The notes under the pieces: model-generated
What the model saw: the letters and a program-made list of their open reading frames with translations, nothing else
Database searches by the model: none
What the model was told of the DNA's origin: nothing
Position numbers and translations under genes: made by a program
IMG/VR virus record: IMGVR_UViG_3300025701_000055
Location: 1 to 23,679 of that record
DNA length: 23,679 nucleotides
Direction: 5' to 3' (one strand)
Source of the DNA: a virus
Part shown: positions 1-23,679 of the stretch, piece by piece
Layout: each line of letters opens with the position of its first letter
How positions within the stretch are numbered: the first letter of the stretch is position 1

Positions 1-1
1 T

Positions 2-82
2 TGGGACGTATTCGTGGCAGAACGTATTGCTTTACCTGAAGAAATAACTAAAGAGATACTATTAAATCATGACAATGCCTGA
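2..82 (+). CDS. C-terminal end of a truncated phage gene (5' end outside window)
   Basis: The reading frame is open from base 2 and ends at TGA 80-82, giving 26 residues that start WDVFVAERIALPEE and end in LLNHDNA. The start lies left of the window, so neither product nor length can be judged. Its last 14 bases overlap the next gene, which is typical of phage operons. Residues ERIALPEEITKEI recur in the stop-interrupted remnant at 270-383, so this is probably one of two copies of the same gene tail. No function can be assigned. Confidence 0.5.
   Translation, partial: WDVFVAERIALPEEITKEILLNHDNA
18..54 (+). repeat. 37-bp direct repeat, left copy
   Basis: These 37 bases, beginning CAGAACGTATTGCTTTACC, are identical to 316-352. 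The copies lie 298 bases apart and both are read in the frame that gives ERIALPEEITK. The interval between them holds the BPSL0761-like gene, so the repeat may mark the edges of an inserted or duplicated segment. Confidence 0.9.
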
Positions 83-266
83 CGAAAGATACCGTGCAGT
101 ACAACGTACACAAAAGTTTCTAAACGATATCCTATGGGGTAAGTACGAAGAAATAGAAACAGGTTCACCTGCTTGGGATGAAGCAAGACGTTGCTTAAAA
201 CACTTCCCTTGGGATATCCATATGGAAGATGTTGCTGAGACTTCCGAACATTTTGAAAAGAAATAA
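69..266 (+). CDS. Small BPSL0761-like conserved protein
   Basis: 65 residues. The N-terminus MTMPDERYRAVQRTQ, a central FL..IL and a late EARRCLKHFPW resemble the small BPSL0761 family: MxMPDERxRA at the start, then EAR..L.HYP near the end. That family is widespread in Proteobacteria and their mobile elements and has no known biochemical role. ATG 69 overlaps the upstream gene's stop by 14 bases. The alternative ATG at 75 gives MPDERY, which also fits the family. The gene lies between two copies of a 37-bp direct repeat and looks like an insertion into a phage operon. The family match is from memory; the function is unknown. Confidence 0.7.
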   Translation: MTMPDERYRAVQRTQKFLNDILWGKYEEIETGSPAWDEARRCLKHFPWDIHMEDVAETSEHFEKK

Positions 267-269
267 GTT

Positions 270-383
270 ATGGGAACTCTAGAGGTTCCTACACGTTGTA
301 CCTCGTAGAAAGCCACAGAACGTATTGCTTTACCTGAAGAAATAACTAAAGAAATCATATTGACTGAGGAAAAAGAAAAATGA
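270..383 (+). pseudogene. Remnant duplicate of the upstream gene tail, with in-frame TAG
   Basis: From ATG 270 the frame reads MGTLEVPTRCTS, then an in-frame TAG (306-308), then KATERIALPEEITKEIILT to TGA 381-383. The part after TAG repeats the C-terminal residues of the gene at 2-82, so this looks like a duplicated tail without its own start. TAG is used as an ordinary stop by several genes here (1809, 2244, 13100, 14769), so readthrough is unlikely. Bases 273-289 form a near-perfect palindrome (GGAACTCTAGAGGTTCC) that could be a hairpin or operator. The TGA overlaps the start of the glutaredoxin gene. Confidence 0.55.
316..352 (+). repeat. 37-bp direct repeat, right copy
   Basis: Identical to 18-54. 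It sits inside the tail remnant just upstream of the glutaredoxin gene, in the same reading frame as the left copy. After the repeat the two copies diverge quickly (GAGATACTA against GAAATCATA). Confidence 0.9.
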
Positions 384-622
384 AATACACAATTTATAGT
401 ACACCAGGTTGCGGTTACTGCATTCAAGCAAAACGTTTATTAGAGTCTAAAGGAATCGATTTTGATTATATCGACCTAAGTGAGTTAGACGGTGCTGGTA
501 AAGCACAGTTACAAGAGATTGCTGGTATGCCGTTTCGTACAGTACCGCAGATTTTTAAAGAAAATGAAGATAGTCAACTAGAATATGTTGGTGGGTTTAC
601 AGAGTTACGAGCGAGTTTATAA
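380..622 (+). CDS. Glutaredoxin
   Basis: 80 residues, the usual size of a small glutaredoxin. It has a beta-alpha start (MKYTIYSTPG), the redox motif CGYC at residues 11-14, the TVP cis-proline loop at about 54-56 and a GG at about 71-72 (EYVGGFTEL), which together mark the glutathione-binding thioredoxin fold. Glutaredoxins use glutathione to reduce disulfides. In T4-like phages they serve as electron donors for ribonucleotide reductase, which fits the ThyX further along and a role in dNTP supply. ATG 380 overlaps the preceding TGA and has a GAGGA ribosome site. No ribonucleotide reductase gene is in the window. The assignment is secure; the partner enzyme is inferred. Confidence 0.95.
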   Translation: MKYTIYSTPGCGYCIQAKRLLESKGIDFDYIDLSELDGAGKAQLQEIAGMPFRTVPQIFKENEDSQLEYVGGFTELRASL

Positions 623-924
623 TGATACATGGTGATATGAGAACATATTCAAATGGGCGTAAGAAGAAGTATAACGCATGGGGTAAACCCAAGAAGCGTG
701 AGCATAGTTTTTCTGAACTAAAAACTTCTTACTCACCACCACCTAGACGTGCTACTACATCGCATATTAAATCTCTTGAGACTACTGCATATGACTGTAG
801 TAAACCAGAGAAGAAAGAGTACACAGGCACACTAGTCAAAGGTATCAGTACAATGCACAAATCAAATGCTGTTCCAATCATTGATGCGGATCAAGCAAAA
901 GAACATGCAAATATGAGAAGATAA
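622..924 (+). CDS. Conserved basic phage protein, unknown function
   Basis: 100 residues from ATG 622, which overlaps the glutaredoxin stop by one base. ATG 637 gives MRTYSNGRKKKYNAWGKP, has a GGTGAT ribosome site and matches the N-terminus I remember for relatives in T4-like marine phages, so 637 may be the true start. The protein is rich in Lys, Arg, Pro and Ser in its first half (SPPPRRATTSH) and ends with SNAVPIIDADQAKEHANMRR. No membrane segment or enzymatic motif is visible, and it probably has disordered stretches. The basic N-terminal half could bind nucleic acid, but that is only an inference. Confidence 0.75.
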   Translation: MIHGDMRTYSNGRKKKYNAWGKPKKREHSFSELKTSYSPPPRRATTSHIKSLETTAYDCSKPEKKEYTGTLVKGISTMHKSNAVPIIDADQAKEHANMRR

Positions 925-926
925 TA

Positions 927-1205
927 ATGCCAAACGTTAAACTAGAACTATCACACGAGTCAATGGACGCATTGTTTGTTGACTTATTGAACGACAACTT
1001 AGAAACGATTCTTTATACAGATGTGAACTATATCCATCCTGATGATTATGAAGATAACTTAGCGTTAGCGGACGCAATCGTGACATTAATGACGTATCAA
1101 AAAGATATTCATTCGTTTGATATCTGGTGTGCTGATGTGTATATACCTATGCTTGATAAGTACACCGAAAAGTATAAGTCGTTAACTTCTGAGGATGAAG
1201 AATGA
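927..1205 (+). CDS. Hypothetical acidic phage protein
   Basis: 92 residues, strongly acidic, ending in SEDEE. It begins MPNVKLELSHESMDALFVDL and contains a long predicted helical stretch around DNLALADAIVTLMTYQ. There is no signal peptide, membrane segment or recognised motif. It starts two bases after the previous stop and overlaps the next gene by ATGA, so it belongs to the same operon. I do not recognise the family. Dense packing and good codon structure support a real gene. Confidence 0.7.
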   Translation: MPNVKLELSHESMDALFVDLLNDNLETILYTDVNYIHPDDYEDNLALADAIVTLMTYQKDIHSFDIWCADVYIPMLDKYTEKYKSLTSEDEE

Positions 1206-1603
1206 GTGAGTTTTTAGTAAGAAATGCATTGATTACTCCAGACGGAACTCGTCTTCAGAGTTATTCACATTACGACTTTAAAGAGTATGTAGACGCAAAT
1301 GGTAAGACGTACATGGTTGATGGTGGTCTTAGTTATCAACGTCGAAGTGCTAATGGCGATGAAGTCGATGATTCGTTGTACTTGTACGAAGATGAGTTTG
1401 CGGTAATACGTGATGCTATTACTTGGGGAACTTACGGTAAGAATGGCGACCAACCATTACGGTGTGTTCCAGTAAGTGAAATGTCTAATGACCATATTCA
1501 GGCAGTACTTGATACGCAAAAGCATATGCATCCAAATCTTCGTGAAGTGTTAGTGATGGAACGTGAGTATCGTATTGAAAACATGATTGAGGTGAGAGAT
1601 TGA
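1202..1603 (+). CDS. Hypothetical protein
   Basis: 133 residues. ATG 1202 overlaps the previous stop (ATGA) and is preceded by GAGGA. The N-terminal half looks beta-rich (YSHYDFKEYVDANGKTYMV, then DSLYLYEDEFAVI), and the C-terminal half is helical (DHIQAVLDTQKHMHPNL). No catalytic motif is apparent. It is part of a run of small early-type genes between glutaredoxin and the structured RNA region. Not recognised. Confidence 0.65.
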   Translation: MSEFLVRNALITPDGTRLQSYSHYDFKEYVDANGKTYMVDGGLSYQRRSANGDEVDDSLYLYEDEFAVIRDAITWGTYGKNGDQPLRCVPVSEMSNDHIQAVLDTQKHMHPNLREVLVMEREYRIENMIEVRD

Positions 1604-1809
1604 TGGTAATAGATAGTGTGAAAGAAATCACTCAGTATCGAGTGTTCTTTTATCCAGATGAACATCCAGAGATATTTGAAGCACCACGATACAAGAGAAA
1701 GTCGATGTGTATGGAAATATTAGAATCTAAGTTTGACTTAGTTGATCCTGTCATTAAAGGTGAGTGGTTTGGTGCGAAAGAAATCGAACTCTTGGTTTAT
1801 AGTCATTAG
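1603..1809 (+). CDS. Hypothetical protein
   Basis: 68 residues from ATG 1603, which shares one base with the previous TGA. An upstream in-frame TTG at 1600 is less likely because a GAGGTGAGAG ribosome site fits 1603. The protein starts MVIDSVKEITQYRVFFYPDE and is a small alpha/beta-type domain with no recognised motif. It is followed after nine bases by a gene with an excellent GGAG site. Family unknown. Confidence 0.65.
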   Translation: MVIDSVKEITQYRVFFYPDEHPEIFEAPRYKRKSMCMEILESKFDLVDPVIKGEWFGAKEIELLVYSH

Positions 1810-1818
1810 GAGTAAGTA

Positions 1819-2244
1819 ATGTTTGGCGGCATACCCGCAAGTTTGTTAATGGACATCGGTCGTTCTGCTGGTGTTATGACTCAACAAGAACTAGACTTAG
1901 GAACACCACCTTGGGTGTTTGTTGACCCTAAGCATTTGACTTCTGTTCGAAGAGGTTATTCTTTATATACACCAAGTGGCAATCTAAGCGGTATTACTAG
2001 TTCAGATGACCATCCATGTTTTTCAGATACACGAGAGTGGCTAGGTCGTCATGGATATATCCGTATAGAACGTGGTTGGAGTAATGGTGATAGGGTGACA
2101 AGCCCATTCTACTTCAATAATGTATTGATGGACGTCGGTGAGCAGTTCAGTTGTGGTGCCGCAATGGGATATGGTAAGTACGTCGAGAACTACAATGATG
2201 GTCAACCCGATTACACTGTAAAGAACTATGTTGATGATATATAG
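1819..2244 (+). CDS. Conserved hypothetical phage protein
   Basis: 141 residues. ATG 1819 follows TAGGAGTAAGTA, a strong ribosome site. It begins MFGGIPASLLMDIGRSAG, and a C-terminal part with LGRHGYIRIERGWSNGDRV and FYFNNVLMDVGEQFSCG has the look of a conserved phage protein. I cannot tie it to a named domain. There is no signal peptide or membrane segment. It is the last gene before the 300-base structured region, and its TAG stop lies five bases from the first stem. Function unknown. Confidence 0.7.
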   Translation: MFGGIPASLLMDIGRSAGVMTQQELDLGTPPWVFVDPKHLTSVRRGYSLYTPSGNLSGITSSDDHPCFSDTREWLGRHGYIRIERGWSNGDRVTSPFYFNNVLMDVGEQFSCGAAMGYGKYVENYNDGQPDYTVKNYVDDI

Positions 2245-2248
2245 TATT

Positions 2249-2550
2249 GCTCACCTACCAATGCGTAGAAAGAGGTGACCAACGCTGGGTCTAAACAAGC
2301 GACCATATTGACCCCTAACGCCTATCCGTCTTATGCCTTTGACGTGAAGCGCAACCTTTGGGAGGAAAAACTAGGAATACACCGCCTAGTAATAGTCATA
2401 GAATCGGTGTACTCTAGAAGGGAGTTTAACATCCACCGCTTGAGTTTCTTAGGCAAAGATGGGGCGGTGTTCAATGCTTGTAAGCCCAGGTTCATAGCGT
2501 GGCAGATAATGGTAGTAAGGATTGGAAACGGTCGGCATCTACCCATTATT
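2249..2550 (+). ncRNA. Candidate structured RNA with an H-type pseudoknot, unknown class
   Basis: This 320-base gap between genes is visibly richer in G and C than its neighbours and carries nested inverted repeats. Helices seen by eye are TCACCT 2251-2256 with AGGTGA 2273-2278; GGGTC 2287-2291 with GACCC 2310-2314; CGTC 2327-2330 with GACG 2341-2344; CACCGC 2434-2439 with GCGGTG 2464-2469; and a long terminal stem 2506-2515 with 2539-2549 (one bulge). A classical pseudoknot lies in the centre: ACTAGG 2370-2375 pairs with CCTAGT 2385-2390, and its loop TACACCG 2378-2384 pairs with CGGTGTA 2405-2411. A 92-codon GTG-start reading frame (2275-2553) crosses the region, but its composition is unlike the neighbouring proteins. 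There are no tRNA, tmRNA or RNase P signatures. The class is unknown; the folding is manual. Confidence 0.6.
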
Positions 2551-2566
2551 TAAAAAGAGGAAACAG

Positions 2567-2710
2567 ATGAGTATTAAGAAAGATTTGAAAGCACGTGGTC
2601 TGTTTATCAATAGACGCAAACGCACAGAAATGTTATCTGTATCACTAGCAATGGTTGTTGGTGTTGGCGCAGTCACTATCGCGGCAATATTATTTTCATC
2701 AATTTTATAA
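2567..2710 (+). CDS. Small single-pass membrane protein
   Basis: 47 residues from ATG 2567, which has an AAAAAGAGG ribosome site directly after the terminal stem of the structured RNA. The N-terminal half is basic (KKDLKARGLFINRRKRTE). The C-terminal half is one hydrophobic helix, about residues 24-46, ending in AAILFSSIL. Positive charge before the helix predicts an N-in topology in the inner membrane. Small phage membrane proteins like this can be holin-like, lysis-inhibition or exclusion factors, but nothing here decides among these. Longer reading frames in the same phase start inside the RNA region and lack a ribosome site. Confidence 0.65.
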   Translation: MSIKKDLKARGLFINRRKRTEMLSVSLAMVVGVGAVTIAAILFSSIL

Positions 2711-2717
2711 AAAAGTG

Positions 2718-2746
2718 TTGACAATGTTTTAAAATCATGAGACAAT
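2718..2746 (+). promoter_or_regulatory. Sigma70-type promoter for gene 2777
   Basis: TTGACA (2718-2723), a 17-base spacer and GACAAT (2741-2746) lie upstream of ATG 2777. The -35 box sits in the shared context AAAAAGTGTTGACA, which recurs at 3110 and 11385. It is recognised by consensus only. Confidence 0.7.
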
Positions 2747-2776
2747 ACTCCTGTACTTGAGATTAGGAGATATATT

Positions 2777-3091
2777 ATGAAAAACGTATTAGAAATGTTA
2801 AAAGCACGAATGATTGAAGACTTCAACTTCTTCATCGAAAACGAACGTATGCAGAAAGAGTTTGCAAACGAGATTGAGTTTCGTGAAGGTCGTAAGTACC
2901 TTAAAGTTTTGAATCGTAAAAGTGTTTGGGGTTTCATCGTTCTTGATGACAAAGACCCTAAGTTTAAAGTCGGTGACGTTCTGAAAGCCGCAAGCTACAA
3001 TGCTCCCGCCCGTAACCATGCACGTGCTAACGTGTTCGAACCAGAGACTTTCAATAATCTTTTCTGGTGTGGCCCTGGTTACATTAGATAA
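2777..3091 (+). CDS. Conserved phage protein of unknown function
   Basis: 104 residues, starting MKNVLEMLKARMIEDFNFF. The segments EIEFREGRKYLKVLN, SVWGFIVLDDKDPKFK, VGDVLKAASYNAPARN and a final GPGYIR make a pattern I remember from small proteins of T4-like cyanophages and other marine phages. That family has no known biochemistry. An N-terminal helix is followed by a compact beta-rich domain; no catalytic residues stand out. It has its own sigma70-type promoter (2718-2746) and a GGAG ribosome site, so it is probably a strongly expressed early gene transcribed alone. Confidence 0.8.
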   Translation: MKNVLEMLKARMIEDFNFFIENERMQKEFANEIEFREGRKYLKVLNRKSVWGFIVLDDKDPKFKVGDVLKAASYNAPARNHARANVFEPETFNNLFWCGPGYIR

Positions 3092-3109
3092 AAAACTTGA
3101 AAAAAAGTG

Positions 3110-3137
3110 TTGACATCCACTACAGTTATGTTACTAT
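3110..3137 (+). promoter_or_regulatory. Sigma70-type promoter for the 3172 operon
   Basis: TTGACA (3110-3115), a 16-base spacer and TACTAT (3132-3137). The -35 box is again within AAAAAAGTGTTGACA. The leader continues to a GAGAGATTATATTATG start region similar to those of the other four promoters. Confidence 0.65.
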
Positions 3138-3171
3138 TACATTGTTGGTTTGATTTGAGAGAGATTATATT

Positions 3172-3405
3172 ATGAAGATTACAGTTGAACAGTTTAAAGA
3201 GTTTCGTGACTATGTCCATGATTTCTATGGCAAAGGTGGTATCTATGACCTTGGTTGTAGTATTCCCGATATCGAAAACGCCATCTACGTTTACTTCGGT
3301 AAGATGGCGCTGATTGATTGGTTGGACTGGGGTGATGGTGATACTGTTGACCGTGAACGTGTTCGAGCGATACTTGAAGATGATTTTGGATTTGAGGAGA
3401 TTTAA
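3172..3405 (+). CDS. Hypothetical acidic protein
   Basis: 77 residues starting MKITVEQFKEFRDYVHDFYG. It is rich in Asp and Glu (DWLDWGDGDTVDRERV and a final DDFGFEEI). It is the first gene after the 3110 promoter, with a GAGAGA ribosome site, and is followed two bases later by the next gene. There is no membrane segment or recognised motif. Strong acidity in a small early phage protein is reminiscent of DNA mimics or host-takeover factors, but that is speculation. Confidence 0.7.
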   Translation: MKITVEQFKEFRDYVHDFYGKGGIYDLGCSIPDIENAIYVYFGKMALIDWLDWGDGDTVDRERVRAILEDDFGFEEI

Positions 3406-3407
3406 TA

Positions 3408-3629
3408 ATGAAAAACTATGAAAAACTATTAGAAAGAATAGACACCCTTGGTGAAGAAATGCGTTACTATGGCAACCTTAGTGTTGACATGTTAAAACAT
3501 GAACTCAAAGTTAATAGCGACGTATTCTTTGCGGGTGCTAACATCTGTGGTTACTACAGTGACCAAGATGGTGGTGAAGTTGATGATGACTTTTATGGTT
3601 GTATTGTGGAAGAACTCCGGGAGTTTTAA
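3408..3629 (+). CDS. Hypothetical protein
   Basis: 73 residues starting MKNYEKLLERIDTLGEEM, with a helical N-terminus and an acidic C-terminus (DQDGGEVDDDFYGC). A GGAG ribosome site lies before ATG 3408. Its TAA overlaps the next ATG by one base, giving translational coupling. No known family recognised. Confidence 0.65.
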   Translation: MKNYEKLLERIDTLGEEMRYYGNLSVDMLKHELKVNSDVFFAGANICGYYSDQDGGEVDDDFYGCIVEELREF

Positions 3630-3820
3630 TGAAAAGTTTCAGCATAGCAATATTTGATAATGATTATAACGCATTGATAGATAGAGTCATAGTGAATGCT
3701 AAAGATAAAGGTTTAGTTGACACTTGGTGTCGTGAGCAGTCTTGGTCTGGATATGATTATATGTGTATCGAAGAACTTGACTTCGTTTCAAATAAAGCGG
3801 AGATTGAAATAAATGGATAA
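3629..3820 (+). CDS. Hypothetical protein
   Basis: 63 residues from ATG 3629, beginning MKSFSIAIFDNDYNALIDRV. An in-frame ATG at 3599 would extend it into the upstream gene, but the CGGGAG site five bases before 3629 and the one-base overlap favour the shorter form. A small alpha/beta protein containing DTWCREQSWSGYDYMC. No family recognised. Confidence 0.65.
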   Translation: MKSFSIAIFDNDYNALIDRVIVNAKDKGLVDTWCREQSWSGYDYMCIEELDFVSNKAEIEING

Positions 3821-4019
3821 GTTTTTACATTTAGTTTTATCGGCATATGTGGTGTTATTAATTTTAGACATACTCCGATCTTATTATCGTTACGACGAAC
3901 ATAAGTTTATGTCATTTGATAAGCCTACAGAGAAATGGTTTGATTTCTTTAAAGATGAACATAAATGGTCACTAGGTACTCTCATAGTGACACTGATATT
4001 AGGGATGTTATTCATATGA
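3813..4019 (+). CDS. Small two-helix membrane protein
   Basis: 68 residues. Hydrophobic helices lie at about residues 5-22 (HLVLSAYVVLLILDIL) and 53-68 (LGTLIVTLILGMLFI), separated by a charged loop of about 30 residues. The N-terminal Lys is weakly positive, so a hairpin with the loop in the cytoplasm or periplasm cannot be decided. It overlaps the preceding gene by 8 bases and the acyl-CoA dehydrogenase by 4 (ATGA). FadE of Escherichia coli is membrane-associated and the phage enzyme lacks that N-terminal segment, so a membrane partner role is conceivable. It could equally be holin-like. No motif decides. Confidence 0.65.
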   Translation: MDKFLHLVLSAYVVLLILDILRSYYRYDEHKFMSFDKPTEKWFDFFKDEHKWSLGTLIVTLILGMLFI

Positions 4020-5869
4020 TAAAAATGATAAAGAAAGTAATGCCTAAAATATCTGATACTGAACGTGCCGCACTTGAATGTGGCACAATCAGTATTGATG
4101 GTGATATATTCAAAGGAAATAAACCAGAAGTACGTAATCATCTTTCTTCTGTGCTCAATACAACCGAACAGAGATTCATCGATATTACTGTGCCTCAGTT
4201 GCTCGAACTTCAGACAGAGCATGGATATACAGAAGATAATAACTTGACACCACCTGTATGGGATTTTCTCAAAAAGAACAAGTTCTTTGCGATGATTATT
4301 CCTGTCGAGTATGGTGGGCTAGGGTTTTCTCCTTCTGCACAAAGTCAAGTTGTCACTAAGATTGCGTCTGCTGGTCATATCGGATTAGCAGTCACAGTAA
4401 TGGTTCCTAACTCTTTAGGTCCAGGTGAACTGTTGATGCACTATGGTACACAAGAACAACGTGACAAATATCTACCGAAACTTTCGTCAGGTGAAATGAT
4501 CCCATGTTTTGGATTGACAGGGTTATATAATGGTTCAGACGCCACAACATTAATCGATAATGCCAAGTCAATAGTCAAAAATGGTAAAGGCACGTATTCA
4601 GTCAATCTTAATAAACGATATATTACGTTAGCCCCTATTGCGGACCTTATCGGGATTGCTGTGAAAGTAGATGGTGAAATCACTTTATTTCTTATAGAAA
4701 GAGACCATCCTGGGCTACAGATTGGAGAAAGACATAATCCACTCGGTCAGCCATTTATGAATGGTACTATCAAAGGGCACATCGAACTCACTGATGAGCA
4801 TATCCTAGGCGGTAAAAAACAACTCGGAAAGGGTTGGCAAATGTTAGTTGAGTGTTTATCGGTTGGTCGTGCGATATCTTTACCTGCATTGGGTACAGCC
4901 GCATCTATCGTATCGGCAGTTGCGTCGGGTGCGTATGCACGTACACGTCAACAGTTCGGAATGCCTATCGCTAAAATGCAAGGCATACAAGAACCATTAG
5001 CAGATATTGCTTATCAGGCATATGTGAATACTGTAACACAAACCACAATCAACGGTGAACTACAAGCAGGTGAATCGCCTAGTGCGTTATCAGCGATGTG
5101 GAAGTATCAGTCAACCGAACGTGGGCGTATTGCTATCAATCATGCAATGGATGTAATGGCAGGTTCTGCGATACAAGAAGGACCTAATAACATTCTTGCT
5201 AATACCTATAAGAGTATGCCTATTGCGATTACTGTAGAAGGTGCGAATATTCTTTCACGTTCTTTAGTCACGTTCGGTGGTGGGCTTATGCGTTCGCACC
5301 CACATCTACGTAACTTGGTCGATTCGATACAAGATGAAAAAACTCTTTCGTTTTTAAAACATCTTTCATTAATGATTGGTCATACTGTGACAAACTTAGG
5401 TAAAGCACTTACCCGTAACGAATATGCATTATTTGCATTTACGAGTAATATGGTATTAACACTGGGTGCTAAGTATAAGCGTTCTGAATATATCAGTTCA
5501 CGTATGGCAGATATATTTTCGATACGTGTAATGCGTAGTGCTATTGACGAAGAACCCGAATCTGTTATTCGTGATTACTCACTGAAAAGATTACACAACG
5601 AAGAACTACAGGCATATAGAGACGTAGAGAATGAGTTACCTTTAGTTGCTGGTTTATTTGTTAGATTAGCACGTAAGATTAACTTTTTTAATACTAAACA
5701 TATCTCAGTAGAAGATAATGAAATGGCGGCTAATAGTATTACGTCTAAATCCACGTTTGTTAATAATATGATTAGTAAGATTCATATTTCAGGCAGACTC
5801 GCACAGTTGATTGACTGTTACACTAACGATACTCATGAACGAGAAGTTCAAGAAGTTGATAGTAAATAA
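4016..5869 (+). CDS. fadE: FadE-like acyl-CoA dehydrogenase (auxiliary metabolic gene)
   Basis: 617 residues from ATG 4016, overlapping the previous stop. FAD-dependent acyl-CoA dehydrogenases oxidise acyl-CoA to trans-2-enoyl-CoA in the first step of fatty-acid beta-oxidation. Stretches close to bacterial FadE are FFAMIIPVEYGGLGFS (90-105), TVMVPNSLGPGELLMHYGT (127-145), NKRYITLAPIADLIG (199-213), CLSVGRAISLPALGT (280-294), the second catalytic-domain region ARTRQQFGMPIAKMQGI (308-324), and PIAITVEGANILSRS (402-416). E408 corresponds to the general-base glutamate. FadE is about 815 residues; this version lacks the long N-terminal membrane region and has a shorter loop before NKRYITL, but it keeps a C-terminal extension of about 190 residues. 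The frame is intact throughout. It probably feeds host lipid catabolism during infection. The family assignment is strong; substrate length is unknown. Confidence 0.93.
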   Translation: MIKMIKKVMPKISDTERAALECGTISIDGDIFKGNKPEVRNHLSSVLNTTEQRFIDITVPQLLELQTEHGYTEDNNLTPPVWDFLKKNKFFAMIIPVEYGGLGFSPSAQSQVVTKIASAGHIGLAVTVMVPNSLGPGELLMHYGTQEQRDKYLPKLSSGEMIPCFGLTGLYNGSDATTLIDNAKSIVKNGKGTYSVNLNKRYITLAPIADLIGIAVKVDGEITLFLIERDHPGLQIGERHNPLGQPFMNGTIKGHIELTDEHILGGKKQLGKGWQMLVECLSVGRAISLPALGTAASIVSAVASGAYARTRQQFGMPIAKMQGIQEPLADIAYQAYVNTVTQTTINGELQAGESPSALSAMWKYQSTERGRIAINHAMDVMAGSAIQEGPNNILANTYKSMPIAITVEGANILSRSLVTFGGGLMRSHPHLRNLVDSIQDEKTLSFLKHLSLMIGHTVTNLGKALTRNEYALFAFTSNMVLTLGAKYKRSEYISSRMADIFSIRVMRSAIDEEPESVIRDYSLKRLHNEELQAYRDVENELPLVAGLFVRLARKINFFNTKHISVEDNEMAANSITSKSTFVNNMISKIHISGRLAQLIDCYTNDTHEREVQEVDSK

Positions 5870-5902
5870 AACCACTAGTATATAAAAAGGAAAAATAAAA
5901 TA

Positions 5903-6556
5903 ATGAGTCAAGTTAGTTTAGTATCATTATCTAAACCAAGTGCACATACAGGCTGTTCTACTGCCGAAGAGTTAGTAGCATATGCCGCACGTGTAAGTAA
6001 TCCCAATAATCAAAACAATACCGAGACTGCTCCACGATTGTTAAAGTATCTGATAAAACATGCGCATTGGTCGCCTCTTGAAATGGTACATATCACATTA
6101 GAGATTAAAACTACACGTGATATTAGTCGCCAGATTGTACGACATCGTTCGTTCTCGTTTCAGGAGTTCAGTCAACGTTATGCAGTAAGTGAAAACTTTG
6201 TTGAACGTGAAGCACGTCTACAAGATGAAACTAACAGACAGAACTCAGTTGAACTTGAAGAAGATGATAATATTCATCATGAGTGGTTACATGCACAAGG
6301 TCGTGTACGTTGGATGGCACAGAAAGAGTATGAAGCCGCATTGAAAATGGGCATTGCAAAAGAACAAGCACGTGCGTTATTGCCCGAAGGTCTTACAGAG
6401 ACTACATTATACATGGCAGGTTCGTTACGGTCTTGGGTACATTACTGTGATTTACGTATGGCTAATGGTACACAGAAAGAGCATATGGAAGTTGCAAAGC
6501 AATGTTGGGATATTATAGGGCAACACTTCCCGGCTGTTGTCGAAGCATTAGAGTAA
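5903..6556 (+). CDS. thyX: FAD-dependent thymidylate synthase ThyX
   Basis: 217 residues, a normal ThyX length. The ThyX signature RHRxxSxxxxSxR is present exactly at residues 80-92 (RHRSFSFQEFSQR). The C-terminal part has GSLRSWVHYCDLRMANGTQ, the usual substrate/flavin contact region. The enzyme makes dTMP from dUMP using methylene-tetrahydrofolate, NADPH and FAD. T4 itself uses a ThyA-type enzyme (td), whereas many marine T4-like phages carry thyX. With glutaredoxin and the MazG-like gene it forms the nucleotide-supply set. It starts 33 bases after fadE with an AAAAGGA site and no clear promoter of its own, so it may be read from the 3110 promoter. Confidence 0.97.
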   Translation: MSQVSLVSLSKPSAHTGCSTAEELVAYAARVSNPNNQNNTETAPRLLKYLIKHAHWSPLEMVHITLEIKTTRDISRQIVRHRSFSFQEFSQRYAVSENFVEREARLQDETNRQNSVELEEDDNIHHEWLHAQGRVRWMAQKEYEAALKMGIAKEQARALLPEGLTETTLYMAGSLRSWVHYCDLRMANGTQKEHMEVAKQCWDIIGQHFPAVVEALE

Positions 6557-6572
6557 TAAGAGGTGAAATAAA

Positions 6573-6815
6573 ATGAGTTTTAAATGGGATCGTGTATATA
6601 AAGCAGAAGAGTATTTCGACTCGTTGATAACAGAATATGCAATGGATTATATCATCGAGCATTATTCATTAGAAGACATCGAAGAGTTGACATACGAGCA
6701 AATGAAAGAAATTGAGCAATGGGAGTTCGATGAATCACCATATATTATGGGCATCGGTATTCGTAATGTTATTAACATGGCTGAATCCCGTTTAGCCGAA
6801 CTTATTGGAGAATGA
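6573..6815 (+). CDS. Hypothetical acidic protein
   Basis: 80 residues starting MSFKWDRVYKAEEYFDSLI, rich in Glu and predicted all-helical (EDIEELTYEQMKEIEQWEF). An AGAGGTGA site lies before ATG 6573. It sits between thyX and further small genes and ends in a TGA that overlaps a possible start of the next gene. No recognised domain. Confidence 0.65.
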   Translation: MSFKWDRVYKAEEYFDSLITEYAMDYIIEHYSLEDIEELTYEQMKEIEQWEFDESPYIMGIGIRNVINMAESRLAELIGE

Positions 6816-6817
6816 TA

Positions 6818-7018
6818 ATGAATACTGCAAACAATAAACCTTGGTTGTCACCCCATGGTCAATCAGTAGATATGGCAATGTGGGTAGTTGAGAACAAGTC
6901 TTATTTGTTAGAAACTGATGAGTATAAAACTAACACGACGATGCATCAATGGATTAAAGAGTCTCAAAAAATCATTGATGCGCATTATGAGTTAACAACA
7001 TCTGGTTGTGTACAATAA
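6818..7018 (+). CDS. Hypothetical protein
   Basis: 66 residues from ATG 6818 (MNTANNKPWLSPHGQSVDMA). ATG 6812 is also in frame, but GGAG at 6807-6810 is ideally spaced for 6818. Helical C-terminal half (TTMHQWIKESQKIIDAHYEL). No membrane segment or motif. Family unknown. Confidence 0.6.
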   Translation: MNTANNKPWLSPHGQSVDMAMWVVENKSYLLETDEYKTNTTMHQWIKESQKIIDAHYELTTSGCVQ

Positions 7019-7020
7019 TA

Positions 7021-7233
7021 ATGTTTAAAGAGGATGATAAACCAAAAGTTTATGTTCTAACCCAGGAAGGGCAGAATGTTAATGTTTATAACTGTTACAT
7101 CTCTGCCCTTAAAGCCGCAATCGAACATGTAACGATTGAACCAGATAACACCTTTGTCGATAGCCTTGAATATTTAATATATGTAGAAGGTGACAGAGGG
7201 CTAGTAACCATAACAGTAGAAGATTTATTATGA
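7021..7233 (+). CDS. Hypothetical protein
   Basis: 70 residues from ATG 7021 (MFKEDDKPKVYVLTQEGQ). No good ribosome site is visible; it starts two bases after the upstream stop, so it may rely on translational coupling. An upstream TTG at 7006 is a possible alternative. The sequence alternates strands and helices (VYVLTQEGQNVNVYNCY, then LKAAIEHVTI) and ends with VTITVEDLL. ATGA overlap with the MazG-like gene. Function unknown. Confidence 0.55.
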   Translation: MFKEDDKPKVYVLTQEGQNVNVYNCYISALKAAIEHVTIEPDNTFVDSLEYLIYVEGDRGLVTITVEDLL

Positions 7234-7505
7234 TTAACCGTGAACAACAAACACTGATTATAACAATGGAAGAGTGCGCAGAAGTTGCGCAGATGTGTAG
7301 TAAGATACTGCGCTTTAGACATATGGATAGTGAGTTACAGCATCAAGAAAAGACCATATTGTTAAGCGAAGAAGTTGGCGATTTACTATTGATGGTTGAC
7401 TTGCTTGCACGAGAAGGGTTGATTGACCTTGATGTTGCAATGAGTCACAGAGATGTGAAGAGACAAAAACTGTCTACATATAGTAACCTATTCGATGGAG
7501 ATTAA
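7230..7505 (+). CDS. MazG-like nucleotide pyrophosphohydrolase
   Basis: 91 residues, all-helical. The metal-binding pattern of the MazG/all-alpha NTP-pyrophosphatase superfamily is present: ExxE within MEECAEVAQ (residues 13-21) and ExxD within SEEVGDLLLMVDLL (46-59). These enzymes hydrolyse (d)NTPs to monophosphates and pyrophosphate, and phage versions have been linked to nucleotide pool control or to lowering alarmone signals. ATG 7230 overlaps the upstream stop. The short single-domain form is common in phages. Superfamily fairly certain; substrate not predictable. Confidence 0.8.
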   Translation: MINREQQTLIITMEECAEVAQMCSKILRFRHMDSELQHQEKTILLSEEVGDLLLMVDLLAREGLIDLDVAMSHRDVKRQKLSTYSNLFDGD

Positions 7506-7507
7506 CC

Positions 7508-7669
7508 ATGTGTAAAGAACATGTATTAGCAATACTAAATCAGCAGATAGAAAACCGATATAAAAAAATAGCAGAACATGATTCTGAAGGTACGCAACTT
7601 TATTTGGTTACAGTTGAGATAGCAACAATACAACAAATGATAAAAGAAATCGAAAAAAATATTAAATAA
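7508..7669 (+). CDS. Small hypothetical helical protein
   Basis: 53 residues, MCKEHVLAILNQQIENRYKK to EIEKNIK, from ATG 7508 with GGAG seven bases upstream and a TAA at 7667-7669. It starts two bases after the MazG-like stop. It is predicted helical, possibly a short coiled coil (TVEIATIQQMIKEIEKN). The product is too short for a family call. Confidence 0.6.
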   Translation: MCKEHVLAILNQQIENRYKKIAEHDSEGTQLYLVTVEIATIQQMIKEIEKNIK

Positions 7670-7683
7670 AAACATATTTTTTC

Positions 7684-7712
7684 TTGACAAGAACTCCTAG
7701 TTAACTTATAAT
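7684..7712 (+). promoter_or_regulatory. Consensus sigma70 promoter for gene 7746
   Basis: TTGACA (7684-7689), a 17-base spacer and TATAAT (7707-7712): a perfect match to the sigma70 consensus. Initiation would fall near 7719. The spacer and -10 box also form the left arm of a hairpin that covers the downstream ribosome site (see 7692-7742). Confidence 0.88.
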
Positions 7713-7742
7713 GATTATGTAAGTTGATTAAGGAGTTTTTTT
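7692..7742 (+). promoter_or_regulatory. Inverted repeat over promoter and ribosome site; terminator-like
   Basis: AACTCCT (7692-7698) pairs with AGGAGTT (7731-7737), and inside it AACTTA (7703-7708) pairs with TAAGTT (7720-7725). The arms are followed by a run of T (7736-7742). The right arm contains AGGAG, the ribosome site of ATG 7746. In readthrough RNA from upstream the hairpin would hide this site or terminate. RNA starting at the local promoter near 7719 lacks the left arm and would be translatable. Confidence 0.6.
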
Positions 7743-7745
7743 ATT

Positions 7746-7853
7746 ATGAATATTTTTACACCAGAAGCGTTACCAATATTAACCGTTGCGGTTTACTTAG
7801 GCATTTGTGCCGTAGTCTGGGCAATCAAAACACTTTACAACGAATTTAAATAA
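7746..7853 (+). CDS. 35-residue membrane peptide
   Basis: ATG 7746 to TAA 7851-7853. One hydrophobic helix spans about residues 9-27 (LPILTVAVYLGICAVVWAI) and is followed by a short tail KTLYNEFK. It is the first gene after a perfect sigma70 promoter and has AAGGAG upstream, so it should be highly expressed. The next gene follows after 11 bases. Tiny phage membrane proteins often alter host envelope processes, but no function can be read from this sequence. Confidence 0.65.
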   Translation: MNIFTPEALPILTVAVYLGICAVVWAIKTLYNEFK

Positions 7854-7864
7854 GGATTTATATC

Positions 7865-8308
7865 ATGAATATTGAAATAGTTGGCACTAAAAACAAAAAG
7901 TTGATTGCTTATATCGAACGTGTTTATGATTTCTTAGGTTTAATTGACACTTTCGCTTTTGTTGACTTTGAAATCACTAAAGAATGCGCAGGCGGTGCCG
8001 GTGGTTATTGTGACGGTGATGACGAAACTGTTAACATAGAAATCGCACGTCAAGACGCAATGGGGCGCATTCCCATGAAAAACTTAATGATAAACATTGC
8101 GCACGAAATGGTTCACGCCAGACAAATCGCAAGCGGTCGTTTGGTTAACCAAGGGTTCGTGCTTCGTAAAGACGACAACGGTCAGCAAGTTATGACTACA
8201 AAGCAAATCTTTGATGGCAAAGAATACGTCGGAGTTCGTTACGACGAACAACCTTGGGAAATCGAAGCATACAATCTTGAAGAAGTTATTTATGAAGTAT
8301 GCAAATAA
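7865..8308 (+). CDS. Putative zinc metallopeptidase (HExxH)
   Basis: 147 residues. HEMVH at residues 80-84, inside NIAHEMVHARQI, is a classical zincin motif with catalytic E81. EQPWEIEAY at 128-136 resembles the downstream glutamate region that supplies the third zinc ligand in gluzincin-type phage peptidases (E132 or E134). No signal peptide, so it would act in the cytoplasm; targets could be host or phage proteins. Like the small gene before it, it uses more C-ending codons than its neighbours. It sits in the operon driven by the consensus promoter at 7684. A metallopeptidase is likely; the exact family is open. Confidence 0.75.
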   Translation: MNIEIVGTKNKKLIAYIERVYDFLGLIDTFAFVDFEITKECAGGAGGYCDGDDETVNIEIARQDAMGRIPMKNLMINIAHEMVHARQIASGRLVNQGFVLRKDDNGQQVMTTKQIFDGKEYVGVRYDEQPWEIEAYNLEEVIYEVCK

Positions 8309-8323
8309 ATGAGGTGATAGACA

Positions 8324-8494
8324 ATGAAGAATCCAGTAGCAAAATATGCTAGACGATTTAATAAGTCAGTTGTTATGCAAGACAAGAAGAAAGAGATGAA
8401 GCGAACAGGTGGTCGTTGGAATCTTGATGATGATTTTTATGATAGCGCAGGTGGTTTTAATGAAAAAGTTGAGATACAGACTAGAAACAACTAA
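8324..8494 (+). CDS. Small basic conserved phage protein
   Basis: 56 residues, MKNPVAKYARRFNKSVVMQD to IQTRNN. GAGGTGAT lies upstream of ATG 8324. The MKNPVAK.AR.FNK start followed by a run of Lys (DKKKEMKR) is a pattern I remember from small proteins of many T4-like phages. The basic first half may bind nucleic acid. The 3' end overlaps the next gene by 35 bases in another frame. Confidence 0.7.
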   Translation: MKNPVAKYARRFNKSVVMQDKKKEMKRTGGRWNLDDDFYDSAGGFNEKVEIQTRNN

Positions 8495-8681
8495 CTGGAA
8501 TAATGTTGATTATAGCGTACCAAATCACATTTATATGACACATGGTACCGATTTATATGGATATATAAACATAGCAACTGGCGAAAAACAAATGTTCGTC
8601 AGACCTATGAAACAGTGGTCCGTAAAGGGCAGAACGTTTAAAGATATTAAAGATAGTGAAGTCGGAGAGTATTTGAAATGA
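8460..8681 (+). CDS. Hypothetical protein
   Basis: 73 residues from ATG 8460 (MKKLRYRLETTNWNNVDYSV). Upstream in-frame ATGs from 8409 would add a hydrophobic stretch that is really the frame-shifted 8324 gene. GGTGG before 8460 is the ribosome site. Beta-rich, with YGYINIATGEKQMFVRP. ATGA overlap with the cytidylyltransferase. Family not recognised. Confidence 0.6.
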   Translation: MKKLRYRLETTNWNNVDYSVPNHIYMTHGTDLYGYINIATGEKQMFVRPMKQWSVKGRTFKDIKDSEVGEYLK

Positions 8682-9145
8682 AAGTAGGTTTTACGTGTAG
8701 TACATTTGACTTGTTACATGCAGGTCATGTACAGATGTTACGTGATGCAAAAGAACATTGTGATTACTTGATATGTGGATTACAAGTAGATCCGTCTCAT
8801 GACAGATTAGAAAAGAATGCGCCCATTCAATCACTTGTCGAACGCTACACACAGTTGATGGCTTTAACATATGTTGATGAAATAATACCATACGAATCAG
8901 AAAACGATTTAAAGGATATTCTAGAACTGTATCATATAGATATACGTATACTTGGTGAGGAGTATCGTAATACTGATTTCACTGGTAAGGATATATGTCG
9001 CAAACGTGATATACAGTTATATTTCAACAAGCGAGACCATCGATTCAGTTCGAGTGACTTGCGCAGACGAGTGACACATAAAGAGAATGAAAAATGCACT
9101 GACAGTAAAAATCTTAGTGCAGAATCCGTGAGCGTGTTACTCTAA
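8678..9145 (+). CDS. TagD-like cytidylyltransferase
   Basis: 155 residues. The nucleotidyltransferase motif HAGH is at residues 14-17 (TFDLLHAGHVQML). The second signature, the ISTSxxR equivalent, is FSSSDLRRR at 123-131. These features and the length match the glycerol-3-phosphate/choline-phosphate/pantetheine-phosphate nucleotidyltransferase family, closest in look to TagD-type cytidylyltransferases. They join CTP (or ATP) to a phosphorylated alcohol, making an activated head group for envelope or glycan synthesis. Similar genes recur in marine phages. It overlaps the preceding gene by ATGA. The substrate cannot be inferred. Confidence 0.85.
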   Translation: MKVGFTCSTFDLLHAGHVQMLRDAKEHCDYLICGLQVDPSHDRLEKNAPIQSLVERYTQLMALTYVDEIIPYESENDLKDILELYHIDIRILGEEYRNTDFTGKDICRKRDIQLYFNKRDHRFSSSDLRRRVTHKENEKCTDSKNLSAESVSVLL

Positions 9146-9155
9146 CGAGGAACAA

Positions 9156-9650
9156 ATGCATAAAAATAAATACGATGTCAAAGTCTTAAAAGTAGTAGAC
9201 GGTGACACAGTAGATGTAGATATCAACTTAGGATTTGGTATCGTATTAACGGATGAGCGTGTACGTGTCATGGGTATCGATACACCAGAATCACGTACAT
9301 CTGATAAAGTCGAAGACTTGTTTGGTGAAGCCGCTAAGGCTCGTCTCAAAGAACTTATGAAAGGTCAAGTCAAACTTATCACAACAGAAGATAAGCATGG
9401 CGAAGATATGAAAGGTAAGTTTGGGCGAGTACTCGGTGACTTCGAAGTATATGACCATAAGCACGATAGATGGGCTTGTGTCACTGATATTCTAATCGAA
9501 GAAGGGCACGCAGTTGCATACTTCGGTGGTTCGAAAGATGAGATACAGGCGAAGCATATGGTTAATCGTCAGAAACTATTGCGTGAAGGAATCGTAACAC
9601 ACGAAGACTACGCAAAGGCTGAGAAGATTATGGAGCGTAAAAGAAAATGA
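9156..9650 (+). CDS. Staphylococcal nuclease-like thermonuclease
   Basis: 164 residues with the SNase (TNase) OB-fold signature: DGDTVDVDI at 15-23, RVMGIDTPES at 37-46 (R37, D42 and E45 match catalytic or calcium-binding Arg, Asp and Glu), and KGKFGRVLGD at 86-95, where R91 matches the second catalytic arginine. The helix ILIEEGHAVAYFG follows. Such enzymes cleave DNA and RNA to 3'-phosphates with calcium. There is no signal peptide, so the phage enzyme would work in the cytoplasm, perhaps to degrade host nucleic acid. GAGGA site before ATG; ATGA overlap with the lipoprotein gene. Confidence 0.92.
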   Translation: MHKNKYDVKVLKVVDGDTVDVDINLGFGIVLTDERVRVMGIDTPESRTSDKVEDLFGEAAKARLKELMKGQVKLITTEDKHGEDMKGKFGRVLGDFEVYDHKHDRWACVTDILIEEGHAVAYFGGSKDEIQAKHMVNRQKLLREGIVTHEDYAKAEKIMERKRK

Positions 9651-10021
9651 TTAGGTCAGCAATGCTAGGTTTAGCACTAATGATATCGGGTTGTTCAATC
9701 ACAGACGAGATACCATCGTTTCATGATGACAACGAAAACAATGCAATCATTGATGTTGTGTATGCAATCCATAAACTCGACTGTAAAAGTCAGTTTGCGA
9801 AACGACACGTGATGCGTATATACGATAAAACTACTTGGTTGAAGTTCTATGTACAATATAAGGGTTCGAAAGACGTAGAGAAGTTGATTGGTCCATTTGA
9901 ACAAACACTGACAGGTCTTTATAATAAGCCAAATGCAAGTGTTAAGTATTGCGAACTGAAACGTAAGAGTCTATTCAAACAATCAGAAAAGATTGCAGTA
10001 GCGATTATGTCGAGGTACTAA
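9647..10021 (+). CDS. Lipoprotein
   Basis: 124 residues. The N-terminus MIRSAMLGLALMISGCSITD has a positive start, a hydrophobic core and the lipobox ISGC, so Cys16 should be lipidated by the signal peptidase II pathway. Asp at +4/+5 rather than +2 suggests outer-membrane sorting. The mature part is soluble with Lys/Arg and two further Cys (DCKS, KYCELKR). Phage lipoproteins commonly block receptors or DNA entry (superinfection exclusion) or act as outer-membrane spanins. It lies among early-type genes, which favours exclusion; that is an inference. Overlaps the nuclease gene by 4 bases. Confidence 0.8.
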   Translation: MIRSAMLGLALMISGCSITDEIPSFHDDNENNAIIDVVYAIHKLDCKSQFAKRHVMRIYDKTTWLKFYVQYKGSKDVEKLIGPFEQTLTGLYNKPNASVKYCELKRKSLFKQSEKIAVAIMSRY

Positions 10022-10074
10022 TGGAACGATTTTATGAGTTTATTGCAGATATGCATTTAGGGGAGAGATACTAA
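10021..10074 (+). CDS. Possible 17-residue leader peptide
   Basis: ATG 10021 shares one base with the lipoprotein stop. The frame reads MERFYEFIADMHLGERY and ends TAA 10072-10074, whose last base is the A of the next ATG. This back-to-back coupling suggests ribosomes pass continuously through all three frames. It may only serve translational coupling. Confidence 0.35.
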   Translation: MERFYEFIADMHLGERY

Positions 10075-10328
10075 TGGTGAATGGATATGATATCAATGGT
10101 GGCGCACAGAACTTTGTCGAACAGTTTAAAGGAACTGAACTAGAAGGGTTAGGTTCTCGATTGGATGATATTGTCGAGATGTATCAAGATGGTGATATAG
10201 ACAAAGATACTGCGACCGAACTGATTCAAGATATTAAGAATGAAGAAGAGACTGAGCAGATGGCATCATCAATGCAGACTCGTTCGAACTTTCTTAAAGC
10301 CGCAGACTTTTTATTGAAAGTTTTATAA
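10074..10328 (+). CDS. Hypothetical helical protein
   Basis: 84 residues starting MVNGYDINGGAQNFVEQFKG. The middle MYQDGDIDKDTATELIQDI is acidic and loosely like a calcium loop, but lacks a full EF-hand pattern. Mostly helical with an MASSMQTRSNFLKAADFLL tail. GGGGAGAG ribosome site at good distance. Operon partner of the lipoprotein. I recall similar short helical proteins in T4-like phages without a function. Confidence 0.65.
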   Translation: MVNGYDINGGAQNFVEQFKGTELEGLGSRLDDIVEMYQDGDIDKDTATELIQDIKNEEETEQMASSMQTRSNFLKAADFLLKVL

Positions 10329-10346
10329 ACTTTTTTACGAAATGTG

Positions 10347-10375
10347 TTGACAACATAACCTCATGATGTTATTAT
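10347..10375 (+). promoter_or_regulatory. Sigma70-type promoter for the DUF932 gene
   Basis: TTGACA (10347-10352), a 17-base spacer and TATTAT (10370-10375, 5 of 6 consensus). Context ATGTGTTGACA. The leader TTGATTGAGGAGATTACATT precedes ATG 10408 and resembles the leaders of the other four promoters. Confidence 0.82.
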
Positions 10376-10407
10376 ATCATTGTAACGTTGATTGAGGAGA
10401 TTACATT

Positions 10408-11358
10408 ATGTCACACGAAGTAGAAACAATGGCTTATGCAGGCGAAGTACCATGGCACGGTTTAGGTGAACGTGTTCCTGCAGATTTATCACCTATGCAG
10501 ATGATGCGAAAAGCAGGGCTTGATTGGTCAGTTGAGAAACATACAGCGTTCGTTGATGTTAACGGTGAACGTATCTCTACTGGTCAAGAAGCACTTATCC
10601 GTACTTCAGATAATACTGTGCTTACTAACGTTGGTAAGAACTGGGAACCAGTACAGAATGCAGAAGCATTTGAGTTCTTTGCTGAGTATTGTGCCGCAGG
10701 TGACATGGAAATGCACACCGCAGGTTCATTAAAGAATGGTCAAATCACCTGGGTTCTTGCGAAAGTCAACGAGTCATTTAATGTTCTACAAGATGACCAA
10801 GTTGATAGTTATCTGCTATTCTCTAATCCACACCAATATGGTAAGTCACTAAATGTTCGTTTCACACCGATTCGTGTCGTGTGTAACAATACACTTACAT
10901 TATCATTAGATATGAAATCGAACAATGAGGTGCGATTAAATCACCGCTCTAAGTTTGATCCTTCTATGGTGAAGACTCAACTAGGTATTGCGCACGAAAA
11001 GTTTGAAGTGTATCGTGATATGGCTAGATTCTTATCTAAGAAACGTACAAACAAAAACGATATCGTTCAGTACTTCAATGATGTGTTTCCTGTTGCAAAT
11101 GCACCTAAGCGTGGGGTGAATAGTTATGATGACTTATCACGTACTGCTAAGATGGCATACGATGTTTTAGAAACACAGCCTGGCGCACAGTATGCCGAAG
11201 GTTCGTGGTGGCAAGCATTGAATGCTGTGACATACACAACAGACCACTTGCTTGGTCGTTCAAATGATGCTAGAATGGCTAGTGCTTGGTTTGGTGCTAA
11301 CAAGACCAAAAAAGTTAACGCTCTCAATCTAGCAGTTGAAATGGCAGAGGTGGCATAA
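10408..11358 (+). CDS. DUF932 (phage/plasmid-like TIGR03299-type) protein
   Basis: 316 residues, normal for the family. Its opening, MSHEVETMAYAGEVPWHGLG, followed by E.VP..LSP.QMMRKAGLDW, then FTPIRVVCNNTL (about 152-163) and WWQALNAVTYTTDH near the C-terminus, are hallmarks of DUF932, found on phages and plasmids. The biochemical role is unknown; the family is often near replication or recombination genes. It is a single-gene unit: its own promoter at 10347, a GAGGAGA ribosome site and a terminator overlapping the stop codon (11346-11374). Such strong isolated expression suggests an abundant early protein. Confidence 0.92.
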   Translation: MSHEVETMAYAGEVPWHGLGERVPADLSPMQMMRKAGLDWSVEKHTAFVDVNGERISTGQEALIRTSDNTVLTNVGKNWEPVQNAEAFEFFAEYCAAGDMEMHTAGSLKNGQITWVLAKVNESFNVLQDDQVDSYLLFSNPHQYGKSLNVRFTPIRVVCNNTLTLSLDMKSNNEVRLNHRSKFDPSMVKTQLGIAHEKFEVYRDMARFLSKKRTNKNDIVQYFNDVFPVANAPKRGVNSYDDLSRTAKMAYDVLETQPGAQYAEGSWWQALNAVTYTTDHLLGRSNDARMASAWFGANKTKKVNALNLAVEMAEVA

Positions 11359-11374
11359 GCCCCTCTCTTTTTTT
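11346..11374 (+). terminator. Rho-independent terminator overlapping the DUF932 stop codon
   Basis: AGAGG (11346-11350) and GGC (11352-11354) pair with GCC (11359-11361) and CCTCT (11362-11366) around an ATAA loop, with one bulged T. A run of seven T follows (11368-11374). The TAA stop lies in the hairpin. Confidence 0.7.
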
Positions 11375-11384
11375 CAAAAAAGTG

Positions 11385-11413
11385 TTGACAACCTAAACTT
11401 TAAGTGTTACCAT
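11385..11413 (+). promoter_or_regulatory. Sigma70-type promoter for the 11444 operon
   Basis: TTGACA (11385-11390), a 17-base spacer and TACCAT (11408-11413), 10 bases after the preceding terminator. Context AAAAAAGTGTTGACA, identical to that at 3110. Confidence 0.72.
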
Positions 11414-11443
11414 ATATTTGTTGATTTGACTGGAGACTATATT

Positions 11444-11809
11444 ATGATTTATAAATCTTACAAAGAAATACCTACTCGCTATCGCAAAGTTATTCTTGAA
11501 GAAACTCAAGAGCAACGTGTGTCTAGTGTCCCACTCGATGAATGTAATGAAATCATTGCCGCATACCAAGAATATGAGCAAGAAAACGAGACGTTGAAAA
11601 ACTTCGAGATTATTTCTTATATCAATGGGCGTGAAGAGTCATGCAAATATGATAATGCTGAGTTAGCATTAGTTGCACTCGATAGAGTCATTGGCTTCGA
11701 CGATGAAAAGAAAGACGTTATTGCTGTTTTCAAGCAAGCGGGTAAAATAGTACGAGCATATATTAAAGGCAAATATTTCGAGTACGAAACTGATTCAATC
11801 TACTTATAG
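11444..11809 (+). CDS. Hypothetical acidic protein
   Basis: 121 residues from ATG 11444 (MIYKSYKEIPTRYRKVILEE), chosen because it follows the promoter and a TGGAGA ribosome site. The open frame extends upstream to 11336, but that part lies in the terminator and promoter. An N-terminal helical region with Glu-rich QEYEQENETLKNFE is followed by a beta-rich domain with IISYINGREES and ALVALDRVIGFDDEKK. Co-transcribed with the GroES-like gene, 8 bases apart. Not recognised. Confidence 0.7.
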   Translation: MIYKSYKEIPTRYRKVILEETQEQRVSSVPLDECNEIIAAYQEYEQENETLKNFEIISYINGREESCKYDNAELALVALDRVIGFDDEKKDVIAVFKQAGKIVRAYIKGKYFEYETDSIYL

Positions 11810-11817
11810 GATAAAAG

Positions 11818-12075
11818 ATGCAAGCATTAAATAACTTTGTTGTCGTCATGCAAGACGAACAAACCGAGACTACGACAGAAAGCGGTCTCATCTTAACAAC
11901 TGACCTTAACACTGGGCACAAGCCTGGTATTGTTATCGGTGTCGGTCCTGACGTTGAAAACATATCACCAGGGCAGAAAGTTGTTTTGGATTGGACTAAA
12001 GCCAAACCATTCTCGATGGATGGTCAGCAACTAGCCGCAGTAAAATCAGAAGATATTTTCGCAATCTTCGAATAA
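11818..12075 (+). CDS. GroES-like co-chaperonin (T4 gp31 role)
   Basis: 85 residues, slightly shorter than GroES (about 97). It aligns along the whole length: NNFVVVMQDEQTETTTESG for the first strands, GLILTTDLNTGHKPG as the mobile loop that contacts GroEL, GIVIGVGPDV, then PGQKVVLDW and a final KSEDIFAIFE equal to the GroES ending SDILAIVE. Phage co-chaperonins such as T4 gp31 and cyanophage versions replace GroES so that host GroEL can fold the capsid protein. The roof loop region is short. Promoter 11385 upstream, strong terminator 25 bases downstream. Confidence 0.88.
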   Translation: MQALNNFVVVMQDEQTETTTESGLILTTDLNTGHKPGIVIGVGPDVENISPGQKVVLDWTKAKPFSMDGQQLAAVKSEDIFAIFE

Positions 12076-12100
12076 TCGTTCACTTCTTCCTTTAATTTTG

Positions 12101-12125
12101 GGCTCCTTCGGGAGCCTTTTTTTTT
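12101..12125 (+). terminator. Strong rho-independent terminator with UUCG loop
   Basis: GGCTCC (12101-12106), TTCG tetraloop, GGAGCC (12111-12116), then nine T (12117-12125). Ends the GroES-like operon and divides the early/middle-type part from the late part that begins five bases later. Confidence 0.95.
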
Positions 12126-12129
12126 AATG

Positions 12130-12137
12130 TATAAATA
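12130..12137 (+). promoter_or_regulatory. T4-type late promoter
   Basis: TATAAATA, the exact consensus read by the T4 late sigma factor gp55 with the gp45 clamp. It lies directly after a terminator and about 27 bases before the next start codon. No -35 box, as expected for this class. Confidence 0.85.
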
Positions 12138-12164
12138 TAGTCATAAGTTTTTAACGAGATGGTT

Positions 12165-13100
12165 ATGGCTAATCTAGCAGGAAGAGAAATATACAAATAC
12201 GCTTTTCGTGTCGAAGTATTCATAAAGAAATACACGACTAAAGACCCGTTCACATTGGCGAATGGTAAGAAGGCTACTTTTGTTCCTAGCGAAGATGTTA
12301 TCAAAGCATTAAAGAATCAACAAGCAACAACTAAGTTAGAGTTATTATCAGAAGACGGTAAGACATACAAGTTTAAAGACTTGATGAAGACTGGCGAGTT
12401 TGGTGGTAAAGGTGCGGGCGGTTCGACTATCAAAGAAGATAGAGAACTTGCATCATTACGTCAACAACTAGCACAGATTAAAAAAGATACTGCTAGTGCT
12501 ACTGTTCCTGTCAAAGTAGGGCGTGAAATATATCATGTCGAAGATGCCGAATCTACACCCGGAACACCAAAGTCAGACTTTCACTTACTTGATGGTAATG
12601 GAAAAGAATGTGTTTGGATATCACACAAAGATGGTAGTAGACCACGAGACTTTCAACAGTGGGGCGGTATCTCACAACGTAAAGAACCAAAGATATTTAA
12701 TCACAAAGAAACACAAAAGTTTGTGTCTGACTTGAAAGAAATATTTCCTGATGGATTGCCTAGAGCAACATCATTGCATCGCAGAATAAAAGATAAGAAA
12801 CTAAAAATGTTATCAGTCTATGGTAACGAATATGACACAAATAGGTTGTCAAGGCAGAATACTTCTGTTATGATACAAGGGCCAGTTAACTTGGTGAATA
12901 AAGGTTCTTATTATGTTTTCGAATCAAATCATGTACACTATAATGGTGAATCTGTTGATGATGGTGGATTTGAGCCTGTATTCATGGCTATCTACAAAGG
13001 TGATAGAAGTGATGCTGGTGTCAAGGGTACACGTATCGTAATCATGCCTATTGATGGGCGTAAATCCAAAGAGTTTAACGAAGATAAGGTGATTAAATAG
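12165..13100 (+). CDS. Conserved phage protein, possible PD-(D/E)XK-like nuclease
   Basis: 311 residues from ATG 12165 (MANLAGREIYKYAFRVEVFI). An upstream ATG at 12159 has no room for a ribosome site, whereas ACGAGA is well placed for 12165. The first 130 residues are basic and partly coiled (RELASLRQQLAQIKK). The second part has TPKSDFHLLDGNGKECVWIS followed by HKDG and FQQWGGIS; this resembles the P-x-x-D ... (S/E)xK core of divergent phage PD-(D/E)XK nucleases, with Ser-His-Lys at the ExK position. A beta-rich C-terminal domain follows. First gene after a late promoter, and its TAG overlaps the GTG of the ligase-like gene. Relatives occur in T4-like marine phages, from memory. The nuclease call is tentative. 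Confidence 0.7.
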   Translation: MANLAGREIYKYAFRVEVFIKKYTTKDPFTLANGKKATFVPSEDVIKALKNQQATTKLELLSEDGKTYKFKDLMKTGEFGGKGAGGSTIKEDRELASLRQQLAQIKKDTASATVPVKVGREIYHVEDAESTPGTPKSDFHLLDGNGKECVWISHKDGSRPRDFQQWGGISQRKEPKIFNHKETQKFVSDLKEIFPDGLPRATSLHRRIKDKKLKMLSVYGNEYDTNRLSRQNTSVMIQGPVNLVNKGSYYVFESNHVHYNGESVDDGGFEPVFMAIYKGDRSDAGVKGTRIVIMPIDGRKSKEFNEDKVIK

Positions 13101-14320
13101 TGAACTTTTCAGAGTTTATCACAGAACAAAAAAATACGCATATGACACATCTAGAAGATAAAGTTCTTTATGGTGGTGTCGATGGTACACGTCAAGCAAT
13201 CTTTGCGTTACGTGATATGCGTGATATGCTTGCAGGTAAAAAAGCAAGTAAAGTCTCAGTCAAATGGGATGGTGCACCTGCTATTTTTGCGGGCACTGAT
13301 CCACGAGACGGCAAGTTCTTTGTGGCGAAGAAAGGTATCTTTAATAAGAATCCCAAAGTATATAAGACTAATCAAGAAATCGATGACGATACATCGGGTG
13401 ACTTGGCAGATAAACTTAAAGATGCATTGAAGTATCTACCTGAACTCGGTATTAAAGGTGTGATTCAAGGTGACTTCTTATTCGGTAAAGGCGATGTATC
13501 TAAAAAGAAAATAAATGGTGAGTCATTTGTGACTTTTCATCCAAATACGATTGTATATGCAGTTCCTGTTAGTCAAGCCAAAGAGATTATGAGCGCAAAA
13601 ATCGGTATTGTATGGCACACTAAATATACAGGTAACAGTTTTGAAACTATGAAAGCAGATTATGGCGTCAATGTTTCGAAGTTAAAAAAATCTAAAAACG
13701 TTTGGTCACAAGATGCTATGTTGCGTGATGTGACCAATGCAACTATGACTAAAAAAGAAACGGAGCAAGTGAATGAATATCTTTCAAAGATTGGCAAACT
13801 TTTTAACCAAACTTCTGGGACTACACTCAGAACCCTCGAATCAAACCAAGAACTCGCAAAACTCATCGAGCAGTTCAACAACACCTACGTCAGAAAAGGC
13901 GAAGTCGTCGGCAACACCGAAGCGCACACGAAAAAACTCATCAAATGGATCAGCGACCGCTACCAAAAAGAAATCGACAAGCGCAAAACCGAAAGGGGCA
14001 AGCAAGCCCAAGAAGCCAAGCGTAAAAAAATCCTCGACTTCTTCAGCGAAGAAAACAAAGTAAATCTTGCAAGAATGTTTGAGATGCAAAAACTTATGGT
14101 TTTAGCTAAACTCAAACTTATAAATAAACTTAATAGATTAAGTAATCTTGAAACTTTTGTTAAAACTAGCAAGGGTTTCAAGACTACTGGTCAAGAAGGT
14201 TATGTGGCAATAGACACATTTGGTGGTGATGCGGTGAAACTGGTTGACCGTATGGAGTTTTCATACAACAACTTTTCGCCAGATATTGTTAAAGGATGGG
14301 ATAAACCAACGAGGAACTAA
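13100..14320 (+). CDS. Divergent KxDG nucleotidyltransferase/ligase-like protein with capsid-targeting-like N-terminus
   Basis: 406 residues from GTG 13100. Ligase-superfamily motifs appear in order: motif I KWDG at 55-58 (K55 the would-be adenylated lysine), a GVIQGDFLFG stretch at 120-129 resembling motif III, motif IV EGYV at 366-369 and motif V VKLVDR at 379-384. That is the pattern of ATP-dependent DNA/RNA ligases. The N-terminus MNFSEFITE resembles the T4 capsid-targeting sequence MKTYQEFIAE with an I-x-E protease site. Residues 226-320 are a charged helical insert whose DNA also encodes another protein (13773-14063), and there the codons switch to almost purely C/A/G endings. May belong to the family listed as DUF6267. 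Ligase activity is an inference. Confidence 0.8.
   Translation: MNFSEFITEQKNTHMTHLEDKVLYGGVDGTRQAIFALRDMRDMLAGKKASKVSVKWDGAPAIFAGTDPRDGKFFVAKKGIFNKNPKVYKTNQEIDDDTSGDLADKLKDALKYLPELGIKGVIQGDFLFGKGDVSKKKINGESFVTFHPNTIVYAVPVSQAKEIMSAKIGIVWHTKYTGNSFETMKADYGVNVSKLKKSKNVWSQDAMLRDVTNATMTKKETEQVNEYLSKIGKLFNQTSGTTLRTLESNQELAKLIEQFNNTYVRKGEVVGNTEAHTKKLIKWISDRYQKEIDKRKTERGKQAQEAKRKKILDFFSEENKVNLARMFEMQKLMVLAKLKLINKLNRLSNLETFVKTSKGFKTTGQEGYVAIDTFGGDAVKLVDRMEFSYNNFSPDIVKGWDKPTRN
13773..14063 (+). CDS. Overprinted S/T/P/K-rich basic protein in the +1 frame of the ligase-like gene
   Basis: 96 codons from ATG 13773 to TAA 14061-14063, wholly inside the ligase-like gene in the +1 frame. CGGAG seven bases before the ATG is a proper ribosome site. 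The N-terminus MNIFQRLANFLTKLLGLHSE is an amphipathic helix. The rest is disordered and built of Ser, Thr, Pro, Ala, Lys and Asn, with many Lys-Pro and Ser-Ala-Lys steps as in linker-histone tails. In the overlap the host frame almost never uses T at codon position 3, although T is the favourite elsewhere. T there would put hydrophobic residues into this frame, so selection on this frame is likely. Possible roles are DNA binding or condensation in the head, or membrane interaction. Confidence 0.7.
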   Translation: MNIFQRLANFLTKLLGLHSEPSNQTKNSQNSSSSSTTPTSEKAKSSATPKRTRKNSSNGSATATKKKSTSAKPKGASKPKKPSVKKSSTSSAKKTK

Positions 14321-14322
14321 AA

Positions 14323-14769
14323 ATGGCAGATCCATTGTCTTTTAAAGACTTTTTAGCAGTCGATTATACTCCAGGCATGCCTGATTCAATCAGTTATGCG
14401 GCAAAGAAGCGCAAGCGTGGTGTGATTGGCGAAGACTCTCAAGAAACGAATGAAGCACTAGACTTTAATCAACGTAGAGCACGTGCACGTTCAATCAAGA
14501 AAAACAAAGCAAAGATTGCTATGGGTCGTCGTAGGGCGGCTAATAAGCAGGCGAGTCAGGATCGTTTGAAGAAACGGGCACGCAAGCAAGCAATGAATAC
14601 AGTATTCCAGAAACTGTCAAAGGGTGTTAAGCGTTCAGACTTACCTATGTCCCGTCGTCAGTCTATCGAAAAAAGGCTTGAAAAAATGAAGCCTAGAATC
14701 GATAAGATGGCGAGAAAGATGCTACCTTCGGTACGCAAAATGGAAAAAGAACGTAGACAGAGTAAATAG
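14323..14769 (+). CDS. Very basic conserved phage protein
   Basis: 148 residues. About a third of the residues are Lys or Arg in the helical part from about 50 on (RRARARSIKKNKAKIAMGRR, RKMLPSVRKMEKERRQSK). The start MADPLSFKDFLAVDYTPG carries an SFKDFL segment like the capsid-targeting-type N-termini of its neighbours, but has no clear (I/L)-x-E site. I recall relatives with the same layout in cyanophages and pelagiphages, function unknown. Strong basicity, late expression and this N-terminus fit a DNA-binding internal head protein. GAGG ribosome site; three bases after the ligase-like gene. Confidence 0.8.
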   Translation: MADPLSFKDFLAVDYTPGMPDSISYAAKKRKRGVIGEDSQETNEALDFNQRRARARSIKKNKAKIAMGRRRAANKQASQDRLKKRARKQAMNTVFQKLSKGVKRSDLPMSRRQSIEKRLEKMKPRIDKMARKMLPSVRKMEKERRQSK

Positions 14770-14777
14770 GATATTAA

Positions 14778-15824
14778 ATGTTTCCCTCATTCAAACAATA
14801 CTTAGTTGAAGAAGAAAGAGAAGTTTATTTTACTTTTGGTAGGATGAATCCGCCTACTATTGGGCATGGTAAGTTAATGAATGTTATGTCTGCAAAAGCA
14901 GGCAAGAATCCATACAAAGTTTACCTATCTTCATCTCAAGATTCAAAAAAGAATCCTCTGTCATACGAACAGAAGATTAAACATGCACGTAAGATGTTCC
15001 CAAAACATGCACGTAGTATTATTTTAAATAAAAAGTTAAAAAATGTATTTGATGTTGCTGTAGCACTATATGACCAAGGGTTTAATAAGATTAACATGGT
15101 TGTTGGTGCTGATAGAATAACAGAGTTTAAAACATTATTAGAGAAATATAATGGTAAGAAAGCCCGTCATGGCTTCTATAACTTTGAGAAGATTAATGTT
15201 ATTTCTGCGGGTGAGCGTGATCCCGATGCAGATGATGTAACTGGAATGAGCGCAAGTAAACAACGTAAGAATGCTGAAAATAATGATTTCGCAACATTCT
15301 CGCAAGGCGTTCCTAAAACCATGTCTAATCAAGATACGAAACGTTTATTCAATGATGTTCGTTCTGGTATGGGATTAAAAGAATCAAAGACATTTAAGAA
15401 TCATATCGAACTAGGACCTGTATCAGATATTCGAGAGAAGTATATCGAAGGGCAACTGTTCAACGAAGATGACCAAGTTGTTGTAAAAGCCACAGGTGAG
15501 ATGGGGCGTGTATTCCGTTTAGGAACGAACTACGTTATCGTCGAACTTGAAGAAGGGCGTATATCACGTCAATGGTTAAACTCAGTCGAGTTAGTCAGCG
15601 AAGTGATGAAAACAGATGACGGTACACCTGAAGCAACTCGAAAGATGAAGAAGAAGGTTCCAGGTCAAGAAGAAATACCTGTTGTTGAAGAAGACGAAGT
15701 TTCAATGGCACGTAAAAAGATTGAACTAGAAGTTGGTGCTGATAAAAGACGACACGATAAAATCTTAGATAGAGCACGTCTTGCTAGAGCAAAGCGCAAA
15801 AATCGTGAAACGAAAGTTGATTAA
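14778..15824 (+). CDS. HxGH-type nucleotidyltransferase with KOW-like domain
   Basis: 348 residues. Domain 1 (about 14-185) is a cytidylyltransferase/NMN adenylyltransferase-like Rossmann domain: GRMNPPTIGH at 21-30 is the phosphate-binding (T/H)xGH motif, VVGADRITEF at 108-117 and TGMSASKQR at 155-163 is the ISSTxxR-like signature. Domain 2 (about 225-275), FNEDDQVVVKATGEMG and YVIVELEEGRISRQWL, resembles a KOW/SH3 barrel. A charged helical tail follows. The N-terminus MFPSFKQYLVE has the F-x-x-[FY]-[IL]-x-E capsid-targeting pattern. Possible substrates are NMN, nucleotidyl phosphates or a nucleic acid; the sequence does not say. Late gene in the same operon as the ligase-like protein. Confidence 0.85.
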   Translation: MFPSFKQYLVEEEREVYFTFGRMNPPTIGHGKLMNVMSAKAGKNPYKVYLSSSQDSKKNPLSYEQKIKHARKMFPKHARSIILNKKLKNVFDVAVALYDQGFNKINMVVGADRITEFKTLLEKYNGKKARHGFYNFEKINVISAGERDPDADDVTGMSASKQRKNAENNDFATFSQGVPKTMSNQDTKRLFNDVRSGMGLKESKTFKNHIELGPVSDIREKYIEGQLFNEDDQVVVKATGEMGRVFRLGTNYVIVELEEGRISRQWLNSVELVSEVMKTDDGTPEATRKMKKKVPGQEEIPVVEEDEVSMARKKIELEVGADKRRHDKILDRARLARAKRKNRETKVD

Positions 15825-15826
15825 CA

Positions 15827-15834
15827 TATAAATA
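15827..15834 (+). promoter_or_regulatory. T4-type late promoter
   Basis: TATAAATA, exact consensus, followed by AAAC. It lies 3 bases after the nucleotidyltransferase stop and 29 bases before GTG 15863. Confidence 0.85.
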
Positions 15835-15862
15835 AAACTATAAAAACATTCAAGGAACAAAC

Positions 15863-16654
15863 GTGAAATCATTCTCAGAACTATCAGAAAAACTAAAGAA
15901 GGACAAAGATGATCCTTGCTGGAAAAACTATGTTCAAGTAGGTACTAAGAAAAAGAATGGCAAAGAAGTGCCTAACTGTGTGCCCAAAGAAGAAGTATCA
16001 GAAGAAAAAGATGAACCTGCATCACCTGACGAAGGTTCAATGGCTAAGACTCAACTAGAGTTTATTGCATATGCCGCAAAAGAAATCGAAGAACATATCT
16101 CTTCGGGTGGTAAGTTTCCTGAGTGGATGCAGAACAAGTTATCTGGTGCACATGAGAAAATGAAAGGGCTACATGCATCGATGGGCGACCATGGTGGTGA
16201 TGATGATGACGAAGAAGAAGTTAAAGAAGCAACTACTGGTCGTGCAGGTGTAAAGTGTTCAGGTAAGAAGTCACAGTTTGGTGGTTACACTCCAACATGT
16301 ACTAGAGACGGTAAAGGTGTTTACTCTGCACAACAGTCATACAAAGATGCAGGTACAGCAAAGAAACATGCAGAAGTATATGCTGATGCGTATTATGCAT
16401 ATGGCGACAGACCAGCACAGAAAGCAGTACGTGATTTCGTTGCTAAGAATAAGTCTAAGTTACATACTAAGAACGAGTCTGTTGAAGAAGGTAAACTACC
16501 ACCACATCTATCTAAGTTCTTTGATAAGAAAGGCAACTTAAATAAAGATGCTGAAGAACGTGTAAAACAAGGTAGAAAGAAACGTGGGCTTGATCCTCAG
16601 ACTGGTAAGAAACTAAAGTCTGTCAGAGAAGCAAGACGCAGTGGCAATGATTAG
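15863..16654 (+). CDS. Conserved modular late phage protein with capsid-targeting-like N-terminus
   Basis: 263 residues from GTG 15863, with AAGGA upstream. The N-terminus MKSFSELSEKLKK has F4, E6 and L-x-E at 7-9. It is followed by DPCWKNYVQVGTKKKNGK and VPNCVP, a motif I remember from late proteins of marine T4-like phages. Next comes GSMAKTQLEFIAYAAKEI, another recurrent phage module, then an acidic run (GGDDDDEEE), a small Cys-containing module GVKCSGKKSQFGGYTPTC, and a basic tail ending SVREARRSGND. The modular build of short conserved motifs joined by charged linkers suggests a head-associated or internal protein. Own late promoter at 15827. Confidence 0.75.
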   Translation: MKSFSELSEKLKKDKDDPCWKNYVQVGTKKKNGKEVPNCVPKEEVSEEKDEPASPDEGSMAKTQLEFIAYAAKEIEEHISSGGKFPEWMQNKLSGAHEKMKGLHASMGDHGGDDDDEEEVKEATTGRAGVKCSGKKSQFGGYTPTCTRDGKGVYSAQQSYKDAGTAKKHAEVYADAYYAYGDRPAQKAVRDFVAKNKSKLHTKNESVEEGKLPPHLSKFFDKKGNLNKDAEERVKQGRKKRGLDPQTGKKLKSVREARRSGND

Positions 16655-16970
16655 ATTCAGAGAATACGTTGAACAATGCTGTGATGATTGTATTCAAGAA
16701 GCGGCAGAATACCAGGGTAAGAAAGTTACTCTGAATGACCCTATTCGCACACCCGAAGGACCTAAGAAGTTCAAGGTATATGTGAAAAACGAAAAGGGTA
16801 ATGTTGTAAAGGTTACTTTCGGCGATCCCGAAAGTGAGATAAAGAGAGACGATCCTGAACGTCGAAAGTCGTTTAGGGCTAGACATAATTGTGATAACCC
16901 GGGCCCAAAAACTAAAGCAAGATACTGGTCTTGCTATCAGTGGCGCAAAGGTTCTAAAGTAAATAATTGA
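16647..16970 (+). CDS. Conserved small late phage protein
   Basis: 107 residues from ATG 16647 (MIRFREYVEQCCDDCIQEAA), overlapping the previous gene by 8 bases. A GTG at 16641 adds only two residues. The main block KKVTLNDPIRTPEGPKKFKV, then VYVKNEKGNVVKVTFGDP, RARHNCDNPGPKTKARYWS and CYQWRKG is very well conserved in my memory of marine T4-like phages. N-terminal F4, E6, Y-V-E 7-9 match the capsid-targeting-like pattern of the cluster. Cys residues (CCDDC, HNC, SCY) could bind a metal. A function is not known to me. Confidence 0.8.
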   Translation: MIRFREYVEQCCDDCIQEAAEYQGKKVTLNDPIRTPEGPKKFKVYVKNEKGNVVKVTFGDPESEIKRDDPERRKSFRARHNCDNPGPKTKARYWSCYQWRKGSKVNN

Positions 16971-17008
16971 TTGAGAAATCATAAACTTCATCGAATGGGA
17001 AACATAAA

Positions 17009-17362
17009 ATGTCTGTAGAAAAAACAGTAAAAGAAATGAACGCTAAACTAGATGACCATATTGCATCTAGTATAGAGCAGAATGTTCGTTTAGAAGGCCT
17101 TGAAACCTCAATGAGTAAACTAACTGATGCTGTTGTCCAGATAGCAAGAGCCGAAGAGAAGATTAGTACGTTAGTTGATGATACTAAAGAAATCAAAACT
17201 GATATTCGAGAATCTAAAGAAAGACTTTACGAGGTTGAGCGTGATGTTGCGCAGAATACAAAAGACCTTGAAGGTTACAATAAAGTTGTATGGCGTGTTG
17301 CCAGTGCAGTGATTACAGTTATAGTCGGCGCTTTAGCCGCAGTTACAATACTACCACAATAA
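17009..17362 (+). CDS. Coiled-coil protein with C-terminal membrane anchor
   Basis: 117 residues. Residues 1-90 form one long amphipathic helix with heptads (NVRLEGLETSMSKLTDAV, ISTLVDDTKEIKTDI). Residues about 95-114 (RVASAVITVIVGALAAVTIL) are a membrane helix with only PQ after it. The layout is that of XhlA-type proteins, which help holins at the membrane, and of some spanin-like or tail-anchored proteins. It is the reverse of the protein at 21606, which has the membrane helix first. GGGAA upstream of ATG. A lysis-related role is a guess. Confidence 0.75.
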   Translation: MSVEKTVKEMNAKLDDHIASSIEQNVRLEGLETSMSKLTDAVVQIARAEEKISTLVDDTKEIKTDIRESKERLYEVERDVAQNTKDLEGYNKVVWRVASAVITVIVGALAAVTILPQ

Positions 17363-17373
17363 AGGAGACTAAT

Positions 17374-18030
17374 ATGTCTGAAATGAAAAAGTTAATGGAG
17401 GCATACCAGTCAATGAAAGTCTCCGACGTAGAACAAGTCAACGAAGACGTTGAACTTGAAGAGAAGAAACTTGACCCAGTAGACGATAAAGAGTTGAAAG
17501 GCAAGCACAAAGACCGTAAAGATAAAGATATCGACAACGATGGTGATGTTGATTCGTCTGATGAATATCTTCACAAACGTCGTAAGGCTATTAAGAAGTC
17601 GAACGACCAAGAAGAAAAAGATACAGTCGAAGAAAAGAAAAAGAGAGCCTGTGAATCAGTATCTCATTCTAAATGGGGATTTGGCGAAGTCATCGAAGAG
17701 AATGACGAAGGTCTAAACATCTACTTCGAGCATGGTGTTGAGTTCGGTGTTGCACGTGAAGACGTTGTAGTACATGAAAGTAAAACACATAAAGAGCGTA
17801 CAAAGAGTGCGACTGATGCAGAAGAAATGGATAGTAAGTTATCTGTAGGTGCGAAACGTTTCAAGAAAATGCATACTGATAATGTAGAAGTTGATGATAC
17901 ATTAGAGAAAGCAAAGAAAGACGTTCAGAAAGCGGGTAAAGCATTACCAAGTCAATCACCTACACGTGGTGGTGAGAAGCGTATTGGCGACAAAGCTCCT
18001 ATCAATAAACAAAAAGATATCACTAAGTAA
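17374..18030 (+). CDS. Conserved late phage protein with dockerin-like calcium loop
   Basis: 218 residues from ATG 17374, with AAAGGAG upstream; the open frame extends left to 17290 but has no ribosome site there. Residues 52-64, DIDNDGDVDSSDE, form a canonical DxDxDG calcium-binding loop followed by YLHKRRKAIKK, a pair common in T4-like marine phages as I remember. A small beta module (SKWGFGEVIEENDEG, NIYFEHGVEFGVA) lies at about 105-140, and a Lys-rich disordered tail ends in INKQKDITK. The N-terminal MSEMKKLMEAYQSMK helix is only weakly like the capsid-targeting pattern. Likely virion- or prohead-associated. Confidence 0.75.
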   Translation: MSEMKKLMEAYQSMKVSDVEQVNEDVELEEKKLDPVDDKELKGKHKDRKDKDIDNDGDVDSSDEYLHKRRKAIKKSNDQEEKDTVEEKKKRACESVSHSKWGFGEVIEENDEGLNIYFEHGVEFGVAREDVVVHESKTHKERTKSATDAEEMDSKLSVGAKRFKKMHTDNVEVDDTLEKAKKDVQKAGKALPSQSPTRGGEKRIGDKAPINKQKDITK

Positions 18031-18039
18031 GGAACGATT

Positions 18040-18261
18040 ATGTTAAAAGGTCCAAAAAATACAACTCCGACACACCGTGGTTGGGTTAATGACAAAGGTG
18101 AACTATTGAAAGCACAAAAGATTTCACAAGCACAACTTGATGAACACTTCGGTGTATCTGAGCCAGTGATTCAAACACTACATGAAGCACCAGTTGTTGA
18201 GAAAGTATTGTCTGATGAAGTGATTTCACATCACTATGATGATGAAGACGAAGAAGAGTAA
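18040..18261 (+). CDS. Small conserved late phage protein
   Basis: 73 residues beginning MLKGPKNTTPTHRGWVNDKG, an opening I associate with short proteins of T4-like phages. A middle helix AQLDEHFGVSEPVIQTL is followed by a very acidic end (HHYDDEDEEE). Overlaps none of its neighbours; AAGGA ribosome site. Unknown function. Confidence 0.7.
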   Translation: MLKGPKNTTPTHRGWVNDKGELLKAQKISQAQLDEHFGVSEPVIQTLHEAPVVEKVLSDEVISHHYDDEDEEE

Positions 18262-18266
18262 GTTCT

Positions 18267-18614
18267 ATGGCTGATAATAAAAAGATTACTATTGATAGTG
18301 ACGGTTCATTAGCAAATGCTGATGTAGATGGTGATGGTCATATCACTGAAGAAGAACTGCAAATGCACCTTGAGTTCAAGCGTAAAGAACTAGAAGACCA
18401 AGATGCTCAACGTGATGCTATTCGTAAAATGGCATGGTTCTCATTGGGTGGCTTACTAGTCTATCCAGTGGGCATTGCAGTAACAGCAGGGTTTGGGTTA
18501 GATACTGCGGCAAATCTTATTGCTGATATCGCACCTACTTACTTTGCATCTATCGCAGTATTAGTATCAGCATTCTTTGCATCTGATGCTGTAAAAGATA
18601 AAACTAAGAAATAG
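18267..18614 (+). CDS. EF-hand membrane protein, holin-like
   Basis: 115 residues. The loop D19-VDGDGHITEE-E30 is a complete 12-residue EF-hand (D, D, D, G, I, E at the expected places). An amphipathic helix (LQMHLEFKRKELEDQDAQR) and two membrane helices at about 55-77 (AWFSLGGLLVYPVGIAVTAG) and 84-107 (APTYFASIAVLVSAFFAS) follow, then a Lys-rich tail. The size and two-helix topology fit a holin. The calcium loop is an unusual addition that could make it respond to divalent ions. Late operon, directly before another small hydrophobic gene. Holin is an inference. Confidence 0.75.
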   Translation: MADNKKITIDSDGSLANADVDGDGHITEEELQMHLEFKRKELEDQDAQRDAIRKMAWFSLGGLLVYPVGIAVTAGFGLDTAANLIADIAPTYFASIAVLVSAFFASDAVKDKTKK

Positions 18615-18623
18615 GAGTAAAGC

Positions 18624-18785
18624 ATGGGCATATTAATGGATATACTTCAAGCGATACCTGTTATATCAATGTTATGTTCTGTTATTGCGGCATCTACACC
18701 CACACCAAAAGATGACGAATGGATTGCCAAGTGGTATAAGATTATTGACGCTTTTGCGATAAACATCGGTAAAGCAAAACAGTAA
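18624..18785 (+). CDS. Short membrane-associated phage protein
   Basis: 53 residues from ATG 18624, TAGGAG upstream, stop 18783-18785. The first 25 residues are hydrophobic (DILQAIPVISMLCSVIAAST), then TPTPKDDEWIAKWYKIIDAF and a short basic end. The TPT.KDDEW..K.YK motif is one I remember from small proteins of marine phages. Possibly a holin or lysis partner of the preceding gene; unproven. It is the last gene before a terminator. Confidence 0.7.
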   Translation: MGILMDILQAIPVISMLCSVIAASTPTPKDDEWIAKWYKIIDAFAINIGKAKQ

Positions 18786-18810
18786 ACTTTATTACTCACT
18801 CATCATTTTA

Positions 18811-18838
18811 AAATCACCTTAACGGGTGATTTTTTTTT
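18811..18838 (+). terminator. Rho-independent terminator
   Basis: AAATCACC (18811-18818) pairs with GGTGATTT (18825-18832) around TTAACG, leading into a T run to 18838. Separates the two late units. Confidence 0.9.
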
Positions 18839-18857
18839 GTCTTTAAAACATATTTTG

Positions 18858-18865
18858 TATAAATA
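18858..18865 (+). promoter_or_regulatory. T4-type late promoter for the exported cassette
   Basis: TATAAATA, exact consensus, 19 bases after the terminator and about 35 before ATG 18900. Confidence 0.85.
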
Positions 18866-18899
18866 GGATTGTATAGTATATAAACAATGGATACACAAA

Positions 18900-19472
18900 A
18901 TGAAAATGAAACATTTACTCGCTTTTAGTGTTGCGTGTTTACTCGTTTTTAGTGCAAGCGCACAAGAAGCAGAACCAGTTAGCGACGTGATTAAAACTGA
19001 AAGTAAAACAGATAGTACTGTAACGACGAATGGCAATATGACAACTACATTGAAGTCACCGCCACCGTCTGCTATTAGCCCAACAATCAATACGTCTAAC
19101 TCAGACTTATGTACGTTCGGTGTAGCAGGAGCAGTACAGACACAGATACTTGGTATCTCAATGGGTTCACAGGTCACAGACTTGAACTGTGAACGATTGA
19201 AAAACGCAAAGACCCTATATGATATGGGCATGAAAGTTGCGGCAGTATCGGTAATGTGTCAAGATGAACGTGTATTTGATGCTATGTGGAATGCTGGCAC
19301 ACCTTGCCCTAAAGACGGGCTAATCGGTGAAGAAGCAAAACTTGCTTGGCAACTTGCTGAAGACTCGATCCCTAAACAGGGTGAAGAGAAAAAGGAGAAA
19401 ACAGTAGATGAAGAAACTACTGGTTGGTTGGGCGCTGTTGGCGGCGTTCTACTCTTGCTACTCTTACTCTAA
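18900..19472 (+). CDS. Exported protein with C-terminal membrane anchor (cassette gene 1)
   Basis: 190 residues. Signal peptide MKMKHLLAFSVACLLVFSASA, likely cut after ASA (residue 21). ATG 18906 is an equal alternative start; neither has a good ribosome site. A Thr/Ser/Pro-rich linker follows to about residue 65, then a compact domain with four Cys (DLCTFG, LNCERL, VMCQDE, TPCPKD) and the block KTLYDMGMKVAAVSVMCQD. An acidic/basic linker ends in GWLGAVGGVLLLLLLL, a membrane anchor at the very C-terminus. A periplasmic domain tethered to the inner membrane is likely. I recall the Cys domain from marine T4-like phages. Unknown function. Overlaps the next gene by 65 bases. Confidence 0.8.
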   Translation: MKMKHLLAFSVACLLVFSASAQEAEPVSDVIKTESKTDSTVTTNGNMTTTLKSPPPSAISPTINTSNSDLCTFGVAGAVQTQILGISMGSQVTDLNCERLKNAKTLYDMGMKVAAVSVMCQDERVFDAMWNAGTPCPKDGLIGEEAKLAWQLAEDSIPKQGEEKKEKTVDEETTGWLGAVGGVLLLLLLL

Positions 19473-20289
19473 CGATTACGTCTTCGGTACAACCACTAAC
19501 GCAACTGCGAGTGGTTATAACTGGGTAATGCAGAATGTCCTACCGCAACAGGCAGGGCTAGAAGTAACAGGTATCATATACAGTTACAGAGCAGTTAAAG
19601 ACCCAGAGACAAATATGATTGTGTATGTTCAGAATGAAGATGCGCAGAATCCTGGTCAGTATATCTTTAGAGAAAAAGATGATTGGTCACAGAGACCAGG
19701 CAAGACAATAAACAAGTACATCCCGCAAAGTAACGTATTGATTGATAGATGGGGTGACGGAAGTATAGAAGTACAAGGTGAAGGTTCAGTAGAGGACGCA
19801 CTGGTTACATATGACTACAGATATGATCCTTGTTTTGATCCTCAAAGCGATCCATCTTGCCCAGGCTACGTACCGCCTATACCTGATATACCAGAACCAG
19901 ACTTGTCTGCAATCTATGAGCAGAATGATAAGTTCATAGAAGAGAACGAAGCAAAGAAAGAAGTTGATCCTGACGATAGTGATGAAGAAGAAAAAGCACG
20001 AAAACGTGCAATGGTTCAACGTAATAAAGAAAGATTAGAAGTTGCACTCGGTGCAGTGAACTCAGCACTTATGACTGCTGAAGCACAAGCACAATATGCA
20101 ACTCTTATGAGTTTGAGTATATTACCTAATGCGTACACAGTACAAACAATACCAGTCACTACGTATGAGGATACAGTCATATTAAAAGACTCAAACTTGC
20201 CTGATAACCCAAAGGCAAAACGTGTAGGATTGGCACAACAACTAAAGCATGAGCAAATGGTGAACTCACAGTATGAGAAAACAAAATAA
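19408..20289 (+). CDS. Exported protein (cassette gene 2)
   Basis: 293 residues. Signal peptide MKKLLVGWALLAAFYSCYS is encoded by the same DNA as the Leu-rich anchor of the preceding protein. The mature domain is beta-rich (TGIIYSYRAVKDPETNMI, GDGSIEVQGEGSVEDALV), followed by DPCFDPQSDPSCPGY with a likely disulfide and a Pro-rich hinge (PPIPDIPEPDLS). Next comes an acidic/basic helical rod (EENEAKKEVDPDDSDEEEK) and an Ala-rich helix (VALGAVNSALMTAEAQAQ). AGGAG is ten bases before ATG. A helical rod behind a globular head is compatible with a surface or periplasmic structural part. No known family identified. Confidence 0.8.
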   Translation: MKKLLVGWALLAAFYSCYSYSNDYVFGTTTNATASGYNWVMQNVLPQQAGLEVTGIIYSYRAVKDPETNMIVYVQNEDAQNPGQYIFREKDDWSQRPGKTINKYIPQSNVLIDRWGDGSIEVQGEGSVEDALVTYDYRYDPCFDPQSDPSCPGYVPPIPDIPEPDLSAIYEQNDKFIEENEAKKEVDPDDSDEEEKARKRAMVQRNKERLEVALGAVNSALMTAEAQAQYATLMSLSILPNAYTVQTIPVTTYEDTVILKDSNLPDNPKAKRVGLAQQLKHEQMVNSQYEKTK

Positions 20290-20301
20290 GGAAAAACAAT
20301 A

Positions 20302-20802
20302 ATGTTTAAGAAAGCACTGTTAACATCGGCATTTGTTGCGTGTACAGCACAAGCACAAGTTGCTGATGTACCGATTACAGGTAACGTCGCATCTAAGTGT
20401 GTTATTACTACTGACACACCCGGAGTGTTCGGAAACCCTGTTTCTAATAAACTAAGCACACTGCCTACTGACGGTGGTGTTCTACCTATCGTTCGTTATG
20501 ATATCATTGAAGCAGATTCATATAAAGCACATATCACATGGCCGCAATCGTTCACTACTTCACCAGTATTGAATGACGTAGTAAACTGGACAGGTGATGT
20601 TGAACTTGCTGAAGTATCAGTCGCAGAAATGGCAGACTTTGAAACTAACAAAGTACAATGGAACAACACCACAGAGTATGACTTAACTATTGCTGGTTCA
20701 GCATGGTTCAAGATTACTTCTGTTGCTGATTATGGTTTTGATAAGTCATTTCCTGGCGGTCAGTATCGTGCGGCAGTGATAGCAGAATGTATCGCAAAAT
20801 AA
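20302..20802 (+). CDS. Exported beta-rich, pilin/SCPU-like protein (cassette gene 3)
   Basis: 166 residues. Signal peptide MFKKALLTSAFVACTAQA. The mature protein starts about QVADVPITGNVASKCVI, is nearly all beta by eye, and ends SFPGGQYRAAVIAECIAK. One Cys near each end could form a disulfide linking the first and last strands, as in Ig-like pilins and SCPU (spore coat U) subunits secreted by chaperone-usher systems. I recall close relatives in T4-like marine phages annotated only as hypothetical. The resemblance to pilins is in layout only. Overlaps the next gene by 16 bases. AAGGA ribosome site. Confidence 0.8.
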   Translation: MFKKALLTSAFVACTAQAQVADVPITGNVASKCVITTDTPGVFGNPVSNKLSTLPTDGGVLPIVRYDIIEADSYKAHITWPQSFTTSPVLNDVVNWTGDVELAEVSVAEMADFETNKVQWNNTTEYDLTIAGSAWFKITSVADYGFDKSFPGGQYRAAVIAECIAK

Positions 20803-21167
20803 TAATAGGGATACTATTATGTCTAAGTGGGTCAGTAATGGCCCACGAATGGACACCTACATATCCCAAAATGAAATACTCGTTTATAGACGGTATCATG
20901 GTTACGACTATGGATCTATTCAATAAACGAGAAGATATCTCTTGGTATGAAATAGGAGTGTATGATAAAGACTTCAATCTTATAAAGCATAGTGTACAAG
21001 GCGGTAAAGTACAGTACGTACCACCTCTACAGCGTAAGAGTGTTGACGTTTACATACGCAGTAAAGATATGGATAAAGCAACATATATTTGTTCAAAATC
21101 TAAGATTATTTCTGAGTCAGAAAAAGCAACTGTTGTTGCATCAAGGATATGTTCTAAAATAAAGTGA
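20787..21167 (+). CDS. Exported protein resembling a one-domain PapD-type chaperone (cassette gene 4)
   Basis: 126 residues. Signal peptide MYRKIIIGILLCLSGSVMA, mature start HEWTPTYPKMKYSFIDG. The pattern VTTMDLFNKREDISWYEIGV, then YVPPLQRKSVDVYIRSKD and ATYICSKSKI recalls the first Ig-like domain of periplasmic pilus chaperones (V-x-N ... PP ... Q-x-[LV]-R), in the same order as PapD. The second chaperone domain is absent, since the family is about twice this length. Two Cys near the end (YIC, RIC). It follows the beta-rich gene with a 16-base overlap, as chaperone and subunit genes often do. Chaperone activity is a hypothesis. Confidence 0.72.
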   Translation: MYRKIIIGILLCLSGSVMAHEWTPTYPKMKYSFIDGIMVTTMDLFNKREDISWYEIGVYDKDFNLIKHSVQGGKVQYVPPLQRKSVDVYIRSKDMDKATYICSKSKIISESEKATVVASRICSKIK

Positions 21168-21177
21168 GTGATTGATT

Positions 21178-21606
21178 GTGAAATATTTCATATTGATGTT
21201 GACAATGGTAAGTTCAGTAGTGTATGCAAATAACAGTTCATTGAACTTAAACATACCAACATCACCTCAGAGTTATGCATCTGACCAGTTTAGATCCGGT
21301 GACATGGATTGTAGACAAGCAATAGGTTCATCAACCAATGTTGAGTTCGGTGTTGTTGGAGTCATGAATCAAAACGATCCATTTCAATCAAACATTGGTT
21401 TACCTAATGAAGTTACGACTGATGATATGATGAAAGATATTGGTGTGTATGCACGTATCACAATACCTATCGGTGCACCCAAAGAACGTATCGATTGTAA
21501 TGCATTCTTTAAACTAGAGTTGGAACACCGTAGACTTGAAATACTAAAACTGCAACAAGAGATTACTAATCTTCGTAGAATGCAGTTCGAAGGAGACGAC
21601 AACTAA
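21178..21606 (+). CDS. Exported protein (cassette gene 5)
   Basis: 142 residues from GTG 21178; a TTG at 21172 is less likely. Signal peptide MKYFILMLTMVSSVVYA, then NNSSLNLNIPTSPQSY. DCRQAIGSSTNVEFGVVGV and GVYARITIPIGAPKERIDC are beta-strand-like and carry one Cys each, so a disulfide is likely. The end is a helix (LELEHRRLEILKLQQEITNL) that may form a coiled coil. I recall similar secreted proteins in T4-like marine phages, unknown function. TAATG overlap with the next gene. Confidence 0.78.
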   Translation: MKYFILMLTMVSSVVYANNSSLNLNIPTSPQSYASDQFRSGDMDCRQAIGSSTNVEFGVVGVMNQNDPFQSNIGLPNEVTTDDMMKDIGVYARITIPIGAPKERIDCNAFFKLELEHRRLEILKLQQEITNLRRMQFEGDDN

Positions 21607-22163
21607 TGTCAGATAAAGACTTAGGTCAACTTACAGAGAACGTCGAAGAGGGTATTGAAAACCTCAAAGACGAGATGGCAAATAAAGAGTTTCGTATTGC
21701 GGGTATCAAAATGACGCCTGCAACTATCATGGGTGCGTTTGCACTAATCAGTTCTATACTGGGTGCAATGTATGCGGGATTTGAATCATACAAAGCATTT
21801 CAAGAGATGGCAGAGAAACTTGCAGTACTCGATATCGAAGCAGTCGAAGCACGTAACGTTGCGATTGAACGTAAACTAGACGATGCAATCGAGTACACAC
21901 GTGACATTAAGAACTCATTACGTGATGACATCATACGTGTAGAAGAGGTCACAGAACGCACCAGTAACCGTATGAAGGACGTTCAGGACGACATTGATGA
22001 ACGTATGAGGGACTTGTCACAGATAAATAGAGACATGGAAAAAGATGTACGGGATTCATTAAGAGCAACAGAAGACCGCATCGAGTTAAAGATGGAGAAA
22101 CTCGAAAAAGATATACGAGATACTCTACAGAAAGCATTAGACAACCCACTATCGGATACCTAA
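21606..22163 (+). CDS. Membrane-anchored coiled-coil protein
   Basis: 185 residues. After a short acidic N-terminus there is one membrane helix at about 38-58 (PATIMGAFALISSILGAMYA). From about 65 to 180 there is a continuous heptad-rich coiled coil (LAVLDIEAVEARNVAIERKL, ERTSNRMKDVQDDIDERM). AAGGAG ribosome site and one-base overlap with the exported gene before it. The topology suggests a cytoplasmic or periplasmic rod held in the inner membrane. It could be a scaffold for the exported cassette or a lysis helper. Its membrane-first order is the mirror of the protein at 17009. Confidence 0.78.
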   Translation: MSDKDLGQLTENVEEGIENLKDEMANKEFRIAGIKMTPATIMGAFALISSILGAMYAGFESYKAFQEMAEKLAVLDIEAVEARNVAIERKLDDAIEYTRDIKNSLRDDIIRVEEVTERTSNRMKDVQDDIDERMRDLSQINRDMEKDVRDSLRATEDRIELKMEKLEKDIRDTLQKALDNPLSDT

Positions 22164-22164
22164 A

Positions 22165-22881
22165 ATGGCAATATCACATTACATAGATAATGACCTAGCA
22201 CTTAACATCGCACGAGGATTAACACGTGCATCTTCAATACACAAGTTCGGTGCTGTACCAGCAATGTCTCAAAATGAAACAGGAACGATATGGGACGTTG
22301 ACGATACAGTCTACCCTTGGTCTGCATTTGATACTGCGGGCATTCTAGTTGCGGCACAAGCAAACGCATCGGATAACGGTAAGACTGTTACAGTCATTGG
22401 TCTTGATGCTAACTACAATGAAATCAGTGAGACGTTTACATTATCAAGTGCAGGAACAGTAGATGGTAATAAGACATTCAAACGTGTCTATAGTGCATAT
22501 ATGACAGATGGGCCGAATGTTGCGGCAGTATCATTCAGCAGAGGTGGTACTAAGGTTCTACAGATTACTGCTGGTAAGTCTCAAACAAGTATGGCAGTCT
22601 ACACAGTACCAGCAGGTTATACAGCATATCTAACTAAAGGTGTGTGTACGTGTCAGGCAGGTGCAGACGCAACAGGTGATATGTTCGTTCGTTACTTTGG
22701 TCAAGCATCGTTTCGTGTAGGGCACACTTTTGAAGTATCGGGTACGGGTGGTGAATATACGTATGACTTTACTATACCTATTGCAATACCTGAGAAGTCT
22801 GACATCGATGTTCGTGCAACTGTACGTTCTAACAATGCACGTATCACTGCGGCATTTGATATCATTTTAATACCGAAATAA
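22165..22881 (+). CDS. Conserved virion structural-type protein
   Basis: 238 residues. The opening MAISHYIDNDLALNIARGLT and SIHKFGAVPAMSQNETGTIW is one I associate with conserved structural proteins of marine T4-like phages. The body is beta-rich (TFTLSSAGTVDGNKTFK, VLQITAGKSQTSMAVYTV) and ends with DVRATVRSNNARITAAFDI. No signal peptide, so it stays in the cytoplasm for assembly. A fold like capsid-decorating or fibre proteins is plausible. The exact place in the virion cannot be told. Confidence 0.75.
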   Translation: MAISHYIDNDLALNIARGLTRASSIHKFGAVPAMSQNETGTIWDVDDTVYPWSAFDTAGILVAAQANASDNGKTVTVIGLDANYNEISETFTLSSAGTVDGNKTFKRVYSAYMTDGPNVAAVSFSRGGTKVLQITAGKSQTSMAVYTVPAGYTAYLTKGVCTCQAGADATGDMFVRYFGQASFRVGHTFEVSGTGGEYTYDFTIPIAIPEKSDIDVRATVRSNNARITAAFDIILIPK

Positions 22882-22921
22882 TAAGTCTATATACATCATA
22901 AACAACCTTTATGAGTCATAT

Positions 22922-23290
22922 ATGAAACTATTTGAAACACTTGATGAAGACACATTTTTATTGTATGGTGCAAAGAACTATTACAACCCGACGTGTCTTG
23001 ATGCTGAAGAGTTTTATGAAGATATAAAGCGATTCAAATATGTTAAGCGATTAGTTAATAGATATCGTGATGGCGGTAAACTATCGGTCAATCTGATATT
23101 AAATCATCTTGTAGTTATATTCAATGTCTTTGGTGTTGACGGTGGATACAAGATGTTACAATACAAGTTAGATGAAAGCCATTTGCCTGTTGTTAAGCCT
23201 TTTCTGTTATACTTGAAAGTTATTACAGAGAATGATATGATAGGAGTAAAGATGGATGAATATATTATAACAGAGTTAAGGAAAGTATAA
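22922..23290 (+). CDS. Conserved phage protein of unknown function
   Basis: 122 residues. MKLFETLDEDTFLLYGAKNY, then DAEEFYEDIKRFKYVKRLVN and LILNHLVVIFNVFGVDGGY make a helical domain found, as I remember, in T4-like cyanophages and relatives next to the following gene. No signal peptide or catalytic motif. TAATG overlap couples it to the next gene. Only 40 bases separate it from the structural gene upstream, and I see no promoter there. Confidence 0.78.
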   Translation: MKLFETLDEDTFLLYGAKNYYNPTCLDAEEFYEDIKRFKYVKRLVNRYRDGGKLSVNLILNHLVVIFNVFGVDGGYKMLQYKLDESHLPVVKPFLLYLKVITENDMIGVKMDEYIITELRKV

Positions 23291-23679
23291 TGTCATTAGC
23301 ATCACGAGCAGGTGATTTATTTTATTCATATAGATTTGTTAAGTTACTTACCACACCATGGGAAGAAACAGATGCATATCGTCTAGGTCTTATCGACAAT
23401 CAAGGTAAGCGTGATAAGCGTGAGAAACTAGACTCGCCTGAAAGAAAGTCAGCATACACGCCTTTTGTACGTTTAGTATTTAATGTAAAACGTTTATTGC
23501 AAAAAGTGCCTGGCGGTGACAGAACATTATCATCATATGCGGCCGCACTCTTTTTATTAAAAGAACACTTCAGTGCAAGCGACAAAACTATAAATAAAAT
23601 AATCCAAGAAAGTAATATAGACATACTTGATTTTTTAGAAGAAGAATCGAAGTGGTATATACTCGAAGATGGTCAGTTA
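23290..23679 (+). CDS. Conserved phage structural-type protein, 3' end outside window
   Basis: The first 130 codons are open to the right edge. MSLASRAGDLFYSYRFVKLL, TPWEETDAYRLGLIDNQG, TPFVRLVFNVKRLLQKVPGG and TLSSYAAALFLLKEH form a pattern I recall from late proteins of T4-like marine phages, next to the preceding family. No signal peptide. The missing C-terminal part prevents a size or role estimate. A late promoter consensus lies inside it at 23589. Confidence 0.78.
   Translation, partial: MSLASRAGDLFYSYRFVKLLTTPWEETDAYRLGLIDNQGKRDKREKLDSPERKSAYTPFVRLVFNVKRLLQKVPGGDRTLSSYAAALFLLKEHFSASDKTINKIIQESNIDILDFLEEESKWYILEDGQL
23589..23596 (+). promoter_or_regulatory. T4-type late promoter inside a coding region
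   Basis: TATAAATA, exact consensus, followed by AAAT. It lies inside the partial gene at 23290, so it would serve genes beyond the window. A chance match is possible in A/T-rich coding sequence. Confidence 0.5.

Follow-up and report, generated by a model that had tools for sequence, protein, structure and literature searches.

The fadE locus

The DNA analysed is a virus record (IMG/VR), and its whole stretch of 23,679 nucleotides is referred to here as the window. Translation of the window gave an intact ORF of 617 residues followed by a stop, encoding an acyl-CoA dehydrogenase of the FadE type (Table 1), the bacterial enzyme that starts the burning of fatty acids by carrying out the first step of beta-oxidation. 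The stop codon of the small ORF upstream overlaps the fadE start (ATGA), and the two are therefore probably translationally coupled. An alternative longer start lies in frame at 3965; the homologues on two further viral contigs, L002 and L008, start at the position equivalent to 4016. The 617-codon frame, its ATGA overlap and its position between phage genes had been described in a first-pass annotation, and were borne out by the translation, by the ORF coordinates and by matches of the neighbours to PHROG families (ThyX, cytidyltransferase and others).

Table 1. Features at and around fadE in the window
Feature	Position	Strand	Remarks
Breakpoint and ~60-bp repeated element	2245..2306	+	98% identity with L008 ends at 2248; the next ~28 bp match L002 after its fadE stop
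Small ORF, 68 aa, with hydrophobic stretches	3813..4019	+	Upstream of fadE; stop overlaps fadE start (ATGA)
FadE-type acyl-CoA dehydrogenase	4016..5869	+	617 aa; without N-terminal membrane region; C-terminal domain shortened; catalytic base E408
Phage-type flavin-dependent thymidylate synthase ThyX	5903..6556	+	Next gene downstream of fadE
Phage marker block: phrog_13937, phrog_455, small ORF, cytidyltransferase phrog_395	12159..15824	+	Partly syntenic with Phage C48C1

Elsewhere in the window are a phage-encoded glutaredoxin (380-622) and a phage-encoded GroES-like co-chaperonin (Cpn10; 11818-12075); no tRNA genes were found in the window. A 75-bp direct repeat (18-92 and 316-390, 79% identical) spans a gene end and is also present in L008.

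fadE is carried by several phage lineages

An independent contig, L001, repeats window positions 2100-15184 at 99.9% identity, one indel aside, so both fadE junctions recur independently. The indel lies at window 8672-8683, where L001 has approximately 250 extra bases that change the start of a nucleotidyltransferase ORF; this may reflect strain variation or a difference between assemblies. A protein search, IMG/VR alignment scans and a phage-specific DNA pattern identified two diverged phage copies of the gene. The copy in L002 is 83% identical and neighbours two tRNAs and genes for a helicase-like and a MazG-like protein; the copy in L008 is 67% identical, and a gp23-type capsid gene lies 6 kb from it. 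Two further viral scans, with a phage-only alignment and an FGGGLM DNA pattern, returned no additional phage FadE, and a match in L126 was discarded as due to chance. It had been suggested that viral contigs be searched for fadE next to thyX; this search did yield further phage copies, in L002 and L008, but in neither is thyX adjacent to fadE. L002 also encodes, 0.5 kb downstream of fadE and just past the two tRNA genes, a di-haem cytochrome c peroxidase/MauG-type protein with a lipoprotein-like start (10021-11427; Pfam CCP_MauG), and L008 carries, besides fadE and the capsid gene, a uroporphyrinogen decarboxylase gene of haem synthesis (hemE, 9483-10469; Pfam URO-D, 210 bits).

The L008 capsid protein is 65.6% identical to that of Sinorhizobium phage phiN3, 64.3% to those of Melnitz phages and 62.7% to that of a Synechococcus phage, and by this gene L008 is placed as a T4-like phage of the Kyanoviridae and phiM12-like neighbourhood. 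No capsid gene lies within the 23,679-nt window, which shares gene order with Phage C48C1 instead: the block at 13055-18165 is arranged as in that complete 156-kb genome, whose record assigns it to the Kyanoviridae. Phage genes flank fadE in more than one phage (window, L001, L002 and L008), as in a phage auxiliary metabolic gene, for which it is a candidate; three independent contig lineages carry it, and its codon usage resembles that of neighbouring phage genes (r = 0.91). The gene truly belongs to a lineage of marine T4-like phages. The label 'lytic-type' given at first pass fits a T4-like phage, the genome being known here as a fragment only.

The alternative that the gene is bacterial DNA, as an assembly chimera, a host flank or a recent passenger, draws on the fact that such DNA is present in viral collections. 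Contigs L009-L011, classed as viral, contain a full-length fadE beside a tyrosine integrase; this fadE groups with those of Colwellia and Alteromonas, and the contigs were rejected as prophage host flanks. The PHROG family phrog_15032 probably exists for the same reason, i.e. host fadE beside a prophage. A tblastn search of a phage genome collection matched 14 records, and every match inspected was bacterial DNA: Acinetobacter phage MD-2021a has bacterial metabolic genes in the 12 kb surrounding fadE, Microcystis phage MaAM05 carries fliM, murJ and bioD, ECO95 is a 2.9-kb gmhA-fadE fragment, and MT835486 holds a clostridial-type butyrate operon with etfBA. The inspected stretches of MW495066.1, MT835486.1, OR845372.1 and CAKLQH020000036, all filed as phage, are bacterial chromosome, and through misfiled records of this kind databases can come to list acyl-CoA dehydrogenases as phage genes in error. 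For the gene studied here a bacterial origin of the DNA is nevertheless highly improbable, and is refuted by the independent contigs: both junctions recur in L001, L002 and L008 hold diverged copies among other phage genes, and the copies are monophyletic (100/100), distant from sampled bacteria and of phage-like codon usage. The first-pass concern that an assembly error had placed a bacterial gene in a phage can be set aside.

The gene occupies different genome positions in the three divergent phage copies. Past window base 2248 L008 continues into fadE; in the window, fadE follows after another 1.8 kb. Given this divergence and the ~28-bp match to L002, the simplest reading of the three contigs is that fadE may move as a cassette between genome sites. 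The ~60-bp element at the breakpoint consists of TGCTCACCTACCAnTGCGTAGAAAGAGGT, a variable hairpin and GCGACCAT, and was found in five viral contig types (window 2248-2306, L002 9518-9578, L122, L124 and L125). Its flanks are invariant while the hairpin arms covary in a compensating manner (GACC/GGTC, ACCCG/CGGGT, ATCCG/CGGAT). In L002 and L125 its neighbourhood includes tRNAs, and in L122 a gene whose AP2 match stays below threshold. Searches against Rfam gave no match for the element and only chance-level matches across the window; a structured RNA is one possible identity, a mobile-element end another.

Family assignment, fold and active site

The Pfam domains Acyl-CoA_dh_N, Acyl-CoA_dh_M, Acyl-CoA_dh_1 and ACDH_C all scored above their gathering thresholds and far beyond chance. 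The three acyl-CoA dehydrogenase domains occur in order, N-terminal (PF02771, 60.9 bits), middle (PF02770, 39.1 bits) and C-terminal (PF00441, 56.2 bits), followed by the FadE-specific C-terminal domain PF09317 (ACDH_C), which lacks approximately 100 residues and scored 27.9 bits against a gathering score of 25. Among NCBI families the protein comes closest to FadE models, scoring below the curated cut-off of each: PRK09463 (578.4/600 bits, E 2e-173), PRK13026 (569.4/608 bits) and FadE_coli (469.7/1300 bits). Scores just below these cut-offs mark the protein as FadE-like, clearly an acyl-CoA dehydrogenase but not a standard FadE. AlphaFold2 returned a confident acyl-CoA dehydrogenase fold (pLDDT 88.6, pTM 0.91), with lowest confidence at residues 171-180 (block mean 59). 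Domains, family models and fold together uphold the original description of an intact acyl-CoA dehydrogenase. That description also recorded the missing N-terminal membrane region of FadE, and correctly so, as approximately 85 residues are absent from the phage proteins; this is not a phage-specific trait, however, since bacterial FadEs of approximately 746 amino acids start at the same place. The shortening of the C-terminal domain relative to bacterial FadE had not been remarked on.

The VEGAN motif spans residues 407-411, which makes E408 the catalytic glutamate, and the alignment confirmed the position proposed for it. In 61 aligned sequences, 58 of them bacterial, E408, T168, G173, S174, D175, T204, R285, R311 and F314 are invariant. 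Aligned with ACAD9, the invariant residues land on FCLTEP..GSDA, the KxWIT segment, R..F and the catalytic Glu of FEGTNE. The residues that we take to contact FAD were assigned from established MCAD and VLCAD structures. No loss of FAD- or acyl-CoA-binding residues was found, the FAD, substrate and catalytic Glu positions all being invariant.

The best structural matches of the model were full-length VLCAD, ACAD9 and two-domain bacterial acyl-CoA dehydrogenases (Z 30-32, rmsd ~2.8 A, ~480 residues), with human VLCAD at Z 31.7 and rmsd 2.8 A over 480 aligned residues. ACAD9 has an established assembly role in complex I, and its rank among these matches raises the idea of a non-enzymatic binding or decoy protein that sequesters host electron-transfer flavoprotein (ETF), acyl-CoA or respiratory components. 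We regard this as improbable: the catalytic Glu and flavin positions are invariant over a large divergence, and a pure scaffold would not need them.

Several changes set the phage copies apart. The loop at 169-172 beside the FAD site, SPEA almost universally in bacterial FadE, reads GLYN or GLHN in every phage copy, Q422 is replaced by G, and 25 of the 154 bacteria-conserved columns are changed. All phage copies also have a shortened loop in the middle (beta-) domain, from which 10 residues are missing after 218. The altered loop beside the FAD site, the low model confidence at 171-180 and the changed columns count against a FadE-type function in beta-oxidation. The alterations near the flavin, the shortened beta-domain loop and C-terminal domain, and a long phage stem branch (1.5 to 2.1 changes per site) could instead indicate an active dehydrogenase with a different substrate or purpose, such as the remodelling of acyl-CoA, acyl-ACP or membrane lipid pools or the synthesis of a special acyl product, in place of a contribution to energy metabolism. 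Such a shift in purpose appears unlikely to us, as the catalytic Glu and the FAD and substrate positions are unchanged, the branch can be explained by fast evolution alone, and no lipid-synthesis gene adjoins fadE.

Selection and likely source of the gene

Every tree recovers the phage copies as a single, fully supported clade (100/100), far from any sampled bacterium. Between the window and L002 copies dN was 0.11-0.13 and dS 1.2-1.6, so phage FadE is under purifying selection; the resulting dN/dS of approximately 0.07-0.10 refers to this pair, dS to L008 being saturated.

A phylogeny against bacterial FadE had been proposed as a means to name donor and host, and gave a suggestive answer for the donor. 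The full-length tree named no donor and carried long-branch warnings. In a core tree (residues 48-432, distant outgroup left out) the phage clade joined the ~746-aa membrane-free FadEs of Pseudoalteromonas, Shewanella and Glaciecola (86/90). These FadEs and the phage proteins start at the same place and have 12 uncommon residues in common, against 0-7 in eight control clades of other sizes; both the start point and the shared residues were seen partly outside the core-tree columns. The likeliest source of the phage gene would be this ~746-aa group, for which the sequence comparisons are suggestive, and because core tree, start point and uncommon residues agree, our best guess is a source, and perhaps a host, among marine Alteromonadales.

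A proposed role in lipid breakdown during infection

We consider it probable that the phage gene encodes a soluble, compact, FAD-dependent FadE-type enzyme that feeds host beta-oxidation during infection, its biochemistry being what we infer from sequence and model. The soluble phage FadE would bind FAD, and E408 would abstract the alpha proton from an acyl-CoA of long or medium chain length to give trans-2-enoyl-CoA, the electrons passing to host ETF and on to the respiratory chain. By supplying the first step of beta-oxidation the phage might keep lipid breakdown going, with its yield of reducing power and acetyl-CoA, during the shutdown of host genes. That a T4-related phage has long retained an intact, shortened FadE suggests that lipid burning is sustained in the infected host, and the first-pass proposal that the phage pushes host lipid breakdown is plausible. 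No other beta-oxidation genes were found in the fragments at hand, which are a small part of a genome of approximately 150 kb.

A fuller account, which we offer tentatively and as possible rather than probable, is that T4-like phages of marine Alteromonadales derived a compact phage-specific FadE long ago from the membrane-free FadE of their host, that the flavin site and C-terminal domain were reshaped, and that selection has preserved the gene, as a cassette that moves between genome sites, for lipid breakdown during infection. Lytic infection is usually discussed in terms of carbon redirected to nucleotides. A phage that brings the enzyme for opening beta-oxidation would instead draw on host lipid as fuel, which agrees with the increase of fatty-acid degradation proteins seen at low phosphate in infected Pseudoalteromonas (PMC11170926).

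Comparison with known systems

The gene had been flagged as one without a well-studied phage counterpart, a claim that seems to hold for the lineage and not for the general function. Pacific Ocean viromes contain fadB and fadL (PMC4053976) and a transcribed acyl-CoA dehydrogenase is present on soil viral contigs (PMC8390657). As far as the consulted parts of these reports go, they give read or contig annotations and trace no family to a T4-like lineage. Within the open-access literature, our searches turned up no account of FadE-type genes in T4-like phages. Phage lipid-metabolism genes are thus known as a kind, and the compact FadE lineage of T4-type phages seems to be undescribed. The sole match in a BFVD structure search, the acyl-CoA oxidase of Tupanvirus, is likewise a virus-borne gene of fatty-acid breakdown, but is a giant-virus oxidase with 16% identity.

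Among cellular enzymes, mitochondrial VLCAD, ACAD9 and the bacterial two-domain acyl-CoA dehydrogenases 2z1q and 3owa have a like fold over nearly the full length, although they come from other phyla and are only 18-24% identical to the phage protein. The E. coli-type FadE (814 aa) is homologous over phage residues 2-462 and shares the VEGAN motif; unlike the phage protein it has the N-terminal membrane region and a C-terminal domain of full length. The ~746-aa FadEs of Pseudoalteromonas, Shewanella, Glaciecola and Paraglaciecola (e.g. L015, L027 and L039) resemble the phage protein in their start, in having no upstream membrane helices and in their catalytic residues. They are approximately 40% identical to it, and differ in a C-terminal domain that is approximately 100-130 residues longer and in having the SPEA loop and FGQG where the phage copies have GLYN or GLHN and FGGG.

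Follow-up and report, generated by a model that had tools for sequence, protein, structure and literature searches.

A probable T4-type capsid-targeting tag on unrelated enzymes of marine T4-like viruses, a likely signature of varied enzyme cargo in the phage head

Introduction

In bacteriophage T4, the capsid-targeting sequence (CTS) follows a simple rule in which residues 4 and 7 ensure targeting and residues 8 and 10 ensure processing; an Asp at position 10 abolishes cutting but not targeting. The enzyme Alt, an ADP-ribosyltransferase of the same phage, is carried in the head and, once trimmed by gp21, enters the host with the injected material. The T4 internal proteins (IPs) of known function are anti-restriction proteins (PMC12373910). 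In T4-like cyanophages, the accessible portions of published mass spectrometry reports place a cytidylyl/NMN-adenylyl-transferase in the virions of S-SM1, S-SZBM1, S-SCSM1 and S-CREM2, and those on S-CREM2 and S-SCSM1 mention a possible carry-over of abundant cell proteins. No targeting signal is put forward in these portions for any of the four phages. A literature search on CTS in cyanophages returned a T4 review only, and an earlier description may exist among subscription papers and preprints, many of which lay outside its scope.

In the present work, we analyze a window of 23,679 nucleotides (positions 1 to 23,679 of IMG/VR record IMGVR_UViG_3300025701_000055), a viral fragment without head genes. 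We conclude that the 9-11 N-terminal residues of several of its proteins are very probably a T4-type capsid-targeting tag and that the enzyme cargo bearing this tag is broader than described so far.

Tag-like starts in the window

The original prediction held that the proteins starting at 13100, 14323, 14778, 15863 and 16647 begin alike, and this was borne out: all the N-terminal strings that it listed are found in the window and the pattern lies far above chance. MNFSEFITE at 13100 has a GTG start, with no other start codon there, and MKSFSELSE at 15863 also starts with GTG. MFPSFKQYLVE is the N-terminus of the protein starting at 14778, LSFKDFLAVD corresponds to residues 5-14 of the protein starting at 14323, and MIRFREYVE begins at an internal ATG (16647) of an ORF that is also open from GTG 16641. 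The features are as follows.

13100..14320, + strand: DUF6267 protein, 406 aa, covalent nucleotidyltransferase/ligase-like (PF19782, E=7e-106; invariant motif columns)
13100..13126, + strand: DUF6267 tag MNFSEFITE, with F3 and F6 (targeting), I7 and E9 (processing); predicted cut after E9
14323..14769, + strand: very basic protein, 148 aa, phrog_23027 (family N-termini)
14335..14364, + strand: tag-like LSFKDFLAVD, aromatics kept, V at the Glu position then D; predicted targeted, uncleaved
14778..15824, + strand: HxGH nucleotidyltransferase, 348 aa, PPAT/NaMNAT-like fold (phrog_395/3041; Foldseek)
14778..14810, + strand: transferase tag MFPSFKQYLVE, with F5, Y8, L9 and E11; predicted cut after E11
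15863..16654, + strand: 263-aa protein with MKSFSELSE start, a weak variant (F-x-x-L-x-E, one residue short)
16647..16970, + strand: 107-109 aa protein, phrog_7595; MIRFREYVE with both aromatics
16692..16700, + strand: predicted cut site I16-Q17-E18, directly before the conserved AAEYQGKKV domain

The full T4 rule, two aromatics three apart followed by I/L, any residue and E (F-x-x-[FY]-[IL]-x-E), is found in the window only at 13100 and 14778. The 109-aa protein (16641/16647) and the basic protein at 14323 carry part of it, and 15863 a weak variant only. The (I/L)-x-E sites announced at residues 7-11 stand for 13100 and 14778; the site is weak at 15863 and replaced by V-D at 14323.

Chance, descent and detachability of the tag

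The pattern was searched in strict form (^M.{1,3}[FYW]..[FYWHLM][ILVM].E) in 80 related contigs, three long relatives among them. Since MK starts are common in AT-rich phages, the shared start might reflect chance or the composition of MK-rich, hydrophobic starts. The counts make this reading practically negligible: the strict pattern matched 167 of 1639 distinct protein starts against 7 of 7839 internal Met, and four rearranged patterns of the same composition gave 0-4 matches. Counted by family, it occurred in 23 of 715 families, against 0-3 for the controls. Its position peaks at residue 4, as in T4, with 13.1 families per draw whose core pattern starts there, the mean for each later position being 0.23. 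Of the 523 genes called in the three long relatives, 11 have it, compared with 4 of 2393 internal Met, and the same regular expression applied to T4 40-85 kb retrieved ipII and ipIII only. At the DNA level, a pattern for MKxFKx[FY]IxE was run against IMG/VR, and 106 of the 130 matches listed (at least 130 exist) lay at ORF starts; a swapped control gave 69 matches, 25 of them at ORF starts, in a complete IMG/VR scan.

It could also be argued that the tagged genes, which are clustered, arose from one internal protein by duplication and divergence, and that their shared start is an ancestral remnant. We consider this very improbable. The tag is carried by about 72 unrelated families, among them adenylate kinase, ART, zeta-like kinase, HD_4 and HicA; the cargo comprises distinct folds (ligase-like, HxGH transferase, adenylate kinase, HAD, ART, HD), and a common core fold beyond residue 12 is largely absent among tagged families. 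Four positions are held while the spacer residues vary freely, and homologues elsewhere lack the tag entirely. Untagged homologues start where the tag ends, as expected from the original proposal of a motif detachable on otherwise unrelated proteins. That proposal had named homologues lacking the motif as evidence against itself; such homologues do occur, but the tag is missing by lineage and is removed cleanly, which fits a detachable tag. The degenerate or missing tags of the HTVC008M homologues count against the proposal, and the low confidence of structure models over the tag counts for it.

The tagged proteins

The DUF6267 protein does look ligase-like. It possesses motifs I (KxDG), IV (EGxV) and V (KxVxR), which characterize the covalent nucleotidyltransferase (DNA/RNA ligase) superfamily, as KWDG 55-58, EGYV 366-369 and KLVDR 380-384, with K55, D57, E366, G367, V369, K380, V382 and R384 invariant. 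Comparison of its sequence with solved structures matched nothing useful, and Foldseek with its model (pLDDT 70) gave no match at E<0.001. A second look with VIA returned mostly RNA/DNA ligases (Z 5.5-7.3), the best match having Z 7.3 over 186 residues with an rmsd of 4.1. Among 52 distinct N-termini of the family, the tag retains Glu at P1 and I/L at P3 in all 52, F/Y at P4 in 47 and F at P7 in 49; the spacer residues vary, and so, synonymously, do the codons. The model has low pLDDT at residues 1-16, the tag region. DUF6267 proteins of P-HM2, S-SZBM1 and S-PM2 are devoid of the tag and begin with MSKNTHLEH in P-HM2 and MAKNTHLEH in S-SZBM1. An alternative-frame ORF (13773-14063) within this gene was judged probably due to chance, its length ranging from 3 to 99 codons among relatives; its ATG falls within codons that encode a conserved V-N-E stretch.

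The protein starting at 14778 belongs to the HxGH superfamily (PPAT/NMNAT), with a Rossmann-like fold and the GRMNPPTxGH motif (invariant G21, R22, M23, N24, P25, P26, T27, G29 and H30). Its relatives are annotated as cytidylyltransferase. The top Foldseek matches were PPAT and nicotinate nucleotide adenylyltransferases (E from 9e-5, probability 1.00), and its sequence matched nothing useful among solved structures. In 15 aligned relatives, F5, L9 and E11 of the tag are invariant. The P-HM2 transferase is untagged and starts with MKKVYVTFGRLNPPTIGH.

The 16647 homologues retain [ILV]-x-E just ahead of EYQGKKV, and those of phages Aegir (MAKYQGRTV) and CRP-902 (MATYKGKSV) start at the domain, without tag. 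A variant resembling the 15863 start, MRSFKEIREA or MKTFQQIREA, is found in relatives on a small gene preceding gp21. The 14323 family, with 61 distinct members, mostly reads F-K-D-F-x-x-V-D, a few members having FKQFISE or FRTFVSE. Because the aromatics are kept and V-D stands in place of Glu, we predict that the 14323 protein is targeted but uncut.

Prohead protease and virion proteomics of relatives

A gp21-type protease of matching specificity is found in relatives of the window virus. Peptidase_S77 (PF03420) scored over the cut-off in 4 of 9 related records; it was present in 8 of 16 tag-bearing contigs versus 3 of 15 control contigs, a difference not significant alone (p=0.08). The gp23 and gp21 proteins of relatives carry (I/L)-x-E sites at the expected place, those of gp23 being of the L-T-E|A type.

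All four transferases detected in virions are tagged: MKKFSAFLNE in S-SM1, MRFRQFIIE in S-SZBM1, MKSFLQFLKE in S-SCSM1 and MKNFSSFLTE in S-CREM2. The latter phage encodes 3 strictly tagged CDS out of 219, a SAM hydrolase, a kinase and the transferase, and all 3 are within its 52 virion proteins (p=0.013). In its virion Cas9-like protein, a nuclease, the pattern begins at residue 19. The DUF6267 protein of S-SZBM1, encoded by the neighboring gene, has no tag and is missing from the virion list. Some proteins encoded in these gene clusters reach the virion without a tag (gp90, gp92 and gp97 of S-SCSM1; gp156 and gp160 of S-CREM2), and the NMNAT of the non-T4 phage S-CBWM1 is untagged too; the tag is therefore not the sole route into the virion. 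Because unrelated enzymes share the tag and tagged relatives of one of them are found in particles, a diverse set of enzymes is probably carried by marine T4-like viruses and can be read from the tag sequence.

Proposed mechanism

The residues that ensure targeting and processing in T4 are the four constrained positions here, and the tag very probably acts as a T4-type CTS by which enzymes are packed with the DNA and delivered at infection. Binding to the scaffold, cutting, location within the head and injection are extrapolated from T4. During head assembly, the two aromatics of the short N-terminal segment would bind the scaffold core and thereby bring the enzyme into the prohead; a gp21-type prohead protease would then cut after the Glu of (I/L)-x-E and free the enzyme, around which DNA would be packaged. 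At infection, the enzyme would exit with the DNA and could act before expression of any phage gene. The capsid targeting put forward by the original prediction is strongly favored for 13100 and 14778 by the T4 residue pattern, detachability, the protease in relatives and the virion proteomics of tagged transferase homologues. It holds in part for 16647, where the aromatics are kept and I-Q-E lies deeper in the protein (residues 16-18), as well as for 14323, which keeps the aromatics but has V-D; for 15863 it is weak.

The shared start might instead direct the proteins to another site such as tail, baseplate or membrane, where they would be structural or external, uncut and uninjected. Some contigs indeed place tagged genes near late structural genes, as in L193 beside those for tail tube and sheath, and proteomics does not distinguish inside from outside. 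This remains improbable: it is precisely the residues serving targeting and processing in T4 that are constrained, a P1 Glu serves no role in mere docking, and the tagged virion proteins of S-CREM2 are enzymes of soluble type. A refinement for some of the proteins, to which we give a little under an even chance, retains a genuine tag and packaging but supposes that some of the proteins, above all 14323, stay uncut as DNA-binding core proteins rather than injected effectors. The 14323 protein is strongly basic, V-D replaces Glu in nearly all members of its family, and the T4 Asp variant is likewise targeted and uncut; against this, ISE or VSE occupies the site in a few members.

As to the role of the proposed cargo, here a ligase-like and a PPAT/NMNAT-like nucleotidyltransferase with small basic proteins, our best guess is that it acts early, either on RNA, NAD or nucleotides of the host or against its defenses; the cargos submitted to PADLOC gave no convincing defense match. 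Repair or sealing of incoming DNA is a guess as well.

Implications

The leader is likely to be a general loading code of T4-like phages in environmental waters, an MKxFKxFIxE-like start denoting time-zero head cargo. If so, a leader search would list at once dozens to hundreds of injected effector families, many of unknown function, including ADP-ribosyltransferases, RNA-ligase-like enzymes, kinases, an HD hydrolase, HicA-like proteins and possible nucleases. Proteins that marine T4-like phages deliver ahead of gene expression would have a simple N-terminal signature by which to find them, and counter-defense and host-takeover enzymes are expected among them. The tag would also provide a mechanism for the NMNAT-like transferases, kinases and SAM hydrolases of purified cyanophage particles, a puzzle of several studies that could then be answered by yes or no from spectra already recorded.

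Comparison with known systems

The closest described system is that of T4 IPI-IPIII, which shares F/Y-x-x-F-I/L-x-E at residues 3-11, one leader on many unrelated bodies, small basic members and a gp21-type protease, here in relatives. Unlike in T4, the leader is found on large conserved enzymes of marine Kyanoviridae-like phages, its N-terminal length varies and some versions are apparently uncleavable. T4 Alt has a counterpart in the tagged ART-PolyVal protein of L208, whereas the cargo in the window consists of nucleotidyltransferases. The KxDG, EGxV and KxVxR motifs and ligase structural neighbors are common to the DUF6267 protein and the T4 RNA ligases Rnl1/Rnl2, and relatives possess tagged PNK-like HAD and zeta-like P-loop proteins comparable to T4 polynucleotide kinase-phosphatase. 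The T4 repair enzymes are made after infection and, to our knowledge, are not head cargo. Finally, the virion NMNAT/cytidylyltransferase, kinase and SAM hydrolase of T4-like cyanophages offer the same nucleotidyltransferase family with the same tag; the accessible text of those studies reports their presence and leaves carry-over possible, whereas a targeting signal is proposed here.

The leader in the window

The 23.7-kb virus fragment carries a run of late genes with tag-like starts whose closest annotated relatives occur in Phage C48C1, Methylophilales phage Melnitz, Pelagibacter phage HTVC008M and T4-like cyanophages (mostly Kyanoviridae); its DUF6267 protein shares 68% identity with that of Phage C48C1.

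Gene run with tag-like starts in the window
Start 13100: DUF6267 protein
Start 14323: basic protein
Start 14778: HxGH nucleotidyltransferase
15863-16654: 263-aa protein
Start 16641/16647: 109-aa protein

Residues 17-45 of the 263-aa protein hold a small module (DPCWKNYVQVG-KNGKEVPNCVP) also found in otherwise unlike proteins of cyanophages, Melnitz and haloarchaeal viruses. An alternative-frame ORF inside the DUF6267 gene (13773-14063, +; 96 codons, Lys/Ser-rich, in a more GC-rich stretch) was considered as a gene and is probably due to chance, since among 66 distinct relatives the frame is open over 80-99 codons in about half and over 3-77 in the rest. Elsewhere, positions 4016-5869 encode an acyl-CoA dehydrogenase, to our knowledge an unusual gene for a phage; its three Pfam domains (N-terminal, middle, C-terminal) all score above the cut-off.

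The N-terminal decapeptide of T4 IPIII, MKTYQEFIAE, is enough for packaging, residues 4 and 7 serving targeting and 8 and 10 cutting by gp21; a leader with Asp at position 10 keeps targeting and loses cutting, and T4 leaders measure 10 to 19 residues (PMC9026906). The original prediction held that four or five of the window genes start in this manner. Every N-terminal string it quoted is present, and the likeness is complete in 13100 (MNFSEFITE; F3, F6, I7, E9) and 14778 (MFPSFKQYLVE; F5, Y8, L9, E11), which follow the full T4 rule except that the first aromatic comes one residue earlier or later. It is partial in 16647, which keeps both aromatics and has its good predicted cut site at I16-Q17-E18, immediately N-terminal of the conserved domain, and in 14323, where two aromatics are present and V-D occupies the Glu position; 15863 reads F-x-x-L-x-E, one residue short of the T4 pattern. 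In three relatives, the small gene preceding gp21 (e.g. 94398-94604 of contig C1 in the related record G002) starts MRSFKEIREA, MKTFQQIREA or MKTLKNLREA, an F-x-x-I-x-E type of start resembling 15863; perhaps the gene encodes a core protein of the T4 gp67/gp68 kind.

Conservation and detachability

A strict N-terminal pattern was applied to 80 related contigs from IMG/VR, three of which, the longest, were read whole; gene starts in unannotated contigs came from a simple purpose-written caller. It matched 167 of 1639 distinct proteins at their start, against 7 of 7839 internal methionines and 0-4 matches for four rearranged control patterns. Counted by family, the figures were 23/715 and 0-3. 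Matches concentrate at residue 4, more than 50-fold over background, and in T4 (40-85 kb) the pattern finds ipII and ipIII only. Counting back from the predicted cut, 52 distinct DUF6267 leaders have Glu at P1 and I/L at P3 without exception, Phe at P7 in 49 and F/Y at P4 in 47, with many different residues at P6 and P5. Different synonymous codons are used at the fixed positions, so what is conserved is the peptide rather than the DNA.

The leader also proved detachable, as homologues without it start where it ends. DUF6267 begins MSKNTHLEH in P-HM2 and MAKNTHLEH in S-SZBM1, aligned with MNFSEFITE-QKNTHMTH in the window; the P-HM2 transferase starts MKKVYVTFGRLNPPTIGH, its window counterpart being MFPSFKQYLVE-EEREVYFTFGRMNPPTIGH. 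The 16647 homologues of Aegir and CRP-902, phages with small genomes, start MAKYQGRTV and MATYKGKSV, which coincides with the predicted cut of the window protein. AlphaFold2 models give the leader region low confidence.

Diversity of the tagged proteins

A degenerate DNA pattern for MKxFKx[FY]IxE gave at least 130 matches in IMG/VR, 106 of the 130 listed lying at ORF starts, against 25 of 69 for a control with two codons swapped. Pooled, the tagged proteins form about 72 groups with no similarity detected beyond residue 12.

Examples of tagged proteins
Adenylate kinase (PF00406, 3e-41)
ART-PolyVal (1e-23)
HD_4 (contig L134, 279-842; 4e-16)
HicA-like protein with DUF6321 (contig L147, 12007-12630)
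Zeta-toxin-like P-loop protein
RNA_ligase-like protein (slightly below cut-off)
HAD protein resembling polynucleotide kinase

Several others are candidates for PD-(D/E)XK-nuclease-like motifs, recognized by eye only. The HD_4 hydrolase and the HicA-like protein are candidate injected regulators of host growth. Contig L193 (3442-9422, -) holds seven tagged genes, two of them ART-like by eye and six consecutive bar small gaps, adjoining the tail tube and sheath genes; it is a predicted dense cassette of head cargo.

Peptidase_S77 (gp21) is over cut-off in four of nine related records, the three longest included. Its presence in 8/16 tag-bearing contigs versus 3/15 controls is only suggestive. 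Because gp23 of the relatives has an L-T-E or L-N-E site close to the expected maturation point and their gp21 starts MKLI[ATS]E, their prohead protease very likely has T4-like specificity.

Published virion proteomes

The cytidylyltransferase T4-GC190 was detected in S-SM1 virions and, as the authors remarked, had not been seen earlier in those of S-PM2 (Sullivan et al. 2010, PMC3037559). The S-SM1 protein is tagged (MKKFSAFLNE-A); the S-PM2 gene of that name is fused behind the second half of DUF6267, without tag. The S-SZBM1 virion list (PMC9146016) includes transferase gp140 (MRFRQFIIE-A) and not the adjoining, untagged DUF6267 gp141, and that of S-SCSM1 includes its NMNAT (PMC9602691), which starts MKSFLQFLKE-A. 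The 52 virion proteins of S-CREM2 comprise a SAM hydrolase, an APH-like kinase, a cytidylyltransferase and a Cas9-like protein (PMC10665884). The first three start MKDFDSFLEE, MKRFDAFLTE and MKNFSSFLTE; in the Cas9-like protein the pattern (KPLRFASFMAE) begins at residue 19. The strict pattern, set before these cyanophage genomes were examined, matches 3 of 219 S-CREM2 CDS, all three among virion proteins (Fisher p=0.013); pooling the four enzymes, a grouping made after the fact, gives p=2e-7.

Encapsidation and carry-over were both weighed for such enzymes by the authors of the S-CREM2 and S-SCSM1 studies (PMC10665884, PMC9602691); the leader favours encapsidation. It is one packaging route and not a universal one, since some virion proteins of the same gene clusters have no leader and the HTVC008M homologues have a lost or degenerate one.

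A second common N-terminus, roughly xxMEAYLxMVSE, occurs in the window (17374-18030) and a related family, resembles S-SCSM1 gp92, an annotated virion protein, and may be another head-targeting helix. The virion protein S-SCSM1 gp93 (L319, 36627-36836) ends in a tag-like segment, KKRTFKEFLEYIE. C-terminal trimming also occurs in T4, on gp21 and Alt.

Possible roles and comparison with T4

DUF6267 retains the covalent nucleotidyltransferase motifs KWDG, EGYV and KLVDR. Foldseek found nothing significant with its model; in a second look, VIA matches were dominated by RNA editing ligase, Trl1, T4 Rnl1/Rnl2 and DNA ligases at Z 5.5-7.3, under the level that the tool deems safe. For the 14778 transferase, the matches are PPAT and nicotinate nucleotide adenylyltransferases. 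If a ligase-like and an NMNAT-like enzyme enter the cell at time zero, they could mend host tRNA or DNA that defence systems have cleaved, or replenish NAD. Sealing of incoming DNA, suggested originally, is possible and favoured by no result.

Judged from sequence, the leader on these marine T4-like phage enzymes is a T4-type capsid-targeting sequence, and we infer that the tagged proteins would be cut, housed in the head and injected. Such leaders are already known in T-even phages; what appears new is the phages using them and the breadth and kind of cargo.

Follow-up and report, generated by a model that had tools for sequence, protein, structure and literature searches.

Evidence that a DUF6267 gene of uncultured T4-like phages carries an overprinted +1-frame gene

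A virus record of 23,679 bases, analysed here at its full length and called the window, carries a ligase-like gene (13100-14320, plus strand) that includes, wholly inside it and in its +1 frame, a second open reading frame (ORF) of 96 codons (13773-14063, plus strand). The question is whether this inner ORF is a gene or merely a by-product of the sequence that encodes the outer protein. The comparison of relatives described below indicates that 13773-14063 is very likely a genuine, selected protein-coding gene overprinted on the older outer gene, in the absence of any expression data.

The outer gene belongs to the DUF6267 family (Pfam PF19782, E 7e-106; phrog_455, E 9e-104) and is taken as ancestral. 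It encodes 406 aa with a KWDGAP motif, in which K55, D57, A59, and P60 are invariant. T4-like phages with a DUF6267 gene number in the hundreds; they infect cyanobacteria, Pelagibacter, Methylophilales, and others, and include cultured phages and relatives without the inner ORF. The isolate nearest to the window is Phage C48C1 (Kyanoviridae, 156 kb), whose outer protein is 68% identical and whose record has no extra annotation within its DUF6267 gene. DUF6267 is not mentioned in any paper of the literature searched. The outer gene is flanked by genes for a cytidyltransferase-like protein and for a 313-aa protein of unknown function. AlphaFold models the outer protein with only moderate confidence (mean pLDDT 69), and poorly over its last 60 residues. 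With this model, VIA-align returned mainly RNA/DNA ligases, with Z of only about 5-6; Foldseek gave E > 0.4, and the comparison with the sequences of solved structures gave chance-level matches only. A weak resemblance of the DUF6267 fold to RNA/DNA ligases is thus a prediction of the model. In the same model, the overlap corresponds to a block of predicted helices (218-312) that follows the ligase-like core and precedes the last conserved motif. In all classes of relatives defined below, the variability of the outer protein is nearly doubled in this block, which appears to be a tolerant place for a second frame.

The inner ORF has an ATG at 13773-13775 and a stop codon at 14061-14063. A Shine-Dalgarno-like CGGAG (13761-13765) lies 7 nt before the ATG and is made from a Thr ACG and a Glu GAG codon of the outer gene. 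The earlier note, made before any database search, had given this start, ribosome site, stop, frame, and length of 96 codons, and all of them held. An in-frame TGA directly 5' of the ATG (13770-13772), where many relatives also have TGA or TAA, means that the inner ORF cannot begin further upstream. With the outer protein held fixed and its codons sampled from elsewhere in the gene, the +1 frame stayed open for this length in 166/20000 trials (p = 0.008). Openness alone is therefore weak evidence, and it was dropped as the main argument. Opposite the overlap, an antisense ORF of 82 codons (13841-14089, minus strand) was observed as a mechanical by-product of C-ending codons.

The codon usage of the outer gene is far more unusual. 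In the outer codons at 13826-14062, the third base is T (T3) in 1/79 codons, against 26.1 +/- 3.3 in the null (minimum 15 in 20,000 trials), and C (C3) in 41/79, against 7.9 +/- 2.4 (maximum 18). Among the ORFs scanned in the window, T3 is at least 19% in every other 79-codon stretch. The earlier note had described a loss of T-ending codons over the whole overlap; the shift held, with its onset refined to about 16 codons after the ATG. T-ending codons are kept in the first ~16 codons because the +1 frame there encodes a hydrophobic helix. The outer gene retains T at sites where a hydrophobic residue is needed in the inner protein and has lost it at the others.

Relatives were collected by three host-gene scans and one inner-protein scan of IMG/VR, together with annotated phages. 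The sample consists of 268 loci with 167 distinct full outer genes, the host-gene scans being drawn from 80-best lists. Representatives at <= 75% codon identity (n=118) were divided by aligned site into three classes. Class a (27/118) has a +1 ORF of 80-99 codons and a strong codon shift. Class b (40/118) has ORFs of 67-87 codons and a slight shift. Class c (51/118), the ORF-less relatives, has a +1 stop within 60 codons, in most cases within 30, and no such shift. The inner ORF is absent from Phage C48C1, DLP_6, Melnitz, HTVC008M, S-CAM9, and many contigs; it is restricted to part of the DUF6267 family. Over the tail, class a has a T3 fraction of 0.075, class b of 0.287, and class c of 0.307; outside the overlap, the fraction is 0.38-0.41 in all three. 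In class a, C and G are the third base at 0.505 and 0.113 of tail codons, compared with 0.173 for C, 0.139 for G, and 0.382 for T outside the overlap; C is at 0.160 in the tail region of class c. G3 does not rise, so the shift is not a G+C effect.

Some relatives do not fit neatly into presence or absence. Seven loci (L030, L045, L048, L055, L080, L095, and L108) and similar ones are intermediate: they have the ribosome site, a MNIYRKLVNSLTKS-like start, and a hydrophobic tail, with hardly any codon shift. They could be young, decaying, or helix-only versions of the gene. Others, such as L013, L038, and L078, are decayed copies with early stops and partly shifted codons. In the original record of S-PM2 (L085, AJ630128, 4001-5207), the DUF6267 gene has a truncated CDS and its match is split in two; a second S-PM2 record (LN828717) matches in one piece, and the split in AJ630128 is likely a sequencing error.

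The 96-aa protein itself has no match by tblastn at E <= 1 in 50,697 phage records, so that no isolate with the inner gene was identified there, belongs to no PHROG or Pfam family, and was not found in 84,980 species genomes with a single-sequence query. The inner-protein search of IMG/VR, which used one peptide pattern and is not exhaustive, found 55 loci, all of which also have the DUF6267 gene; within that scope, no free-standing homologue was found outside the DUF6267 locus.

The start of the inner gene is conserved where the ORF is present. An ATG is present in all 27 class a representatives. It occupies one shared position in 25 and lies in frame 2-3 codons upstream in L244 and L025. A GGAG, GAGG, or AGGA site is found in 21/27 of class a and 14/51 of class c. 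The Thr codon of the ribosome site is ACG in 18/27 ORF-bearing and 6/51 ORF-less relatives (p 1e-6), and the Glu codon is GAG in 17/20 and 6/16, respectively (p 0.005).

The inner protein consists of a conserved amphipathic helix (MNIFRKLVNFLTK) followed by a disordered S/T/P/A/K tail. In the window, the helix (MNIFQRLANFLTKLLGL, 13773-13823, plus strand) is supported by AlphaFold, the hydrophobic moment, and synonymous choices. AlphaFold places it at residues 3-17, with pLDDT of about 83 for residues 1-10, and predicts no secondary structure after it. The mean hydrophobic moment is 0.53 in class a and 0.37 in the corresponding ORF-less frames (p 2.5e-6). Outer codons are chosen where they shape this helix: Leu is CTT in 25/27 ORF-bearing versus 12/51 ORF-less relatives (p 2e-9), Phe is TTT in 26/27 versus 29/51, and Asn is AAC in 24/27 versus 13/45. 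The helix is the most position-constrained part of the inner protein.

The end of the inner ORF provides a further comparison within class a, in which the +1 stop comes after 80-87 codons in 16 representatives and after 96-99 codons in 11. Over outer codons 312-319, T3 is 0/88 in the longer forms and 51/128 in the shorter ones (p = 1.6e-14). The extension to 96-99 codons is cleaned of T as strictly as the remaining tail. The long forms sit in two separate parts of the tree, the clade of the window and L264/L268. Independent contrasts on well-supported branches are nearly all in the same direction, with 2 and 5 pairs and tree p-values > 0.05. The C-for-T shift ends at the +1 stop, which disfavours a cause purely in RNA, in composition, or in the outer protein.

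These data bear on two explanations without a second gene. The first is that the codon shift has a role in the RNA or in how the outer gene is translated, as a C-rich, G-poor stretch (a Rho-loading site), as weak mRNA structure, or as slow codons, and that the long +1 ORF is a by-product, because C-ending outer codons cannot make +1 stops. In its favour, C3-rich codons alone open the +1 frame, two relatives (L002 and L025) open even the other frame, and the antisense ORF lies opposite the overlap. Against it, the shift stops at a +1 stop whose place differs between genomes, the first 16 codons keep T at the sites that give Phe and Leu in the helix, the rare ACG-GAG codons build a ribosome site at the right distance, and ORF-less relatives with the same outer protein show no shift. 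This explanation is very unlikely. The second is that the overlap is a patch recombined from a phage with C-rich codon usage. Phage genomes are mosaic, and the trait is patchy on the tree. However, G3 does not rise along with C3, the outer protein in the patch remains typical of its family, and the borders of the shift track the +1 ORF at two stop positions (80-87 and 96-99 codons), which contradicts a patch. It can be all but excluded.

Selection on the tail is of a different kind from that on the helix. The tail of the window protein (13824-14060, plus strand) is 85% S/T/P/A/K/R and 1% hydrophobic, and the whole protein has a net charge of +20. Over tail residues 19-87, the hydrophobic fraction is 0.08 in ORF-bearing and 0.36 in ORF-less relatives, and the mean number of stops is 0.11 and 3.67. 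The mean net charge is +12.4 versus +11.5, and the +1 frames of ORF-less relatives encode as many lysines. Selection for positive charge is therefore dropped as an argument: the charge comes passively, because the outer helices are Lys-rich. Selection changed the hydrophobicity and the stops of the tail, not its charge. A histone-H1-like DNA-binding tail would be Lys/Ala/Pro-rich, disordered, and selected for positive charge; the tail here is disordered and the protein positively charged, but ORF-less frames are as positive and the charge gives no sign of selection. The composition data argue for a soluble disordered tail. Binding to nucleic acid is unproven, and that role is weakened because the charge is inherited from the outer frame.

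Synonymous change gives a consistent picture. In disjoint pairs, the synonymous difference in the overlap and outside it is 0.126 versus 0.199 in class a, 0.169 versus 0.195 in class b, and 0.379 versus 0.338 in class c. Strict residue-by-residue conservation, given the shifted composition, was also considered and gained little support: the excess of synonymous identity over composition in class a is 1.25 in the overlap and 1.22 outside (class c, 1.08 and 1.19). The exact tail residues are poorly conserved and drift fast within the S/T/P/A/K palette, and several of the closest pairs show greater synonymous change inside the overlap than outside. Selection therefore acts on the composition of the tail and not on a fixed sequence. 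It is mostly compositional in the tail and positional in the start and the helix. At the sequence level, it is shown that the start, ribosome site, helix, and tail composition were selected through synonymous sites of the outer gene.

Four features looked for in an overprinted gene are thus present. The ORF is complete, with a start, a ribosome site, and a stop inside a gene in another frame; the codon signature follows the borders of the inner frame; the inner frame is confined to part of the DUF6267 family; and synonymous change is reduced in the overlap and not in ORF-less relatives, although the reduction beyond composition is modest. The earlier note had inferred a real overprinted protein, to be refuted by homologues that keep the outer frame with stops in the +1 frame, or by no drop in synonymous substitution. 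Both tests were run, and the inference survived and is supported. Relatives with +1 stops exist and are exactly those without the codon shift, and synonymous change drops in the overlap for ORF-bearing pairs and not for ORF-less pairs. The proposed selection for a disordered S/T/P/A/K product held for the loss of hydrophobic residues and of stops. The protein is basic, as had been suggested, but its basicity is inherited from the outer frame. A DNA- or membrane-binding role, suggested at the same time, is still a guess.

As to its origin, the inner gene would have arisen de novo in a clade of uncultured T4-like phages and may then have been lost, or spread by recombination, several times. The codon usage of the outer gene is ordinary where the inner gene is absent. 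The ORF trait is patchy on the host tree, with 13 changes, on a weakly resolved tree built without the overlap columns. Losses are suggested because the relics L013, L038, and L078 combine early stops with partly shifted codons. Much of the similarity between inner proteins is dictated by the outer protein, so that by itself it is no proof of common origin. The shared start and ribosome sites speak for a single origin followed by losses or transfer, without ruling out repeated origin.

The function of the product can only be inferred. The inner protein may be translated from the mRNA of the outer gene by internal initiation at CGGAG-N7-ATG. The product would be a two-part accessory protein, with a 15-residue amphipathic helix and a disordered S/T/P/A/K tail of 70-80 residues. 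The helix would dock on one partner, which may be a phage protein, a host protein, or a membrane, and the soluble polycationic tail would contact nucleic acid or another polyanion. Such a helix-docked accessory protein is the most likely working model, but its function is unproven and we lean slightly against the model being correct as a whole. A bolder reading, which we also rate a little short of an even chance, is that the gene was born recently in a large dsDNA phage lineage, was lost repeatedly, and encodes a disordered protein, anchored by its helix, whose dedicated new function would be host takeover or counter-defence. Full-length, extended, intermediate, and decayed copies would then be found at one site, with the outer codons recording each state.

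Three other readings accept the gene and differ in what its product does. It is possible, though not likely, that only the helix matters and that the tail is merely soluble and harmless, since the outer gene sets the next +1 stop. The helix is the most position-constrained part, and the tail residues vary freely within S/T/P/A/K with an inherited charge. On the other hand, a useless tail could easily be cut back by new stops, but the ORF still runs for 80-99 codons in 27 representatives, and the 96-99 extension is as strictly T-free as the rest. Action on the membrane is unlikely. Here, the helix would insert in the host inner membrane as an auxiliary lysis or exclusion factor, with the tail on anionic lipids or the cell wall. 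A helix of high hydrophobic moment beside a cationic tail fits this reading, and Rz1 is an example of a known overprinted phage gene that acts in lysis (PMC6139136, PMC5295617). However, the window protein has no membrane-spanning stretch, lipobox, or cysteine, and the locus is not a lysis cassette. A fast-evolving inhibitor of host defence or of a host factor is likewise improbable. The patchy presence (13 state changes) and the fast change among the closest pairs speak for it, and small, diverse proteins with anti-restriction activity have a precedent in the internal proteins of T4 (PMC3012670); the lack of a PHROG or Pfam family match speaks against it. The helix-docked accessory protein remains the preferred working model.

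A separate feature lies just 3' of the overprint. The sequence TATAAATA, which we take to be the T4 late promoter core, is at 14119-14126 (plus strand), in outer codons 339-342. It is kept in 113/118 relatives, with or without the overprint, and its Ile codon is ATA in 117/118. It would drive downstream genes and not the overprint. Its presence partly explains why synonymous conservation is raised toward the end of the outer gene. In that region, at 14216-14275 (plus strand), all classes show another run of synonymous codons that are strongly kept: CTT GGT GGT GAT ... GTT GAT ... AAC TTT, with the two GGT codons kept in 112/118 and 116/118 and AAC in 114/118. More TATAAATA sites are at 12130, 15827, 18858, and 23589, all on the plus strand, giving five in the window against 2.0 expected; three are 20-40 bases before the gene starts at 12159, 15863, and 18900. 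Late expression of the overprint from the site at 12130 was considered and dropped, as relatives have not conserved this site ahead of the outer gene.

Two observations concern the surrounding genes. The proteins starting at 13100, 14323, 14778, 15863, and 16641 (plus strand) begin with peptides resembling T4 capsid-targeting peptides (MNFSEFITE, MADPLSFKDFLA, MFPSFKQYLVEE, VKSFSELSE, and MIRFREYVE), several with a hydrophobic-x-Glu site. It is possible, as an inference from sequence alone, that these neighbours, including the ligase-like and cytidyltransferase-like proteins, are packaged internal head proteins. The window also carries a gene for a 634-aa acyl-CoA dehydrogenase (3965-5869, plus strand; Pfam Acyl-CoA_dh_N/M/1). 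An acyl-CoA dehydrogenase is not known as a common auxiliary metabolic gene of T4-like phages.

Standard gene callers skip nested genes. At this locus, the comparison of relatives makes a very clear case for overprinting in a large tailed phage: the inner gene is present in dozens of genomes and missing from dozens of others, it stops at either of two positions, and a codon signature follows each. As a natural set of gains and losses for studying the birth of new genes, the locus allows tests of how a protein evolves within an existing gene, of whether its disorder results from selection or mere inheritance, and of how fast codon usage returns to normal once the gene is lost. The same contrast across relatives, with T3 depletion confined to a +1 ORF, could be applied to all phage families to find further cases.

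Among known systems, lambda Rz1 in Rz is likewise a whole phage gene nested in the +1 frame, and disorder-promoting residues abound in its product (PMC6139136, PMC5295617). The two products, an outer-membrane lipoprotein (Rz1) and an inner-membrane protein (Rz), belong to one complex, whereas the outer gene here is the ligase-like DUF6267. An embedded o-spanin of the Rz1 type was rejected, as the window protein has no lipobox cysteine, and no cysteine at all; the spanin reading also fails in that DUF6267 is not an inner-membrane i-spanin. T4 internal head proteins are, like the inner protein, small, lysine-bearing, and variable proteins of T4-like phages, and their lysines contact packaged DNA (PMC3012670). 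The inner protein differs in having an amphipathic helix first and disorder after it. Judged only by its sequence, it was rejected as such a protein: it has no N-terminal capsid-targeting motif, which would be a peptide of 10-20 residues cut after Glu by the prohead protease, its first Glu is residue 20, and the residues before it are unlike the targeting-like peptides of the neighbours.

The phiX174-type genes of Microviridae (E, K, and part of A) also arose de novo by overprinting, and such genes have been predicted from codon usage (reviewed in PMC8227390). They belong to genomes of a few kb under packing pressure, whereas the inner gene is in a large T4-like genome in which space is no obvious limit. 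Genes that arose de novo by overprinting in eukaryotic viruses and were identified through codon usage, such as deltaretrovirus Rex, share with it a restricted range, a disordered product, and a codon-usage signature (PMC3744397, PMC8227390), and disorder is expected in the products of overprinted genes (PMC8227390). In those viruses, the new frame is detected by odd codon usage of its own; here, it is the old frame whose codons have been rewritten, within precise bounds, and the ORF-less relatives provide controls. Nested +1 genes are known in phages, and the inner gene is a new gene family of this known kind in an unusually informative setting.

Follow-up and report, generated by a model that had tools for sequence, protein, structure and literature searches.

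Organization of the six-gene unit

The window considered here, a 23.7-kb virus record taken as a whole, is a fragment of a T4-like marine phage, as judged from its late promoters and neighbouring genes. On its plus strand, five consecutive genes that are tightly packed or overlapping, P1 to P5 (18900-21606), are followed by a sixth, P6, and together these form a single unit. The left border is a terminator-like stem-loop with a T run (18810-18833, +), followed by the T4-type late promoter of the unit, TATAAATA (18858-18865, +). P1 (18900-19472, +; PHROG 20531) encodes a Sec signal peptide, a Pro-rich stretch, four conserved Cys, and a C-terminal hydrophobic anchor, and P2 (19408-20289, +) encodes a Sec signal peptide, a Cys pair, a charged stretch, and a conserved C-terminus. 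P3 (20302-20802, +; weak match to PHROG 25895) and P4 (20787-21167, +) each combine a Sec signal peptide with a predicted Ig-type fold, an Ig-like beta sandwich in P3 and a single PapD-like domain in P4. P5 (21178-21606, +; weak match to PHROG 37374), also with a Sec signal peptide, starts at a GTG at 21178, with an alternative TTG start at 21172; in its sequence, two conserved segments look like strands and one at the C-terminus like a helix. P6 (21606-22163, +) has a predicted topology of an N-terminal transmembrane (TM) segment and a long coiled coil ending in a C-terminal motif with an invariant NPL, features found in both the sequence and the family consensus. A preliminary description of this DNA had located the first five genes correctly, but its right end at 21606 was too short, P6 being part of the unit.

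The P1 and P2 genes share 65 nt (19408-19472), read in different frames, and this stretch encodes both the hydrophobic tail of P1 and the P2 signal peptide. The overlap, 62-149 nt long, is kept in all 147 loci measured. The promoter is likewise conserved: of 108 distinct loci, 40 have TATAAATA in the 200 nt ahead of P1, mostly 27-46 nt before the P1 start, compared with 2.1% of random stretches. Taken by itself, the number of TATAAATA copies in the window is unremarkable (5 observed against 2.0 expected, 6/100 shuffles). The stem-loop and the conserved promoter placement bear out the original view that a terminator and a late promoter bound the unit on the left. Upstream, at 18267-18614, the window encodes a protein with an EF-hand-like segment followed by two TM segments; its family, which may represent a holin, neighbours the module in 61 of 105 loci.

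Export signals and conserved cysteines

Signal peptides were called by a simple home-made rule, which replaced a looser one that had flagged 39% of random ORFs. Six of the 50 genes in the window were positive, five of them being P1-P5 in a row (permutation P = 0.0001), and within each family 80-93% of distinct members were positive, compared with 65 of 899 flanking genes (7%). Conserved Cys were found at C71/C97/C120/C136 in P1, C142/C151 in P2, C33/C163 in P3, C102/C122 in P4, and C47/C109 in P5. The run of five consecutive signal peptides noted at the outset is therefore recovered by rule, and the paired Cys initially reported for several of the products extend to every family from P1 to P5, with four Cys in P1. 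The membrane anchor ascribed to one of the proteins would correspond to the C-terminus of P1, a conserved Gly/Leu hydrophobic tail. Homology between P1 and P5, both of which have a Cys-hairpin-Cys-helix look, was considered and rejected, as hhalign aligned their signal peptides only.

Predicted folds of P3 and P4

P3 and P4 were modelled as monomers by AlphaFold2. The P4 model (pLDDT 91.7) is a single Ig-type, PapD-like domain, for which Foldseek retrieved VAP/MSP domains together with PapD, SafB, FaeE, DraB, and Caf1M at E values of 8e-5 to 1e-3 (2e-4 to 1e-3 for the latter five). The best VIA-align match is FimC domain 1, with a Z score of 10.8 and 2.9 A over 100 residues (P4 19-126 on FimC 1-114), and other folds follow closely, including a chitosanase Ig-like domain (Z 10.4) and MSP domains (Z 9.7); the fold alone is therefore no proof of a chaperone. 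In the model, P4 has the fold of a PapD-like domain 1 and ends with the G1 strand, and a second Ig domain is absent, the protein stopping after one, at about 107 mature residues. FGL chaperones carry a disulfide between the F1 and G1 strands (PMC4133393). In the P4 model, the invariant C102 and C122 fall on the two final strands, at the place of this disulfide, and could form a bond, while the P4 loop, at 13 residues, is FGS-like.

The P3 model (pLDDT 91.2) is an Ig-like sandwich preceded by an unstructured N-terminal extension (approximately residues 19-32) devoid of strands. Its four best Foldseek matches are chaperone-usher pilins (PapG/FimF/CfaB pilins; E 0.003-0.005). VIA-align gave no Z of 8 or above for P3, its rows being other Ig-like adhesins, with chaperone-usher pilins not among them, and P3 matched nothing in BFVD below E 0.001. 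Profile searches against solved structures in the PDB returned nothing. Membership of the PapD or pilin families by sequence was rejected on several grounds: Pfam contained no pilin or pilus-chaperone match for P3 or P4, hhalign of P4 against seven E. coli K-12 chaperones gave a probability of 0.4%, hhalign against eighteen E. coli K-12 pilins was negative, and a PSSM of the G1 donor-strand motif did not score above background on P4. The resemblance to chaperone-usher systems therefore rests on predicted fold, gene pairing, and export, and descent is not proven.

Conservation of the unit across phage lineages

Loci were fetched from IMG/VR by P1 (80 loci) and, as another set, by P3, 158 in all, and iterated HMM searches were run over all of their ORFs. 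Many of the surveyed contigs are related (105 are distinct), and the contigs are fragments. All six families are present in nearly every locus; in 157 loci the order P1-P2-P3-P4-P5-P6 is constant, and no member is missing wherever the contig has room, with an extra gene inserted ahead of P6 in a few loci. Retrieval was by P1 or P3 alone, which makes the finding of the other four families an independent result.

T4-like phages carry the block, as does a second lineage with different flanking genes. Loci with the late promoter neighbour ThyX, DUF932, a 2OG oxygenase-like protein, and other T4-like genes, and loci without it neighbour TerS, TerL, a GH19 endolysin, and basic small proteins; of 20 long contigs, themselves fragments, 2 contained the T4-type capsid gene gp23. 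Given two lineages with different neighbours, the block was most likely transferred as a whole between phage types. A bacterial origin was rejected, as matches among genome contigs were scattered across bins with no relation to one another, a pattern that would fit phage contigs binned wrongly, and a plasmid search yielded one weak match. A literature search retrieved no report of the six-gene module or of a phage-encoded PapD-like chaperone, which is weak evidence of absence.

Sub-modules in other phages

The unit joins two sub-modules, P1/P2-like/P6 and P3-P4-P5, each of which is also found alone. Relatives of P1 and P6 with a variable exported protein between them, and lacking P3-P5, are present in Pelagibacter phage HTVC115P, Roseobacter phage CRP-810, and an uncultured podovirus; the middle protein of HTVC115P is a weak P2 relative (E 3e-5). 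In Pelagibacter phage HTVC023P, P1 is followed further on by gp48, a P6-like protein with a TM segment, a coil, and a terminal NPL, which the P6 profile did not reach and whose gene overlaps that of an M15 endolysin. In CRP-810, a small lipoprotein encoded beside P1 (locus L162, 4615-4875) carries a weak P1-like motif (E 8e-6).

At least four types of Vibrio phage carry P3-P4-P5, with order kept and without P1, P2, and P6, and hhalign shows the Vibrio and marine versions to be clearly homologous (E 7e-34 for P4 and 4e-25 for P3). The Vibrio cassette lies just 3′ of a phrog_10818 gene, which is putatively of tail type, a label derived from its position and sequence, its PHROG carrying no function. 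P3 and P4 of phage pVp-1 each matched 179 phage records with the same host breakdown, and the phrog_10818 gene had 257 matches. Intact ORFs that are unannotated in their records encode P4 in Vibrio phage 1.205.O (locus L175, 4001-4399) and P5 in Vibrio phage D96a (locus L173, 4294-4683). In Vibrio phage VF16 (locus L168, 3734-4294), P5 is fused to a different N-terminal part, and P3 and P4 were undetected, as if the cassette were decaying. A P5 relative also lies between two small exported proteins in the Klebsiella jumbo phage Eowyn (locus L166, 4631-5884), and these may be counterparts of P4 and P3 in a changed order.

Comparison with known systems

Pelagiphages carry a curli or type VIII secretion module (CsgG, CsgF, CsgA/B) as a block common to unrelated phage families (PMC9599517, PMC7029224, PMC9004378). 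The likeness lies in a multi-gene exported envelope or surface module shared as a block by marine phages, whereas P1-P6 differs in having no recognised CsgG/CsgF-like protein, in the Ig-type folds predicted for P3 and P4, and in the T4-type late promoter at P1. Curli identity was considered first because of the habitat and was rejected, as Pfam and PHROG scans of the unit proteins gave no CsgG/CsgF match. With chaperone-usher pili (FimC/PapD plus pilin), the modelled P4 shares the fold and extent of chaperone domain 1, and P3 is an Ig-like exported partner encoded beside it. However, P4 has one domain instead of two, there is no detectable sequence homology, no conserved basic residue was seen at the R8 position, and no gene for an outer-membrane usher (about 800 residues) was found in the unit or recurring around the loci. 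Two-component spanins (Rz/Rz1) share the topology predicted for P6 and a frequent lysis-gene neighbourhood, but P1-P6 has five further exported proteins, and no lipobox protein of the o-spanin kind was seen among P1-P5. The exclusion proteins T5 Llp and T4 Sp/Imm are likewise made by phages and act on the host envelope as exported or membrane proteins; they are single small proteins, unlike the six-gene unit.

Proposed function and alternative explanations

P1-P6 most likely specify a late envelope-modifying complex. We tentatively favour, at somewhat less than an even chance, a late-expressed operon whose complex would most likely block adsorption or exclude superinfection. The products would assemble in the envelope of the infected cell, either in its periplasm and outer membrane or on its surface, and P4, by its modelled single PapD-like domain, may act as a dedicated folding partner that stabilises P3. 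P5 and P1 would form the outer-membrane or surface part, and P6, anchored in the inner membrane, would link this part across the periplasm together with P2. Late in infection, the finished complex would alter the envelope or cell surface and so keep virions, whether released or competing, from adsorbing to spent cells. Pointing this way are the late promoter, five exported Cys-paired proteins accompanied by a TM/coiled-coil protein, the invariant order in two lineages, the two sub-modules, the matching tally of 179 Vibrio phages for P3 and for P4, and the predicted Ig folds of P3 and P4. The P3-P5 cassette also stands 3′ of a putative tail-type gene, a type of site known for exclusion genes; in T5, the llp exclusion gene adjoins the receptor-binding gene of the phage. 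Against this reading stand the lack of sequence similarity of P3 and P4 to pilins and pilus chaperones, the nearly as good fold matches of P4 to MSP and chitosanase domains, the VIA-align scores of P3 below Z 8, the missing usher, the lack of a function for phrog_10818, and the many loci beside endolysin and possible holin genes, which would also fit lysis.

In a lysis apparatus, P6 would be an inner-membrane spanin-like protein and P1, P2, and P5 would act on the outer-membrane side, the module rupturing or weakening the outer membrane at the end of infection. This account, possible but on balance unlikely, draws on the i-spanin-like topology predicted for P6 and on gene neighbourhoods: the overlap of the P6-like gene with the M15 endolysin gene in HTVC023P, P1 and P6 relatives near lysozyme/M15 genes in other phages, 11 loci with a GH19 endolysin close by and 61 with the 2-TM protein, and a holin and an endolysin near P3-P5 in Vibrio phages. 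It sits uneasily with a Vibrio cassette that has no P6, with the separate Rz-like spanin of the T5-like VF16, with the absence of an o-spanin-like lipoprotein from the unit, and with a set of six proteins, including an Ig-fold pair, that far exceeds what known spanins need. An extracellular fibre or adhesin, with P3 as pilin-like subunit, P4 as chaperone, and P5 as usher substitute, might aggregate infected cells or catch new hosts, as in the pelagiphage curli proposal. The Ig folds of P3 and P4, the free N-terminal extension of P3, its best Foldseek matches, and the example set by phage curli genes, which have passed between phage families as a block, are consistent with such a structure, but the weak P3 fold match, the missing usher and sequence homology, and the lack of a recognised CsgG/CsgF-like gene in the unit make it a poor candidate. 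We regard as rather speculative a related scheme for marine and Vibrio phages, a minimal chaperone-subunit pathway that does without an usher: P4, as a one-domain PapD-like chaperone, would load the Ig-fold subunit P3 onto a phage-made outer-membrane platform of P5/P1, tied to the inner membrane by P6, and a surface structure would be built on the infected cell.

The late promoter and the tail-type neighbour of the Vibrio cassette could also suggest virion proteins that mature in the periplasm or join the particle as the cell lyses. Virions of tailed phages are assembled in the cytoplasm, so signal peptides on all five proteins, as well as their Cys pattern, argue against this view; a literature search found no supporting proteomics, and we consider it very improbable. 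That unrelated passenger genes stand together by chance accords with the separate occurrence of the two halves in other phages but is contradicted by the survey, in which two lineages keep an invariant six-gene order without losses, and it hardly deserves credence. The preliminary description had proposed one system, made late and acting on the envelope or surface, and had called for a survey of co-occurrence and order. The six families found together in one order across 157 loci, the signal peptides, the late promoter, and the lysis and tail neighbourhoods all back that proposal. It had also held that independent occurrence of the families would speak against a single system; sub-modules do exist apart, but single stray genes were not found. 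Among these candidate roles, we place a late one in blocking adsorption or in exclusion slightly ahead of lysis and far ahead of a fibre or virion role.

A six-gene envelope module kept intact in two phage types must give a strong benefit, although its families are without assigned function. Were adsorption block its role, it would be a new multi-protein exclusion system; outer-membrane breakage would make it a new route of lysis, and a fibre would make it a second phage surface-appendage system beside curli. Cultured Vibrio phages, among them pVp-1 and members of the Thalassa/Ceto group, carry P3-P4-P5, which already makes the question accessible to laboratory experiments.

Other genes in the window

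A lipoprotein with Cys is encoded at 9647-10021; where its family is found with the module, this is mostly in the lineage with the late promoter (18 of 22 loci). At 3965-5869 (+), the window carries a complete acyl-CoA dehydrogenase gene of the FadE type (Pfam PF02771, PF02770, and PF00441, with a weak PF09317), which is an unusual auxiliary gene for a phage.
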